Shown here: in pieces, positions 1 through 64,000 of the stretch
How the letters are laid out: every line of letters begins with the position of its first letter
How positions within the stretch are numbered: the first letter of the stretch is position 1
NCBI RefSeq assembly: GCF_002813755.1
Contig: NZ_CP018061.1
Location: 486,001 to 550,000, forward strand
From: Enterococcus mundtii
GTDB lineage: Bacteria; Bacillota; Bacilli; Lactobacillales; Enterococcaceae
DNA: 64,000 nucleotides
Direction of reading: 5' to 3'
The notes under the pieces: generated by a model
The model's input: the letters and a program-made list of their open reading frames with translations, nothing else
Told to the model about the DNA's origin: nothing
The model's database searches: none
Program-made: the position numbers and the translations under genes

Positions 1-2
1 AT

Positions 3-77
3 GATCCTGAAGAACAAGGAGTGAGAGTGTGGGTAGAGAATGAAGTGGATCATCACGATAACGTAGGTTCTTTATAA
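3..77 (+). CDS. C-terminal fragment of an unidentified protein
   Basis: An open frame enters the window at base 3 and runs 24 codons to a TAA, giving a tail that ends VENEVDHHDNVGSL. The composition is acidic and coding-like and there is no stop before the TAA, so it is probably the end of a gene that starts outside the window. Too little is visible to name the family. The next gene, metG, starts about 130 bases downstream behind its own promoter-like TATACT. Confidence 0.5.
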   Translation, partial: DPEEQGVRVWVENEVDHHDNVGSL

Positions 78-191
78 ATGTTTTCTTGAAGGGAAAGGAC
101 ATCTTTACATTTCGGGAGTTATCAAAAAAAGCTAACAGCGTATTCATTTTATGGTATACTAGCAAGGAAACGAATTCGCACCATGCGATAA

Positions 192-2216
<2,025 letters not shown>

Positions 2217-2228
2217 TCAATGACTGTA

Positions 2229-2269
2229 AGAACTATTCTAAGCAAATAAGCTTAGAATAGTTCTTTTTT
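2229..2269 (+). terminator. Rho-independent terminator of metG
   Basis: Perfect 15-bp inverted repeat (arms 2229-2243 and 2250-2264) with a 6-base loop, followed by a run of T. Confidence 0.95.
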
Positions 2270-2279
2270 GATAGGCTTA

Positions 2280-2370
2280 CTTTTCGTGGATCTATAAAAA
2301 TAAAACTAACGAGGTTGTGCGAACACCGTTTATTTGTTTTTAGGGGGTACGAAAGGACGAATCTCCTCGG
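2280..2370 (-). repeat. Fragment of dispersed intergenic repeat, inverted copy
   Basis: Read on the minus strand this stretch carries CCCCCTAAAAACAAATAAAC followed by GGTGTT. It matches the head of the repeat copies at 10018 and 26700, which carry CCCCCTAAAACCGAATAAAC and then GGTG at 26700. The hairpin half seen in the long copies is missing here. It lies between the metG terminator and the fic gene and overlaps no credible gene. Confidence 0.55.
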
Positions 2371-2555
2371 CTTTTTTATAACTTTGATTGAGTGACAAAT
2401 TTTTTGGAACTGCAGTATTAAACCATTCATTCATGTTACAATAAGAAAGAAAAGTGAGTAAGTAAACGATCCAAGCCGAATGAGCAGGTCATTGGCTTAG
2501 CTAGCGCTTGATAAGAAATAGGATAACTATGCTATCTATTGGAAGGAGACGAAAG

Positions 2556-3317
2556 ATGAATGTGGCTGAGTTAGATTTAGTTACCCGATTTGTACTGGAA
2601 AAAAAAGCAAATCTGCATGGCGGAATTTACCATTTGACGCAAGTAGAAATGGCGTATAACTCCAATCGAATAGAAGGGTCGAGAATTTCTGAGAAGCAAA
2701 CCGCCTTAATATTTGAAAATAATATTCTCCCTCCTGCTGAAAGTGGCGAGGCAACGAAACTAGATGATATCAAAGAAACAGAAAATCATTTCAAAGGTTT
2801 CGATTACGTGATCGATCATATCGAAGAACCGTTATCGAATGATTTTATCAAAGAACTACATCGAATTTTGAAACGAGGAACAACTGATGAAAACAATCCG
2901 CTAACACCTGTCGGAGAATTTAAACTTGTTCAAAATATGATTGGTTTTGGTTATGATGAGGTTGAAACCACAGCACCCGAGGAAGTAACTGAAAAAATGA
3001 CGGAATTACTTGCTCACTATGAGAACTCAAAAAAACAAAGCTTAGTTGAAATTGCAGATTTTCATGTGAAATATGAACGCATCCACCCATTTGCAGATGG
3101 CAACGGACGTACGGGACGTTTGATTATGTTCAAAGAATGCTTGAGGCACAATATCATGCCTTTCGTGATCAAAGATGTCCATCGTGAGTTCTACTACAGA
3201 GGTTTAAGTAATTGGGGAACCGAGAATGGTTATTTACTTGATACTTTAGGTATGAGTCAAGATATGTATGAACAGTTTTTAAAAAAAATGAAATTCACAG
3301 GATCGGTTCATCAATAA
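2556..3317 (+). CDS. Fic family protein (probable AMP transferase, self-inhibited class)
   Basis: Fic-fold enzyme of 253 residues; the family usually transfers AMP from ATP to a target protein. The catalytic loop HPFADGNGRTGR begins at H177 and is complete, including the second arginine. Near the N-terminus the segment SNRIEG (36-41) fits the [S/T]xxxE[G/N] inhibitory helix, so the protein should be of the intramolecularly inhibited class with the glutamate blocking ATP. An upstream ATG at 2508 exists, but GGAAGGAG lies correctly before 2556. It is a single-gene unit between terminators, with no antitoxin partner. Target unknown. Confidence 0.88.
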   Translation: MNVAELDLVTRFVLEKKANLHGGIYHLTQVEMAYNSNRIEGSRISEKQTALIFENNILPPAESGEATKLDDIKETENHFKGFDYVIDHIEEPLSNDFIKELHRILKRGTTDENNPLTPVGEFKLVQNMIGFGYDEVETTAPEEVTEKMTELLAHYENSKKQSLVEIADFHVKYERIHPFADGNGRTGRLIMFKECLRHNIMPFVIKDVHREFYYRGLSNWGTENGYLLDTLGMSQDMYEQFLKKMKFTGSVHQ

Positions 3318-3335
3318 AATAGCTTTATAGATAAA

Positions 3336-3376
3336 TAAAAAAGTCGAGCGATGATAATCATCGTCCGACTTTTTTT
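3336..3376. terminator. Bidirectional terminator between fic and membrane protein gene
   Basis: A-run, GTCG-GCGATGAT stem, short loop, and complementary ATCATCG-CGAC arm followed by T-run. The A-run on the left makes it usable by the convergent minus-strand gene too. The right arm overlaps the 3' end of that gene. Confidence 0.8.
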
Positions 3377-3951
3377 AGTTTTAGCCGTTGTTTGACTTTC
3401 GTTGGCAATAATGCTGCGACGATTGAAAATGGAATACATAGAATATACCAAGCAATCAGGCGGCTATTGCCGTAACGTGCATAAATCTTGGTCAATAGCG
3501 AGTGAAGGATCACCAGCCCTAGGAGCAAGCTGATCGCAAAGAACCATCTTGTATCCCAATCAGTCAAGTGGCGCAAGGCGTTCATAGCTAAAGGATAGCC
3601 GTAGAAAAAAATCCCGACCATCGTGACGCGCCAATTTTTGACGATCGTTTGAACATTCAATAGTAAAAAGATGATCGATAGTAAAAAAGCAATGGGCGGA
3701 AACAAGCCGACGAGAAAGGAATAGACGATTCCCCACAACAACATCCCAGGCCCTTTGATCAAGGCGGCAATGAGAAGAAAACCAGCCATCAATAGCAATT
3801 GCTGTGTCAATGTCGCAATTGTTAGCCAGCCAAATAAAATCAACAATAACCAATGTAGCTTGGATTGTTTTTGTTCTTTTTGTGGAAAGAAAGTAGTACC
3901 TTTATCTTTTAGATAAGATGCTAGTTTTGGATCGATCGATTGAAAATCCAT
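3358..3951 (-). CDS. Multi-pass membrane protein of unknown function
   Basis: A 197-residue protein with a hydrophilic N-terminus of about 30 residues and then five to six hydrophobic segments (roughly 33-66, 69-98, 107-125, 135-155, 165-182). It ends in a very basic tail (KVKQRLKLKKVGR). The start is supported by AGGAGGTACCCT before the ATG. I recognise no family. It is transcribed alone, convergent with fic and divergent from the permease gene at 4108, and no enzyme motif is visible. A role as a small envelope protein is all that can be inferred. Confidence 0.75.
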   Translation of the reverse strand: MDFQSIDPKLASYLKDKGTTFFPQKEQKQSKLHWLLLILFGWLTIATLTQQLLLMAGFLLIAALIKGPGMLLWGIVYSFLVGLFPPIAFLLSIIFLLLNVQTIVKNWRVTMVGIFFYGYPLAMNALRHLTDWDTRWFFAISLLLGLVILHSLLTKIYARYGNSRLIAWYILCIPFSIVAALLPTKVKQRLKLKKVGR

Positions 3952-4107
3952 AGGGTACCTCCTGACATTTCAAGTAGCTTCATTCTATAAGAAGTAAGAC
4001 AAGAATACATCCGTCTTTAGAGGGATATTTTCACTACAAATTTCTGAAAAGAATGGTAAAATGAAAAGTTCTCGGGTATACTGAAAAAACTAAAAAAGAA
4101 ATACGAA

Positions 4108-5442
4108 ATGAGGAAGAGGATGAAGGGGAAATTAAAACGCGAGATCAATTTGTTTGGTGCATTATCCACAGTAATGGGAACTGTGATCGGCGCCGGCGTC
4201 TTTTTTAAAACAGCAGCGGTAGTGGCAAGTACACAATCAACAAGTTTGACGTTACTCGCGTGGTTGTTAGGGGGATTCTTAACGATCTGTGCGGGGCTAA
4301 CAGTCGCTGAATTAGCCACTGCCATTCCTGAAACAGGTGGAGCGGTCAAGTATATTGAAGCAGCTTACGGTAAGTTACCAAGTTTTTTGTTAGGCTGGGC
4401 ACAAAGTTTGATTTACTTTCCAGCCAACATTGCGGCATTATCGATCATCTTTGCAACACAGCTGATCAATCTCTTACAGCTATCTCCTGATTATTTATTA
4501 GTGATTGCTATTATTACAGCACTTTCTATCACTGGATTGAATCTGTTAGGGACCAAAGTTGGTGCGTACGTTCAATCGATTACATTGGTAGTCAAGTTGA
4601 TCCCAATTGCAGTGATCATTATTTGGGGGCTTCTGACACCAGGACAGGGTACTGTTCAATTATTTCCAGTAGAAGCCGGACAAGGTGTTTCATGGGCAGA
4701 AGGACTTAGTGGTGCTTTGTTGGCGACGCTTTTCGCTTACGATGGCTGGTTAGGTGTCGGAGCCATGGCTGGAGAAATGAAACGTCCAGAAAAGGATCTA
4801 CCAAAAGCGATTATTTTAGGATTGAGTTTTGTGACATTCGTTTATCTATTGATCAACTTCGTCTTTTTAAAAACATTACCGATTGATCAAATTGCTGGGA
4901 ACTTGAATGCTTCATCTGATGCGTCAGCAGTCATCTTCGGTGAACTAGGAGGGAAAATCGTTACGATCGGTATTTTGATCTCTGTCTACGGCGCATTGAA
5001 TGGTTATACGTTGACTGGGATTCGTGTGCCATATGCCATGGCATTAGAAAATGAATTACCGTTCAGCAAACAGTTGACAAAGCTTTCAAAAAACTTTACC
5101 GTCCCTTATGTCCCTGCGTTGTTCCAATTAGCGATCGCCTGTATCATGATGAGTTTAGGGTCGTTTGATTTTCTGACGGATATGTTGATTTTTGTCATGT
5201 GGCTATTTAGCTTATTGATTTTTATTGGCGTATTTATTTTAAGAAAGAAAGCACCAGAGATGCCTCGTCCATATAAAGTACCATTGTATCCTGTGATACC
5301 GATCATTGCGATTTTAGGAGCCATCTTTATTTTAGGGATGACACTGATCACACAAACGAATTTGGCATTGATCGGAATCTTAGTCACATTGTTAGGTATA
5401 CCTGTGTTCTACTACAAAAAAAGACAAACTGAAAGTAACTAA
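4108..5442 (+). CDS. APC superfamily amino acid permease
   Basis: Cytoplasmic-membrane amino acid transporter or exchanger of 444 residues with about 12 hydrophobic helices. The N-terminal consensus INLFGALSTVMGTVIGAGVF contains the GxG helix-break of the APC fold in TM1. LFAYDGWLGVGAMAGEMKRP in the middle is the conserved TM6 and loop region. The closest type I recognise is the SteT-like serine/threonine or LAT-like exchanger group; the substrate cannot be read from the sequence. Two starts are possible: ATG 4108 has no good ribosome site, and ATG 4120 has GAGGAAGAGG directly before it. It is a single-gene unit with its own terminator. Confidence 0.9.
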   Translation: MRKRMKGKLKREINLFGALSTVMGTVIGAGVFFKTAAVVASTQSTSLTLLAWLLGGFLTICAGLTVAELATAIPETGGAVKYIEAAYGKLPSFLLGWAQSLIYFPANIAALSIIFATQLINLLQLSPDYLLVIAIITALSITGLNLLGTKVGAYVQSITLVVKLIPIAVIIIWGLLTPGQGTVQLFPVEAGQGVSWAEGLSGALLATLFAYDGWLGVGAMAGEMKRPEKDLPKAIILGLSFVTFVYLLINFVFLKTLPIDQIAGNLNASSDASAVIFGELGGKIVTIGILISVYGALNGYTLTGIRVPYAMALENELPFSKQLTKLSKNFTVPYVPALFQLAIACIMMSLGSFDFLTDMLIFVMWLFSLLIFIGVFILRKKAPEMPRPYKVPLYPVIPIIAILGAIFILGMTLITQTNLALIGILVTLLGIPVFYYKKRQTESN

Positions 5443-5452
5443 CTTATAATGA

Positions 5453-5491
5453 AAAGACAAGAAGTGAATCAAGTCATTTCTTGTCTTTCTT
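5453..5491 (+). terminator. Terminator of the APC permease gene
   Basis: Inverted repeat AAAGACAAGAA / TTCTTGTCTTT with a loop of about 14 bases, followed by CTTTG. Confidence 0.8.
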
Positions 5492-5578
5492 TGTACGATA
5501 TCTCATGTTTTTTAGTCTTTGAGACTTCTTTAACGCCTGCTTATATGCTAAAGTAATGAATGAAAAGGAGAGATAAAG

Positions 5579-6347
5579 ATGATATTTGATTCTCATACTC
5601 ATTTGAACGCGGAACAATTCAATGATGACATTCCTGAAACGATCCAGCGTGCAGAAGAACTAGGTGTGACTAAAATGGCCGTCGTAGGCTTTGATACACC
5701 GACGATCGAAAAGTCCTTGATGCTTAGTCAAGATTACCCAAACATTTATAGCATCATTGGTTGGCATCCTACCGAAGCTGGTAGCTATACGAAAGAAATC
5801 GAAAATAAACTTCAAGAACAATTGACTTTACCAAAAGTGGTTGCTTTAGGGGAAATCGGACTGGATTATTATTGGATGGAAGATCCAAAAGAAGTCCAAG
5901 ATAAAATTTTTAGAAGACAGATCGCCATCGCAAAAGAGATGAACTTACCAATTAGTATCCATACGAGAGAAGCATTGGAAGATACTTATAAGGTTTTAAA
6001 AGAAGAGGACATTCGCGACATTGGTGGGATCATGCACAGCTTTAGTGGTGATTATGAATGGGCACAACGTTTCCTTGATTTAGGGATGCACATTTCTTTC
6101 AGTGGTGTCGTCACTTTCAAAAAGGCGTTAGATGTGCAAGAAGCAGCGACAAACGTTCCATTAGATCGTCTATTAGTGGAAACAGATGCTCCATATTTAG
6201 CGCCAATGCCCTATCGAGGAAAAAGAAATGAACCAGGGTATACTCGTTACACAGTCGAAAAGATCGCTGAACTTCGTCAACTGCCAATGGAAGAAGTAGC
6301 GGCACAAACATGGAAAAATGCCCATCGTTTATTTGGATTATCAGAGC

Positions 6348-6355
<8 letters not shown>
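5579..6355 (+). CDS. tatD: TatD family metal-dependent deoxyribonuclease
   Basis: Amidohydrolase-fold nuclease of 258 residues, expected to bind two metal ions and act on DNA 3' ends. Visible metal-site motifs are DSHTHLN at residues 4-10, GEIGLDYYW near 93, the mid-protein SIHTRE histidine, and [10 protein letters not shown] near 203. AAAGGAGA precedes the ATG. It is first in a tatD-rnmV-rsmA unit with overlapping genes, the same order as yabD-rnmV-ksgA in Bacillus. It has its own promoter region, because metG is not adjacent here. Confidence 0.95.
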
Positions 6356-7794
<1,439 letters not shown>

Positions 7795-7839
7795 AATGAG
7801 GAATAGAAGGCTGAAAAAGTCTTTTCGCTCTAAGCATGA

Positions 7840-7886
7840 AGGCATCACTTGAGAAAACCATTTTGGGTATTCTTCAAGTGGTGCCT
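7840..7886 (+). other. Hairpin downstream of rsmA
   Basis: Arms AGGCATCACTTGA and TCAAGTGGTGCCT (13 bp with one G-U) close a 21-base loop. No T-run follows, so it may stabilise the 3' end of the operon transcript rather than terminate it. Confidence 0.4.
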
Positions 7887-7966
7887 GACTATTTTAGGAC
7901 ATATGGTCCAAGATCAAATTATTCGATTTTAGAGAGGGTGGCATTTCAGATGTCCTGTTTCTCTTT

Positions 7967-7982
7967 ATGTGTCTTGACACAT
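7967..7982. promoter_or_regulatory. NiaR-type operator 1
   Basis: Perfect palindrome ATGTGTC-TT-GACACAT overlapping the -35 hexamer of niaX. It fits my memory of the NiaR (YrxA) niacin-repressor site. The same arms recur at 8015. Confidence 0.75.
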
Positions 7983-8002
7983 TAGAAAGTTAGCGGTACA
8001 AT
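7974..8002 (+). promoter_or_regulatory. Sigma-A promoter of niaX
   Basis: TTGACA (7974-7979), 17-bp spacer, TACAAT (7997-8002). It is bracketed by the two operators. Confidence 0.85.
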
Positions 8003-8014
8003 AGGTCAAAATAA

Positions 8015-8030
8015 ATGTGTCAAGACACAT
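8015..8030. promoter_or_regulatory. NiaR-type operator 2
   Basis: Perfect palindrome ATGTGTC-AA-GACACAT just downstream of the -10 box, where a bound repressor would block transcription. It has the same arms as operator 1, 48 bp away centre to centre. Confidence 0.75.
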
Positions 8031-8045
8031 CAAGGGAGTAAAAAA

Positions 8046-8672
8046 ATGAAAACAAATTCTGTAAGAAAATTGACAATTTCCGCTTTATTGATCGGGATGG
8101 GCGTTCTTATTCCGATGATCATGCCTAAGATCGTAATTCCGCCTGCTTCATTTACACTAGCTTCACATGTGCCATTATTTATCGCAATGTTTTTTTCACC
8201 CGGTGTAGCTGTTGCAGTGGCGCTAGGTACAACATTTGGTTTCTTCTTGACGACACCTGTGATTATTGCGCTTCGTGCATTGTCTCATTTGGTATTTGCT
8301 CTAATCGGTGCATGGTATTTACAAAAAAAACCAGGGATCGTCTTAAAAGACGGGCAATTCACATTAATGAACTGGCGTTTTCAAGGGTTTAACTTATTGA
8401 TCGGCGTGATCCACTCGATCATCGAAATGCTAGTGGTGAGTGTATTCTTCTTCATTGGGAATATGCCGGAAACATACTATGCAGAAGGCTACTTCTATAC
8501 CGTATTCATCTTGATGGGGATCGGTGGCTTGATCCATAGTTTGGTGGATTACAATATCGCTTACTTCATTGCCGGAACATTGAGTAAATTCTTTGATGTG
8601 CCAGTTTTCACTGCTGCCAAGAAACAGCAAAAGAAAGAGATCGTACAAGGAACGATTAAAAAAGTCGTTTAG
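8046..8672 (+). CDS. niaX: Niacin ECF transporter substrate-binding membrane protein
   Basis: A 208-residue hydrophobic protein with about six membrane helices, built like the S component of energy-coupling-factor vitamin transporters. The core ECF ATPases and the T component are encoded elsewhere. The family call rests on the N-terminal pattern VRKLTISALLIGMGVLIPMI and on the paired palindromes around its promoter, which match the niacin repressor NiaR. It should bring niacin into the cell for NAD synthesis. The start follows AAGGGAG. It is a single-gene unit, with terminator at 8700. A different vitamin remains possible if the operator assignment is wrong. Confidence 0.82.
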   Translation: MKTNSVRKLTISALLIGMGVLIPMIMPKIVIPPASFTLASHVPLFIAMFFSPGVAVAVALGTTFGFFLTTPVIIALRALSHLVFALIGAWYLQKKPGIVLKDGQFTLMNWRFQGFNLLIGVIHSIIEMLVVSVFFFIGNMPETYYAEGYFYTVFILMGIGGLIHSLVDYNIAYFIAGTLSKFFDVPVFTAAKKQQKKEIVQGTIKKVV

Positions 8673-8699
8673 CAATGCCACAGATAAAGACTGAAAAAT

Positions 8700-8748
8700 A
8701 ACCAAAAAAAGACCCAAGATCGAACGATCGATGGGTCTTTTTTTGGTT
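8700..8748. terminator. Bidirectional terminator between niaX and the sugar ABC ATPase gene
   Basis: Perfect arms AACCAAAAAAAGACCCA / TGGGTCTTTTTTTGGTT around a 15-base loop. T-runs are present on both strands for the convergent genes. Confidence 0.95.
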
Positions 8749-8765
8749 ATCAAGTTCTGTTTCGT

Positions 8766-9887
8766 TTATGGGATCGTGATGACATCTTCTGTATCTTTAT
8801 CAAAGAAATGGCCTTTGTTGATATTGAAGGCAAGGTCGATCATTTCTCCTGGTTTATGGAAGTCACGCGCGTCAACTTTTGAAATGAACTCAGTTGTTCC
8901 AGTGCGAGTATAAAGCATGGTTTCTGCACCAAGTAATTCAGATACAACGACTTCTGAATTGACAACAGTTTCTGGTGAGGCATCCAAGACAACTTGTTCA
9001 CTATGGATATCTTCTGGACGGATACCAAAGACAAGTTCTTTGCCTTCATAACCTTTTTCAACTAGCACTTTATTTTTACCTTCAGGGATTCTCAATTTTA
9101 GTCCATGACCATCTGAGATAACGCCTTGGCTTAATTTTACATTGAAAAAGTTCATGGCAGGTGAACCAATGAAACCAGCAACGAACATGTTGACTGGTGT
9201 GTCATAAACTTCTTTCGGTGAACCGATTTGTTGGATAAATCCATCTTTCATGATGACGATGCGGTCTGCCATCGTCATCGCTTCTGTTTGGTCATGGGTA
9301 ACGTAAATGGTTGTTGTTTCTAAGCGTTGATGCAACTTCGCGATTTCGGCACGCATGGCTACACGTAGTTTGGCATCCAAGTTTGACAATGGCTCATCCA
9401 TTAAGAAGACTTTCGCATCACGTACGATGGCACGACCTAAAGCGACACGCTGACGTTGACCTCCTGAAAGAGCAGCAGGTTTACGTTTTAAGTATTCAGT
9501 CAAACCAAGGATCTCCGCAGCATTTTCCACACGTTGTTGGATGTCTGCTTTATCGTATTTACGCAATTTCAAACCAAACGCCATATTGTCAAATACCGTC
9601 ATGTGAGGGTATAAGGCATAGTTTTGGAATACCATCGCGATATCACGGTCTTTAGGAGCAACATCGTTCATTACTTTACCGCCGATATTCAATTCTCCTT
9701 CGGAAATATCTTCAAGACCAGCGATCATTCGTAGAGTTGTTGATTTCCCACAACCGGAAGGACCAACGAATACGATAAATTCGCGATCTTTGATTGCCAA
9801 GTTAAAGTCAGTAACAGAATAGTTTTCTGCATTGTCATATTTCTTGTATACATTTTTCAGAGCCATTTCTACCATCGTACAAACCAC
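8766..9887 (-). CDS. ugpC: Sugar ABC transporter ATP-binding protein (MsmK/UgpC type)
   Basis: Cytoplasmic ATPase shared by carbohydrate ABC importers of the CUT1 class. Walker [10 protein letters not shown], signature [18 protein letters not shown], Walker [13 protein letters not shown] and the H-loop [10 protein letters not shown] are all intact. The C-terminal third is the TOBE-type regulatory domain ([11 protein letters not shown]). No permease or binding protein is nearby, as expected for a stand-alone shared ATPase. The frame opens at a GTG (9887); ATGs at 9875 and 9866 are also possible and no Shine-Dalgarno decides. The promoter carries a cre-like site, so catabolite control is likely. 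Confidence 0.93.
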
Positions 9888-9917
9888 GCTTTCTTTTTTC
9901 TTTTATTTGATGTGTTT

Positions 9918-9947
9918 AGTATAGTTGAAAGCGCTATCTATATTCAA
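9918..9947 (-). promoter_or_regulatory. Promoter with cre-like site for ugpC
   Basis: On the minus strand TTGAAT (9947-9942), 18-bp spacer, TATACT (9923-9918). The spacer contains TGAAAGCGCTATCT (9926-9939 on the plus strand), 13 of 14 matches to the cre consensus TGWAANCGNTNWCA, so CcpA would be expected to block this promoter. Confidence 0.7.
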
Positions 9948-10017
9948 TGTCACAATGAACAAGAATTCGTGGCATCTTTCGTCAATGTGTACAAAATAAT
10001 TGGAAAGTGCGTGGAAA

Positions 10018-10195
10018 GTGAGACAAAAATAAAATTCATTTTTGTTTCTATCCTTAAAAGCGAATAAACGGTGTTCCAGAAGTAACTCCTTCGGAAATAA
10101 GCCGAGAAACCCAAAAATTTGAAAAACAATTTTCGGGTTTCTCGGCTTATTTCTCGGAGCTGAACACTTCTGAAACAACCTCATCACCTACAAAA
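10018..10195 (+). repeat. Dispersed intergenic repeat, longest copy
   Basis: About 175 bp with two parts. The head carries GCGAATAAACGGTG followed by AGAAGTAACTCCTTCGG. The second part is a long imperfect palindrome, AAATAAGCCGAGAAACCC pairing with GGGTTTCTCGGCTTATTT across an A/T-rich loop. Related copies or fragments lie at 2280, 16127, 26700, 32714 and 42775. A 94-codon frame runs through it on the minus strand but has no coding character. Confidence 0.8.
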
Positions 10196-10392
10196 TAGAA
10201 TAAATGATGTTCATGAAGCAGATCCTTCAATAATGAGAGCAAACTCCAGCAATATGGCAATTTATTTTTTTGTTTTTACTGCTCGAGTTATCAAAGATTT
10301 ACCGTGTATTCACTATCTTAGAGCGTATAATACTTTGTAGATATTAAGAGATATAAAAAAGGAGGCAACCAAGAAAACAAAATTTGATTTTC
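10196..10392. other. Intergenic stretch before mazEF with orphan promoter elements
   Basis: Between the repeat and mazE I see a TATAAT (about 10326) and an excellent ribosome site AAAAGGAGG (about 10361) that no in-frame start follows at a usable distance. This may be the remains of a lost gene. Nothing else is evident. Confidence 0.35.
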
Positions 10393-10423
10393 ATGTTAAA
10401 TTAAGTTAAACTCAATTTAACAT
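10393..10423. promoter_or_regulatory. Palindromic operator-like site upstream of mazE
   Basis: A 31-bp near-perfect inverted repeat whose arms read ATGTTAAATTAAGTT and, on the other strand, ATGTTAAATTGAGTT. It sits 20 bases before the mazE start. Antitoxins of this family bind such palindromes to repress their own operon. Confidence 0.6.
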
Positions 10424-10442
10424 AAGCTGGGAGATGATAATA

Positions 10443-10676
10443 ATGGAAACGACTATTAGAAAGATTGGAAATTCTGTAGGAGCGATTTTTCCCAAAGATA
10501 TTTCTCCAGAAGTTGGAAAAATATATACGATTATTAAAATAGGTGAAACATATGTATTAAAGCCCAAAAAAGAAGATATTTTCAAGACTCCAGAGGCATG
10601 GGCAGGCTTTAGAGATTCAATCACCCAAGAAGATAAAGAGTGGGATGAGATGAACCTTGAGGGGGAGGAACTATAA
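10443..10676 (+). CDS. mazE: MazE-type antitoxin (AbrB/SpoVT fold)
   Basis: A 77-residue antitoxin expected to bind operator DNA through its N-terminal swapped-hairpin domain and to neutralise the adjacent toxin with its acidic tail. The N-terminus TTIRKIGNSVGAIFPKDI is the AbrB/MazE DNA-binding signature, and the tail (EDKEWDEMNLEGEEL) is strongly acidic. An ATG at 10434 is in frame, but TGGGAG is spaced for 10443. It ends directly before the toxin start, so translation is probably coupled. The 31-bp palindrome upstream fits autoregulation. Confidence 0.88.
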   Translation: METTIRKIGNSVGAIFPKDISPEVGKIYTIIKIGETYVLKPKKEDIFKTPEAWAGFRDSITQEDKEWDEMNLEGEEL

Positions 10677-11003
10677 ATGGATTATCCAAAGCAAAAAGAT
10701 ATTGTATGGCTGGATTTTGATCCAGCTAGAGGAAAGGAAATAAAGAAGCGAAGACCAGGTTTGGTAGTAAGTAAGAATAACTTCAACCAATACACTGGTT
10801 TTTGTTTGATTTGCCCAATCACATCAACTGAAAGAAAATTTGATACATATATTAAGATCAAAGAACCACAAATCATTTCTGGACAAGTTGTTACACATCA
10901 GTTGCGTTCAATTGACTACACCGCTAGAAACATAATAAAAATTGAACAATGTGATATTCTAACATGGGTGGATGTACTAGAAGTCCTTGATATGTTTGTA
11001 TAG
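10677..11003 (+). CDS. mazF: MazF/PemK-type mRNA interferase toxin
   Basis: A 108-residue ribonuclease toxin of the MazF/PemK fold, expected to cleave cellular mRNA at short motifs when the antitoxin is lost. Typical features are the N-terminal DIVWLDFDPARGKEIKKRRP segment with the conserved arginines, CPITST in the middle, and VVTHQLRSIDY near residue 73. It starts at the base after the mazE stop codon, behind GAGGGGGAGGAAC inside mazE. The cleavage motif cannot be predicted from sequence. The frame is intact, so the module is probably functional. Confidence 0.92.
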   Translation: MDYPKQKDIVWLDFDPARGKEIKKRRPGLVVSKNNFNQYTGFCLICPITSTERKFDTYIKIKEPQIISGQVVTHQLRSIDYTARNIIKIEQCDILTWVDVLEVLDMFV

Positions 11004-11066
11004 GGAGTTGTAAAATATCAAACCACAAAGAAATTTGTTACACTGGTAAAAAAGGAGCGATGACAG

Positions 11067-11498
11067 ATGAAAATAGCATTGATTGCACATGATCGTAAAA
11101 AAGAGTTGATGATCAAATTTACAACAGCTTATAAAATCATACTTGAACAACATGAACTATTCGCGACAGGGACAACTGGTCAGCGGATTGCAGAAGCCAC
11201 AGGATTATCGGTCCATCGGTTCAATTCAGGACCTTTAGGCGGCGACCAACAAATTGGCGCGATGATCTCAGAAGATGAATTGGATCTAGTGATTTTCCTT
11301 CGTGATCCTTTAGCAGCTCAACCTCATGAACCTGATGTCACTGCGTTGATCCGCTTGGCTGATGTGTATGATATTCCTTTAGCAACAAATATTGGGACAG
11401 CAGAAGTTTTGTTACGTGGGCTTGAAGCCGGATTTTTGGAATTTCGACAAGTCATTCATGAAGAAGGAAGTAAGATCCCTTTTCCTAATAAGATCTAA
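11067..11498 (+). CDS. mgsA: Methylglyoxal synthase
   Basis: Converts dihydroxyacetone phosphate to methylglyoxal and phosphate, a bypass of lower glycolysis used when phosphate is low or sugar phosphates accumulate. The 143-residue protein shows [11 protein letters not shown] at the start, the phosphate-binding [22 protein letters not shown] with the catalytic aspartate, and [15 protein letters not shown]. All are hallmark segments. AAAAGGAG precedes the ATG. It is monocistronic; in Bacillus it sits in a larger operon with dapB. Confidence 0.97.
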
Positions 11499-11596
11499 AA
11501 TTCGGGTTTTATGAAGATAGAGACAGTTGATCAAGGCGAATGTCTGTTACATCACGAACTAAGCAATCGTTTTCGCGTAGAATATTAGCTTTTTTA

Positions 11597-11626
11597 TTTA
11601 CAGTTCTTCCTTTTCTATGCTATAGT
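11597..11626 (+). promoter_or_regulatory. Promoter of the folT transcript
   Basis: TTTACA (11597-11602), 18-bp spacer, TATAGT (11621-11626). It places the riboswitch in the 5' leader. Confidence 0.65.
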
Positions 11627-11652
11627 TTGTCTGGGATAAGTTCCCACTATTA

Positions 11653-11750
11653 ACAGAGTAGAAAATAAAGCGTTAAGTGCTTAGAGGATGGGATGTTGCC
11701 TCTAGGACGAAGGACGTAAGTTCGCGGTTTTATTTTCGCATTCGCTGCAT
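11653..11750 (+). ncRNA. Tetrahydrofolate (THF) riboswitch
   Basis: The leader contains, in the right order, the conserved blocks of the folT-linked THF riboswitch: AGAGTAGAAAATAAAGCGTT, AAGTGC, GATGGGATGTTGCC, GGACGAA, and GCGGTTTTATTTTCGCATTC with GCT following. The long-range partners GTAGAAAATAAA and TTTATTTTCGCAT can close the outer stem. No clear terminator follows. The segment GCAGCTCTTAAAGGAG next to the ribosome site suggests control of translation. Confidence 0.9.
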
Positions 11751-11785
11751 GAAACATGTAGCAGCTCTTAAAGGAGATGCTAGAA

Positions 11786-12319
11786 ATGAAGAAAAATCGT
11801 TTAGATGCTCGTATGATTACGATCATGGGACTGCTGATCGCATTGATGGTCACGTTGTCTCGCTTAGTTTCATTTGAAACACCATTACTCAAAATCAGTG
11901 TAACGTTCATTCCCCAAGTAATTATGGGTATTTTATTTGGCCCATTTTGGACAGGGATCGGTTCTGTGTTAGCTGATATTGTGGGTATGGCATTATTTCC
12001 TAAATCTGTCTTTTTCATCGGCTTCACGTTGAATGCTTTTATTGAAGGAGCGATTTATGGGTTCTTTTTCTATCGCAAAGAGATCACTTGGAAAAATGCA
12101 ATCTTAGCCACGCTCAGTGTGACAGTGTTCGTTAGCTTGATTCTGACACCATTATGGTTGGTCATCATGTATCAAGTACCGATGAACTGGGTATTCTGGG
12201 GACCACGTTTATTAAAAGCCATTATCTGGTTGCCGATCCAATCGACGATGATCTACGTGATTGGGCGCGCCATGCCATATAAAAGAATTTTGCGGAGTTT
12301 AACGACGCATACAAAATAA
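11786..12319 (+). CDS. folT: Folate ECF transporter substrate-binding membrane protein
   Basis: S component for folate of an energy-coupling-factor transporter; it binds folate outside and delivers it through the shared EcfA/A'/T module. The protein is 177 residues with about six helices. It carries a basic start (MKKNRLDARMITIMGLLIAL) that marks the interaction with the EcfT component, and GPFWTGIGSVLADIVG typical of the family. An ATG at 11777 abuts the AAAGGAG, whereas 11786 has correct spacing. The THF riboswitch directly upstream supports the substrate: uptake should fall when reduced folate is plentiful. Confidence 0.92.
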   Translation: MKKNRLDARMITIMGLLIALMVTLSRLVSFETPLLKISVTFIPQVIMGILFGPFWTGIGSVLADIVGMALFPKSVFFIGFTLNAFIEGAIYGFFFYRKEITWKNAILATLSVTVFVSLILTPLWLVIMYQVPMNWVFWGPRLLKAIIWLPIQSTMIYVIGRAMPYKRILRSLTTHTK

Positions 12320-12361
12320 AAAACAAGCAGTCTTCCCATCCCAGAAGACTGCTTGTTTTTT
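12319..12361. terminator. Bidirectional terminator between folT and the ABC exporter genes
   Basis: Arms AAAACAAGCAGTCTTC / GAAGACTGCTTGTTTT with a short loop and T-runs on both strands. Confidence 0.92.
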
Positions 12362-12396
12362 GCATAGATCAGAAAAATCATCTGATTCGATGTTCA

Positions 12397-14172
12397 CTAT
12401 TTTTCAACCGATCCAGTAAATTGCGCTTGATAAAGTTGACGATAGTTACCATCTTCGATTTTCAATAATTCATCATGTGTCCCCATTTCAACGATTGCCC
12501 CTTGATCCATAACGAGGATCTGATCGGCATTTTTGATCGTGGACAAGCGATGGGCAATCACAAAACTAGTTTTTCCTTCCATCATTTTTAGGAAGGCATT
12601 TTGGATTTTCTTTTCTGTCAATGTATCCACTGAACTTGTTGCTTCATCAAGTATCAACATAGGTGGATTACTGATCATCGTACGAGCAATCGTCAGTAAT
12701 TGACGTTGCCCATCGGAGATTTTTAATCCCTGTCCACCAATGCGTGTATCTAGTTTTTGTGGCAAGCGTTGGACAAATTCATACATATAGGCTGATTTTA
12801 GGGCCTCATTGATTTCTTCATCACTGGCGTCTGGTTTTCCGTAACGTAAATTTTCTCGTAACGTACTGTCGAATAACCACGTATCTTGTAAAACCATGCC
12901 AAAGCTCTTGCGTAGGGAATCACGGGCGATTTGGGTAATATCATAATCGTCGATCGTGATCGTCCCGGAATTGACATCATAAAAACGCATCAATAGATTC
13001 ACTAATGTGGATTTACCAGCTCCCGTTTTACCAACGATTGCCACTGTTTGACCTGGCTTGGCAACAAAGCTGAAATTCTCGATCAACCGTTGTTGTGGTT
13101 CATAAGAGAAAGAAACATGTTTGAAAGCGACCTCGCCTTTGATCGTTTGAGGATCAAGTTGATACGCAAAAGGTTCATCTGGCGTTTCTTCCGGTTGATC
13201 GATCAATTCAAATGCTCGTTCTAAACCAGAAAATGCGGTTTGGATCTGTGTCGTGATCCCTGATAATTCAATAAAAGGTTTCGAAAACTGACTTGAATAG
13301 ATCGTAAAACTTGAAATGATCCCGACAGTAATCGTTGAATCACTTCGTAAGGCAAGTAAACCACCAATCAAACCAATGGAGAGATAGGCTAAGTGATCGA
13401 CAAAACGAGAAGATGGGTTCGTTAATGAAGAAGAGAATTGCGCGCGCTGCCCTTTCTCATATAAATCAGCATTCAAGGCACTGAATTGCTGTTGATTGAC
13501 TTCTTCTTGTTGGAACGCTTTGATGATTTTTTGATTACCGATACGTTCTGTAACAAAACCTGAAATATTCCCAATGATTTTTTGCTGGTTATCAAAATCA
13601 TTTTGAGAAGCGCGTGCCACTAACCAGCTGACTAAGAAAATGATTGGTGTCGAACAAATGACGACAAGTGTCAATAATGGACTCAAGCTGAGCATGAAGA
13701 TCAGTGAGAGGATAATGATCGCCACTCCAGAAAATAATTGATTGAACGCCGCTGATATCGCAATGGAGATATTGTCCATATCATTTGTGAAACGGCTGAC
13801 GATATTCCCGTGTGAATTTTGATCATAGTATCTTAACGGTAAAAGATTTAAACGAGCAAAAGCATCTTTTCGTAGATTAGCAACAGAGAGGTAAGCCAAT
13901 CGGTTACTTAATACTTGGATCAACCATTGACTGATGACATTAAGTAAAACGATCCCGCCAAACATCACCAGAAGTTGGACTAATCGAGTAAAGTTGACTT
14001 GCCCCACACCAACCATTTGATCGATACTTTGACCGATCTGTAAGGTCATCACGACGGTAGCAACACCATTGACGATTCCCAACAAGACAGCTAACCAAAT
14101 TTCACGTGGATGGGCCGTCAGATAAGGAACAAAACGTTTGAGCGTTTGCCACGATAGTTTTTTTGTTTTCAT
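12397..14172 (-). CDS. ABC multidrug exporter half-transporter, second subunit (LmrD/EfrB type)
   Basis: Membrane domain of six helices (about residues 15-310) fused to an ATPase. Walker A is VAIVGKTGAGKST, Walker B LILDEATSSVD keeps the catalytic glutamate, and the switch IAHRLSTI keeps its histidine. The signature, however, reads KISDGQRQ instead of LSGGQ. That is how the subunit with the consensus Walker B but degenerate signature of a heterodimeric exporter looks. AGGAGGAAT sits before ATG 14172; the longer frame to 14238 is rejected. It starts one base after the partner gene stop, so the two are co-translated. Probable drug or peptide extrusion. Confidence 0.92.
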   Translation of the reverse strand: MKTKKLSWQTLKRFVPYLTAHPREIWLAVLLGIVNGVATVVMTLQIGQSIDQMVGVGQVNFTRLVQLLVMFGGIVLLNVISQWLIQVLSNRLAYLSVANLRKDAFARLNLLPLRYYDQNSHGNIVSRFTNDMDNISIAISAAFNQLFSGVAIIILSLIFMLSLSPLLTLVVICSTPIIFLVSWLVARASQNDFDNQQKIIGNISGFVTERIGNQKIIKAFQQEEVNQQQFSALNADLYEKGQRAQFSSSLTNPSSRFVDHLAYLSIGLIGGLLALRSDSTITVGIISSFTIYSSQFSKPFIELSGITTQIQTAFSGLERAFELIDQPEETPDEPFAYQLDPQTIKGEVAFKHVSFSYEPQQRLIENFSFVAKPGQTVAIVGKTGAGKSTLVNLLMRFYDVNSGTITIDDYDITQIARDSLRKSFGMVLQDTWLFDSTLRENLRYGKPDASDEEINEALKSAYMYEFVQRLPQKLDTRIGGQGLKISDGQRQLLTIARTMISNPPMLILDEATSSVDTLTEKKIQNAFLKMMEGKTSFVIAHRLSTIKNADQILVMDQGAIVEMGTHDELLKIEDGNYRQLYQAQFTGSVEK

Positions 14173-14173
14173 T

Positions 14174-15889
14174 TTATTCCTCCTCCTGTGATGCCACGAT
14201 TTCACGATACTCAGAAGATTGACTAAGCAATGTATCATGTGTACCCTGGGCCACGATTTTTCCTTGATCCATGACGAGGATATGCTCTGCTTGTTGAATC
14301 GAACGGATGCGTTGAGAAATAATGATGACCGTTGTATTAAGGGAAGTTTGTAGTGCTTGGCGCAAGTTTAGATCCGTTTGATAATCAAGGGCACTCAAGG
14401 AGTCATCTAAGATCAATAAGGCAGGTTTGGCGATCAATGCACGAGCAATCGTCAACCGTTGTTTTTGACCTCCGGAAAAGTTTTTCCCGTTCTCCATGAC
14501 TCTTGTATCTAATCCTTTGGGTAATTGGCGAACAAAATCTTCCGCTTGGGCAATTGCCAAAGCTTCCCAACACTCTGCGTCTGTCGCGTCAGGTTTTCCC
14601 CACTGAAGATTTTCCCGAATGGTACCGGTGAATAAGACAGCCGTTTGTGGTACTTGCGAAATCTGACTTCGTAATGTATCTAATGACCAGTCACGAACAT
14701 CTTGTTCGTCAAATAACACAGAGCCTTCACTAACATCATAAAAACGTGGGATCAATTGTGTCAATGTCGTCTTCCCACTTCCGGTCGGACCAATGATCCC
14801 TAAGACAGTTTGGCGTTTCAAAGTGAAATTGATTCCTTGTAATGACAGACCAGATTCTGGCGTATAACGAAAATCTACGTCTTTAAATTGTAGAATTGTT
14901 TCAGAATCCATGACTGGTTCACTAGGAGTCTCAGCATCTGTAATGGTATTTTCGGTATCTAAGACTTCTTTGACCCGCTGAGCAGAAGCTTCTGCACGAG
15001 TAAAGATCACGACAAGATTGGAAACAACGATCAAGGCTAATAACATTTGGTTCATGTAATTGATCAATGCTAAAACTTGTCCTTGTTGTAAGGAACCGAT
15101 ATTTACCTTGACCCCGCCAACAGTCAATAGACAAATGATCCCGACATTCATGATCAATGTCGTTGCCGGAGAGAGCAAAGCGGAGATATTGGAAACACGT
15201 AAATAATTTTTTGCTAAGACATCCGTGTTTTCATCAAACGTTTCGATTTCTTTATTAGTACGTGAAAATGCTCGGATCACACGAACCCCGCTTAAATTTT
15301 GGCTAACAGTCTCATTTAGACCATCCAACTTTTCTTGGACTTTTTGATAGAGGGGGATCGTCTTACGGATAATAAAGTATAAAATGATTGAAAAAATTGG
15401 TAATAAAGCTAAGAAGAATAGCCCGACTTGCCAGTCGATCACAAAAGCCATCACTACTGATCCAATACTTAAAAAAGGTGCTCGGATCAATAAACGGATA
15501 ACCATTGCGAGTGCAAGTTGTAGCTGATTGATATCATTGGTCATGCGCGTGATCAATGTATCCGTCCCAAAATGATTTAATTCACTATGGGAGAAAGAGT
15601 TGATTTTTTTGATGAGTTGGTTTCTAAGTTCTGTTCCAAACCCTTGAGAGGCAATGGATGAATAATATTGACAAATAATGGCACAGATCAATCCAATCAC
15701 CGACATGACGATCATCCAGATACCCATGTTGATGATCACTTCACGATTGTTCATTTTTAGCCCATTATCGATCAGCGAAGCCATCAATAAAGGTAAAATC
15801 AATTCAAAGACTGCTTCTAAAAATTTAAATACAGGACCTAGGATGATTTGTTTTCGATAGTCTTTCGCATAGCGCAATAACTGAATCAT
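14174..15889 (-). CDS. ABC multidrug exporter half-transporter, first subunit (LmrC/EfrA type)
   Basis: A 571-residue half-transporter with an N-terminal six-helix export domain and a C-terminal ATPase. Walker A GIIGPTGSGKTT and signature FSGGQKQR are intact. Walker B ends LILDDSLSALD (aspartate in place of the catalytic glutamate) and the switch reads IISQRIRSI (glutamine in place of histidine). These substitutions complement the ISDGQ signature of the downstream subunit, so one composite ATP site is degenerate and one is active, as in LmrCD, BmrCD and EfrAB. AGGAGGAAATTTT precedes ATG 15889. It is first gene of the operon. Confidence 0.93.
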   Translation of the reverse strand: MIQLLRYAKDYRKQIILGPVFKFLEAVFELILPLLMASLIDNGLKMNNREVIINMGIWMIVMSVIGLICAIICQYYSSIASQGFGTELRNQLIKKINSFSHSELNHFGTDTLITRMTNDINQLQLALAMVIRLLIRAPFLSIGSVVMAFVIDWQVGLFFLALLPIFSIILYFIIRKTIPLYQKVQEKLDGLNETVSQNLSGVRVIRAFSRTNKEIETFDENTDVLAKNYLRVSNISALLSPATTLIMNVGIICLLTVGGVKVNIGSLQQGQVLALINYMNQMLLALIVVSNLVVIFTRAEASAQRVKEVLDTENTITDAETPSEPVMDSETILQFKDVDFRYTPESGLSLQGINFTLKRQTVLGIIGPTGSGKTTLTQLIPRFYDVSEGSVLFDEQDVRDWSLDTLRSQISQVPQTAVLFTGTIRENLQWGKPDATDAECWEALAIAQAEDFVRQLPKGLDTRVMENGKNFSGGQKQRLTIARALIAKPALLILDDSLSALDYQTDLNLRQALQTSLNTTVIIISQRIRSIQQAEHILVMDQGKIVAQGTHDTLLSQSSEYREIVASQEEE

Positions 15890-15954
15890 AAAATTTCCTC
15901 CTAAAAACAAGTTACCCAATATTGTTCGCACGTCTATCGGCAAAAAACCGATTT

Positions 15955-15983
15955 ATGATAAATAGATATCCTTAAAGCAACAA
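15955..15983 (-). promoter_or_regulatory. Candidate promoter of the ABC exporter operon
   Basis: On the minus strand TTGTTG (15983-15978), 17-bp spacer, TATCAT (15960-15955). A small hairpin ATCGG-CAAAAAA-CCGAT lies in the leader. The stretch 15984-16180 is otherwise A/T-rich with no gene. It includes a remnant (16127-16170) resembling the head of the dispersed repeat. Confidence 0.5.
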
Positions 15984-16183
15984 AAATATCTTGCAGCGAG
16001 AAATCTAACGATGATATAACTAGGTACTCTCATATTGTAGCTTATGAAATTTAGAATGAAAAGAGAACAAGCCTTTTCATAATCCGCACATTTTAGTAAA
16101 ACTTAAGAAAATACACAATAGTGCGTAGTACATTGCCGCTCTTGCACCTTCTAAAATCGCATAAATCGCAAAAAAAAAACTAC

Positions 16184-16241
16184 AAAAAAGCACCATCCAC
16201 AAAAAATTGATGAACAACTCTCGTGGATGGTGCTTTTTTTT
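16184..16241 (-). terminator. Terminator of the LPMO gene (bidirectional shape)
   Basis: Perfect arms AAAAAAGCACCATCCAC / GTGGATGGTGCTTTTTT with a loop of about 23 bases and runs of A and T on either side. Confidence 0.85.
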
Positions 16242-16287
16242 CGAGGCTAAACATTTCTGCCTCGCGACTTGCGGTCATTAATATTTT

Positions 16288-16929
16288 TTATTTTTGTAAG
16301 TAAGCTAAAACTGTTTCGCCTTTGACATCGACATCGATGACATTATAGAACCCATTTTTAGTATCAGCGACATCCCAAACAGCTAAGATTACATGATAGC
16401 CTAAACGGTCATTGGGAATGTTGATCGAATGTGTTGGATTAGTAGAAGCTAGTTGTCCATCATTGCCTACTTCACCAATGAATTCCAAGTCGTCTCTTGT
16501 CAACGCATCATTTTGATCCCAACCGGCTTTTGTCATGTAGTAATGCCATTTCGTTGTTGCATGATTGGCAGTGAATGTCCAAGTAAAATCATTTGCACCG
16601 GTTGTCAATTGTTGTTTTGTCCACAGTGAGGATGATTGTTGATCTAATAGGAAATCACCTACCGCACCATTTGCAGAAGCGATTTGTCCATCTTCAGGTC
16701 CAGCAGCTGGAAAGCCTTTTGGTGCTTCAAGGGATTGTGGCTCATTGATAACAGCTCCGTATTTTTTGAATGCAGCATTCCAGTTTGTATTTTTGTCAAG
16801 GCTCCCTTGGTATCCACGACTTGCTGGTTCAGAAACGTAACCATGAGCAGCAACATCGACAGAAGTAAGAGTGCTTGCCCCAATACCAGCTAAAATGAAT
16901 CCTAAACCAATTAATGTACTTTTTTTCAT
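16288..16929 (-). CDS. Secreted lytic polysaccharide monooxygenase, family AA10 (chitin-active type)
   Basis: Copper enzyme that oxidatively breaks crystalline chitin and helps chitinases. The precursor has 213 residues; a signal peptide ends at VDVAA, so the mature chain begins with H29 followed by GYVSEPASRGY. H29 is the amino-terminal copper ligand, and H123 in TANHATTKW is the likely second ligand of the histidine brace. It is a single catalytic domain without a carbohydrate-binding module, like EfCBM33A (EF0362) of E. faecalis. It is transcribed alone from a promoter with the TTGCAATA motif shared with the chitinase. TTGGAGG precedes the ATG. Confidence 0.95.
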   Translation of the reverse strand: MKKSTLIGLGFILAGIGASTLTSVDVAAHGYVSEPASRGYQGSLDKNTNWNAAFKKYGAVINEPQSLEAPKGFPAAGPEDGQIASANGAVGDFLLDQQSSSLWTKQQLTTGANDFTWTFTANHATTKWHYYMTKAGWDQNDALTRDDLEFIGEVGNDGQLASTNPTHSINIPNDRLGYHVILAVWDVADTKNGFYNVIDVDVKGETVLAYLQK

Positions 16930-16973
16930 GATGATTCCTCCAATAATTTTTCTTTATGTAACTTACAATCGGT

Positions 16974-17023
16974 ATCATAACTGACATATTATTAAGGTGA
17001 AAATTATGTATGTTATTGCAACA
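16974..17023 (-). promoter_or_regulatory. LPMO promoter with shared TTGCAATA element
   Basis: On the minus strand TGTTGCAATAACATACA (17023-17007) begins a promoter whose -10 TATGAT lies at 16979-16974. From the end of TTGCAA to the -10 box there are exactly 36 bp. There is no good -35 hexamer, as expected for an activator-dependent promoter. The same layout is seen at 18374-18423 and 26653-26604. Confidence 0.75.
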
Positions 17024-17080
17024 AAAAAAAATCGTTCAGCACGAAAATGTTTTTTTTTAGGAATAGTTCTATTTAGTCGT

Positions 17081-17217
17081 GTTTTTGATTATAGGGAAAT
17101 GGTCGCTGGTAAAAACAACTGCAACTGAAGAAATCGCTTATGCACGGGAATAGAACAAGAAACGAAAGAATTTATTGGAAGTGGTGGAGTAAATGTAGAG
17201 AACGAATCAGATAAATG
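17081..17217 (+). pseudogene. Possible remnant of a small protein gene
   Basis: Coding-like sequence reads VFLIIGKWSLVKTTATEEI and continues AYARE to a stop. With a one-base frameshift it continues as IEQETKEFIGSGGVNVENES and then DK before a stop. A strong ribosome site, AAGGAGG, follows at once (17218-17224) but introduces no gene. This looks like the decayed tail of one gene and the start signal of another. I do not recognise the family. The rest of 16980-17300 shows nothing else beyond the LPMO promoter and the rgg terminator. Confidence 0.35.
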
Positions 17218-17257
17218 AAGGAGGCAACATTACTCTTCGTTACAGGGAGATAGTTAA

Positions 17258-17304
17258 AAACCATGCATCTTCTCATTTGGGGATGAGGAGATACACGGTT
17301 TTTT
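17258..17304 (-). terminator. Terminator of rgg (bidirectional shape)
   Basis: Arms AACCATGCATCTTCTCAT and ATGAGGAGATACACGGTT, 18 bp with G-U and minor mismatches, loop TTGGGG. T-tract on both strands. Confidence 0.75.
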
Positions 17305-18244
17305 AGGCAGTATTCGCTTGGCGTTGTGAAGAGAGGCGATCGCACGTACTTTTAACAACAACTTTTGTGTGGTGCTCATTGTGCGGTAAATCACATATCT
17401 CTGCGCACAATTTTTCTTTTAGATTGATCATATAGTCTTTACTCGTAGAAAGATCTAACCATTCAAAAAATGCAATACCCGTTTCCACTTCTTTTAAAGC
17501 TGTTTTTTGTCCATCAGCTAATTTATCTAAAGCAGTAAATACTTTGTAATGTGCAAGGTCGAGTGTTTGCTTATGTGTCGTAGCGATTTTTTTTAATTGA
17601 GCTAGAAATAATTTGCGTAATGTGATTGATTCACGGTTAAAAGAAAGACGGACACCGTTCAAAATAAAATTAGAAAGAAGCTCAGAATAATAGGTATTAT
17701 CTATGTAAGCTTTCATCTTTGTGACACTGTTTTGGAACGAATAGGCAATATATTCATCATCAAAAATAAACAAACAATTTGAAAAAATAGTCAATTCAAA
17801 ATGGCCCCAAGTATCAATCTTTTCAAGATACTTCTTAATGACACTGATTTCTTCTTTCATTGATGCGGTAAAAGATGTGCTATACAGATAATTTGAAATC
17901 AATTTTCTTTGGGCATAGATCAAACGATAATAAATGTTTCCTGTTTTTTCAAATTCATTAAGCAATTCTTGCTCTTGAGCAGATGTAATGGTTTTTGAAG
18001 TAATCAAATAATTCGTTAATTTTTGTTTATTTGACAATGAATTACTATTCAATAAAAATTGATATTCTTCAAGTGTGATATTCATCCGATCAAGATAATT
18101 TACTAATAGTTCAAAACCAATTTTTGTTCCGCGTGATTCGAAAGCTGCTAATGTTCCTCTTTGGGAGATACCTACAGTTAATTGTTCTTGCGTCAATCCA
18201 CGATCTTTTCTTAATTTTCGAATTAGAGCAGCATGTTCTGTCAT
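17303..18244 (-). CDS. Rgg/GadR/MutR family transcriptional regulator
   Basis: Cytoplasmic DNA-binding regulator of 313 residues. Residues 1-65 form a HTH of the XRE type (LIRKLRKDRGLTQEQL, then GTLAAFESRGTKIGFELLVN), the hallmark start of Rgg proteins. The rest is helical TPR-like repeats that in this family bind short peptide pheromones. The frame extends to 18277, but CTGGAGG is spaced for ATG 18244. It sits between the LPMO gene and the divergent chitinase gene, both of which carry the same upstream element. I infer that it activates them; direct evidence is lacking. Its own promoter does not show the element. Confidence 0.88.
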   Translation of the reverse strand: MTEHAALIRKLRKDRGLTQEQLTVGISQRGTLAAFESRGTKIGFELLVNYLDRMNITLEEYQFLLNSNSLSNKQKLTNYLITSKTITSAQEQELLNEFEKTGNIYYRLIYAQRKLISNYLYSTSFTASMKEEISVIKKYLEKIDTWGHFELTIFSNCLFIFDDEYIAYSFQNSVTKMKAYIDNTYYSELLSNFILNGVRLSFNRESITLRKLFLAQLKKIATTHKQTLDLAHYKVFTALDKLADGQKTALKEVETGIAFFEWLDLSTSKDYMINLKEKLCAEICDLPHNEHHTKVVVKSTCDRLSSQRQANTA

Positions 18245-18373
18245 GTTCATTTCCTCCAGAAGCTGTTTTTTGTACATGGCTATAATAGCATAATGTAGTT
18301 ATGTGGATGTTATGTTTTCATATATGCGCCATTTTGCTAAAAAAGTGCGATTTTTTTTGTTTGAAAATTATTT

Positions 18374-18423
18374 TGTTGCAATACCAGACAAAAAAAATTT
18401 TGAAGAATAAGATATGTTTTAAT
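18374..18423 (+). promoter_or_regulatory. Chitinase promoter with shared TTGCAATA element
   Basis: TGTTGCAATACCAGACA (18374-18390); 36 bp after the TTGCAA core comes TTTAAT (18418-18423) as -10. The flank before the element (GAAAATTATTT) closely matches that of the mini-ORF promoter near 26653 (GGAAATTATAA). Confidence 0.75.
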
Positions 18424-18455
18424 CTGGTCTGTAATACAAATTTAGGAGGGAAAAA

Positions 18456-20192
18456 ATGAATAAAAAAAGTTTATTATTCTCAGTTGGTCTTTTAGGTTGT
18501 TTGATTGGAGGCGGAACAGATGTGTTTGCAGCAGACGCAGCAGATACGATGCCAGATATCTCAAATCGCCAAGTTTCAGTAGGTTATTATCATAATTGGG
18601 TGCCTGAACAAGGTGCTGGTTACCAAGGGGGCCGTCCGGCAGATACTGATTTGGCAAAAGTAAATCCTTTTTATAATGTGATTGCTGTGTCATTCATGAA
18701 AGGGGAAGGTATCCCAACATTCAAACCTTACAATATGTCTGATACTGAATTTAGACAAAAAGTAGCAACTTTGAATGCTGAAGATCGTGTGGTACTCATT
18801 TCACTTGGGGGTGCAGACTCACATATTGAATTACATAAAGGAGAAGAACAAGCCTTTGCAGATGAAATCATCCGTTTGGTTGAAGTTTATGGATTTGATG
18901 GCTTAGATATTGATTTAGAACAAACCGCAGTAGATGCAGGCGACAATAAAACAGTGATCCCAGATGCGTTGAAAATCGTCCGTGCACATTTTGAGAAAGA
19001 GCAAAAACATTTTATTATCTCCATGGCGCCAGAGTTTCCGTACTTAAGAACACAAGGTAAATATGTGCCATACATTACTGCTTTAGAACAAGAATATGAT
19101 TTTATTGCACCACAGTTATACAACCAAGCAGGTGACGGTATCAGTGTTGGAACTGAATGGATCGCTCAAAACAATGACAGCAAAAAATTTGAATTCTTAT
19201 ATGGGATTTCAAAAGCTTTCAATGAAGGAAGCGGTGGTTTTATCCAAATTCCAGCGAATCGTTTAGCTTTAGGTATTCCAGCAAACATTGATGCAGCAGC
19301 AAATGGTTTCGTAAAAGAGCCATCGAAAGTCTATGACGTATTTGAACAAATGGAAAAAGATCAAACACCATTGAAAGGTTTGATGACTTGGAGCATCAAC
19401 TGGGATGAAGGAAGAAACTCTGCTGGAGTAGAGTACAATGAATCATTTGCGAAGTCTTATCAGGATTTATTCCAAGAAAAAACACCTGATACAGAAAAAC
19501 CATCACAACCAACCAATCTAGCAGGAACAGCAACACATTCAACTGTCGCACTATCTTGGACAAATTCAACAGATGATCGTGGTGTAGCAGGTTATTACAT
19601 TTATCGTGATGGCGAACAAATTGGTAGAGCAACAAACAATGCTTATACAGACACAAAATTGACTGCCAGCACAGAATACACTTATACAGTGAAAGCATTC
19701 GATGCAGCTGGTAACGTTTCAGAAGAAAGTAAAGCATTAGTGATTTCTACATTAGAAGAGCCACCAGCTGACTTAGAAGCTCCATCAGTACCATTGAACA
19801 TTGCGGTTTCATCAATTAGTGACAAGAGTGTCTCTTTATCATGGACACAATCAACAGACAACGTGGGTGTAGTAGGTTACTATGTTTACCGTGACGGTGA
19901 GCAAGTAGGAGAAACAGCAACAAATACATTCAGTGACGCAGGATTAACAGCTAACACAGAGTATTCTTATACAGTGAAAGCATTTGACGAAGCGGGCAAC
20001 ATTTCAGAAGAAAGCAAAGCATTAGTTGTGACAACGGCGGATGCACCAGCAGTAGAAGCATGGGATGCAGATACAATTTATGATCTAGGTGATATCGTGA
20101 CACACAAAGGCAACACATATCGTGCAAAATGGTGGACACGAGGCAATGAGCCTGGAACTGAACAATGGGGACCTTGGGAATTGATTGGCTAA
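18456..20192 (+). CDS. Secreted chitinase, GH18 with two FnIII domains and a CBM5/12 chitin-binding domain
   Basis: Extracellular endo-acting chitin hydrolase. A signal peptide (to about VFAADA, residue 27) precedes a GH18 barrel (about 38-335) with the catalytic motif DGLDIDLE at 148-155, E155 being the acid. Two fibronectin type III domains follow (about 349-432 and 438-525), very alike even at DNA level. A C-terminal CBM5/12 module (about 531-578) is rich in tryptophans (WDADTIYDLGDIV, KWWTRGNEPG). AGGAGGG precedes the ATG. It is 578 residues, larger than single-domain enterococcal GH18 enzymes. It should work with the LPMO across the rgg gene, and possibly also on host glycans. Confidence 0.95.
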   Translation: MNKKSLLFSVGLLGCLIGGGTDVFAADAADTMPDISNRQVSVGYYHNWVPEQGAGYQGGRPADTDLAKVNPFYNVIAVSFMKGEGIPTFKPYNMSDTEFRQKVATLNAEDRVVLISLGGADSHIELHKGEEQAFADEIIRLVEVYGFDGLDIDLEQTAVDAGDNKTVIPDALKIVRAHFEKEQKHFIISMAPEFPYLRTQGKYVPYITALEQEYDFIAPQLYNQAGDGISVGTEWIAQNNDSKKFEFLYGISKAFNEGSGGFIQIPANRLALGIPANIDAAANGFVKEPSKVYDVFEQMEKDQTPLKGLMTWSINWDEGRNSAGVEYNESFAKSYQDLFQEKTPDTEKPSQPTNLAGTATHSTVALSWTNSTDDRGVAGYYIYRDGEQIGRATNNAYTDTKLTASTEYTYTVKAFDAAGNVSEESKALVISTLEEPPADLEAPSVPLNIAVSSISDKSVSLSWTQSTDNVGVVGYYVYRDGEQVGETATNTFSDAGLTANTEYSYTVKAFDEAGNISEESKALVVTTADAPAVEAWDADTIYDLGDIVTHKGNTYRAKWWTRGNEPGTEQWGPWELIG

Positions 20193-20229
20193 ACAATCCA
20201 TACCCGTCTTTATTAATGAAGCAATCGTT

Positions 20230-20320
20230 GATGCTGAATCAATCAACGAATAAGTGATTTGCTCAGTATTGTTAAGATTTTCGTGCATGTCTAACGAGAA
20301 TCTTAGCAATTGGGCAAACG
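20230..20320 (+). other. Strong secondary structure downstream of the chitinase gene
   Basis: A short hairpin (CGTTGAT / ATCAACG, 20228-20250) is followed by a long imperfect stem: TTGCTCAGTATTGTTAAGAT pairs with AATCTTAGCAATTGGGCAA around 20256-20318. There is no T-tract directly after. It may protect the 3' end of the chitinase transcript. Confidence 0.4.
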
Positions 20321-20406
20321 CATGATAAAAATTCAATTATTTTTTATGTTTGTATAACAGAACATGGAAAAAACATATATTATAACAACTATTATAAAAA
20401 TTCCAA

Positions 20407-20437
20407 GTCCTCTTTTAAGAGGCCTTTTTTATTTTAT
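20407..20437 (+). terminator. Terminator downstream of the chitinase gene
   Basis: CCTCT-TTTA-AGAGG hairpin followed by CCTTTTTTATTTT. Confidence 0.6.
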
Positions 20438-20590
20438 CAAGTAACATGAATGAATTGAAATCATAACGTACAGATAAAATGTTTATTAAATTTTTACACT
20501 GAGAAGGGTAAATCTATGGATTTTTTTCCATAGTTTATCAAGCATAATATAGACATAGATTGGTGATTACTTGGTAAAGGAGGTTGATAT

Positions 20591-20653
20591 ATGAGAAATA
20601 AATATAAGGTAAATGGTTGTTTTCAAGCTGAGCTTTTGATGGAAAAGCCATGA
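20591..20653 (+). CDS. Small leader ORF with a perfect ribosome site
   Basis: A 20-codon frame (MRNKYKVNGCFQAELLMEKP) follows AAAGGAGGT with 6-base spacing, one of the best ribosome sites in the window. A second short frame (20671-20748, MKGRMITLILSVGSNYLVVQ and onward) ends just before the start of the WxL protein gene. Complementary GATCCACC and GGTGGGATC near 20652 and 20706 could form a stem between them. The function is unknown: a leader peptide coupled to the downstream gene is possible, and so is the decayed start of a longer gene. The leader upstream (20438-20580) has a TAATAT box and a small hairpin. Confidence 0.35.
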   Translation: MRNKYKVNGCFQAELLMEKP

Positions 20654-20751
20654 TCCACCTGAGCAGGGAACCATGAAAGGAAGAATGATCACCCTAATAC
20701 TATCGGTGGGATCAAATTATCTAGTTGTACAAAAAAGGGATGTTTTTTAGG

Positions 20752-22800
20752 ATGATAAAGATGAAGCTGGCAAAAAAAATAAAGGTAGTTATGTGTATAG
20801 TAAGTATCGTTTTCTTTTTTTATAAAGTAGCCATCAGTCTACCGTATCATGCGTCTGCTGATTCGGCAACTGAGAGTAGTGAAAATGCGCCGAGTGAAAG
20901 TACTACGACAAAGGAAATGGGTTCTTCAGAAGAAATAAGTGAACCATCCAATAGTACTGTGCAAAGTGATTTCCAATCCGTTTTAGCTGTCCCTACAGCA
21001 GCTTCAGGCATAGCTAGTGTGGATAACTTCAATGATTTTCGTACCGCTTTATTGGACCCCACTATTACAGACATTTATTTAACTGGAGATATCAAGTTAA
21101 CGGCATCTTTTAATATCAATTCGCCAAAAAATATTTATGGCAATAACCACACGATTGATATTAATCTTCAACTGGTTGGCGTTGCATTAGCGTATACGAC
21201 TTGCTCTATTTCTGATGTCACACTAATCAATCAACATCCATATTCGTTTTTCTGGTCCGAATTCTCAGGAGTCACGATCAACTATACAAATGTCACATCT
21301 TCTGGACAACAATTCATTTATCTGCCTTATGGGACAGCGAATCTGTATGAGAATATTACAGCCTCATCAGATACGCAAGAAGTGTGTGAAGTAAAAGAAT
21401 TAAATATACGAAATGGAGCAAATGTAGCATTCAATAATACGAGTAACAGCTATCCAGTAGTAGGTAATAATAGCAGCACTGTCTTGAACATAGAAGATCA
21501 TACCACTTTTAGCGCACAATCAAATAATCCAACAGCAACTATTGCAATCGGTCAATCTCTGTCAATCGCAGCAACCAGCAATTTTTCGATTGCTAATTCC
21601 AAAGGCTGTGCTTTAGGTTCATATTATAGCAGTGCACCATTCACGATCGCTTCAAATAGTGGGATTGGTACTTGGAAGCTAAATGGCACAGACCCACTTC
21701 CCGATATCGGCTATACCGGACCAATTACGACAAGTTTTAATTTAACTTCGATTGATATTGCTCAAAATACCTTGAATGTGACGTCCAATAATTCCATGTT
21801 TCCAAAATATTTCCAGTCTAAAAATGTAAGAAAAATAGCTAGTGGTCCATTCACGAGTAAAGCACAAGTAATTACCAAGGATATCGATCTATTATTGGGT
21901 GAAGTTTGGATACCACCATATAACTTTGTGAGTGCAACAAATGCGCTAGGACAGCCACAAACAATCAATGATGTCACGATTCAAGGCGAAGCGGATGGAG
22001 AGAAAATAGGGACCTATCAAATTACTTTTACTTGTGATGATGCGGAGTCTGTGGCGACAGTCAATGTATTTGATATTCAGCTTCATTCCTTGCCTACGAT
22101 CTATGCCAAAGATACATGGAATGAATATGATGGATTAGATTGTATCATTGAATCAGATAGTAGCAGCAATTCATCTCTTTCGTTTTTCGAGACAAACGTC
22201 AGTGTCACTGCACAAAAAATCGAAGGAGCGAATATGATTGATATTGATCCACAAAAATTGACAGAAGAAGAAGGACAGTATGTTCTCACCTATACGTATA
22301 AGCATAAATCGAAAAGTATGAATGTGACGGTTGAGGAGAGCCTTTTCAATGATCAATCAATCTATCCGTCCATACTTGATTTTGGCCATGTCCCAATCCA
22401 ATATACAACCAATCAATTGATTGCTACAAATGCCACAGGGAAAATCGATATCACTGACAAACGAAGTAACAATGGAGACGGCTATAAAGTAAAAGTCACT
22501 CAGGACCATGTCTTGACTGGAATAAGTAGTGGCTTTCAATTAACAGGGTCAATCATCCAATTTGAAACAGGGACAGCAACTAATAGTAGTGGGGGAGCAG
22601 TGATAAGTACTGGAAGTAATCAAACAATTGATATTCCTGTTGGGCAAGAAAAAGAAGTATTTCGAGTGGATAAAGGGAATAGTCGGGGACAGATCGTTTT
22701 GCCACTCACCGAGTTTAAGTTGGAGTTGCCAAGTGACAGTCCGAAAATAGCTGATTCTTATCAGGCAAAAATCACTTGGACACTTTCAGAAACACCCTAG
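20752..22800 (+). CDS. Large WxL-domain surface protein
   Basis: Secreted protein of about 680 residues, expected to attach non-covalently to peptidoglycan through its C-terminal WxL domain. A signal segment (VVMCIVSIVFFFYKVAIS) is followed by a serine/threonine-rich linker. Then comes a beta-helix-like region (IYGNNHTIDINLQ, DVTLINQHPYSFFW; pectate-lyase-like look), Ig-like segments, and the WxL domain from about 545. The distal motif is ITWTLSETP; the proximal W is replaced by Y (GYKVKVTQ). The start is uncertain: TTG 20725, ATG 20740 and ATG 20761 are in frame, and none has an ideal ribosome site. It is first of three genes of a WxL locus. Confidence 0.85.
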   Translation: MIKMKLAKKIKVVMCIVSIVFFFYKVAISLPYHASADSATESSENAPSESTTTKEMGSSEEISEPSNSTVQSDFQSVLAVPTAASGIASVDNFNDFRTALLDPTITDIYLTGDIKLTASFNINSPKNIYGNNHTIDINLQLVGVALAYTTCSISDVTLINQHPYSFFWSEFSGVTINYTNVTSSGQQFIYLPYGTANLYENITASSDTQEVCEVKELNIRNGANVAFNNTSNSYPVVGNNSSTVLNIEDHTTFSAQSNNPTATIAIGQSLSIAATSNFSIANSKGCALGSYYSSAPFTIASNSGIGTWKLNGTDPLPDIGYTGPITTSFNLTSIDIAQNTLNVTSNNSMFPKYFQSKNVRKIASGPFTSKAQVITKDIDLLLGEVWIPPYNFVSATNALGQPQTINDVTIQGEADGEKIGTYQITFTCDDAESVATVNVFDIQLHSLPTIYAKDTWNEYDGLDCIIESDSSSNSSLSFFETNVSVTAQKIEGANMIDIDPQKLTEEEGQYVLTYTYKHKSKSMNVTVEESLFNDQSIYPSILDFGHVPIQYTTNQLIATNATGKIDITDKRSNNGDGYKVKVTQDHVLTGISSGFQLTGSIIQFETGTATNSSGGAVISTGSNQTIDIPVGQEKEVFRVDKGNSRGQIVLPLTEFKLELPSDSPKIADSYQAKITWTLSETP

Positions 22801-23062
22801 CCATTAGTCTCTAACGGACGATGGATAATGATAGCATGAGGGTGTTCAATCTGAGGAGTCAGAAAACGAGAGATCAAAAAAAGAATCAGGATTAAGTTGT
22901 GCGCTCATTCATAGAACGTTGTGCCAATCGTTGATAGAGACAACTCACAATGGATCATTTCTGAAAGCGAAAAGGAACGACGTGCAGACTGATCACAATT
23001 GAAGTGGCAACAAAGTCGGCTAGCTATAAAATATTTTATACAATGAAAAGGAGCATAAGATA

Positions 23063-23692
23063 ATGGTAATCACAAAAAAATATGTCATGGCAGGTATGAG
23101 TATCTTAGTAGGAGCAAGTTTAGGTATAACATCGGTGAGTGCCGATACAACAACTGATGGCACAGTGACTTTACAAGCACCAACTGGTGGAAATGGAGAA
23201 GATTTGAACCTAGCAACCAACAAGTTACCAACCAATCTGAATTTTGGTACTGCTAATATCAAATATGATCAATCCATCGAACAAATCGCTACAGTAGATG
23301 GTAATCAGGCATCTAACCCAACAACTACGGATATCCAAGTCACAGATAATCGTGGTGATCTAACAAAAGGTTGGAAACTAAAAGTAAAACAAATTGCCCA
23401 ATTTACGTCCTCAGTCAATCAAGCTGAGTTAGCAGGGGCAGAATTATCGATCAATACAGGAAATGTGACAAACATTGGTGGTGATCTACCCACAGGCGGT
23501 GTAATCAACACCCAAGACTATGTGATTACTCCAGATGTGGATGTGGAAGTATTCAAAGCGAGTCCAGGAGAGGGATTAGGAATTTCAACATTGCCAATCA
23601 ATCAATACAAATTAAGTATTCCTGCTGCAGCAAAAAAAGAAGCGGATACCTATCATGCGCAATTGACTTGGACGTTTTCTGATACATTGTAA
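23063..23692 (+). CDS. Small WxL-domain surface protein
   Basis: A 209-residue secreted protein that is essentially a single WxL domain. The signal peptide ends at SVSA (residue 27). The two conserved motifs are GWKLKVKQ in the middle and LTWTFSDTL at the C-terminus (WxF form). Such proteins bind peptidoglycan and assemble with DUF916/DUF3324 partners at the cell surface. AAAAGGAG precedes the ATG. The 262-base gap from the large WxL gene holds no terminator or ORF that I can support. It is followed 30 bases on by its likely partner gene. Confidence 0.93.
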   Translation: MVITKKYVMAGMSILVGASLGITSVSADTTTDGTVTLQAPTGGNGEDLNLATNKLPTNLNFGTANIKYDQSIEQIATVDGNQASNPTTTDIQVTDNRGDLTKGWKLKVKQIAQFTSSVNQAELAGAELSINTGNVTNIGGDLPTGGVINTQDYVITPDVDVEVFKASPGEGLGISTLPINQYKLSIPAAAKKEADTYHAQLTWTFSDTL

Positions 23693-23722
23693 GAACTGCC
23701 CTTGACAGAAAGGAACTGCCCA

Positions 23723-24772
23723 GTGAAAATCAAAAAAAATATAGCCATGTTTTTATTTTTACTTGTTTTGTCTCATCTATGTGACGTACCTGTGTTTAGT
23801 GATGAAAACTCAGCTTCTCAGAATATTCCATTTTTGGTGTCCACGCAATTGCCGGACAATCAAATAAATAAACAGGTCTCCTATTTTGATTTACAAATGG
23901 AACCAAAACAAGAACAGACGTTGCATCTTAAAATCGAAAATATCTCGGATCAGACGATCATGCTAGACACAACTTTATATCAAGGAAATACGAACAGTAT
24001 CGGGGTCATTGAGTATGATAAATCGGTCAAGGGTTTAGCAAATAACGCGCAAGTCAATATAGAAGATCTAGTAAAAATATCAGAAAATAAAATCAAAATT
24101 TCTCCAAAGCAAACGCATGAATTACAAGTGAAAATCAAAATGCCTGAAAAGAATCTATCTGGGATTACCATTGGAGCGATCCGGGTAGTTCAGAATAATG
24201 AAGCAAACAAAGAAGGCAATATTCAAAATAATTTTGCGAGAGAAATCGGTTTAGTTTTGCAATCAAGTGATCCGGAGCAAATTCCATCAACATTAAAACT
24301 TTTAGATGCGCAAGCAGAACAAGTGAATACGCGAAATGTTTTTACAGAGAAAATCCAAAATCCTAAACCCAAATTAATCCGGCTAACCAACATCAAAGCA
24401 ATCATTACGAAAGAAGATGATCAAGAAGTTATGTATCAAGCAAACCAGCCGGAAGGCTCGATTGCTCCAAATACGGTATTGAACTATAGGATACCACTAG
24501 ACGGTAAAGCATTATTACCGGGAGTGTATGTTGCGACATTTGAAGCGGATGAAGGGGAACATCACTGGAAGTTAACAAGGAAATTCACAGTAAAAAACAA
24601 CATAAGCAAAAAATTAAACCAAACAGATATATTGATAAAAAGTCAGCCTAGTTTTTTTGCAAAGTACAAATGGATGATGATAACTGGGTGTGTCTTATTA
24701 GTGATTATTCTAGGTCTGTGTATTTATATAGGTAAAATCAAAAGGAAGTTGGTTGAACAAGAGAAGAGCTAA
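23723..24772 (+). CDS. DUF916/DUF3324 WxL-partner membrane protein
   Basis: Surface protein of 350 residues that in this family anchors WxL proteins; the DUF916 part binds peptidoglycan and the DUF3324 part is host- or partner-binding. A signal peptide (MFLFLLVLSHLCDVPVFS) leads into DUF916 (about 35-150, PFLVSTQLPDNQINKQVSYF, LHLKIENISD) and DUF3324 (about 165-300). A transmembrane helix (WMMITGCVLLVIILGLCIYI) and a short basic cytoplasmic tail follow. GTG 23723 has AAAGGAACT before it; the frame opens at TTG 23702. It completes the minimal WxL cell-wall complex with the two preceding genes. Confidence 0.92.
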   Translation: MKIKKNIAMFLFLLVLSHLCDVPVFSDENSASQNIPFLVSTQLPDNQINKQVSYFDLQMEPKQEQTLHLKIENISDQTIMLDTTLYQGNTNSIGVIEYDKSVKGLANNAQVNIEDLVKISENKIKISPKQTHELQVKIKMPEKNLSGITIGAIRVVQNNEANKEGNIQNNFAREIGLVLQSSDPEQIPSTLKLLDAQAEQVNTRNVFTEKIQNPKPKLIRLTNIKAIITKEDDQEVMYQANQPEGSIAPNTVLNYRIPLDGKALLPGVYVATFEADEGEHHWKLTRKFTVKNNISKKLNQTDILIKSQPSFFAKYKWMMITGCVLLVIILGLCIYIGKIKRKLVEQEKS

Positions 24773-24792
24773 GCTAGTTTATAATAAGTAAA

Positions 24793-24836
24793 AGGGGGAG
24801 AACAGAAGTGATGCCACGTTCTTCCTCTTTTTTTAC
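24793..24836 (+). terminator. Terminator of the WxL cluster
   Basis: GGGGGAGAAC pairs with GTTCTTCCTC (with G-U pairs) across a 14-base loop, followed by TTTTTTT. Confidence 0.7.
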
Positions 24837-24935
24837 AAAAAAATAAATTTTTTTAAATTTTATGAAACTTTTACTTCAACTTGATTTTTTAATGATATTA
24901 TCCATTTAATTTAACAGGTGGGTGGGGGAGTAATA

Positions 24936-26414
24936 GTGTTTAGAAAATATTTAGAGAAAGAAATTTTTCGAAAAGTTACTATTATTAATCTATTATGGGA
25001 AAAATCAAGTTTGACTTCGCTGGAGATGTCTCAACAATTGAATGTTTCTGTTTCAACGATAAAAGGAGACATAAAAGCAATCAATCTACAATTCGATGAG
25101 ACTGATCCGTTGATTGAATCAAATCCAACAGGGTATTTGATCAGAAATAAGTATAAAAGAAATAAACGAACGTATATGAAGAAAGTCTATCAATATTCAC
25201 CATTTATCAAAGCGTGTATGTATTTCTTTAAAACCGATTTTTCGAATCCCCTAGGTTTTGCCAAGCAAGAATATATCTCTTCCTCCAAAGCATATCAACT
25301 AAAAAAAGAGGTGATGTCCTATGTCGCCTCTTATGGCATCGACCTCAATGATAAGAAGGTAGAAGATGAGTATCGCTTACGGTTTTTAATTGCACTTTTT
25401 CAAATGAAGAGCGGTATTCAAGTAGTTAAGGTGTCAAAAACGAGTCAGTACAAAATAAATCATTTGTTTCAACAAATTGAAAAAGAACAAAAATGTTTAT
25501 TTTCAGATTTCTCAAAAGAATACGCACAGATTTTACTTCAACTGATGTTTGATCGAAAAATGAAGTTGAAAGACAATCTAGATATAAAAAAGTTAGAGAT
25601 GTATAAATGCACACCTATTTATCATCAGATAGAAGATCGTCTTGTCGCCTTTTTGAAACAAATGTTTTTAAGCCCAGATGAACGAAACTTAAACTATTGT
25701 ACGATCGTATTCAATTTTTTAAACCAAAATTTTTATGAAATAAATGCACATGAAAAGAATTATCAATGCTATATCGCTTTTACTAAAGAATTCCCAGAGA
25801 TCAAGTATGAGTATCTGATCGACAAGATGGAACGTAATATTCCTAACTTTTCTAATAATCAACGAACCATCGAAGTACTAACTTTGATGTTTTTGCGGAA
25901 ATGTCATTTTAATTTTCAACAGCTGATTCCTGAAGAACATGTTGTGGAAGGGACAGATATGGCAGAGATTCCTCAAGCTTTCTTTGAGAAAATCAAGCAG
26001 ATCTTTATGGACTGGAATGATTTTTCAGGATTGAACCTAGCATTTTCAGATGATCATTTTCGGTATTTAGCAACAAAAATTTATTTTTTGACTTATCGGA
26101 GTAAAAATGAAAAAAGAGTCTTTTTACTGACAGGTGTCTGTACGGACTTCTTATGGGCACAGGAAATGTTAGAACAAGAATTTGGAAACACCCTGGACAT
26201 TCAACAATTCAATCCGGAAACCATTCCCAGCAACTATAATAAACGTGATGTGATTTTATATAATATCAGCCATGAGAAACTATCCCAAATTGATTGCTTC
26301 AAAATGAGGGTATCCTTTAATTTTGATTTTTGTGAATTGTTTAACATAAGGAAAGAATTATTTGGTTACGATATCGCTATGTATAAAAAAATCATCGAGA
26401 AAGAATTACGATAA
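24936..26414 (+). CDS. Mga-like transcriptional regulator
   Basis: A 492-residue DNA-binding regulator of the Mga/AtxA type. The N-terminus (FRKVTIINLLWEKSSLTSLE, then MSQQLNVSVSTIKGDIKAIN) is the first winged-helix domain. The long middle is PRD-like, and the C-terminal part (KRVFLLTGVCTDFLWAQEML) resembles a PTS EIIB fold. The best start is GTG 24936 behind GGGGGAG. It lies directly downstream of the WxL locus in the same orientation but with its own leader, so it is a candidate regulator of that locus. Whether PTS phosphorylation acts on it cannot be told from sequence. It converges on the mini-ORF unit at 26540. Confidence 0.85.
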   Translation: MFRKYLEKEIFRKVTIINLLWEKSSLTSLEMSQQLNVSVSTIKGDIKAINLQFDETDPLIESNPTGYLIRNKYKRNKRTYMKKVYQYSPFIKACMYFFKTDFSNPLGFAKQEYISSSKAYQLKKEVMSYVASYGIDLNDKKVEDEYRLRFLIALFQMKSGIQVVKVSKTSQYKINHLFQQIEKEQKCLFSDFSKEYAQILLQLMFDRKMKLKDNLDIKKLEMYKCTPIYHQIEDRLVAFLKQMFLSPDERNLNYCTIVFNFLNQNFYEINAHEKNYQCYIAFTKEFPEIKYEYLIDKMERNIPNFSNNQRTIEVLTLMFLRKCHFNFQQLIPEEHVVEGTDMAEIPQAFFEKIKQIFMDWNDFSGLNLAFSDDHFRYLATKIYFLTYRSKNEKRVFLLTGVCTDFLWAQEMLEQEFGNTLDIQQFNPETIPSNYNKRDVILYNISHEKLSQIDCFKMRVSFNFDFCELFNIRKELFGYDIAMYKKIIEKELR

Positions 26415-26459
26415 ATAGAAGAGATGGGCAGAGGTAGCTGATTTTTTAGAAAAATAAAT

Positions 26460-26503
26460 AAAAAAACGAAAATCGCTTGTTGAACGACGATTTTCGTTTT
26501 TTT
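26460..26503. terminator. Bidirectional terminator between the Mga-like gene and the mini-ORF unit
   Basis: AAAAAACGAAAATCG pairs with CGATTTTCGTTTTTT around a loop of about 12 bases, with T-tracts on both strands. On the minus strand it ends the transcript of the 8-codon ORF 37 bases after its stop. Confidence 0.9.
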
Positions 26504-26539
26504 ATTCTTGAGGATTTTGTTTATTCTTGAAACTTGCAC

Positions 26540-26566
26540 TTACATTGGTGGAGTAACTGACCACAT
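26540..26566 (-). CDS. Eight-codon ORF, candidate leaderless signalling peptide
   Basis: Minus-strand ORF encoding MWSVTPPM, followed by TAA. It is preceded by AAAGGAGGTG (26582-26573), fully complementary to the 3' end of the 16S rRNA in this window, with a 6-base spacer to ATG. Upstream is a promoter of the same design as the LPMO and chitinase promoters, and a terminator lies 37 bases after the stop. No other ORF lies in this unit of about 140 nt. Size and lack of a signal peptide recall SIP (MWLLLLFL), sensed by the Rgg protein RopB in S. pyogenes, but the sequence itself is not similar beyond MW. It may alternatively be a small regulatory RNA. Confidence 0.5.
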   Translation of the reverse strand: MWSVTPPM

Positions 26567-26603
26567 AAGATGCACCTCCTTTAGTTCGACTGTTGATAAA
26601 TAG

Positions 26604-26653
26604 ACTATATCATTGGAATAGACCAAAAAAACATCTTGTATGGTATTGCAACA
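26604..26653 (-). promoter_or_regulatory. Promoter of the mini-ORF with shared TTGCAATA element
   Basis: On the minus strand TGTTGCAATACCATACA begins at 26653. The -10 TATAGT lies at 26609-26604, exactly 36 bp after the TTGCAA core. There is no consensus -35. It is the third member of the motif set with the LPMO and chitinase promoters. Confidence 0.75.
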
Positions 26654-26699
26654 TTATAATTTCCATTTAAGTTAAATCAAGGAATAAATCGCTGAATTA

Positions 26700-26872
26700 A
26701 ATGCTTCTAGGACATTTGTCCTCTTGCACCCCCTAAAACCGAATAAACGGTGGGAACAAAAGTAACCACTTCGGAAACAAGGCACTATTCAAAAAAAATT
26801 TGAAAACAATTTTGTTGGATAGCGCCTTATTTCTCGCAGCTAAACACTTCTATCCCAAGCTCTTTTTAAACA
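26700..26872 (+). repeat. Dispersed intergenic repeat, second long copy
   Basis: It has the same architecture as the copy at 10018: a CCCCCTAAAACCGAATAAAC head, then GGTGG and AAGTAACCACTTCGG, and a palindromic half. The pairing bases of the palindrome differ from the first copy (AAGGCACTATTC... with GGATAGCGCCTT), so the stem is kept while its sequence has changed. Confidence 0.75.
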
Positions 26873-26957
26873 AAAGCTAAAAACAATGAAAATAAGTCCT
26901 GTATTTTGTTAATGTATACTATAATAGAAATTAACTATGAATTTTGGAGGAATTTCC

Positions 26958-27971
26958 ATGAAACAAAAAATTGCAGTATTAGGCCCTGGTTCTTGGGGAA
27001 CTGCTTTAGCTCAAACCTTAGCAGAAAATGGACATGACGTCCGTATCTGGGGGAATGTTCCAGAACAAATCACAGAAATCAATACGTATCATACGAATAA
27101 ACACTATTTACCTGAATTACATTTACCAGAATCGATCATCGGCTTTACCGAATTGGCTGAAGCTGTCAAAGAGGTAGATGCAGTATTATTTGTCGTACCG
27201 ACGAAAGCAATCCGTGCTGTAGCACAAGAATTGCTACAACATTTAACGACAAAACCAGTGATCATCCATGCCAGTAAAGGATTAGAGCAAGACACGCATA
27301 AACGGATATCAGAAGTGATTGCCGAAGAAATCCCAGAAGAAAAACGACAATCCATCGTTGTTTTATCAGGCCCTAGTCACGCAGAAGAAGTGGCGGTCCA
27401 CGATATCACAACGATCACTGCTGCAAGTATTGACCAAAAAGCAGCTACTTATGTGCAAGAATTATTTATGAACGATTATTTCCGAATCTATACAAATAAT
27501 GATGTGATCGGTGTGGAAACAGGAGCAGCATTGAAGAATATCATTGCAATCGGTGCCGGCGCGATCCACGGTCTTGGTTTTGGTGACAATGCGAAAGCGG
27601 CGATCATGACAAGAGGTTTAGCTGAAATCAGTCGTCTCGGTGTAGCAATGGGCGCGAATCCTTTGACCTTTATTGGATTGAGTGGTGTCGGTGATTTGAT
27701 TGTCACTTGTACAAGTGTTCATTCACGTAATTGGCGTGCGGGGCATATGCTGGGTGAAGGACAAAAATTAGATCAAATCCTGGAAAATATGGGGATGATC
27801 GTGGAGGGTGTATCGACAACAAAAGCGGCGGTTGAGCTGGCTGAGCAACTAGGTGTAGAGATGCCCATCACTCAAACAATCTATCAGGTCCTTTATCAAG
27901 GGAAAGATATTAAACAAGCAGCAAAAGAAATCATGTTGCGTGATGGCAAGATGGAAAACGAATTTCAGTAA
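26958..27971 (+). CDS. gpsA: Glycerol-3-phosphate dehydrogenase [NAD(P)+]
   Basis: Makes sn-glycerol 3-phosphate from dihydroxyacetone phosphate for phospholipid and teichoic acid synthesis. The 337-residue protein starts [18 protein letters not shown] with the dinucleotide-binding GxGxxG. It contains [37 protein letters not shown] (catalytic lysine region) and [11 protein letters not shown]. An earlier in-frame ATG at 26937 is less likely because TTTGGAGG is spaced for 26958. A TATACT/TATAAT box lies at 26915-26925. It is followed closely by galU, probably one operon. Confidence 0.97.
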
Positions 27972-28001
27972 ATCAACAGAATGGAGTATATAAATACGCA
28001 T

Positions 28002-28883
28002 ATGGAGAATAAAATCGTAAGAAAAGCAGTCATTCCTGCAGCAGGTCTAGGTACACGTTTTTTACCTGCTACAAAGGCAATGGCAAAAGAAATGTTGCCG
28101 ATCGTTGATAAACCAACGATCCAATTTATCGTAGAGGAAGCTTTAGCTTCGGGGATCGAAGATATTTTGATCGTTACCGGAAAAGAAAAACGACCGATTG
28201 AAGACCATTTTGATTCGAATATCGAATTAGAATTGAATCTACAAGAAAAAAATAAAATCGACTTGCTAAAATTAGTCGAAGAAACAACGAATGTCAATCT
28301 CCACTTTATCCGTCAGTCCCATCCTTTAGGACTAGGTCATGCGGTATTACAAGCGAAAACTTTTATTGGAGATGAACCATTCATCGTTATGCTTGGGGAC
28401 GATTTGATGGAAGATGAGATTCCACTGACAAAACAATTGATCTTAGATTACGAGAAAACAAAAGGTTCGACTGTAGCAGTCATGAAAGTTCCTCATGAAG
28501 ACACGTCAAAATATGGGATCATCGATCCAGAAACAAAAGAATCTGAAGGCTTGTATGAAGTGAAACGATTCGTCGAAAAACCAACACCTGAAGAAGCTCC
28601 GAGTGATTTAGCGATTATTGGACGCTACTTATTGACACCAGAAATTTTTGAATTATTAGAAACACAAAAACCTGGAGCTGGAAATGAGGTTCAATTGACG
28701 GATGCCATTGATGAATTAAATAAAAAGCAACCCGTATATGCGAGAGAATTCAAAGGCTCTAGATATGATGTCGGTGATAAATTTGGTTATCTAAAAACAA
28801 GTATCGAATACGGTTTAGGTCATCCTGAAATCAGCGAGCAGCTGAAACAATACCTCATTGATCTAAGTCATTCTCTGGACTAA
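28002..28883 (+). CDS. galU: UTP-glucose-1-phosphate uridylyltransferase
   Basis: Forms UDP-glucose from UTP and glucose 1-phosphate for glycolipids, teichoic acid decoration and capsule. The nucleotidyltransferase signature [20 protein letters not shown] opens the protein, followed by [24 protein letters not shown], the acidic VMLGDDLM and [12 protein letters not shown]. The start is uncertain between ATG 27981 and ATG 28002; the second gives a family-like N-terminus ([10 protein letters not shown]). Neither has a clear ribosome site, which suggests coupling to gpsA, whose stop lies at 27971. Confidence 0.95.
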
Positions 28884-28946
28884 AAACTTAACAATTAGAG
28901 AAATAAAATCTTGAGAAAAGAATAGTAAATGAGGTGTATTGCTTAC

Positions 28947-29321
28947 ATGGGGATTCTAATCAACATTGCACAAACGTTTCTTGATGGATTGAAATGGTTG
29001 ATGGAGGGAAATAATTGGCTGTTTTTACTGCCAGTATTATTTATTAGTTTGTTTACGATGTTTTATATGGTCAGAATAAAAGAAACCTTTTTGATTTTTA
29101 TTTGGTACTTAGCAACAGTGGCGATCGGTAGTTTGATCATCGTTCTTTTGTGGGGAGATCAACAGGCATTTCTTTTTGCGGCAGCTTTTCTTTTGCTGTA
29201 CCTTTTTGCCTATATCCCGTATCTACTCAAAAAATTTCATGTCGTCAAAAAAGGCAAACATGCGGCTTCTCCGAACCGCTCAAAGGATGTCTCAGAAAGA
29301 CGGACAAGGTCTGACCGCTGA
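28947..29321 (+). CDS. Small membrane protein of unknown function
   Basis: A 124-residue protein with three hydrophobic segments (about 20-40, 48-70, 73-95) and a highly basic C-terminal tail (KKGKHAASPNRSKDVSERRT). GAGGTG lies before ATG 28947; the frame opens at 28929. I recognise no family. Position after galU in the same direction suggests it belongs to the gpsA-galU transcript, but there is no functional clue. Confidence 0.7.
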   Translation: MGILINIAQTFLDGLKWLMEGNNWLFLLPVLFISLFTMFYMVRIKETFLIFIWYLATVAIGSLIIVLLWGDQQAFLFAAAFLLLYLFAYIPYLLKKFHVVKKGKHAASPNRSKDVSERRTRSDR

Positions 29322-29381
29322 TATTTTGATACTTGCACTTGTTTCGCACTTTCCTTACAATAGATGCAGATAGAAATAACT

Positions 29382-29425
29382 AAAAAAAAGGCTCCTTGAT
29401 AGTTAGCGGCAACTAACTATCAAGG
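29382..29425 (-). terminator. Minus-strand terminator with no obvious gene
   Basis: Perfect 13-bp stem CCTTGATAGTTAG / CTAACTATCAAGG with T-tract on the minus strand side (AAAAAAAA on the plus strand at 29382-29389). No minus-strand gene reads into it here. Confidence 0.6.
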
Positions 29426-29830
29426 AATGACCAGTCACACGTATACACCCTGACCGATCATTTTGCCATAGTCGATGCAGCGCACCGACCGCATTTATTG
29501 TACCTGATTTAAGGAAGATTTTCTACCTTATGAATAGAAAAAGCGGAGGAAGCAAGGCGATTTATTTACTATGTCAAAAAAGATGTATATTCAAGCAAGC
29601 AGTTTGTTTAATCCGTTTGAAAGACTTGCTTTTAGCGATACATCGTTCCTATCTTTTACACTGAAGCCGAAGAACATCAAGATGCTGCTACATCAGATCT
29701 TTCGCTGGAGTGTAATGAATAAGTGGTTAAGGTAAAGATGAGACTGAGCAATTGCTTCGTCTCATCTTTTTGTATTTTTCTTTTTGATAGTTGTCTCTAT
29801 TCTGAAATAGCAGAAGAAGAGGAGAAAAGA
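29426..29830. other. Gene-poor stretch with a possible gene fragment and a terminator
   Basis: Plus-strand bases 29571-29734 form a 54-codon frame (starts MSKKMYIQASSLFNPFERLA) without a ribosome site; it could be the end of a lost gene. A terminator follows at 29734-29771 (AAAGATGAGAC / GTCTCATCTTT plus T-tract). Together with the minus-strand terminator at 29382 this looks like a site where genes were lost. The following SIS gene starts only at 29831. Confidence 0.4.
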
Positions 29831-30436
29831 ATGAGCTTACCCTATTTTGATTATTGTCAACAACTTGAAAGAAAATTAAGGATCGAGGAACCCTTGATGG
29901 AACAAGCGGGACGTTGGATCGCTACACAGATTCATCGAGGAGGATGCTTACATATTTTTGCTAGCCGTACCTTGCAAGGTATTGCCTATGAATTTTGGCA
30001 ACAATCTCCAAAAATCTTGCCAACTCAGTTGATTGAACACCCTGCAGCGGGAATTTATGAGTCACTGGAAGGAACGGGCCAAGCAATCATTGAACAAATC
30101 AATGCGCAACCCGAGGATATTTTTCTTCTCTTATCAAATGAAGGGAGAAATCCTGCAATCATTGAACTGGCGGAATGGGTCAAAGAACAAGGTCACCTAT
30201 TGATCGTAATCACAGGTTTTGATTTATCCCGAAGTATCAAGTCAAGACATAGTAGTGGTTTGCGCTTATATGAATATGCAGATCTAGTATTAGATAACTA
30301 TGCAACGATAGACGATGCCGTCCTTACGGTTCCTAAGTTTGAGCCAGCTATATGTGGCACAGCTTCGTTAGCCACCTTAATTTTATTACAGCAAATCGTT
30401 TATTTTTCAGTTTATTATTTGTTGGAGAATGACTAA
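29831..30436 (+). CDS. SIS-domain phosphosugar-binding protein (COG4821-like)
   Basis: A 201-residue cytoplasmic protein with a sugar-isomerase (SIS) fold. The segments GCLHIFASRTLQGIAYEFW, DIFLLLSNEGRNPAIIELA and LIVITGFDLS are the phosphosugar-binding loops, with S/NEG in the usual SxSG position. The C-terminus carries the conserved EPAICGTASLATLILLQ. ATG 29831 follows GAGGAGAAAAG; the longer frame to 29723 runs through a terminator and is rejected. It precedes the YfcC transporter and the isoaspartyl dipeptidase. Proteins of this kind are often a sensor or enzyme for amino-sugar phosphates; substrate unknown. Confidence 0.8.
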   Translation: MSLPYFDYCQQLERKLRIEEPLMEQAGRWIATQIHRGGCLHIFASRTLQGIAYEFWQQSPKILPTQLIEHPAAGIYESLEGTGQAIIEQINAQPEDIFLLLSNEGRNPAIIELAEWVKEQGHLLIVITGFDLSRSIKSRHSSGLRLYEYADLVLDNYATIDDAVLTVPKFEPAICGTASLATLILLQQIVYFSVYYLLEND

Positions 30437-30458
30437 AGAGAGAAGGATAAGAGCCCGA

Positions 30459-30501
30459 AAAAGAGACAAGAAAGAATCGTGATGATTCTTTCTTGTCTCT
30501 T
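30459..30501 (+). terminator. Terminator of the SIS gene
   Basis: Perfect 19-bp arms AAAGAGACAAGAAAGAATC / GATTCTTTCTTGTCTCTTT, loop GTGAT. Confidence 0.9.
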
Positions 30502-30958
30502 TATACACGTTGATGAAAGAGTCTTCCCCAAAACTCTTTACACTCCAATTATAGTACATTTGTTATGAATATTGCAATGAAGATACCTAATGAAAATAAA
30601 AAGAGAGTAAGAGAGAGGCAGAAATTCAATTAAAAACATCGGTTCAAATAGGAAAGGAGTATGGATGGAAATGTATAAATATTTGTTAATCTCTTAAAAA
30701 ATCTTTGTTTATACGTAAATAGAAATGAAAATAAATGATCGGAAATAGCTACATTGTAAAAATAAAAAAAGAATTTTAATCCATTTTTATAGGTGCTATG
30801 GCTTTGAGAACAGCTTTTTTATTAAAATGTGTCTTGAAGATAACTAAAATCAATAGATTTTTTTAATTGTTTATTCATGTGGTATAGAACATTTTACTGT
30901 ATAATCTATTTGCTTATTCATTATTGACAAAAACGTAGCAAGAAAGGAAGAACGAGTT
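30502..30958. other. A/T-rich intergenic stretch before the YfcC gene
   Basis: It holds a TATAAT box at 30900-30905 without a good -35 and a leader of about 50 bases to the TTG start. No ORF with a ribosome site or stable hairpin is evident. Confidence 0.4.
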
Positions 30959-32698
30959 TTGAAGAGAAAAAATTCTTCAGTAAAGAAAAAACGAGACTTT
31001 ACCAAAATGACGACACCGCATACGTATGTCATTATTTTTGGTGTAGTTGTACTTGCCTGGTTATTAACATTTATCGTACCAGCGGGGAGATTCAGTACGC
31101 AAGATATAGAATACAAAGATGCAAATGGAGAAACTAGTACCAGAACAGTATTACGCCAAGATTCGTTTCGTTATGCTTATGAATTAGATAAGTCTTTTGT
31201 ATTTGATCAACTGGAAGAATTACAAAATGATCCAAAGGAAAGAGAAAAGCTAGCTGTTCCTGAAGAAGGATTAGAAGAAGTCTTGGCAGCTGGTGAAAAA
31301 AACTTGACCCAAGAGAAACTAGATGAAATCTCACTGACAGATGATGTTTTATACGATGAATATGGTGAAGACATCTATGATACCTCAAAGAAATTGCATA
31401 AAACAGCAAAACTATGGGGAACCGATGATTTCGGTGGGTTTGGCTTTTTGAACTTTGTTTTTGAAGGTCTAGTATCAGGCGATAAATATGGTTCAGCAGT
31501 CGGGATTGCTGCACTTATTTTAGTCGTGGGTGGGGCATTTGGGATCATCATGCGAACAGGTGCCATTGATGCAGGTATTTATGCTTTTATCAATAAGACA
31601 CGTGGTCTAGAACGTTTAGCTTTACCGCTCTTATTCTTTGCTTTTTCATTTGGAGGCGCAACGTTCGGTATGGCTGAAGAAGTCATTCCATTCTCAATGG
31701 TCATGGTACCTTTTGTGATTGCCTTAGGCTATGATTCGATCGTCGCCGTTACAGTCACCTATGTGGCGTCACAAGTCGGGAATGCCACGTCATGGATGAG
31801 TCCGTTCAGTGTCGCCGTTGCTCAAGGGATCGCAGGTATTCCAGTCTTATCAGGCGCCACCTTCCGATTGATCATGTGGGTCGTCGTGACTGCGTTATCG
31901 GCTGGTTACTTAATGATCTATGGAGAAAAAGTTCGGAAGAATCCGGAAAGTTCATTAACGTATAAATCTGACGAATACTTCCGTAACCATTTGAAGAAAA
32001 CATCCGATGAACAAAAACCATTTACATTAGGCCATAAATTGATTTTAGCGGAAATGTTGATCGTTTTAGTTTGGATCGTTTGGGGAGTTACTCAAAAAGG
32101 CTATTATATCCCAGAAATCGCCTCTCAATTTTTTGTAATGGGACTAGTCGCAGGGATCATTGCTGTTTTATTCAAATTAGACGGTATGACGGTCAATGAT
32201 ATTGCCTCTTCTTTCCAATCTGGGGCAGCAGATCTAGCTGGAACAGCAATCGTTGTTGGGATGGCAAAAGGAATCTTGCTTGTATTAGGTGGATCAGATG
32301 CTTCTGTACCTTCTGCGCTTAATACAATTTTGCATGGTATAGGAACAGCGCTGACTGGTGTACCGGCAGTTATTGGTGCATGGGCGATGTATGTGTTCCA
32401 AAGTTTGTTCAATCTAGTCGTCACTTCAAATTCTGGACAAGCGGCATTGACGATGCCAATCATGGCACCGTTAGCTGATTTAGTTGGTGTCTCTCGTCAA
32501 GTTGCCGTATTGGCTTATCAATTAGGTTCAGGATTCATGGATGCGTTCACGCCAGTTTCTGCTAGCTTGATCGGCGTCTTAGGTGTGGCACGGATCGAAT
32601 GGGCAAAATGGGCACGATTCCAAATCAAAATGCAAGGATTCTTCTTTGTTTTAGGAACAATCTTCATTATGATTGCGATCGCGATCGGCCTTCAATAA
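30959..32698 (+). CDS. YfcC family membrane transporter
   Basis: A 579-residue integral membrane protein of the YfcC/DcuC-like ion transporter superfamily, thought to carry amino acids, dipeptides or C4 acids. The basic N-terminus and first helix (YVIIFGVVVLAWLLTFIVPA) are followed by a large hydrophilic insert (about 40-165). About 10-11 helices follow, including FAFSFGGATFGMAEEVIPFS and SNSGQAALTMPIMAPLADL, conserved in this group. The start is TTG with AAGGAAG 8 bases upstream; no better start exists. With the isoaspartyl dipeptidase downstream it probably imports beta-aspartyl dipeptides or exports products, which is inference. Confidence 0.88.
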   Translation: MKRKNSSVKKKRDFTKMTTPHTYVIIFGVVVLAWLLTFIVPAGRFSTQDIEYKDANGETSTRTVLRQDSFRYAYELDKSFVFDQLEELQNDPKEREKLAVPEEGLEEVLAAGEKNLTQEKLDEISLTDDVLYDEYGEDIYDTSKKLHKTAKLWGTDDFGGFGFLNFVFEGLVSGDKYGSAVGIAALILVVGGAFGIIMRTGAIDAGIYAFINKTRGLERLALPLLFFAFSFGGATFGMAEEVIPFSMVMVPFVIALGYDSIVAVTVTYVASQVGNATSWMSPFSVAVAQGIAGIPVLSGATFRLIMWVVVTALSAGYLMIYGEKVRKNPESSLTYKSDEYFRNHLKKTSDEQKPFTLGHKLILAEMLIVLVWIVWGVTQKGYYIPEIASQFFVMGLVAGIIAVLFKLDGMTVNDIASSFQSGAADLAGTAIVVGMAKGILLVLGGSDASVPSALNTILHGIGTALTGVPAVIGAWAMYVFQSLFNLVVTSNSGQAALTMPIMAPLADLVGVSRQVAVLAYQLGSGFMDAFTPVSASLIGVLGVARIEWAKWARFQIKMQGFFFVLGTIFIMIAIAIGLQ

Positions 32699-32713
32699 AA
32701 CAAATAAGAACTG

Positions 32714-32850
32714 ATTGATAGCAATCAAAGAAACGGTGCTACCCATATGTAACGCTGAGATAATAAGCGAGAAAATCCGAAAGTATCTTCATATTTTGGG
32801 ACTTTCTCGCTTATTTCCAAAAGAGCGACGTAGGATCGCTAGATTGCTTT
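32714..32850 (+). repeat. Dispersed intergenic repeat, degenerate copy
   Basis: AAACGGTGCTACC head and a palindrome AATAAGCGAGAAA / TTTCTCGCTTATT (32762-32817). It separates the YfcC gene from the dipeptidase gene; the palindrome may act as a processing or attenuation hairpin there. Confidence 0.6.
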
Positions 32851-32911
32851 TCAAACAACCCTTTGTGTGTATGAAAAGATACAGACTATTTTATAAAGAG
32901 GAGGATCACGG

Positions 32912-34105
32912 ATGAAACTCATTCGACAAATCGATGTCTATGCACCAGAATATCTTGGTAAGAAGGATGTATTAGTGGCAGGAAATAAAATCATTGCCTT
33001 GGAAGATCAACTATCTGGCGGTTACGAAGAATTGATCGTGGAAGAAATTTCAGGAGAAGGAAAACTCTTGACCCCAGGTTTTATTGATGCCCATTTCCAT
33101 ATTTTAGGTGGCGGCGGCGAAGGCGGCTATCATAATCGCACACCAGAAGTCACACTTAGTCAACTAACGACAGCAGGAGTGACAACAGTCGTAGGTTGTA
33201 TCGGGACAGATGGCGAAGGTCGAGATATGACTGCTTTGATCAGTAAAGCAAGAGGGCTAGAGGCAGAAGGATTGACTACGTATGTTTATGTTGGTTCTTA
33301 TCGGTTGCCGGTCAAAACGGTGACTGATTCATTGATCAAAGATTTTCTTACTATTGATAAGATCATTGGGATCGGAGAAATCGCTGTCTCTGATCATCGC
33401 TCTTCTCAACCAACATTCGACGAGTTTGCTCGGGCAGTGGCGGATGCTCGTGTTGGGGGCATGTTATCAGGTAAAGCAGGAATAGTGAATGTCCATTTAG
33501 GTGGCGGAAGTCGAAAATTGGAATTATTGAATCGTGTGGTTGAAGAAACAGAAATCCCTATTACTCAGTTTTATCCGACGCATGCGAATCGGACAACTGA
33601 ATTATTAGCTGCATGTATCGAATTTGCAAAAAAAGGTGGAACGATCGATTTCACTGCAAGTGAAGATCCTGATTTTTGGGAAAAGACCGATGGTGAAGTT
33701 CGTTTCAGTAAAGCATTGAAGCAGTTATTGGAAGCACAAGTCTCTCTTGATAACTTCACCTTGACCTCCGATGGACAAGGTAGTCTTCCATATTTTGACC
33801 AAGAGAACCATTTTATCGGTATGGGCGTCGGTAGTGCGAAATCCTTACTGGTTGGCATCAAAGAAGCCGTTCAAAAAGAAGACATCCCCTTAGAGATTGC
33901 CTTACGAGCTGTGACGTCCAATCCTGCAAGAGTCCTGAAACTGGACCAAAAGGGAAGAATCGCTGTCGGGAAAGACGCGGATCTTTGTTTACTTGATAAA
34001 GAAACCTTAGAAATTGATACGGTGATTGCTAATGGAACGATCATGGTCCAAGAAAAACAAGTGAAAGTTTGGGGAACATTTGAGCAAATGATTGCAACGA
34101 GCTGA
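32912..34105 (+). CDS. iadA: Isoaspartyl dipeptidase (beta-aspartyl peptidase)
   Basis: Amidohydrolase-family zinc peptidase that cleaves beta-aspartyl dipeptides arising from damaged proteins. The 397 residues carry the metal ligands in FIDAHFHILGGGGEGGYHNR, the loop GEIAVSDHRSSQPTFDEFA, VNVHLGGG and FYPTHANRT (histidine ligands), and TLTSDGQGSLPYFD (catalytic aspartate). GAGGAGG precedes the ATG. Linked with the YfcC transporter and the SIS protein, it suggests a salvage route for isoaspartyl peptides giving aspartate and an amino acid. Confidence 0.94.
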   Translation: MKLIRQIDVYAPEYLGKKDVLVAGNKIIALEDQLSGGYEELIVEEISGEGKLLTPGFIDAHFHILGGGGEGGYHNRTPEVTLSQLTTAGVTTVVGCIGTDGEGRDMTALISKARGLEAEGLTTYVYVGSYRLPVKTVTDSLIKDFLTIDKIIGIGEIAVSDHRSSQPTFDEFARAVADARVGGMLSGKAGIVNVHLGGGSRKLELLNRVVEETEIPITQFYPTHANRTTELLAACIEFAKKGGTIDFTASEDPDFWEKTDGEVRFSKALKQLLEAQVSLDNFTLTSDGQGSLPYFDQENHFIGMGVGSAKSLLVGIKEAVQKEDIPLEIALRAVTSNPARVLKLDQKGRIAVGKDADLCLLDKETLEIDTVIANGTIMVQEKQVKVWGTFEQMIATS

Positions 34106-34195
34106 ATGTTAGGATAAGCATACTGTTTGTTTGTTTTTATAATTGGTGTTACTCTAAAAGTGGTTAGAAAGACAAATTTTAGAGGAGGAAATATT

Positions 34196-34417
34196 ATGGC
34201 AGATTTAGAAGGACGCTCTAAAGATTTGAAAGACAAAGTTGCAGGTGAAGGCAAAGAAGCCTATGGAAAAGCAACAGGTGATAAAAGTAAAGAAACAAAA
34301 GGTAAAGCCCAATCTGCAGGTGCGGATATCAAGAGTAAAGCTCGTAATATCGGCGATGAAATCAAAGAAGGCTTTGAAGATGTAAAAGAAAAATTTTCAA
34401 AAAAAGACCATAAATAG
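34196..34417 (+). CDS. CsbD family stress protein
   Basis: A 73-residue, very hydrophilic, lysine- and glutamate-rich protein of the CsbD type, without membrane segments or catalytic motifs. The pattern [20 protein letters not shown] and repeated [10 protein letters not shown] is characteristic; such proteins accumulate under general stress and are largely disordered. AGGAGG sits before ATG 34196, so the longer frame from 34127 is rejected. It is monocistronic with a strong terminator. The molecular role of the family is not established. Confidence 0.9.
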
Positions 34418-34431
34418 TCTACTTGTAAATT

Positions 34432-34474
34432 CTAAAAAAAAAGCGTCCTACCAATAAGGTGGACGTTTTTTTTA
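34432..34474. terminator. Bidirectional terminator between csbD-like and ABC genes
   Basis: AAAAAAGCGTCC pairs with GGACGTTTTTT (TACC/GGT continuing the stem), with A- and T-runs on both sides. Confidence 0.85.
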
Positions 34475-34478
34475 GCGG

Positions 34479-35144
34479 TTATCCAATGTCAATGGACGCG
34501 AATGTTTTGTTTTTTAATTCAAAAACTTCATCACATTTTTTAGCCACTTCTAATTCGTGTGTCACAATGATGATACAGCGATCTTGCTCATGGGCGATTT
34601 CTTGGAAGAGTTGAACGATTTCTTGTGAAGTCGTTTCATCGAGGTTTCCTGTTGGTTCATCCGCGATGATCAACTGATGTTCGCAACAAATCGCTCGGAC
34701 GATCGCTACGCGTTGTTGTTGTCCCCCAGATAATTTAGTGACTTGTTGTTTTGCAAGAGTTTCATTTATCCCAACGCGTGCCAAGCGATCAAGTGCTACT
34801 TGGCGATAATTTTTTTGAGGAGTATTTGAAATTTCCATGGCGGTAATGACGTTATCAAGAGCGGAAAGGTAAGGCAATAAGTTGTACGCTTGAAAAATAA
34901 TGGATACATCATTTTTACGATAATTTCGTAGTCCTATTTTAGCTAAAGCGCGCTCTTCATAATACACAGTCCCTTCTTTTGGTGTATCGAGTCCTGAGAT
35001 CAACGAAAGGAAGGTCGTTTTTCCTGAACCACTTGCCCCTAATATGGCGTACATTTTCCCTTTTTCAAAGGATAAATTCACGTTTTTATAAAGTGCTTCT
35101 GTTGGATTCTGATACCAGAAGCCCAAGTTTTCTGTACGTAACAT
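34479..35144 (-). CDS. ABC transporter ATP-binding protein (MacB/LolD type)
   Basis: A 221-residue ATPase that partners the FtsX-like permease encoded just upstream. Walker A LGASGSGKTT, Q-loop FQAYNLLPYLSALDN, signature LSGGQQQRVAIVRAI, Walker B LIIADEPTGNLDE and H-loop VTHELEVA are complete, with the GNLDE form typical of MacB/LolD-type mechanotransducing systems. These act on antimicrobial peptides, toxins or lipoproteins rather than as classical importers. A 12-base gap separates it from the permease gene. Confidence 0.93.
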   Translation of the reverse strand: MLRTENLGFWYQNPTEALYKNVNLSFEKGKMYAILGASGSGKTTFLSLISGLDTPKEGTVYYEERALAKIGLRNYRKNDVSIIFQAYNLLPYLSALDNVITAMEISNTPQKNYRQVALDRLARVGINETLAKQQVTKLSGGQQQRVAIVRAICCEHQLIIADEPTGNLDETTSQEIVQLFQEIAHEQDRCIIIVTHELEVAKKCDEVFELKNKTFASIDIG

Positions 35145-35156
35145 CTAATTCCTCCT

Positions 35157-36686
35157 TTAGTTTAATAAAATTTTTCGTGGATTTAATCGTAGTATGCCAA
35201 TGGATGCTAGAAAAACGGAGAGTAAGCTGATCCCGAATGCAACAGCTGCTAGAAGGCCGAGTTGAGCTGGTTGAACGGTGATTTCAAGGTCGCTTACTTG
35301 TTCCGAAACGGTAAATGGATTACTAGTTCCACCGGGTTGTCCACCAGGTCCACGATTGCCACCACCAGGTCCACGATTGCCACCACCAGGCATCTGCTCT
35401 CCTTGTTGCTCGGCAGGTGAGTCGGTTGACGTTTCAGTTTGTTGATCAAGCAACTGTTGACCGACAGCATTTGCAACGACATTTCCACTGAATGAAGCCA
35501 CACCTAACGCGACGATCATACATATGGCCACTTCTGTAAACAATTGAAGGACGATTTTGCTTCTGGATTCGCCTAATGAAAGCAATACTCCTAATTCATG
35601 GCGGCGTTCCCGGATCGTGATCATGATGATCAAAGTCAAAATAATGATTCCAGCCACCGCAACGAGTAAAACGACATTTTGTGAAAAACTGGCCACGTTG
35701 TTAAGTGGTTCAAGCATTGCTTGGAACATCGTATCGTTTGATTGAAGACTGAACGTTGATGTATCGATCAGGTTTTCTGCTTTAGTGATAAAATCTGCCA
35801 TTTTATTGGGATCGGTCAGCGTATAAACCGCAGAGTCGATTGTGTCATCTTCTGAAGAACCATTCAATGTATTAGCAAACGTATAATAAGTATACAAAGT
35901 GTTCGCTGGATTCATGAAATTGAAATTCATTCCCATGCTACTACTTGTTTCACTCGACTCATAGATTCCTTTAATCGTCATTTCATAAGTTGTTTCTTCA
36001 TCTTCAGTGCTAGTAATAACGAAAGTATCCCCTACGGATAAGTCATTTGCGCTAGCTAAAGTAGAGTCCATCACGACATTGTTCGTATCTTTGTCGCTAT
36101 CAGTGATTCCTTCTCCTTCGATGATTTTTGCTGTGCCATCCGTAAAGCTACTGGTTTGGGCTGTATCGGATACCCCGCTGATTTGAAAGTCTGCTTGGAT
36201 CATTTGCGGTTTGCCACCCCCCATAGCTCCACCCATGTTTTCACCGTTTGGTGCAGCATCAGTCGTAGTATCAGTTTCTTCTGATGTTTCTGAGGTATCA
36301 GAGCTTGAAATGGCAGTGATCCCGCTATTGGCTAAAGCTGATGCAGAGCTTTCGAAGGAAAAACTTGCTACATTATCTAGTGCTGCGATCTTTTCTGCAT
36401 CGCTGACTGAAACAGGTGTGAGGGAGAAACTTCCAGGATCTGGTCGCCCACCGGATTCAGTATCAGTTGCCTCCGTTTGTTTTTGAAAAGCCGCTTCACG
36501 ATTCGCACTTAAAGTGACGGTCGCGCCGACATCTTTTTGAGCTTGCTCTGCGGCTTGTTGAGCCGCACTACGTATGGTTAGTCCAGCAAGAACGAAGACA
36601 AGGATTGCTGTAAAAACTGCTAATAATAGTAAAGAACGCCCCCATTTTACTTTTGTACTTTTTAATGCTCGTTTGAAAAAATTCAT
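35157..36686 (-). CDS. ABC transporter permease, FtsX/MacB type
   Basis: A 509-residue permease with one N-terminal membrane helix (LLLLAVFTAILVFVLAGLTI), a large extracellular MacB periplasmic-core-like domain (about 45-330), and three C-terminal helices of the FtsX fold (around 348, 396 and 480). Between helices 3 and 4 is a Gly/Pro/Asn-rich loop with a tandem repeat (GGGNRGPG twice, a 21-bp DNA repeat at about 35345-35390). ATG 36686 follows AAAGGAG. No two-component system lies next to it. Function as an antimicrobial peptide or cell-envelope system is inferred from family. Confidence 0.9.
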   Translation of the reverse strand: MNFFKRALKSTKVKWGRSLLLLAVFTAILVFVLAGLTIRSAAQQAAEQAQKDVGATVTLSANREAAFQKQTEATDTESGGRPDPGSFSLTPVSVSDAEKIAALDNVASFSFESSASALANSGITAISSSDTSETSEETDTTTDAAPNGENMGGAMGGGKPQMIQADFQISGVSDTAQTSSFTDGTAKIIEGEGITDSDKDTNNVVMDSTLASANDLSVGDTFVITSTEDEETTYEMTIKGIYESSETSSSMGMNFNFMNPANTLYTYYTFANTLNGSSEDDTIDSAVYTLTDPNKMADFITKAENLIDTSTFSLQSNDTMFQAMLEPLNNVASFSQNVVLLVAVAGIIILTLIIMITIRERRHELGVLLSLGESRSKIVLQLFTEVAICMIVALGVASFSGNVVANAVGQQLLDQQTETSTDSPAEQQGEQMPGGGNRGPGGGNRGPGGQPGGTSNPFTVSEQVSDLEITVQPAQLGLLAAVAFGISLLSVFLASIGILRLNPRKILLN

Positions 36687-37157
36687 TGGTTCGATCTCCT
36701 TTCGAAATGAGTACAAAAAATAGAATAAAGGGAGTAGCTTAAGCCTACCTTAAAAAGAGACCACGACCAGAGAGAGTTGAAGCCTAAAAACAAGTCAAAT
36801 GGAGTAGGAAATGAAAAACATTCTATAGTTATTGAGTAATTTATGGTAAAATAGACGAAGTATCTTCTAAAATGAAAGAAGAAAAAATGGTCTGGGAAAA
36901 ACATGGAGACAGAAACAATCGTACATGCTAGCGATTTGTTTGATTTGTTGTATAATGATGTGGAGCAGTTGATCGAGCAACTGAAGCAATCCCGATTTTT
37001 TTGTGTCAAAAAAAGATCCTAAACGCCTGTAAAATTAAGATGGATTTTAGTACTTAGTGAAATCATCCGAAAACTAGGCACTCAGAAAATGGATCGTTTA
37101 AATAAAATAGAGAATCGACATCGTTAAATGAAGATGTCATAAGAAGAGGTGAAATTT
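36687..37157. other. Intergenic stretch between the ABC permease and rnjB
   Basis: A TATAAT at 36951-36956 could serve rnjB with a long leader. A 39-codon plus-strand frame (36903-37022) has no ribosome site and is not called. The rpoY gene that precedes rnjA in many Firmicutes is absent, consistent with this being rnjB. Confidence 0.4.
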
Positions 37158-38837
37158 GTGAGTACCATTAAGATTATCCCTTTAGGCGGTGTACGCGAAA
37201 ACGGAAAAAATTTGTACATTGCAGAAGTAGGGGAAGCTATTTTTATTTTAGACTGTGGTCTGAAGTATCCTGAAAACGAATTATTAGGGATTGACGTTGT
37301 GATTCCTGATTTTACGTATTTAGAAGATAATGTCGATCGTGTAGCAGGTATTTTTCTGACACATGGTCACGCAGATGCGATTGGGGCGTTGCCTTATTTA
37401 TTGTCAAAGATTTCTGTACCTGTGTTCGGAACAGAGTTGACGATCGAATTGGTAAAATTGAATGTCAATCGCAATGATGCTGCAAAAGGATTCAAGGATT
37501 TTCATGTGGTAGATGAGCATACAGAGATCGATTTCGGTGAAACGATCGTTAGCTTCTTCCGCACTACCCATACGATCCCAGATTCAGTTGGGATCAATTT
37601 AAAAACCCAAGAAGGAAATATCGTTTATACGGGTGATTTCAAATTTGACCAAATGGCGATCCCAATGTACCAAACGGATTACGCTCGTTTAGCAGAGATT
37701 GGGAAAGAAGGCGTGTTAGCTTTACTGAGTGAGTCAGCAAATGCAGAAAACGCGACCCCTGTTGCTTCTGAGTTCCAAATCGCTGATGAAGTATTTGATA
37801 CCATCAAATATTGGGAAGGACGGATCATCGTTGCTTGTGTTGCAAGTAATCTTCAACGTGTCCAACAAATCTTAGACGCCGCTGCCAAAGCAGGACGTAA
37901 GGTCGTGTTGACTGGTCAAGACTTTGAACGGATCATCCGAACAGCTATGCGCTTAGAAAAACTTCAATTACCAAGTGAGGACCTATTGGTCACATTAAAA
38001 GATATGAAAAACTATGAGCCTGAAGAACTGATTATTTTAGAAACAGGCCGTATGGGTGAACCAATCAAGTCTTTACAAAAAATGGCGAATGGTGCGCACC
38101 GTCATATCAAGATCAAAGAAGGCGATCTTGTTTATATCACAACGACACCAAGTATTGCGATGGAAACGATGGTTGCTAAGACAGAAGATATCATTTACCG
38201 AGCAGGTGGAATAGTCAAACAAATCTCTGACAACCTGCGGGTTTCCGGTCATGCAAATCCTAATGACTTACAATTGATGTTGAATTTCATGAAACCTAAA
38301 TATTTCATCCCAGTTCAAGGAGAATACCGTGAATTAGCTGCCCACGCAGACTTAGCCCATGCAGTTGGTATCCCCTACAAAAATATCTATATCACTGGAC
38401 GTGGAGATGTTTTAGAATATAAAAACAAGCGGATGAGTGTGGCAGGTACGATAAGTGCTGAAAATGTCATGATCGACGGACTAGGCGTTGGTGATATTGG
38501 GAACATTGTTTTACGCGACCGTAAAATCTTATCTGAAGACGGTATTTTTGTTGCAGTAGTGACAATCAGTCGTCGTGAAAAGAAAATCGTCTCAAAACCG
38601 CAAATCACTTCACGAGGATTTGTTTATGTCAAAGCAAGTCGTGATTTGATCAATGAAAGTAGCAACATGATCGAAACCATTGTAGGGAAACATTTAGAAA
38701 GCGATGATTTCGAATGGAGCAAACTGAAACAAGAAATACGTGATCAATTAGGTCGCTATTTGTTTGAACAAACCAAACGCCGTCCAGTGATTTTACCAGT
38801 CATCATGGAAGCGACACAACGTCGCGGCAAAAGATAA
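37158..38837 (+). CDS. rnjB: Ribonuclease J2
   Basis: Beta-CASP metallo-beta-lactamase-fold RNase of 559 residues that pairs with RNase J1 in mRNA turnover and rRNA processing. IKIIPLGGVRENGKN and YPENELLGIDVVIPDF match J2 rather than J1. The metal motif reads HGHADAIG instead of HxHxDH, so one metal-binding histidine is replaced by alanine. That is typical of the nearly inactive J2 subunits of this order, with J1 supplying catalysis. GTG 37158 follows GAGGTG; the frame opens 9 bases earlier. The C-terminal domain (from about 450) mediates oligomerisation. Confidence 0.94.
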   Translation: MSTIKIIPLGGVRENGKNLYIAEVGEAIFILDCGLKYPENELLGIDVVIPDFTYLEDNVDRVAGIFLTHGHADAIGALPYLLSKISVPVFGTELTIELVKLNVNRNDAAKGFKDFHVVDEHTEIDFGETIVSFFRTTHTIPDSVGINLKTQEGNIVYTGDFKFDQMAIPMYQTDYARLAEIGKEGVLALLSESANAENATPVASEFQIADEVFDTIKYWEGRIIVACVASNLQRVQQILDAAAKAGRKVVLTGQDFERIIRTAMRLEKLQLPSEDLLVTLKDMKNYEPEELIILETGRMGEPIKSLQKMANGAHRHIKIKEGDLVYITTTPSIAMETMVAKTEDIIYRAGGIVKQISDNLRVSGHANPNDLQLMLNFMKPKYFIPVQGEYRELAAHADLAHAVGIPYKNIYITGRGDVLEYKNKRMSVAGTISAENVMIDGLGVGDIGNIVLRDRKILSEDGIFVAVVTISRREKKIVSKPQITSRGFVYVKASRDLINESSNMIETIVGKHLESDDFEWSKLKQEIRDQLGRYLFEQTKRRPVILPVIMEATQRRGKR

Positions 38838-38842
38838 AAAAT

Positions 38843-38903
38843 GAAAAGCTGTATCAAAAGATGTTCAGATGATGGATATGTTTGGTATAGCTTTTCTTTT
38901 ATA
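38843..38903 (+). terminator. Terminator of rnjB
   Basis: AAAAGCTGTATCAAA pairs with TTTGGTATAGCTTTT (13 of 15) over a 22-base loop, then CTTTT. It lies inside the upstream extension of the next ORF, which supports the later start for that gene. Confidence 0.7.
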
Positions 38904-38951
38904 GGAGCGAGATCATTGAATATATACGATGGAAAGGTGGAAGTGTCTATA

Positions 38952-39302
38952 ATGGAAAAAGAACTTGGTTTGGGAAATAATCAAATGAAAGAGAAACAGA
39001 TCATCATTTTTGGCGTAACTTCAATGAGTACAGATAGTACGCTTTATAGCAATTTGTTAGTAACAAAGATGAACAACTTCGCAAAAAAACAACATTTACT
39101 TGTGCATGTTGACATGCATAGCATTTCTAAGTTGGATCAGTATGCAAAGGCTGCCGATGTTATTCTATTATCTCCAGAGCTGTCTTCTATGAGAGAAACT
39201 ATCATAAAAGAGTATCCTACAAAGGTTATTGAAGTGATAGACATGAAAGATTACGGTCTGCTAAATGCTGAGAATATCTTAAAAAAATTTCTCCATCACT
39301 AA
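38952..39302 (+). CDS. Orphan PTS EIIB-like protein lacking the phosphocysteine
   Basis: A 116-residue protein that follows the lactose/cellobiose EIIB pattern. It has a first strand IIIFGVTSMSTDS, helix SNLLVTKMNNFAKK, then DVILLSPELSSMRETI and a C-terminal NAENILKKFL. In true EIIB the strand ends in C-x-x-G-M-S-T; here the cysteine position is a valine or threonine (GVTSMST). It therefore cannot be phosphorylated in the usual way and no EIIA or EIIC gene is near. It may be a sensor or decoy, or a decayed gene. Start chosen at ATG 38952 behind AAAGGTGG (spacing long); 38985 is possible. The region 39303-39432 after it shows nothing. Confidence 0.65.
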   Translation: MEKELGLGNNQMKEKQIIIFGVTSMSTDSTLYSNLLVTKMNNFAKKQHLLVHVDMHSISKLDQYAKAADVILLSPELSSMRETIIKEYPTKVIEVIDMKDYGLLNAENILKKFLHH

Positions 39303-39432
39303 ACTGGAAAAGAAGAAATTTTCAAAATAGTTAGCAAACTTCGTTTTTTTTATTTTTTATCACTCCTCTATCTAAAAAAGTGTTGTGGATTTGTTCAATC
39401 TTATAAGCCGTATAAGGCATTTCAACTTAAAT

Positions 39433-39484
39433 AAAAATACCAATAGTAGAAACTAGAGCCTTAATTTCTACTATTGGTATTTTT
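39433..39484. terminator. Terminator downstream of the EIIB-like gene
   Basis: Perfect 20-bp arms AAAAATACCAATAGTAGAAA (39433-39452) and TTTCTACTATTGGTATTTTT (39465-39484), loop of 12. Symmetric enough to work on both strands. Confidence 0.9.
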
Positions 39485-39621
39485 TATTTTGAGCATCATT
39501 ACGGATTCGTAGTCATTCTGGTTTTATTCACAGTGATCAAACAATAAACAGAAACTGTCAATCATAGACGAAACATTCTTTTATCTGGGGATTCAGTCGT
39601 ACGTACACGCTCACTTGATAC

Positions 39622-39650
39622 TTGGTACAACCTGTATTATCTGTTACAAT
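39622..39650 (+). promoter_or_regulatory. Promoter of the MBL-ytoI-nrnA operon
   Basis: TTGGTA (39622-39627), 17-bp spacer, TACAAT (39645-39650). Confidence 0.65.
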
Positions 39651-39737
39651 TGAATAGGATATACTGTACTACTAATTGTGTGAATGATCGAAATGAAAAC
39701 GAAAGAGTCAGTGACTAAAATGTTGAGGAGTGAAAAG

Positions 39738-40418
39738 ATGAAGATTACTTATCATGGACATTCTTGTATTTCTCTGGAAATGAAAAATGGCCAACAAGTG
39801 CTGATAGATCCATTTATTACTGGGAATCCTATGACTGATTTAAAAGTGGATGAAGTCCAGACGGACTGGATATTGATCACCCACGGACATGCTGATCATA
39901 TTGGAGACATGTTGCCGATTGCGAAGAACAATAAGGCGACCATCATCAGTATTGTCGAAATCGCTGATTATGCACAGCAGCAAGGAGCGAACTCTTTTGG
40001 GATGAATATCGGTGGCAAAAGGGAGTTTCCTTTTGGCACAGTCAAATTTGTCCATGCACAGCATAGTTCAAGTATTGAAATCGATGGTGTTTCGCGTTAT
40101 ATGGGAGAGCCTAGTGGTATTCTGATCCAAGCAGACGGGAAGACGATTTATCATGCGGGTGATACCGCAGATTTTAGCGATTTAGCGCTCTTAGGTGAAC
40201 AGTTTATGATCGATGTAGCCTTTTTACCGATTGGCGACAATTATACAATGGGGCCTGAGGATGCGGCTCGTGCGGCGAAGCGAATCAAAGCGAAGAAAGT
40301 CGTGCCGATCCATTACAATACCTTTCCTGTCATTGAACAAGATCCGCAAGTATTCATCGATTTATTAGCAGATACCGAAGGAAAAATAATGAGCGTTTCG
40401 GAAACGCTGGAAGTGTAG
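39738..40418 (+). CDS. Metal-dependent hydrolase, UPF0173 (metallo-beta-lactamase fold)
   Basis: A 226-residue MBL-fold hydrolase of the UPF0173/YtkL group. MKITYHGHSCISLE opens it; the metal motif ITHGHADHIGD is complete, followed by the FVHAQHSSS histidine, YHAGDTADFSD and the C-terminal VPIHYNTFPVIEQD. The biochemical substrate of the group is unknown. GAGGAG is spaced for ATG 39738; the longer frame to 39684 has no ribosome site. It is first gene of a three-gene run with ytoI and nrnA, the same neighbourhood as ytkL-ytoI-nrnA in Bacillus. Confidence 0.92.
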   Translation: MKITYHGHSCISLEMKNGQQVLIDPFITGNPMTDLKVDEVQTDWILITHGHADHIGDMLPIAKNNKATIISIVEIADYAQQQGANSFGMNIGGKREFPFGTVKFVHAQHSSSIEIDGVSRYMGEPSGILIQADGKTIYHAGDTADFSDLALLGEQFMIDVAFLPIGDNYTMGPEDAARAAKRIKAKKVVPIHYNTFPVIEQDPQVFIDLLADTEGKIMSVSETLEV

Positions 40419-40427
40419 GGGAAAGAG

Positions 40428-41759
40428 ATGGCGACAAAACATGATTTGATTTTAGAATATATCGAAAGCCTACCAGTGGGGAATCGAATATCTGTCCGTA
40501 GTATTGCCAAAGAATTGAATGTCAGTGAAGGAACGGCCTATCGAGCAATTAAAGACGCTGAAAATGTAGGATTAGTGTCAACGATCCAACGAGTAGGAAC
40601 GATTCGGATCGAACGTAAATTGAAGAAAAATATCGAACGATTGACATTTGGCGAAGTCGTGCGGATCATTGAAGGCGATGTTTTAGGCGGAGCAGTCGGT
40701 CTAGATAAAGTCTTGAATAAATTTGTCATAGGTGCGATGACCGAACACGCAATGGAACGCTATATCACTCCAGGTTCATTGATGATCGTTGGTAACCGTA
40801 CAGAAGTGCAAAAATTAGCACTTGAGGATGGCGCAGCAGTGTTGATCACGGGTGGTTTTGATACGACGCCTGAGATTGCCAAATTAGCGGATGAATTAGC
40901 TATGCCGATTTTACGTACGACCTATGATACCTTTACCGTAGCGACGATGATCAACCGAGCGCTTAGTGACCAACTGATCAAAAAAGATATCATGCTCGTC
41001 GGTGATATTTATTTGACTGCCCAAAAAACACATTATTTGTTACAGTCGGATACGGTGGCTGATTATCAACGGATTTCAGAAGAAACCCAACATTCTCGTT
41101 TCCCAGTGGTGAATCATCACATGCGTTTGATGGGGATCATTACGGCGAAAGATGTCGTAGGTAAAGCACCGACACAAGTCATTGATCGGGTCATGACCAA
41201 AGATCCCATCAGTGTCAAGAAAACGATGAGCGTCGCTTCTGTCGGACATCAAATGATTTGGGATGGTTTAGAAGTCATGCCAGTCGTTTCCGATGATTTG
41301 ACGTTAGAAGGATTGATCACACGGCAAGATGTCATGAAGGCGATGCAATTGGTGCAACGTCAACCGCAAATCGCTGATACGATTTCTGATCAGATTTCAG
41401 GGGCGATCCAAACGATCGATACAGATCGTGAAGGCAATCGATTGACGACGCCTAAGTTCAAATTTGAGGTTTCGCCACAAATGGTAACAGGTGTTGGAAC
41501 GATTTCTTTTGGGGTGTTAAGTGAAATCATTTCAGATGTTGCTCAAAAAACAATGATCATGAATCAGCGCAGGAATATCTTGTTGGAGCAAATGAATCTA
41601 CATTACCTTCGTCTGATCCAGATCGAAAGTGAGTTAGACATTCGTCCAAGAGTTTTAGAAATTGGTAGAAGATCCGCTAAACTTGATGTAGAAGTATTTA
41701 TAGAAAACACGATCGTGGCTAAAGCCATTGTCGTCTGCCAAGTGATGGAACGTTCGTAG
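40428..41759 (+). CDS. ytoI: YtoI-like multidomain regulatory protein (HTH, DRTGG, CBS pair, hotdog)
   Basis: A 443-residue protein with four parts. These are an N-terminal winged HTH (ISVRSIAKELNVSEGTAYRA), a DRTGG-like domain (about 75-190), two CBS repeats (about 195-310, FPVVNHHMRLMGIITAKDV and VMPVVSDDLTLEGLITRQDV), and a C-terminal hotdog domain (about 330-443, ending AKAIVVCQVMERS). CBS pairs usually bind adenine nucleotides, so a nucleotide-sensing transcription regulator is plausible; its targets are unknown. It starts 10 bases after the previous stop behind GGGGAAAG and runs into nrnA. Confidence 0.9.
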   Translation: MATKHDLILEYIESLPVGNRISVRSIAKELNVSEGTAYRAIKDAENVGLVSTIQRVGTIRIERKLKKNIERLTFGEVVRIIEGDVLGGAVGLDKVLNKFVIGAMTEHAMERYITPGSLMIVGNRTEVQKLALEDGAAVLITGGFDTTPEIAKLADELAMPILRTTYDTFTVATMINRALSDQLIKKDIMLVGDIYLTAQKTHYLLQSDTVADYQRISEETQHSRFPVVNHHMRLMGIITAKDVVGKAPTQVIDRVMTKDPISVKKTMSVASVGHQMIWDGLEVMPVVSDDLTLEGLITRQDVMKAMQLVQRQPQIADTISDQISGAIQTIDTDREGNRLTTPKFKFEVSPQMVTGVGTISFGVLSEIISDVAQKTMIMNQRRNILLEQMNLHYLRLIQIESELDIRPRVLEIGRRSAKLDVEVFIENTIVAKAIVVCQVMERS

Positions 41760-41774
41760 AGAGTAGGAAAGAAA

Positions 41775-42725
41775 ATGACCATACAAGAAGAGATTTTGAA
41801 TGAAATCAAAAAATATCAAAAAATCGTGATCCACCGACATCAAAGGCCTGATCCAGATGCTTTAGGTTCACAAGTGGGATTAGCCGAATTATTACGTAAT
41901 AGTTTTCCAGAAAAAGAAATTCGTCAAGTTGGAAAAGACGTTGAGGGCTTACGTTATTTAACAGAAATGCAAGAAATCGACGATGCCTTTTATCAAGGGG
42001 CATTAGTCATCGTGACCGACACAGCGAATGCGCCACGTATTGATGATAAGCGCTATTCCTTAGGGGATCAAGTGATCAAAATCGATCATCATCCGAATGA
42101 TGAACCATATGGTGATTTACTTTGGGTAGATACGAAAGCTAGCAGCTGTAGTGAAATGATCGCTGAGTTTGCTTTGCTGTTCCCTGATGAGCTGAAAATG
42201 AACAGCGACTCTGCTCGTTTATTGTATGCAGGAATCGTTGGTGATACTGGAAGGTTCTTATATCCTTCAACAACAGGACGCACATTAGAACTAGCAGCAG
42301 AGTTAAGAAAGTATTCTTTCGACGCAAGCAAATTGAATCGTGAAATCGAACAAATCACCATGAAAGTAGCGAAACTATCCGGTTGTGTCTATCAAACGAT
42401 CGAAGTTGACGAAAAAGGTGCCGGAAAAGTGATATTGTCACAAGCATTGTTAGGCAAGTATGGCATCGTCGATTCAGAGACAGCAGCTGTCGTCTCTTTA
42501 CCAGGTGTCATTGACGAAGTGTTAGCTTGGGCGATTTTTGTCGAGCAACCAGAGGGCTATTATCGTGTACGTTTACGTTCAAAAGGACCAGTCATCAACG
42601 AGATCGCCAAACGACATCATGGTGGCGGCCATCCTTTGGCAAGTGGCGCAAATGCAAAAGACCTGCAAGAAGTGGCAGAGATCTACATGGAAATACAAGA
42701 AGCTTGCACCAATTATACACGTTAA
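41775..42725 (+). CDS. nrnA: NanoRNase / pAp phosphatase, DHH-DHHA1
   Basis: Bifunctional enzyme that degrades 2-5 nucleotide RNA fragments and also removes phosphate from 3'-phosphoadenosine 5'-phosphate, linking RNA decay and sulfur metabolism. The 316 residues show the DHH-domain motifs HRHQRPDPDALGSQ, VTDTANAPR, KIDHHPND (the DHH itself) and GDTGRF. The DHHA1 substrate-binding motif RHHGGGHPLASGA lies near the end. It is last gene of the MBL-ytoI operon, 15 bases after ytoI. Confidence 0.95.
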   Translation: MTIQEEILNEIKKYQKIVIHRHQRPDPDALGSQVGLAELLRNSFPEKEIRQVGKDVEGLRYLTEMQEIDDAFYQGALVIVTDTANAPRIDDKRYSLGDQVIKIDHHPNDEPYGDLLWVDTKASSCSEMIAEFALLFPDELKMNSDSARLLYAGIVGDTGRFLYPSTTGRTLELAAELRKYSFDASKLNREIEQITMKVAKLSGCVYQTIEVDEKGAGKVILSQALLGKYGIVDSETAAVVSLPGVIDEVLAWAIFVEQPEGYYRVRLRSKGPVINEIAKRHHGGGHPLASGANAKDLQEVAEIYMEIQEACTNYTR

Positions 42726-42774
42726 AAGTGTACTCCAAGTAGTAAATCGAAAATTTTAAGCAAACGTAACTTTC

Positions 42775-42870
42775 TCTTTTATCTATTCCCTTTGCACGAA
42801 TAAATGGTCTAAGCAGAAGTGACCTCTTCGGAGATCAGGTTACTTCTGCCTTAACCTTTTACTCATCGAA
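42775..42870 (+). repeat. Dispersed intergenic repeat, short copy
   Basis: The head resembles other copies (CCCTTTGCACGAATAAATGG) followed by AGAAGTGACCTCTTCGG. The palindrome is reduced to GCAGAAGTGACCT / AGGTTACTTCTGC, which here may terminate the nrnA transcript. The rest of 42871-43025 shows only the leader of the next gene. Confidence 0.6.
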
Positions 42871-43025
42871 GTTGCTTGTCTTTTTTATCAGGGATATGTG
42901 CAATCAAGGTCAGTGAGATTGAATCAGCGTAGGTAGTCTAGGAGCTCTGATAATAAGTTGCTCTTTTCAAACTGTTATTTTTCCGTTATAATATTGCTCA
43001 ATAACGAACAAAAAGGAGAAACAAC

Positions 43026-43358
43026 ATGACAGTACCAAATTGCCCAGTATGTGGTTCAGAATATGCTTATGAAGATCGGGGATTATTGATTTGTCCTGAA
43101 TGTGGAAACGAATGGACACCATCAGAAGAAACAGAAGCAGAAGGCCTAGTAGTACTTGATGCAAACGGCAATCGTTTAACAGATGGCGACAGTGTGACCG
43201 TTATCAAGGATTTAAAAGTAAAAGGAGCTTCCTCACCTATCAAACAAGGAACGAAGGTGAAGAATATCCGTTTAGTTGAAGGAGACCACAATATCGATTG
43301 TAAAATCGAAGGGTTTGGTCCGATGAAGCTGAAATCAGAATTTGTCAAAAAGAATTAA
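43026..43358 (+). CDS. yjdM: YjdM/PhnA-type zinc-ribbon protein
   Basis: A 110-residue cytoplasmic protein long annotated as alkylphosphonate utilisation protein PhnA, though its true role is unsettled. The zinc ribbon is formed by [20 protein letters not shown] and CG (two CxxC pairs at residues 7-10 and 24-27). The second half is a small SH3-like barrel ([40 protein letters not shown]). AAAAGGAG precedes the ATG. No other phosphonate genes are present, which argues against a dedicated phosphonate function here. Confidence 0.9.
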
Positions 43359-43435
43359 AATATTCAATCTCTTTTCACAATTATTCTACTCGAACAATGG
43401 TAAAATAAAAGCAATGAGGAAAGGGTGAAACGATT

Positions 43436-44140
43436 ATGTATGGATATGGTTTTTATGGCTTTGATCCAACGTTTCTTTTAGTTATTGCTGGATTAGCTAT
43501 TTCCGGAATCGCTTCTGCTTACGTCAATAGTACTTTTCGTAAATACGACAAAATCAGAAGCAAAAATAATGTGACTGGTACACAAGCCGCCCAGTTCATT
43601 TTACAAAGTCAGCAAATCAATAACGTTGGCGTCCAACAAATCGCTGGTGATTTGACGGACAATTATAATTCAGGGAACAAGATGTTGAGTTTATCGCAAG
43701 CTACTGCACAATCTACCTCAGTCGCTGCAATTGGGGTAGCTGCCCATGAATGCGGACACGCAGTGCAAGATGCTGTTGGTTATGCGCCGTTGAAAATCAG
43801 AGCTTCATTAGTGCCTGTCGCAAATTTTGGCTCGATGATTTCGTTTCCGTTGATCATGGTAGGTGTATTATTTAGTTGGAATACGACGTTGATCAATATT
43901 GGTATCTTCGCTTTTTCATTGGCACTATTGTTTCAACTTGTTACGCTACCAGTAGAATTCAACGCGTCAAGACGAGCGATCCAAATTTTAAGTGAAGGTG
44001 GCTTACTGACAGAAGAAGAGGTACCAATGGCGAAACATGTGCTATTTGCGGCGGCTTTGACCTATGTTGCTGCAGCGCTATCTACTTTCTTACAATTACT
44101 ACGTTTGATTTTGCTTTTTGGCGGCAACCGTCGAGACTAG
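43436..44140 (+). CDS. Membrane zinc metallopeptidase, YugP type
   Basis: A 234-residue membrane protease of the YugP (neutral zinc metallopeptidase 2) family. The helix at the start (FLLVIAGLAISGIASAYVNS) anchors it; the active site AAHECGHAVQDA carries the HExxH zinc motif. Two further hydrophobic regions follow (about 143-175 and 205-230). The conserved VTGTQAAQFIL and DNYNSGNKMLSLSQ segments are present. The physiological substrate is unknown; quality control of membrane proteins is a guess. GGAAAGGGTG precedes the ATG. Confidence 0.92.
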   Translation: MYGYGFYGFDPTFLLVIAGLAISGIASAYVNSTFRKYDKIRSKNNVTGTQAAQFILQSQQINNVGVQQIAGDLTDNYNSGNKMLSLSQATAQSTSVAAIGVAAHECGHAVQDAVGYAPLKIRASLVPVANFGSMISFPLIMVGVLFSWNTTLINIGIFAFSLALLFQLVTLPVEFNASRRAIQILSEGGLLTEEEVPMAKHVLFAAALTYVAAALSTFLQLLRLILLFGGNRRD

Positions 44141-44153
44141 AACAAACCAATAG

Positions 44154-44198
44154 AAGTGAGGGACAGTCGATTGGACTGATCCACTCACTTTTTATTTT
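44154..44198 (+). terminator. Terminator of the metallopeptidase gene
   Basis: AAGTGAGGGACAGTC pairs with GACTGATCCACTCACTT, loop GATTG, followed by TTTATTTT. Confidence 0.8.
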
Positions 44199-44265
44199 GG
44201 AAAAATTAGTATTAATTTAAAAGTTCAGACGGAGACACGCTTGCTTCTCCTATCTTTTCTTTAAA

Positions 44266-45741
44266 TCAAATCATTTTATTGACATAGAGTTGTTGAATTT
44301 TTGTGACTAAATCTACCCACAAATCTTTTTCTTTACTAGGATCAAGGTAAAAAATTTTACTCGTTTGATGAAATTTATCAAACCAATCGGTGACGATCAA
44401 ATCTGCTTGTTCTGGATTTTCTGTCAAGCGAATCATTTTTTCGTCAAATACTTGTCGTAATCGATTTTGGATATGATAATTCCCTGTCAGCGTTTTATTC
44501 ATTTGTACATAGATCAATAATTTTTCATTTGTTTCCGACTGCAAGAGGTTATAGATCAAGCTACTCAAATAATAAATAATCAATGTTTTTTTTGGATGGT
44601 CATGAAAAACTTCAGAGATAATTTGTTGTATTTGTTGTATTTGTTCATTCGATTCATCAATCTCAAGTGCTGGTTTAGGAAAATGCAACGAGTAGAAAAA
44701 AGGAGTTGTATTTCCCAATATCAAAATAGAAATTAAAGAAAGCATAAGATAGTAATTGTAGAAAAACCTTTTTTCAGATGATGCAATCACTGGAAAGGTT
44801 TGAGCTAGCTCTTTTGTTAGTGAGGTGATTTTCATACATAGATGATTACGTTTATTCGTCAAAGTATAACCAATCAAACTCTTCTGCTGGCTTGAAATGA
44901 GATTAGGAAAAAAGCAATAAATCAAAAAATTAAAATGCAATAGTTCATCAATGGCGATTTCATGAGGTAAAAGATGAAACAAATGATGTTTAAAACTACC
45001 GGAGACATCTTGTACCTGTTGTAGCAATTCTAAAATAGCATAGACCTCACTAGATTCAGAGGTGATCAATGATGATTGTTGTGTACGAAGCGTAAAGATA
45101 GCAATCAGCAAATACAGGTTTTCTTGATATTTCAATGAATGCTTTGAAACGAGCAATTTTTTGGATAATCGCCGCTCTCTTTTTAGTTGGCTCAATTTGA
45201 ATTTGTCAAAAGGCCATTCCAACCCTTGAAAAGCATCAGATAGAATAAAAAACAAATAGAGTCGGATAAATAATTCGTTTCCTTTGAACAAATAACAGCC
45301 CTGAGATGAAACAATCTCGATTTCAAAATCTTGAAGTGTTTCATTCAATTGGTGTGTTAATTTTTCTAAGTAAGAGTGGGATATGTATAATTGCTCCAAT
45401 AAATATTTTTTCGGAACATACGCTTTGGGATAATTGACCATAAGCAATAAGTAGTTGAAACGATTGGATTCTCTTAAATAAAAAAGTTTGAGCTTGTGAT
45501 AAATCATCATTTTTATTTCTTGGTATTCATCGGATATAGTTATTTCTCCTTTGTGTGTAGAGAAAATAAAAGTAGAAATGCTCAATTGCTGTTCAATCGT
45601 AGTATTCAACTTTCGAATCAATTCTTTGATTGTCCGTTTAGGTATAGTCAGTTCATCCGCAAGTTCTTTTAACGTACATTGACTTTTTTGAGCGATCGTA
45701 TAGAGGACTAATAACTCTTTCTTTTTTGCATCGATTAACAT
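44266..45741 (-). CDS. Second Mga-like transcriptional regulator
   Basis: A 491-residue regulator of the Mga/AtxA type. The first winged helix (CTLKELADELTIPKRTIKEL) lies at residues 22-41; a second HTH-like segment is AYVPKKYLLEQLYISHSYLE. The C-terminal end (LLIYVQMNKTLTGNYHIQNR, ADLIVTDWFDK) resembles an EIIB fold. It differs clearly from the Mga-like protein at 24936. The gene is monocistronic and divergent from the TetR gene. No surface protein gene is adjacent, so its target is unclear. Confidence 0.8.
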   Translation of the reverse strand: MLIDAKKKELLVLYTIAQKSQCTLKELADELTIPKRTIKELIRKLNTTIEQQLSISTFIFSTHKGEITISDEYQEIKMMIYHKLKLFYLRESNRFNYLLLMVNYPKAYVPKKYLLEQLYISHSYLEKLTHQLNETLQDFEIEIVSSQGCYLFKGNELFIRLYLFFILSDAFQGLEWPFDKFKLSQLKRERRLSKKLLVSKHSLKYQENLYLLIAIFTLRTQQSSLITSESSEVYAILELLQQVQDVSGSFKHHLFHLLPHEIAIDELLHFNFLIYCFFPNLISSQQKSLIGYTLTNKRNHLCMKITSLTKELAQTFPVIASSEKRFFYNYYLMLSLISILILGNTTPFFYSLHFPKPALEIDESNEQIQQIQQIISEVFHDHPKKTLIIYYLSSLIYNLLQSETNEKLLIYVQMNKTLTGNYHIQNRLRQVFDEKMIRLTENPEQADLIVTDWFDKFHQTSKIFYLDPSKEKDLWVDLVTKIQQLYVNKMI

Positions 45742-46197
45742 GATGGACTCCTTTCTGACAATTAGTGTACTAGTGGTGACATAAAATGTGAGTGGAAAGT
45801 GTTTTCAATGTATGATATTCTCACATAGTAATAGAATTTGATTATATAACTTGTTATTTTAAGAAATGATAATCAGTTATCTATTCTATTGTTTATTTCT
45901 TTGCTTATTTTGTCAAGTTGGAATCATTTAAATAATCTTGGATAAGGGAATACAATGTTATTTAATTGAGGATATCGTTATTTTTTAAATCTTATTTTTG
46001 GCGAAGCATTAGATAAATCAAGCTTCTATTACAAAGAGACATATTTTAACCCCCGAAATATGTTATTATCGTTTTTTTTTATCAAAACTTGTTTCTTCAT
46101 GGTTTACATAAGTTTTTCCTACTAGCGAATGCGCTGGATCGTCATGGGAAATTAAAAAAAGAATCATTGCCGGATATGAATAAGATAATCGGAAAGG
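45742..46197. other. A/T-rich divergent intergenic region between Mga-like and TetR genes
   Basis: About 455 bases without a credible gene. A TATGAT-like box near 45810 is the only promoter element I can point to. No long palindrome is evident. Confidence 0.3.
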
Positions 46198-46755
46198 ATG
46201 GATGGTTTCGTGGGAAGAGTGACGAATTTTAGTAAAGAATATTTACTATTTAAGAGTATGGTATATGCTGAAGAAAATGGGTTATCGACAATCACAGCGA
46301 GAAGTTTAGCTTCTTTTTGTGGCTGTTCTACTTACCCGATCTATGCACATTTTAAATCAATCCGTATACTAAAAGAAAAAATTATCGAAGAGATCACGAT
46401 ATGTTTTGATCGATATTTAGCTGAATACGTTATTGACGATTTTTTCAGTGTCGTTCATTTATTGAAGGAGTTTTTCTCGATTCATGAGAGTATTAGAGGA
46501 GTAGTTATCAAATCCGAATTAGACATGGCCTCGTTGTTCAAACGAACGTTCTCAGAATTTGTCAGAGAACATACGGGAATCAAAGAAGCGTATTTATTAG
46601 AACTTCTTTGGCTGAACGCATTAGGAAGTTTAAATTCAGATAAATCATCAAAGGAATTTTTTGAGACAATGACATTGATTTGGAATAAGTTAGCAGAATT
46701 AGAAGATGATTTGCCTGAAATGCTAACAAATATCCAATACGTTCCGGTTAATTGA
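46198..46755 (+). CDS. TetR/AcrR family transcriptional regulator
   Basis: A 185-residue repressor-type protein. The N-terminal HTH (AEENGLSTITARSLASFCGC, then STYPIYAHFKS) is the TetR DNA-binding domain, with the YxxF segment; the rest is the ligand-binding helical domain. The start is uncertain: ATG 46198 touches the purine-rich GGAAAGG, whereas GTG 46210 and GTG 46219 in frame have better distance. No transporter lies next to it now, because the IS element was inserted directly downstream. Ligand and targets unknown. Confidence 0.85.
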   Translation: MDGFVGRVTNFSKEYLLFKSMVYAEENGLSTITARSLASFCGCSTYPIYAHFKSIRILKEKIIEEITICFDRYLAEYVIDDFFSVVHLLKEFFSIHESIRGVVIKSELDMASLFKRTFSEFVREHTGIKEAYLLELLWLNALGSLNSDKSSKEFFETMTLIWNKLAELEDDLPEMLTNIQYVPVN

Positions 46756-46799
46756 CCTTACATTTCTTTGGATGGATGATTTACTTTAGTTGTTCGTAT

Positions 46800-46832
46800 G
46801 AAGCATCTCCAAAAAGGAGGTGCTTTTTTTAA
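46800..46832 (+). terminator. Terminator of the TetR gene
   Basis: AAGCATCTCC pairs with GGAGGTGCTT, loop AAAAA, then TTTTTT. The IS200/IS605 element begins just behind the T-run. Confidence 0.85.
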
Positions 46833-46993
46833 CAGAATTAGGCAGAAGTCGCCCATCCTCTATAGGTGGGTGATGAATGCCGTTCGGTATGAGGGTTACC
46901 GTTGGTAACTCGAAGACCGACAACTAAGGCGTATTGCTTTTTTATTTTGTCTCATGTTAAAATCAGTCTATACAAGAAATGAGTTGATACAAC

Positions 46994-47398
46994 ATGGAAT
47001 TAGACACAAATAACCATTCAGTATTTCTTCTTTATTATCACCTTGTTTTAGTAACGAAATATCGTAGACAAGTAATTGATAATGAAATATCTAACTACGC
47101 TAAAGCGACTTTTGAAAGAATCTCAGAATCGTATCATATCACTTTAGTTGAGTGGAATCATGATAAAGACCACGTTCATATTATGTTCAAAGCTCAACCA
47201 AAAACAGAATTGACAAAATTTATCAATGCCTATAAAAGTGCTAGTTCACGTTTGATAAAGCGCAATTATCCAAGAATCAAACAATTTCTTTGGAAAGAAA
47301 TGTTCTGGTCAAAAAGTTTTTGTCTTTTGACAACTGGTGGAGCACCAATTGATGTGATTAAGAAATATATTCAAAATCAAGGAAACAATCATAAATAG
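46994..47398 (+). CDS. tnpA: TnpA, Y1 HUH transposase
   Basis: Single-strand DNA transposase of 134 residues that excises and inserts the element through a 5'-phosphotyrosine link. The HUH metal motif is H60-V-H62 (DHVHIM), and the nucleophile is Y125 in [18 protein letters not shown] is the conserved strand before the tyrosine helix. All catalytic residues are present, so the element may still be mobile. The length fits active IS200/IS605 TnpA. It starts about 160 bases from the left end and is followed 16 bases on by tnpB. Confidence 0.96.
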
Positions 47399-47414
47399 AA
47401 AGCAGGCGAGCTTT

Positions 47415-48563
47415 ATGGAGCGACTAAAAGCATATAAATTTAGAATCTATCCAACAGAAGAACAAGAAACCTTCTTTGCTAAGTCTTTTGGCTGTGTCCG
47501 TAAGGTCTACAATCTAATGCTTGATGACCGAATGAAAGCTTATAAAGAAACTAGGAAAAATTCCTCTAAAAAAATGAGTTTTCCAACGCCTGCAAAATAT
47601 AAGCAAGATTTTCCGTTCTTGAAAGAAGTGGATAGTCTTGCTTTAGCAAATGCACAACTCAACCTAGATAAGGCGTATAAGAACTTCTTTCGCGATAAGT
47701 CCGCCGGATTTCCTCGTTTCAAAAGCAAGAAAAATCCAGTTCAAAGCTATACGACTAACAATCAAAATGGAACAATCGCTTTGATTGATAATCAATTTGT
47801 CAAACTTCCTAAGTTGAAGTCGTTAGTTAAAATTACGCTCCATAGACAACCTAAAGGTCTGATCAAATCCGCTACAATATCACGTCATTCTAGCGGTAAA
47901 TATTATATTTCTTTATTGTGTAAAGAAGAAATAGCTGAGCTTCCTAAAACTAATTCCGCTATTGGAATTGACCTTGGTATAACTGATTTTGCAATCCTTT
48001 CTAATGGTCAAAAGATTGATAACAATAAATTCACGTCAAAAATGTCAAAAAAACTAAAACGTGAACAACGTAAGTTGTCAAGACGTGCATTATTAGCTAA
48101 ACAAAAAGGTATCAATCTGTTTGAAGCTAGAAATTATCAAAAACAAAAACGTAAAATAGCACGACTACATGAAAAAGTAATGAATCAACGCAATGACTTT
48201 CTAAACAAGTTGAGCACAGAGATTATCAAAAATCACGATATGATCTGTATAGAAGACTTAAATACAAAAGGTATGTTGCGTAATCATAAACTAGCAAAAA
48301 GTATTTCGGATGTTTCATGGTCTAGTTTTGTGACTAGGTTACAATACAAAGCTGACTGGTACGGTCGAAAAATTATCGAAGTGGATAAGTGGTTCCCATC
48401 CAGTCAAATCTGTTCGAATTGTGGACACAAAGACGGCAAGAAATCTCTAGAAATTCGAGAATGGACTTGTCCTGTTTGTCATGTTCATCATGACCGAGAT
48501 ATCAATGCTAGTATCAATATTCTGACCGAAGGTCTAAGACTACATTCTATGGGATTAGCTTAG
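47415..48563 (+). CDS. tnpB: TnpB, RNA-guided DNA endonuclease
   Basis: A 382-residue nuclease ancestral to Cas12, guided by an RNA transcribed from the right end of the element; it favours retention of the transposon. The RuvC residues are all there: D186 in [10 protein letters not shown]280 in CIEDLN, and D359/D361 in [11 protein letters not shown]. The zinc finger ([20 protein letters not shown] with PVC following) is intact. The N-terminal helical recognition domain is complete. Spacing of the catalytic residues matches characterised TnpB enzymes. GCAGGCGAG precedes the ATG. It is likely active. Confidence 0.96.
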
Positions 48564-48731
48564 ATCCAATCATCAAAAACCGTAGGAACTATGGGGATAG
48601 CTTGGTAAATAAGAGAAACCGCTGTGAGTAAAGAAATACGCTTGCAAGTATGCTCTATTCCCAAGAAGCTCCCACTTCAAGCGTTAAAAACCGGTAGGTT
48701 TAGCTAAGTGGTGAGTAGTTCACCGCATCAA
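48480..48731 (+). ncRNA. Predicted omega RNA (reRNA) of TnpB
   Basis: In this family the guide RNA overlaps the 3' end of tnpB and runs through the right end, its last bases being the flanking host DNA. Here the 168 bases after the tnpB stop are rich in short stems and end with the right-end hairpin at 48712-48725. The flank from about 48732 (starting ACTAAGGTTGCTTG) would be the guide. Limits are estimates. Confidence 0.5.
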
Positions 48732-48913
48732 ACTAAGGTTGCTTGAAACCGAAAATGCCAAATGAGGCGTCGTACAAAAGCAAATAATAAAACAAGACAG
48801 TATGTGCTTTTTGTAATTTTTTTTGCTATTCATCGGGCAGGGCTCATAGCAATTAGTTCGCTTATCTATTTGACTGTGATATGATTGTAGTAGATAAAAA
48901 GGAGCTGATAATT

Positions 48914-49249
48914 ATGAAAACATCAACAAAAGTAACGATTGGATTAAGTGTCGCAGCAGCAGCAAGTGTGGCAACAGCTGTAGTTGTTTCTGGCAAAGTG
49001 ATCGAAAAAATCCATCATCTAAGTAACCGAACAAAAGTAAAAAAATTCGTGTATGACAAATTTGATGGGAATGAAAAGTTATTAGATGTCGTCGACCATT
49101 TATCAGATAGCGATTTAGATTCATTGATGGGCATGCTAGCAAAGATTAAATCTGGCAAAAAGAAAATTTCTGTCTACGGTGACTCTATCAAAGACTCGAC
49201 AGAAGATGCGAAAGGTCGTCTGATGTCACTTGTTGAGAAAATGATCTAA
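48914..49249 (+). CDS. Small membrane-anchored protein of unknown function
   Basis: A 111-residue protein with one N-terminal hydrophobic segment rich in alanine and valine (TIGLSVAAAASVATAVVVSG) and a charged helical remainder. The segment LDVVDHLSDSDLDSLMGMLA is followed by a lysine-rich stretch. It looks like a small single-pass protein with its bulk in the cytoplasm; no family recognised. AAAGGAG is well placed for ATG 48914, so the earlier in-frame start is rejected. It is monocistronic with its own TATGAT-like promoter and terminator. Confidence 0.7.
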   Translation: MKTSTKVTIGLSVAAAASVATAVVVSGKVIEKIHHLSNRTKVKKFVYDKFDGNEKLLDVVDHLSDSDLDSLMGMLAKIKSGKKKISVYGDSIKDSTEDAKGRLMSLVEKMI

Positions 49250-49274
49250 AAACGATTCTCTTTGGATTGATCGA

Positions 49275-49322
49275 AAAAAGGAACAAGCAAGGCGATGTTT
49301 ATTGCTGCTTGTTCCTTTTTTT
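49275..49322. terminator. Bidirectional terminator between the small membrane protein and PucR-like genes
   Basis: AAAAAAGGAACAAGCA pairs with TGCTTGTTCCTTTTTT across a 16-base loop; T-runs on both strands. Confidence 0.9.
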
Positions 49323-50172
49323 ATATGTGTAACAAAAGGAGGTAACAAAAGAGTAAGTCATCTGCTTTTTTTAAATTGAAGCCTGTTTGTTCGTCAAACT
49401 TTTCGATCCGATATTGGAGAGTGTTTCGATGCATGAAGAGTTGCTTAGCCGCTGAACTGATATTCCCAAAATTCTTCCACAGTTCGATAATGATGTCTTC
49501 CATTTTAAAACTACGGATTATTTCTTGATATTCATTTGTTAGCTGACTGGATGTAACTAATTCTTTTGTATAATAATATAAGGCAATTTCTTGTATGGAA
49601 GTCGTTTGGTCGGCTACTTGTATTTGTGTTCGTTTATTCAGGAAAATTTTTCGTTCTTCATTGAACATAGCGGTTAGATTTTGTCCAGCTGAATGGAATG
49701 AACCGACAAAGGCTTGTGTCGTCATATCAAAATCGACATCAAGAGATAAAAAGATACCTTTAAGATCTGCCGTATTCAAATAATTGGCATGCTTTCTTTC
49801 GATGATCAACGCATCTGTCTCTGTGTAAAGAAAAAAATCAAGAGCTTCGGGAAATAATCCAGAAATTGTTTCTCGCCATTCTTTTTGTAAGAAATCGGAT
49901 CTCTTTTCAAAATGTAACTGAATGATTCGGCAGCTTTCTTCACATACATATCCCTTTTCCTCAAATAAATATTGATACCAAGGATGTCTGTCTAAGGTGT
50001 TTGTTTTCTGAAATAACGCTTTCAAAAGTTTCTCTTCTTGAACGGACAAGGAACTTTTATCGATCCACAAGAAGTAATCTTCTACGACTAGTGAAAGAAT
50101 TCGATCATCAGAAGAAGGAGTATTCTTTTTTTGTGCATTTGGGTATAATCCTAGTAACTTTTCTGTGTTCAT
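49321..50172 (-). CDS. PucR/CdaR-type transcriptional regulator
   Basis: A 283-residue protein whose last 60 residues form the PucR C-terminal HTH (NFGNISSAAKQLFMHRNTLQ, then YRIEKFDEQTGF). The N-terminal part is shorter than in classical PucR and without an obvious ligand domain. Regulators with this C-terminus control purine, sugar-acid or amino acid genes, but nothing nearby points to a substrate. The gene is divergent from tadA and ends in a shared terminator. The start ATG 50172 has AGGTGAAG before it. Confidence 0.82.
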   Translation of the reverse strand: MNTEKLLGLYPNAQKKNTPSSDDRILSLVVEDYFLWIDKSSLSVQEEKLLKALFQKTNTLDRHPWYQYLFEEKGYVCEESCRIIQLHFEKRSDFLQKEWRETISGLFPEALDFFLYTETDALIIERKHANYLNTADLKGIFLSLDVDFDMTTQAFVGSFHSAGQNLTAMFNEERKIFLNKRTQIQVADQTTSIQEIALYYYTKELVTSSQLTNEYQEIIRSFKMEDIIIELWKNFGNISSAAKQLFMHRNTLQYRIEKFDEQTGFNLKKADDLLFCYLLLLHI

Positions 50173-50303
50173 TTACTTCACCTCATTCACTAGTTTACCA
50201 TAGGACACGGCGATAAGGAAAAACTCTTTGTACTTCACCAAAAAGCCAGTTATACTATGTTTGATAGAGAAGATAAGTAAATCTAAAAAAGGTAGGAGTA
50301 CAA

Positions 50304-50798
50304 GTGGAAGAAACAGAACAACAGCGAACAAAAGAAGAATGGATGCGTGTGGCTATTGAAGAAGCCAAAAAAGCAGAAGCGTTAGCAGAAGTACCAATCG
50401 GTGCCATCGTGGTTCACCAAGGACAGATTATTGGGCGTGGACACAATTTGAGAGAAACAACACAAAATGCAACAACACATGCTGAGATGATTGCGATCCA
50501 AGAAGCATGTAAGGCAATCGGAAGTTGGCGTTTAGAGGAAACACAATTATATGTCACGTTAGAACCGTGCCCAATGTGTAGCGGTGCCATGATTCTTTCT
50601 CGCGTAAAAGAAGTTTACTTTGGTGCCTATGATCCAAAAGGAGGAACCGCAGGGACATTGATGAATTTACTTGAGGATGAACGTTTCAACCATCAAGCCG
50701 ATGTGGAAGGCGGGATATTAGAAGAAGAATGTGGTGAACTTTTATCTGTGTTTTTTAGAAATTTGCGAGCAAAGAAAAAGAAATTAAAAAAGGACTAG
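50304..50798 (+). CDS. tadA: tRNA-specific adenosine(34) deaminase
   Basis: Converts wobble adenosine 34 to inosine in tRNA-Arg(ACG), an essential step. The 164-residue protein has the zinc/catalytic motif THAEMIAI (HAE) and PCPMCSGAM (PCxxC), and the deaminase fold start WMRVAIEEAKKAEALAEVPI. The start is GTG 50304 with TAGGAG 8 bases upstream. The lysine-rich tail (RAKKKKLKKD) may bind tRNA. As in many Firmicutes it lies directly before the SRP RNA gene. Confidence 0.96.
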   Translation: MEETEQQRTKEEWMRVAIEEAKKAEALAEVPIGAIVVHQGQIIGRGHNLRETTQNATTHAEMIAIQEACKAIGSWRLEETQLYVTLEPCPMCSGAMILSRVKEVYFGAYDPKGGTAGTLMNLLEDERFNHQADVEGGILEEECGELLSVFFRNLRAKKKKLKKD

Positions 50799-50831
50799 CC
50801 AAGGATAATAAAATGCGGTATACTATTCCTT

Positions 50832-50925
50832 GCCGAAAGGCTAGGACAATGGTGGGCTTGTGAAGCGTGTCAGATCCGGAAGGAAGCAGCACTAAGCAGG
50901 TGCCGCCATGTGTCTGATTGATTAG
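50832..50925 (+). ncRNA. ffs: Signal recognition particle RNA (small bacterial type)
   Basis: The invariant SRP domain IV is seen as GTGTCAGATCCGGAAGGAAG followed by CAGCACTAAGC, with flanking arms GGTGGGC... and GTGCCGCC closing the hairpin. The position after tadA is classical. A terminator follows at 50932. Ends are approximate. Confidence 0.93.
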
Positions 50926-50931
50926 ATTTAT

Positions 50932-50957
50932 TAAGCCTAAAGGGCTTTTTTTATTAG
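50932..50957 (+). terminator. Terminator of the SRP RNA
   Basis: AAGCC-TAAA-GGGCTT hairpin followed by TTTTTATT. Confidence 0.85.
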
Positions 50958-51081
50958 AGGCAAGTTTAAGGTATTTAGATTTTGTAAAAAAGTCTAAGTA
51001 CCTTTTTTTTGTGCAAAAACTTTCCATGTGAACAAAGGGAAACCCTATGGTATGATGAAAAAAAGTGAGGTGGAACAAACA

Positions 51082-52488
51082 GTGGAAGAAATCGTTCTTT
51101 TACACACGAATGACTTACATTCTCATCTTGAAAACTGGCCACGGATCAGAAGATTCCTTGAGCAAAAAAAACGTGAAAATGAGAAAAAAAATAATACGAC
51201 AACTCTCACGGTTGATCTTGGGGATTTTGTTGATCGTTGGCATCCTTTGTCAGAAGCAACGAATGGTCATGCCAATGTTGAACTAATGAATCAAATCGGC
51301 TATGATGCAGCAACTATAGGGAATAATGAAGGTGTAGGTAATTCCAAGAATGAGTTGAATCATTTATATGATCACGCGAATTTTGATGTGCTACTGAGCA
51401 ACTTATTCGATAAAAATACTTTGCAACCACCAGTGTGGACAAAGCCATATAAAATCATCGAAACAAAGCAACGAACAAAAGTCGGTCTAATTGCTTTTAC
51501 TGCGCCATTTCCTTTGACATATAATCCAAATGGTTGGGATATCCGCCAACCTTATGACCTTTTGCCCGAACTAGTGGAACAATTGCGTCCCCAGGTAGAC
51601 GTCCTTATTTTAATGAGTCATCTAGGGATCCAAGATGATTTACAGATTGCAAAAGAAATCCCTGCAATCGATGTGATTTTAGGATCACATACCCATCATC
51701 TTTTTATTGATGGGAAAGTCGTAAATGAGGTACAATTAGCCGCTGCCGGAAAATTTGGGCAATATGTAGGGGAAGTACATCTTTCATTGGAAAATAAAAA
51801 AATCGTCGGACACTACGCCAAAGCGATTCCGACAGATACCATGACTGCATTCGTAGAGGATGAGAAAGAAATCGCCGGTTATCTTGAACAAGGACATCGT
51901 CTTTTAGCCCAAAAGAAAGTGGCAGATCTGCCATTTGACTTATCACTTGATTTATTTGATGAACATTCTTTTATCCAAATCGCTTTAGAAGCGGTAAAAG
52001 AAAGAGGGAACACAGAAGCATCATTTCTAAATAGTGGGCTTTTTTTGAATAGCGTACCTAAAGGGCTGGTGGATCAAGATCAACTCCATAGCGCATTACC
52101 TCATCCGATGCATTTGATCAACGTTACACTGAAAGGCTCGGATATGATTCGCTTAGTGTTGGAAATCGAAAAAAGTCGACTCTTCTTACGGAATTTTCCT
52201 ATCAAAGGAATGGGATTTCGTGGTCAGATATTTGGTGAGATTTTCTATAATGGGATCACATATGATGCGGTCAACCGAGAAGTTCTGTGGCAAAAACAAC
52301 CAATCGAAGAGAAAAAGAATTATACCGTTACTACGGTGGACCATCTGATGTTTGTTCCTTTTTTCCCAACCATCGAAATTGTCGGACAGGTCGATTTTTT
52401 ATTTCCCGAATTTATTCGCACAGTAGTGGGAGACTACTTAAATGCTCACTACCCAACCAATGAAAAAGAAGGTATAATAGAAAAATAG
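51082..52488 (+). CDS. yunD: Metallophosphatase / 5'-nucleotidase-like protein, YunD type
   Basis: A 468-residue phosphoesterase of the 5'-nucleotidase family but without a signal peptide, so probably cytoplasmic. The metallophosphatase motifs are LLHTNDLHSHLEN (DxH), VDLGDFVDRW (GD), TIGNNEG (GN[HE], here GNNE), and ILGSHTHHLF (GHTH-like). The C-terminal part is the nucleotide-binding domain. The chosen start is GTG 51082, with GAGGTGG 8 bases before; an upstream ATG (51028) lacks a ribosome site. It is first gene of the yunD-yutD-yutF-DUF1461 run. Confidence 0.88.
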   Translation: MEEIVLLHTNDLHSHLENWPRIRRFLEQKKRENEKKNNTTTLTVDLGDFVDRWHPLSEATNGHANVELMNQIGYDAATIGNNEGVGNSKNELNHLYDHANFDVLLSNLFDKNTLQPPVWTKPYKIIETKQRTKVGLIAFTAPFPLTYNPNGWDIRQPYDLLPELVEQLRPQVDVLILMSHLGIQDDLQIAKEIPAIDVILGSHTHHLFIDGKVVNEVQLAAAGKFGQYVGEVHLSLENKKIVGHYAKAIPTDTMTAFVEDEKEIAGYLEQGHRLLAQKKVADLPFDLSLDLFDEHSFIQIALEAVKERGNTEASFLNSGLFLNSVPKGLVDQDQLHSALPHPMHLINVTLKGSDMIRLVLEIEKSRLFLRNFPIKGMGFRGQIFGEIFYNGITYDAVNREVLWQKQPIEEKKNYTVTTVDHLMFVPFFPTIEIVGQVDFLFPEFIRTVVGDYLNAHYPTNEKEGIIEK

Positions 52489-52499
52489 GTGGTGAAAGC

Positions 52500-53183
52500 A
52501 TGTCGACGAAACAAAATAAACAACACAACAGTGACAAAAAAGAGAGTCAAGAAACGGTCGATCGCTCACAAGAACAAACGGTGACCGAAGAAGTGACGGC
52601 AGTTTTAGAAGAAATAATCGAGGAAACGAAGCCAGAGAAAGTCAAGGGAGAAATCGTCACATTGACAGATGAAACGAATCTTTTGATTGGTGATAGACCT
52701 TATCGTATCGTAACGGATTACCGGGAAGGTTTCAATGCTGAGAAGCTTGGTGAGAGATATAGCGAAGTGCTTTCCAGATACGATTACATCGTAGGTGACT
52801 GGGGTTACGAACAGCTACGTTTGAAAGGCTTTTTTGATGCCACGAATCGACGTGCTCACCCAGATCAGCGAATTGATGCATTAGAAGATTATTTATACGA
52901 ATATTGTAATTTTGGTTGCGCATATTTTGTCATTGAACGTATTGGTGGAAAAAAAGAAAAAAACACCCAACGACGCAAAAAGAAAAAAAATCCGAATCGC
53001 AACAATCAAGCGCATATTGATGAAAAAAAAGCGCCCGTTGAATCAGTACGCAAACAACCTGTGATCAAAAATCGTAAACCAGCAACTACTAAGGCAACAC
53101 CAAAGGGAACTGAAAAATCGTCAGAACGCCCAACAAAATCAACTTCTAAAAAGAATTTTACTATTAGACAAAGGGAAGAATGA
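52500..53183 (+). CDS. yutD: YutD-like protein (DUF1027)
   Basis: A 227-residue protein with a charged N-terminal extension, a YutD core (about 60-150: [59 protein letters not shown]), and a lysine/asparagine-rich disordered tail. The function is unknown; it is conserved in the same context across Lactobacillales and Bacillales. It starts 11 bases after yunD behind GGTGGTG, and ends 4 bases before yutF. Genetic linkage suggests a shared role in nucleotide or phosphate housekeeping, but this is inference only. Confidence 0.9.
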
Positions 53184-53187
53184 TCCT

Positions 53188-53952
53188 ATGAATTATAAAG
53201 GCTATTTGATCGATTTAGACGGAACGATCTATCGTGGAACGGAGCCGATACCGGCAGGAAAACGATTCGTCGAACAGTTACAGGAAAATGGGACGCCCTT
53301 TTTATTTGTAACCAACAATACGACAAAAACACCGGGAACAGTGGCACAACGTTTAGCCACTGAGTTTGATATCCATGTCTCACCAGAAACGATCTATACA
53401 GCATCTCTAGCGACAATTGATTTCATGAAATCAGACGCTAAAGGAAATAAAGTGTATGTGATCGGTGAAGCTGGCTTGACAGATTTGATCTTAGAGGCAG
53501 GGTTTGTATGGGAAGAAGAACACCCTGATTACGTCGTAGTAGGTCTAGACAATCACTTGACTTACGAAAAAGTGGTGACCGCAACCTTAGCAATCCAAAA
53601 AGGGGCAACGTTTATCGGTACGAATCCTGATAAAAATATCCCTACAGAAAGAGGATTATTACCTGGAGCTGGCTCGGTTGTTTCTTTTGTAGAGACAGCG
53701 ACACAAACCACACCGGTCTATATTGGAAAGCCAGAAGCTATCATTATGGATAAAGCAGTGGAACTTTTAGGATTGAACAAAGAAGAAGTCATCATGGTAG
53801 GGGACAATTATGAAACTGACATCCAAGCAGGGATTCGTAATGGCATTGACACCTTGCTAGTATTGTCAGGTTTTACGAAAGAAGAAGACATCCCACAACT
53901 ACCAACACCAGCAACCTTCGTCTTGCAATCGTTAGATGAATGGAGTTTCTAA
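53188..53952 (+). CDS. yutF: HAD-superfamily phosphatase, NagD/YutF type
   Basis: A 254-residue HAD phosphatase (TIGR01457-like). Motif I is [11 protein letters not shown], motif II VTNNTT, motif III includes the lysine in [13 protein letters not shown], and motif [16 protein letters not shown]. The cap region is of the NagD (C2) type. The B. subtilis homologue acts on nucleotides and sugar phosphates with broad specificity. AGGGAAGAATG precedes the ATG inside the preceding operon. The following membrane protein gene begins just after its stop. Confidence 0.95.
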
Positions 53953-53956
53953 AACA

Positions 53957-54604
53957 ATGAAAAATAAACGATGGCAATGGGTGGAGTATGCGGGGATGGT
54001 TAGTTTGTTCCTGACGTTGCTCACTTTAGCAATTGCAATAACGATCAATTTTCGTCCACTTTATGTATTTGATATCGGACATCTAGGTATCTTGGATTAC
54101 ACCACCGTGGATCAACCAACATTACTCCAAAATTATGATCAATTGATGAGGTATCTGAATAATCCTTTTGAGCAAGTGTTGGCACTTCCTGACTTTCCAA
54201 TGTCAGCGAGTGGCTTACATCATTTTTATGAAGTCAAGTTATTATTCATGCTTAATTATGGGGTGTTGCTACTAACATTGATCCCAAGCGGTTTGTTCCT
54301 TCGTCAATTGAAAAGAGACCAACGTTTGTGGCGGCTGATCCGTCCTTTTCAAATCGGCATGGTCTTGCCATTTGTTTTTGGCTTTTTCATGTTGATTGGC
54401 TTTGATCGTTTTTTTATTCTTTTTCACGAAACATTTTTCAATAATGATGACTGGCTGTTTGATCCTCAGACTGATCCAATCATCAATGTGTTACCTGAGC
54501 AATACTTCATGCATTGTTTCATTCTGTTTTTTGTGCTTATCGAATTATTTTTCGCTTTGATGGTTCTTGTTGGCAAAAGAGAATTGAAAAAGGGGAACAA
54601 TTAA
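53957..54604 (+). CDS. DUF1461 (TIGR01906) integral membrane protein
   Basis: A 215-residue membrane protein with four hydrophobic helices (about 10-30, 94-114, 133-155, 183-205) and an extracellular loop after the first. The pattern (LLTLAIAITINFRPLYVFDI, GLHHFYEVKLLFMLNYGVLL) is that of the DUF1461 family, of unknown function and usually in this operon. ATG 53957 is preferred over 53936, which lies inside yutF. It ends the operon, with a strong shared terminator. Confidence 0.88.
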   Translation: MKNKRWQWVEYAGMVSLFLTLLTLAIAITINFRPLYVFDIGHLGILDYTTVDQPTLLQNYDQLMRYLNNPFEQVLALPDFPMSASGLHHFYEVKLLFMLNYGVLLLTLIPSGLFLRQLKRDQRLWRLIRPFQIGMVLPFVFGFFMLIGFDRFFILFHETFFNNDDWLFDPQTDPIINVLPEQYFMHCFILFFVLIELFFALMVLVGKRELKKGNN

Positions 54605-54648
54605 ACAATCACTTTCGGGTAGCGCGTTGATTGCTTTTTCGGATATAG

Positions 54649-54701
54649 CAAAAAATCATCCATAAAAATCCTTTTGCGATTTTTATGGATGATTTTTTAT
54701 T
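54649..54701. terminator. Bidirectional terminator between the DUF1461 and pgpA genes
   Basis: AAAAAATCATCCATAAAAAT pairs perfectly with ATTTTTATGGATGATTTTTT around a short loop. Confidence 0.95.
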
Positions 54702-54710
54702 TTTATTTGA

Positions 54711-55220
54711 TTATTGTGTCAAACGGCTCCGTTTTTCCGGTTCTTGGTGGGCTAAACGGCTTGCGGCAGAAGCGGCAATTGCTCCCACGATATCATCTAA
54801 AAATGTATGGACATTTTTGCCATCGTGACTATTTAACTTTTTCAAGATCCCAGGTTTTACTTTATCAATATAGCCATAATTGGTAAAGCCAATCGTTCCA
54901 TAAACGTTGACGATCGACAAGGCTAAAATTTCATCTATTCCGTATAATCCTTCATCATCTTCAATGATATGCTGAAGAGGGCTCATCAATTGTTTTTGTT
55001 CTGCCAAGATATCTAATTGGATGCCAGTAATGATCGCGTTATGGACTTCACGCTTTGTCAAGACTGCGTTAATACTTTCCGCACAATCCTCCAAGCTTAA
55101 ATCTGAGATATAGTCTTTTTGTAAAAACATGACTAATTCAGCGATATCCTCGATTGTTACCCCACGTTCTTTTAGGAGATCTCGCGCTTTTTCTTCTAAG
55201 GTTTCTGTTTTTATGACCAT
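54711..55220 (-). CDS. pgpA: Phosphatidylglycerophosphatase A-like protein (YutG type)
   Basis: A 169-residue protein of the PgpA family that lacks strong membrane helices, like Gram-positive YutG. Family segments are DIAELVMFLQKDYISDLSLE, REVHNAIITGIQLDILAEQK, EGLYGIDEILALSIVNVYG and HTFLDDIVGAIAASAASRLA. The enzyme dephosphorylates phosphatidylglycerophosphate to phosphatidylglycerol in gamma-proteobacteria; the soluble Gram-positive form is less well characterised. It converges on the yunD-DUF1461 operon. Confidence 0.88.
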   Translation of the reverse strand: MVIKTETLEEKARDLLKERGVTIEDIAELVMFLQKDYISDLSLEDCAESINAVLTKREVHNAIITGIQLDILAEQKQLMSPLQHIIEDDEGLYGIDEILALSIVNVYGTIGFTNYGYIDKVKPGILKKLNSHDGKNVHTFLDDIVGAIAASAASRLAHQEPEKRSRLTQ

Positions 55221-55312
55221 TTTTGATTCCTCCGTCTCTTCTTTCTATCTATAATGGTAACGTAGTACGTACAAAAAGCAAGAATCATTTCTTCTATAAA
55301 AAAGCAGCTGAG

Positions 55313-56311
55313 TTATTTTGGTCCAAATGTTTTATCATAAAGACTTGTACTATGACCAGGCTGCGTACGTTCTTTTGGATTGATGAAATGTAACGCGTTA
55401 TTGACAGCAGTCGGTGCCTCTCCGAATCCCGTGGCAATCAATTTCACTTTTCCTTCATAGCTACAAATGTCGCCAGCAGCATAAACACCAGGAATTGAAG
55501 TTGACATATCAGAGTGGACGGTGATCGCATTTCTGGAACTTTCAAGTCCCCAAGAAGACAAATGCTCTAAGTTAGAAGTGAACCCATAATTGACGATCAA
55601 TGAATCAACCATGAGATCAATCGTTTCATCCGTCTTAGCTTTTTTTAGACGAATGTCTGACAACTCTCCATTTGAACCAGATAAACGCTCAATCAAATAA
55701 GGCGTTAATACATTTACAGAGGATTGATTCAACTGATTTACGCTATGTTCATGAGCCCTAAATGCGTCTCGACGATGAATCAAATAAACTTCGCTCGCAA
55801 TAGGTTCAAGCATCAGTGCCCAGTCGATTGCTGAATCCCCACCGCCAGCAATGGCAACTTTCTTTCCTGCATATTTCATCAAGTCGTTCACGAAATAATC
55901 TAACCCGTGGTTTTCGTATAGGTCAGCATGTTCTAAATTCAGCTTTCTTGGTTGGAAAGAACCACTTCCTAGCGTCAGAATCACAGCTTTTGAATAATGG
56001 ATACCTTTCGTAGTAGTGATCTCGATGATCTCGTCTTCTCTGGAAAGTGAGAGAACTTCTTCATTTAAATGAAATGTATGATTAAAAGTGGTCAATTGTT
56101 TCTTTAAATTATTAACAAGATCAACCGCTTTGATTGCTGGATAACCAGGAATGTCATAAATATATTTTTCAGGGTATAAGGTAGTTAACTGTCCGCCAAG
56201 TTGAGGCAAACTATCAATAATATTGGTTTTCGCTTGGCGCATACCAGCATAAAAAGCTGCAAACATGCCAACCGGCCCTGCGCCAATAATTGTAATATCG
56301 TAAATTTCCAT
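55313..56311 (-). CDS. Ferredoxin/flavodoxin-NADP+ reductase, thioredoxin-reductase-like (YumC type)
   Basis: A 332-residue FAD flavoprotein. The FAD-binding GxGxxG is in DITIIGAGPVGMFAAFYAGM, and the NADPH-binding motif is KVAIAGGGDSAIDWAL. The end has YAAGDICSYEGKVKLIATGF. There is no CxxC redox pair, which separates it from thioredoxin reductase and fits type 2 ferredoxin-NADP reductases such as B. subtilis YumC. ATG 56311 follows GGGAGG; the frame opens 24 bases earlier. It is monocistronic. Confidence 0.93.
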   Translation of the reverse strand: MEIYDITIIGAGPVGMFAAFYAGMRQAKTNIIDSLPQLGGQLTTLYPEKYIYDIPGYPAIKAVDLVNNLKKQLTTFNHTFHLNEEVLSLSREDEIIEITTTKGIHYSKAVILTLGSGSFQPRKLNLEHADLYENHGLDYFVNDLMKYAGKKVAIAGGGDSAIDWALMLEPIASEVYLIHRRDAFRAHEHSVNQLNQSSVNVLTPYLIERLSGSNGELSDIRLKKAKTDETIDLMVDSLIVNYGFTSNLEHLSSWGLESSRNAITVHSDMSTSIPGVYAAGDICSYEGKVKLIATGFGEAPTAVNNALHFINPKERTQPGHSTSLYDKTFGPK

Positions 56312-56500
56312 TTGAAATTCCTCCCTTGGTGACACTATAACAGAATTTAATTGAGAATTCTTCTCAAATAGTTTAATGATGGAACGAGCAGTTACTAAAA
56401 TATAAGGAGTGATCTAACATATAGTTTATTTACTTTCAATATTAACTAAAAAGAGTTATTTTACTAGTACGAAGTGTTTGAATCTAAGAGGTAGAATTTT

Positions 56501-57613
56501 ATGATTAAAAGAATAACAAGCAATGCAAAAGAAGACGGAGTATTGACGCTGTCTTTTCTATTAGCAATAGGTACCATGTTCATCATCCCGCCAAACTTCA
56601 ATTATTTTTCTTATATCGATTTTCACACATTGATTCTTCTTTTTTGTTTGATGCTGATTGTAGAAGGGATACGGCAACAACAGTTTTTCGATTATCTAGG
56701 CAATTATTTGATCACCCAGACAAAAAATACGAGAGGGATCATTTTGATTTTAGTGTTTCTCACGTTTATCAGTAGTATGCTGATTACGAATGATGTGGCA
56801 CTGATCATCTTTGTACCATTTGGTCTATTGATAGTAGAAAGGATCGGCATGCGAACATTGATTCCTCTCGTCATAACTTTGATGACGATTGCGGGTAATC
56901 TAGGAAGTATGTTCACTCCGATCGGTAATCCACAAAATCTTTATTTATTCGCACAGTCACAATTAAAACTGCTCGAATTTTTACAGTTGATGCTTCCATA
57001 TACACTAGCTGCTGCCATATTATTGGTGATGTTGATCTATGGAAGAATCAAAAATAATACCATCGATCTGGCGAATACAGAAGAGATAATGTTAAAGCGA
57101 ACACAACTCATTTTTTATTTTGGTCTATTTTTAACATGCCTTCTAGCTGTAAGTGGTATCATCCCTCATTATGTCGTATTGGTCTTAGTGAGTGTCAGTA
57201 TCCTAGGCAATAATCGTCGCCTCTTTAAACAAATCGATTACTCCTTATTATTTACGTTTGTTTTTCTTTTTATATTTATCGGGAATATCAAACAAGTAGA
57301 TGTTGTCCAAGCCTTTTTTGAAAAAAGTGTGGCGCATCATGAAGTTAGTGCAAGCATTTTTGCAAGTCAATTGATTAGTAATGTTCCTGCGGCGCTCCTA
57401 TTATCAAGTTATACAGAAAATATCAAGGGTTTGATCATTGGGACGAACTTGGGAGGATTAGGGACATTGATTGCTTCAATGGCAAGTTTGATCTCTTACA
57501 AATTAGTCATCAAGCAATATCCGGAATGGAGAAAAAAGTATTTATTCGTCTTTGCATTCTACAACATCGTTTTTTTGATTTTCTTGTGGCTCATCTTTAC
57601 CGTATATCAATAG
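56501..57613 (+). CDS. Anion permease, ArsB/NhaD/SLC13 superfamily
   Basis: A 370-residue membrane protein with about ten helices of the ion transporter superfamily that includes ArsB, CitM and SLC13 carriers. The half-repeat motifs are FISSMLITNDVALIIFVPFG and TLMTIAGNLGSMFTPIGNPQ in the first half, and ASQLISNVPAALLLSSYTEN, then GTNLGGLGTLIASMASLIS, in the second. The substrate (citrate, dicarboxylate, arsenite or sulfate) cannot be told. It has no signal for metal resistance nearby. AGAGGTAG precedes the ATG. Confidence 0.85.
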   Translation: MIKRITSNAKEDGVLTLSFLLAIGTMFIIPPNFNYFSYIDFHTLILLFCLMLIVEGIRQQQFFDYLGNYLITQTKNTRGIILILVFLTFISSMLITNDVALIIFVPFGLLIVERIGMRTLIPLVITLMTIAGNLGSMFTPIGNPQNLYLFAQSQLKLLEFLQLMLPYTLAAAILLVMLIYGRIKNNTIDLANTEEIMLKRTQLIFYFGLFLTCLLAVSGIIPHYVVLVLVSVSILGNNRRLFKQIDYSLLFTFVFLFIFIGNIKQVDVVQAFFEKSVAHHEVSASIFASQLISNVPAALLLSSYTENIKGLIIGTNLGGLGTLIASMASLISYKLVIKQYPEWRKKYLFVFAFYNIVFLIFLWLIFTVYQ

Positions 57614-57663
57614 AATATGTTATGATTACACAAGAAGACAGAATTTTTTAGGAGGAAGAAAAA

Positions 57664-58248
57664 ATGGCATTTCCACAACTTGATCTTATGAATGAAAAGG
57701 GGCCTAAAGCTCTTATAAAAACGAACCGCGGAGATATTACAGTAAAACTATTTCCTGAGTTAGCACCTAAAACAGTCCAAAACTTTGTTGAATTAGCAAA
57801 AAAAGGGTACTATGATGGTGTGATTTTTCATCGTGTGATCCCTGATTTCATGATTCAAGGAGGCGACCCAACCGGTACAGGCATGGGAGGCGAAAGCATT
57901 TACGGAGAAAGTTTTGAAGATGAGTTCAGCCGCGAATTGTTCAATCTACGTGGCGCACTATCAATGGCTAACTCTGGTCCAAATACAAATGGCAGCCAGT
58001 TCTTTATCGTCAACAACACAAATGTGCCAGAAAACATGCTTAGTCAGTTAGAAGGAGCAGGATTCCCTAACGAAATCATTGAAGCGTATAAAAATGGTGG
58101 AACACCATGGCTTGATTTCCGTCATACAGTGTTTGGCCATGTACTTGAAGGAATGGATACAGTCGATGATATCGCAAATGCGCAACGTGGACCACAAGAT
58201 CGTCCAGTACATGATGTAGTGATCGAAACGATTGAGATTTCTGAATAA
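57664..58248 (+). CDS. ppiB: Peptidyl-prolyl cis-trans isomerase, cyclophilin type
   Basis: Folding catalyst of 194 residues, cytoplasmic (no signal peptide). The cyclophilin core shows [20 protein letters not shown] (catalytic arginine and FMxQGGD), [17 protein letters not shown] (SMANxGxxxNGSQFFI) and [14 protein letters not shown]. There is an insert between the last two ([20 protein letters not shown], then IIEAYKNGG) as in other lactic acid bacterial forms. AGGAGGAAG precedes the ATG. It is single-gene with a perfect terminator. Confidence 0.96.
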
Positions 58249-58276
58249 AGTAAAATTTTAAACATACTAAGCTCTT

Positions 58277-58330
58277 AAAAAGCACCGAACAGCAAAAGCA
58301 GAAAATACTTTTGCTGTTCGGTGCTTTTTT
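58277..58330 (+). terminator. Terminator of the cyclophilin gene
   Basis: AAAAAGCACCGAACAGCAAA pairs perfectly with TTTGCTGTTCGGTGCTTTTT, loop of about 12. Confidence 0.95.
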
Positions 58331-58392
58331 GGTTTGGATGGTAACAAAGTAGGAAAGACTAACATTTTTTGTCCAATGACTTCTTTCATTTT

Positions 58393-59559
58393 CTAACTGA
58401 AAGCACGTTGGATACGTAAAAGCCCTTCTTTTAATACTGATCTTGGACAAGCGACATTCAAACGCATATGGCAATGACCGCTTGGTCCAAAACTGATCCC
58501 AGGATTCAAGACGACTCTGCCTTTTTCAATCAGCTTCTTTTCAAGTAGCCGGTCATCGTCCGTATAGGCAGAAAAATCAAGCCATATAAGGTACGTTCCT
58601 TCTGGTTTCATCACTTTGACATCAGGGAGATGCTTAGTAAAGAAGGTAATGACTTCTAGGACATTTTCTTCCAGATAAACTAATAACTCATTTAACCATT
58701 CCTCACCAGTTTCGTAAGCCGCTTGAGTGCCTAGCAGTCCGAAAGTATTGATTCCTTGATGTTGATTTTTTTCTAATTGTTTCGTAAAGCGACTTTTTAA
58801 ATCATGATCTTTAATGAAGACCATTGAATTTTTTATTGCAGCTAGATTAAATGTCTTAGTTGCTGAAGTGAATGTGATCAATAATCGAGAAAGAGCAGGA
58901 TCAATTGTTTGCATCGAGGTGAAGTCATGTCCGGAAAAGACGATATCTTGATGGATCTCATCACTAAATAAGAAGACGTCGTATGTTAAGCAGAGTTCAC
59001 TTAACTGTTTGAGCTCTTCTTTGGTCCAAACACGACCACCTGGATTATGCGGATTACATAGAATCATTGCTTTTATCTTGTTTGAGACGATTTTTTCTTC
59101 CATATCTTGAAGGTCCATTTCAAAATGATCGGCTGTTTTATTTAAAGGACTGCGAATCAATTGACGCTCATTACTTTCAACAATTGCACCAAATGGCGGA
59201 TAAACTGGATCATGAATCAACACTGCATCACCTGGAGCTGTAAATGCTTGAATCGCCAATGAGAGACTAGCTAAGACCCCACTAGTGAAAAGGATGTGGT
59301 CTTTAGTTAGGGTCACATGATGGCGCCTTTCTTCCCAGTCGATCACTGATCGGTAGAGACTGTCCGGTACGGTTGAATAACCAAAAATGCCTTTTTGCAG
59401 ATAGTTTTGAAAAGCTGTTGTTACTCCATGAGGTGCAGGAAAATCCATATCCGCTACCCATAAAGGTAAAAGATCATTCCTACGATAAGTTTGTGAGATG
59501 GCATCCCATTTTACGCTATCTGTGTTTAGTCTTGAAACTATTTCATCAAATTGTTCCAT
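58393..59559 (-). CDS. patB: PatB/MalY-type C-S lyase (PLP-dependent)
   Basis: A 388-residue PLP enzyme of the MalY/PatB class that cleaves cystathionine or cysteine conjugates to give a thiol, pyruvate and ammonia. The N-terminus DSVKWDAISQTYRRNDLLPL, then WVADMDFPAP, is diagnostic. It also has ILCNPHNPGGRVWTKEEL, LFSDEIHQDI (aspartate under the pyridine nitrogen) and TSATKTFNLAAIKNS with the Schiff-base lysine. It ends in LRIQRAFS. ATGGAGGTC precedes the start. It could supply homocysteine or degrade thiol conjugates; monocistronic. Confidence 0.94.
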   Translation of the reverse strand: MEQFDEIVSRLNTDSVKWDAISQTYRRNDLLPLWVADMDFPAPHGVTTAFQNYLQKGIFGYSTVPDSLYRSVIDWEERRHHVTLTKDHILFTSGVLASLSLAIQAFTAPGDAVLIHDPVYPPFGAIVESNERQLIRSPLNKTADHFEMDLQDMEEKIVSNKIKAMILCNPHNPGGRVWTKEELKQLSELCLTYDVFLFSDEIHQDIVFSGHDFTSMQTIDPALSRLLITFTSATKTFNLAAIKNSMVFIKDHDLKSRFTKQLEKNQHQGINTFGLLGTQAAYETGEEWLNELLVYLEENVLEVITFFTKHLPDVKVMKPEGTYLIWLDFSAYTDDDRLLEKKLIEKGRVVLNPGISFGPSGHCHMRLNVACPRSVLKEGLLRIQRAFS

Positions 59560-59649
59560 CTATAAGACCTCCATATCTACATGCAAGAACAGAACTTCTT
59601 TTTTTTTAATATTTACAGTATAATGATAAATGCGAAGAGAGGGAAGTAT

Positions 59650-60030
59650 ATGACTTATAAAATAGGCGAAATAATCAAAGGGAAAATTACTGGAATACAA
59701 CCATATGGAGCGTTCGTTTCATTAGATGAAGAGACACAAGGGTTGATCCACGTATCAGAAGTGCAATCTGGTTATACGAAAAGTATTCATACATTATTGA
59801 AGGTGGGGCAACCGGTGACTGTACAAATCATTGATATTGATGAGTATTCGAATAAAATCAGTCTGTCGTTACGTACCTTAGAAAAGAAAGTACCATCGAT
59901 CCCATACCGAAGAAAACGATACTTCACTAATAAAAATAAAAAAATCGGGTTTGCAACGATTGAAAAACAGTTACCTATATGGATCAAGGAAGCATTGATC
60001 CAATTAGATAAAAAAGAATCAAGGAAATAA
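59650..60030 (+). CDS. cvfD: S1-domain RNA-binding regulator CvfD / general stress protein 13
   Basis: A 126-residue protein with an S1 domain (about 1-75: GEIIKGKITGIQPYGAFVSL, GLIHVSEVQSG, DEYSNKISLSLRTLE) followed by a basic tail. In Streptococcus CvfD binds RNA and acts after transcription on stress and virulence genes; B. subtilis GSP13 is ribosome associated. ATG 59650 follows GAGAGGGAAG; the longer frame to 59581 is not supported. It is 71 bases before the next gene. Confidence 0.9.
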   Translation: MTYKIGEIIKGKITGIQPYGAFVSLDEETQGLIHVSEVQSGYTKSIHTLLKVGQPVTVQIIDIDEYSNKISLSLRTLEKKVPSIPYRRKRYFTNKNKKIGFATIEKQLPIWIKEALIQLDKKESRK

Positions 60031-60101
60031 AAGTGTATTTTTTCTGAAAATATGCTAAAATTCTCTTGTAAGCCATAAACAAGTTGATCGAGGTGGAAAT
60101 T

Positions 60102-60464
60102 TTGGCAAACAAAAGAGTCGCTGGTACAATTATGTTGCATTTGGAGGATGGATCTAAAAAATTTTTAGTTCATTCAAGAGAGAATAAATTAGAGTTCGCA
60201 TGCGCAGACCACTCAAATGATAAGACTGGTTTAGCAAACATACTTAGTTTCTTAAAAGAAATCGTTCATATTGATGTGAGTAAAATCAACTTGATGGAGT
60301 TGACGAACACCCATATCAATCAAGAAAATGTTCCACTTTTTGTTTTTGAAACGGAACAAAAAAATCAACAAGAACAGTTAGGCGAAGGTTATCATTGGGA
60401 AGATCCAGGACAAATGCGTACGGTACTAGGGATTTATGAAGTAGATGGTGTACCAATTTTTTAA
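60102..60464 (+). CDS. Conserved hypothetical protein
   Basis: A 120-residue protein of two small motifs: an N-terminal beta-rich part (VAGTIMLHLEDGSKKFLVHS) and a C-terminal NVPLFVFETEQKN followed by YHWEDPGQMRTVLGIYEVDG. I recognise no named family, although the C-terminal strand pair is NUDIX-neighbour-like in composition. The likely start is TTG 60102, with GAGGTGG 5 bases before it; the alternative TTG 60084 has none. It ends just upstream of the rRNA operon. Confidence 0.75.
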   Translation: MANKRVAGTIMLHLEDGSKKFLVHSRENKLEFACADHSNDKTGLANILSFLKEIVHIDVSKINLMELTNTHINQENVPLFVFETEQKNQQEQLGEGYHWEDPGQMRTVLGIYEVDGVPIF

Positions 60465-60574
60465 ATTGATTCAAGTACCTCTACCAAAGAGAAATGGATG
60501 CCGTTCGTAGGTGTATCGTTGACTGCTTGAGAATCGACGAATAAAATAGGAGATCATTTTTGGAGCCAAGCAAA

Positions 60575-60617
60575 ACTTTCAGAGAAGTTTGAATATCTTT
60601 CAAACTTCTTTTTTTGT
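60575..60617 (+). terminator. Terminator upstream of the rRNA operon
   Basis: AGAAGTTTGAA / TTCAAACTTCT stem with short loop, followed by TTTTTTTG. It separates protein-coding transcription from the rrn promoters. The stretch 60618-60760 shows nothing else. Confidence 0.85.
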
Positions 60618-60762
60618 CTATTTGAAAGGAAAGTAGAAGAGAATGTTCAGGATTCAATTGAATTTTCACTTATTTTATAAAATAAACAATTAAATGCATG
60701 GATAATCCGAATGATCGTAAAATAATTGGAAACCTTGTCTTTTTTCTACTTAAAAATAAGTA

Positions 60763-60791
60763 TTGACGCTAGGTGGTTAGCATGGTAAATT
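60763..60791 (+). promoter_or_regulatory. rrn promoter P1
   Basis: TTGACG (60763-60768), 17 bp, TAAATT (60786-60791). Confidence 0.75.
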
Positions 60792-60853
60792 AGACAACGT
60801 TGATTCGAAAATAAGTTCTTTTGAAAATATTCAGAAAAACATCGAAAAAACTA

Positions 60854-60882
60854 TTGACCACTAGATAAAACCATGTTAATAT
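60854..60882 (+). promoter_or_regulatory. rrn promoter P2
   Basis: TTGACC (60854-60859), 17 bp, TAATAT (60877-60882). Confidence 0.8.
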
Positions 60883-60950
60883 AACGGAGTTGAATTATTT
60901 CCTCGCCTTATTAAATGCTTATACGTAAGAATTTAAAGCGAAATAAAGTG

Positions 60951-60979
60951 TTGACAAATAACAAACAACGAGTTATGAT
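60951..60979 (+). promoter_or_regulatory. rrn promoter P3
   Basis: TTGACA (60951-60956), 17 bp, TATGAT (60974-60979). Confidence 0.9.
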
Positions 60980-61037
60980 AAGTGAGTTGCTAAAACGACC
61001 TCGTGAAAAACGAGTTCGAAAAACTTTTAAAAAATAG

Positions 61038-61066
61038 TTGACAATCATTCGAGAGTTTGCTAAGAT
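61038..61066 (+). promoter_or_regulatory. rrn promoter P4
   Basis: TTGACA (61038-61043), 17 bp, TAAGAT (61061-61066). It is the closest promoter to the 16S gene. Confidence 0.88.
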
Positions 61067-61133
61067 ATAAAAGTTGCTACGGCAATCACAAACGATAAGT
61101 TGAGACAGTTGTGTTTCATTTATCACGTAGACC

Positions 61134-61157
61134 TTTGAAAACTGAACAAAGTAAGAC
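61134..61157 (+). other. 5' half of the 16S rRNA processing stem
   Basis: CTTTGAAAACTGAACAAAGT pairs with ACTTTGTTCAGTTTTGAGAG near 62922-62945, after the 16S gene. In bacteria RNase III cuts such stems to release pre-16S rRNA. Confidence 0.75.
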
Positions 61158-61322
61158 AAACCAAATGTGTAGGGCGTCTTGATTCAATTCAAGACAACAA
61201 ACATTTTTAACAAGCAAGCAATATGCTAGCAAACAATTGAGCTTAACAAATGAACTATTATGATGTTCGAAAGTAAATTTCGAACTACAGTTCCACATCA
61301 GCTTTCGCTGTGAGGAACTAGC

Positions 61323-64000
<2,678 letters not shown>

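Follow-up and report, generated by a model that had tools for sequence, protein, structure and literature searches.

Chitin Locus and Shared Promoter Element

The window, that is, the whole 64-kb stretch of Enterococcus mundtii DNA that was analysed, contains the genes of a lytic polysaccharide monooxygenase (LPMO) and a chitinase with an rgg gene between them and, farther along, an eight-codon gene adjoining that of a Mga-like regulator. The features on which the following account relies are:

16288..16929, minus strand: chitin-type LPMO (LPMO_10/AA10; Pfam PF03067, E 1.8e-43), proposed regulon target
16974..16979, minus strand: LPMO -10 box TATGAT, 36 bp after TTGCAA
17007..17023, minus strand: predicted operator of the LPMO promoter, TGTTGCAATAACATACA, exact pattern match
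17303..18244, minus strand: Rgg-family regulator, proposed receptor (Pfam Rgg_C PF21259, E 8.5e-18; NCBIfam TIGR01716); conserved Met start at 18244, longer start at 18277 possible
18374..18390, plus strand: predicted operator of the chitinase promoter, TGTTGCAATACCAGACA, exact pattern match
18418..18423, plus strand: chitinase -10 box TTTAAT, 36 bp after TTGCAA
18456..20192, plus strand: secreted GH18 chitinase with fn3 and CBM5/12 domains (Pfam), proposed regulon target
24918-26414: Mga-like regulator, adjoining the peptide gene in the window
26456..26507, minus strand: terminator-like hairpin and U tract 3' of the peptide gene (-22.3 kcal/mol fold, 90 nt after the stop); absent from the listing of the consensus scan
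26540..26566, minus strand: eight-codon gene MWSVTPPM, proposed leaderless pheromone
26575..26580, minus strand: ribosome-binding site of the peptide gene, inside AAAGGAGGTG
26604..26609, minus strand: peptide promoter -10 box TATAGT, 36 bp after TTGCAA
26637..26653, minus strand: predicted operator of the peptide promoter, TGTTGCAATACCATACA, exact pattern match

The three promoters share the element TGTTGCAATAMCAKACA, which occurs as exact copies at 17007-17023 (minus), 18374-18390 (plus), and 26637-26653 (minus) and nowhere else in the window, and the gap between TTGCAA and the -10 box is exactly 36 bp in each. Both points had been made in an earlier note on this DNA and were confirmed by pattern search. 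The same note held that none of the promoters has a good -35 hexamer, which is clear for the chitinase (best match 1/6 with spacers of 15–19 bp) and the mini-ORF (2/6), and weaker for the LPMO (4/6). Its claim that the chitinase and mini-ORF copies also agree in the preceding 11 bp had to be given up, as the identity covers 8/11 positions and is lost in sister genomes.

At up to three mismatches, two further matches bring the total in the window to five, a number reached in 0/100 shuffles (mean 0.83). Across the whole 3.5-Mb genome, TGTTGCAATAMCAKACA with at most one mismatch finds only the same three promoters (reversed-pattern control: 0), and the scatter over many unrelated promoters that had been named as an argument against a regulon did not occur at this threshold in this genome. 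The wider pattern TGTTGYAATANCRKACA (at most one mismatch, whole genome) adds one site, located 5' of a second chitinase–LPMO operon. Taken alone, TTGCAATA gives 8 matches in the window versus 4.4 expected, which is not unusual; the significance thus rests on the 17-mer and the spacing. A competing promoter match, TTGATT-16-TATAAT (10/12 consensus), closely precedes the mini-ORF element, and such matches are near chance in the region (49 versus 42.3 +/- 5.4 in shuffles). Rggs bind DNA as dimers; inspection by eye revealed no clear dyad in the element beyond TGT...ACA. No tandem repeats were found in the region and no Rfam match at the gathering threshold.

Distribution across Enterococcus

The genome sample comprised 15 genomes of the genus, including the one studied here, and 90 others of the family (105 in total). 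Orthologs of rgg are present in 14 of the 15 genus genomes, our own included, from which 43 element promoters were collected. A -10 box stands at the identical offset in 38 of the 43 sites, compared with 14 for the next-best offset, which supports the small regulon proposed earlier, in which a single operator keeps a constant distance to the -10 box. Hexamers matching the -35 consensus at 4/6 or better occur at 9/43 sites, no better than the 6.8 expected from shuffled spacers.

The element precedes the LPMO gene in all 14 rgg-carrying genomes (17 sites) and the chitinase gene in 13 of them at up to three mismatches, the fourteenth having a four-mismatch form recognised by eye; in G006, the chitinase element was assigned through the position of the chitinase start. 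The peptide promoter carries it at 13 sites in 11 of the 14 genomes. The motif is therefore conserved in sister genomes. The check suggested for rgg as the regulator gene, co-occurrence with the element, turned out in its favour: every rgg-carrying genome of the genus contains the element, and the rgg-less genome (G004) has none at up to one mismatch. In the latter, the only element at the place of the peptide gene is degenerate, and the short ORF there is devoid of the Trp core.

A three-mismatch scan of three genomes returned mostly chance matches, the control count being nearly equal. Other motif matches followed, close to the usual offset, by a box resembling a -10 (G005 985577, G005 1355383, G009 C44:196221, G013 C13:20955, G014 C4:76326, and G001 C12:222039) led to no W-peptide; the last of these sites leads to a secreted-looking ORF. 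Viral contigs scanned for the element and a -10 box gave 6 matches.

A Conserved Peptide behind the Third Promoter

The third promoter (26653, minus strand) had been assigned to an isolated mini-transcript. The element and its -10 box were confirmed, and what had been overlooked is the conserved peptide coding: the promoter leads to a ribosome-binding site and the eight-codon ORF MWSVTPPM. Counterparts behind the same element and ribosome-binding site were found in 11 of the 14 rgg-carrying genomes, in 13 copies, all of which contain W-x-[VI]-[TS]. They include MWDVSPPM, MWQVTPPVL, MGEEWSISPPM, and MLPLPLSGGTWDVTPPSPMK. This core remains constant while the flanks diverge and the length ranges from 8 to 20 aa, with 11 aa in G002, G008, and G013 and 18–20 aa in G006 and G009, where GG precedes the Trp; leaderless and N-extended versions thus both occur in sister species. 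One genome (G003) carries three tandem peptide copies with one element apiece.

The peptide gene lies about 8.3 kb from rgg in the window and about 2–12 kb from it in relatives. In 7/14 genomes it is simply flanked by gpsA and the chitinase gene, and nothing in this neighbourhood is an obvious modification gene. A genome-wide search with the ungapped pattern ATGTGGNNNRTNWCNCCNCC, which detects Met-Trp-initial forms only, hit 8 places in the genus, every one of them this peptide gene; the other 90 family genomes gave 3 matches and no comparable mini-gene, and the reversed control gave 2 in the 105 genomes. In pairwise comparison of the six core codons, nonsynonymous differences (100) exceed synonymous ones (66), so the codon evidence for translation is modest.

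In three genomes (G001, G010, and G012), a search of the roughly 20 kb surrounding rgg, the vicinity of gpsA, and the other motif-like sites examined gave no recognisable peptide. These genomes retain rgg as well as exact LPMO and chitinase elements, and their Rgg may work without a peptide or use another one. The peptide strings had no match in the one open-access library searched, and the pairing of element and peptide is known from one genus.

The Rgg Protein and Other Rgg Loci

The protein combines an N-terminal HTH with the Rgg C-terminal TPR-like domain, the architecture of Rgg/RRNPPA regulators. Its structure model (pLDDT 79) has the fold of peptide-pheromone receptors. In VIA-align, Lmo0325, RopB, NrpR, Rgg2, and Rgg3 all fall within about 2 Z units, and the structural match fails to separate receptors of leaderless communication peptides (LCPs) from SHP receptors. 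By sequence, the closest solved structures are NrpR (64 bits), Lmo0325 (51), RopB (44, C-terminal domain only), Rgg2 (32), and Rgg3 (26).

Among the RopB pocket positions, the equivalents of N192 and F155 are invariant in the 14 rgg-carrying genomes. At the N152 equivalent, the 11 peptide-carrying genomes all encode Asn; the three peptide-less ones, which form one clade and count as one event, encode Arg. R188, which in RopB anchors the C-terminus of the peptide, is replaced by Asn or His, and the equivalents of I195 and Q199 also differ.

Other Rgg loci, whose proteins are 26–44% identical, were searched for similar peptides. At 13 of 35 loci, a divergent W-x-[VIL] peptide that has a ribosome-binding site adjoins the rgg gene, compared with 0/308 controls after removal of the known copies; the remaining 22 show none. 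Receptors of RopB-type LCP systems belong to the RopB clan of Rggs; the present Rgg tree with paralogs has many long branches and provides loose context only.

Proposed Circuit and Alternatives

The shared operator, its fixed geometry, the poor -35 hexamers, the conserved peptide ORF, the co-occurrence with rgg, and the modelled pheromone-receptor fold are what can be seen from the sequence. Their best reading, which we regard as likely, is an autoinduction circuit of the RopB/SIP type in which Rgg and a peptide control the LPMO and the chitinase. Two traits would be unusual for such a circuit: the 2–12 kb between the genes of peptide and receptor, and the occurrence of both leaderless and N-extended forms among sister species. 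The three promoters would form the core regulon of the Rgg encoded at 17303-18244, by which the operator is most probably bound. The promoter at 26653 would yield MWSVTPPM, or the trimmed WSVTPPM, without a secretion signal. This peptide is expected to leave the cell, re-enter it, and occupy the TPR pocket of Rgg, whereupon the complex would bind TGTTGYAATANCRTACA, roughly between -56 and -40, and bring RNA polymerase to promoters that lack a good -35 hexamer, acting as an activator rather than a repressor. Peptide expression would then rise by autoinduction together with that of the LPMO and chitinase, and secreted chitin degradation would become population-gated.

The principal alternative, which we consider unlikely, is that Rgg controls the three promoters with an input other than this peptide, for instance pH or a signal linked to chitin, or binds them constitutively; the mini-ORF would then be a translated leader or a co-controlled small RNA. 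It is opposed by the persistence of the peptide core through changes in length and flanks, by the similar peptides adjoining some other Rggs, and by the altered N152 position in the peptide-less clade, albeit a single event. It is very improbable that the peptide is a modified (RiPP-like) product or a bacteriocin that is merely co-regulated: the Trp- and Pro-rich core and the GG before Trp in two genomes do resemble processed peptides, but eight codons leave no space for a leader, and the chitinase–gpsA neighbourhood offers no obvious modification gene. A different regulator acting on the element can be given still less credence. The Mga-like protein, the alternative activator of the earlier note, is encoded next to the peptide gene in the window but is contradicted by its distribution: matches at E <= 1e-20 occur in only 2/15 genus genomes (G000 and G007), against 14 with elements, and the element follows the rgg ortholog. 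In the other nine peptide-carrying genomes, the Mga cluster does not lie between the chitinase and peptide genes. Finally, a repeat or chance similarity without regulatory role, for which one could cite the near-chance count of TTGCAATA, is hardly conceivable given 43 sites at the promoters of three types of gene in 14 genomes, the fixed -10 offset, and a region free of tandem repeats.

The earlier interpretation as a whole is partly supported; since the mini-transcript encodes a conserved peptide, the hidden regulon becomes a probable peptide-pheromone circuit. We see an even chance for a wider scenario. In it, this Rgg–peptide circuit would belong to a Trp-x-(Val/Ile)-x-Pro pheromone family distributed over Enterococcaceae Rggs, one branch of which would have taken over chitin degradation in the E. 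mundtii/durans/villorum group; its peptide gene would have moved away from the receptor gene, and the peptide would alternate in evolution between two forms, the leaderless 8-mer and an N-extended one of the type PLPL..GG. If so, the signal would need no dedicated leader, and enterococci would break down insoluble chitin as a public good under quorum control.

Implications

The analysis predicts an exact eight-letter signal together with its receptor, DNA site, and targets, and would, if correct, tie peptide quorum sensing to chitin use by LPMO and chitinase in enterococci. It also shows that starting from the operator can uncover pheromone genes that escape a search confined to the surroundings of receptor genes. 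Furthermore, the exit of leaderless peptides from cells is called uncharacterised in the accessible text of PMC12700828, and leaderless and N-extended forms of one signal in sister species would provide a natural comparison for this question.

Comparison with Known Systems

Streptococcal Rgg/SHP systems, as far as their description was available, employ longer precursors with hydrophobic export and cleavage signals, usually encoded next to rgg, a form that the 8-aa ORF does not have. Lmo0325 of Listeria monocytogenes (PDB 4ryk; PMC5666140) has lmo0326 and lmo0327 as neighbours, and the accessible part of its report describes no peptide or operator. NrpR of Streptococcus salivarius K12 (PDB 9lth) is described as controlling an NRPS cluster and has an adjacent LCP, unlike the chitin locus.

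Within Enterococcus, the available portion of PMC10518010 lists LCP candidates of E. malodoratus (experimental) and of E. casseliflavus and E. durans (predicted); that of E. casseliflavus is among those with charged, polar, and proline residues, and that of E. durans is an exception in length. The latter may be MYLYAVGDNIWELVPSL, a 17-aa peptide that adjoins another Rgg of E. durans. As described there, the search for these pairs extended no farther than 450 bp from the receptor gene, a range outside which the chitin-locus peptide lies.

The model for the proposed circuit is the RopB–SIP LCP system of Streptococcus pyogenes, as presented in the accessible parts of PMC6565748 and PMC10518010. 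Its LCP gene is adjacent to the receptor gene, compared with about 8.3 kb here; SIP is Leu-rich and hydrophobic, whereas WSVTPP is Pro-rich; the reported RopB half-sites, GTTACGTNT, are unlike the present operator; and the RopB target is speB, whereas chitin enzymes are the proposed targets here. In the pocket, R188 is replaced and I195 and Q199 differ, while the N152, F155, and N192 equivalents are kept in 11/11 peptide-carrying genomes. In RopB-type systems the receptor operator of the LCP promoter overlaps or precedes the -35 region; the shared element, a putative Rgg site, covers roughly -56 to -40 in the peptide promoter. MWSVTPPM shares with LCPs, mostly 8–10 aa long, the ultrasmall ORF, the strong ribosome-binding site (AAAGGAGGTG), and the lack of a secretion signal.

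Operator and Promoter Geometry

The 17-mer TGTTGCAATAMCAKACA occurs in the window at the three promoters claimed for it, those of the LPMO gene (minus strand), the chitinase gene (plus strand) and a mini-ORF (minus strand, from 26653), and nowhere else, the remaining matches carrying three mismatches. The constant 36 bp from TTGCAA to the -10 box was likewise recovered at all three. The earlier note had also described them as lacking a good -35. When hexamers at usable spacers were compared with TTGACA, this was borne out for the chitinase (1/6) and mini-ORF (2/6) promoters, but only partly for the LPMO promoter, which has weak 4/6 matches. Across the whole genome (3.5 Mb, two contigs), the window copies are the sole matches at up to one mismatch; the reversed-pattern control gave none.

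A clear ortholog of the Rgg regulator encoded between the LPMO and chitinase genes (17303..18244, minus strand) is present in 14 of 15 genus genomes, own included, at 60-100% identity; the Rggs of E. mundtii CVM N55263 and Pe161 are 94-95% identical to it, which places the host near that species. The fifteenth genome, G004, has only a distant match (1.7e-17). Sites were collected from rgg neighbourhoods at up to three mismatches to TGTTGYAATANCRTACA, preceding an LPMO gene, a chitinase gene or a W-x-[VI]-[ST] mini-ORF, and were selected without use of the -10 box. Conservation in sister genomes was confirmed, with the element kept at 43 sites in the 14 rgg-carrying genomes:

LPMO sites: 17, in 14/14 genomes
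Chitinase sites: 13, in 13/14 genomes
Peptide sites: 13, in 11/14 genomes

A -10 box stands at the window's offset in 38 of these sites, the second-best offset reaching 14/43. The best -35 hexamer (16-18 bp spacers) attains 4/6 in 9/43 sites against 6.8 expected from shuffled spacers, and therefore a -35 is not selected. At this threshold G009 alone lacks a chitinase site; inspection by eye shows a form with four mismatches there, followed by TTTACT at the standard offset.

The wider pattern TGTTGYAATANCRKACA is matched exactly in 11 of the 14 genomes with rgg, the G005 match lying at another place in that genome. Of the 90 remaining family genomes, G035 alone has an exact match, and the one rgg-less genus genome has none. 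Single-mismatch matches are frequent everywhere, 64 of 105 family genomes having some match; those outside the genus are probably mostly due to chance, since the reversed control also yields many there.

A Predicted Peptide Gene Behind the Third Promoter

The third element and its -10 box are followed by AAAGGAGGTG, then by ATG TGG TCA GTT ACT CCA CCA ATG TAA and a stable U-tailed hairpin. As read from the sequence, the third transcript is predicted to encode the peptide MWSVTPPM:

26566-26540, minus strand: MWSVTPPM open reading frame, after the 26653 element, its -10 box and AAAGGAGGTG

Predicted peptides encoded behind the element
MWSVTPPM: G000 (the window's genome) and both E. mundtii relatives, G007 and G011
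MWSVTPPF: G005
MWQVTPPVL: G014, Enterococcus sp. 10A9_DIV0425
MWDITPPM, MWDVSPPM, MWNVTPPK: G003 (locus L074, 12016-12667), three genes in tandem, every one preceded by a separate element and -10
MDWSVTLPVVL: G002, E. durans
MGEEWSISPPM: G008
MGEEWSVSPPV: G013, E. villorum
MFPLPLPLGGWEVSPNNP: G006, another in-frame start two codons earlier
MLPLPLSGGTWDVTPPSPMK: G009

All 13 peptides contain Trp, and in 12 it is followed five residues later by Pro (Asn in G006). Pairwise comparison of the six core codons of the 12 Pro-bearing peptides gave 66 synonymous versus 100 nonsynonymous differences, the residue after Trp being the most variable. The downstream hairpin is strong in several genomes and weak in G003 and G008. 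A search of the 105 family genomes with ATGTGGNNNRTNWCNCCNCC returned eight places in the genus, all of them the peptide gene (reversed control, two); the three matches outside the genus are two long ORFs and a 17-codon ORF without a matching RBS.

Gene Order and Genomes Without the Peptide

The order LPMO(-) rgg(-) chitinase(+) peptide(-) gpsA(+) is found in 7 of 14 genomes (G002, G005, G006, G008, G009, G011, G013), with slightly over 2 kb between peptide and rgg. G000 and G007 carry a WxL/WxLIP/Mga cluster between the chitinase and peptide genes, the peptide lying about 8 kb from rgg. Only two of the 15 genus genomes yield a match to the gene for the Mga-like regulator, the alternative activator of the earlier note. 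The cluster (window about 20700-26414) is absent at that place in E. mundtii Pe161 (G011). The G014 peptide is next to gpsA, about 12 kb from rgg; that of G003 is next to the chitinase gene, on the opposite strand, at a place without gpsA.

A search of the loci of G001, G010 and G012, which form one clade of the Rgg tree and carry a different cluster between chitinase and gpsA, found no peptide gene. Upstream of gpsA, the rgg-less G004 has a 3-mismatch element (locus L180, 2640) with no -10 at the offset and, at the expected peptide place, the ORF MLLPALLLGG followed by a stop and preceded only by a weak AGAGGA. It resembles the N-extension of the G006 and G009 peptides, lacks the Trp core, and may be a relic of the peptide gene.

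Proposed Circuit and Candidate Targets

By analogy with RopB-SIP of Streptococcus pyogenes, we infer binding, activation, export and uptake in an Rgg-peptide circuit, the most likely explanation. Peptide-bound Rgg would sit on the element, at about -56 to -40 if transcription starts about 7 nt after the -10 box, and switch on promoters that lack a good -35. Through the copy of the element at its own promoter, the peptide would exert positive feedback, and the outputs would be two secreted chitin-acting enzymes.

A second chitinase-LPMO operon of the same genome (contig C1, about 789-792 kb) is tentatively proposed as a fourth target. About 170 bp upstream of it lies TGTTGCAATACCGAACA (L115 4181-4197; G000:C1:789180), followed by a cre-like TGTAATCGATTACG; its -10 is off the standard offset. 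The element's position is kept in G007, G008 and G013; it is degenerate in G005, G009 and G011, and comparison in G002 and G006 did not reveal it. Another possible target, in the peptide-less species G001, is a 199-aa ORF that looks secreted (L044; G001:C12:222039): upstream of it stands an element with one mismatch and, at the offset, a weak TACTAT resembling a -10.

Relation to Known Systems

Related rgg loci were also observed. The 147-kb second contig of G000 carries a related rgg in two copies that score equally (L020; G000:C2:13687 and 137719), and beside the copy examined lies the divergent small ORF MKDTERDYWLIEAQ. At L134 (about 5862-10870), a related Rgg accompanies the peptide MYSLDEFSWDVVPPRLF, with radical-SAM- and ABC-transporter-like neighbours by eye, which suggests a peptide-controlled RiPP cluster.

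According to the text of PMC10518010, leaderless communication peptides (LCPs) read by Rgg proteins are already known, one having been shown in E. malodoratus and others predicted in E. casseliflavus and E. durans. The search there was confined to 450 bp around receptor genes, so the chitin-locus peptides lie outside its range, though some overlap with its predictions may exist. In Listeria, an Rgg is described in the text of PMC5666140 as required for chitinase activity. Among the open-access papers in the matches listed, none links a peptide-Rgg circuit to chitin enzymes, and the peptide strings did not occur in the open-access literature searched. Whereas LCP genes usually adjoin their receptor genes, the chitin-locus peptide gene does not. 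Beyond LCP systems, the arrangement described here has a small regulon defined by its operator, and sister peptides that are extended at the N-terminus.
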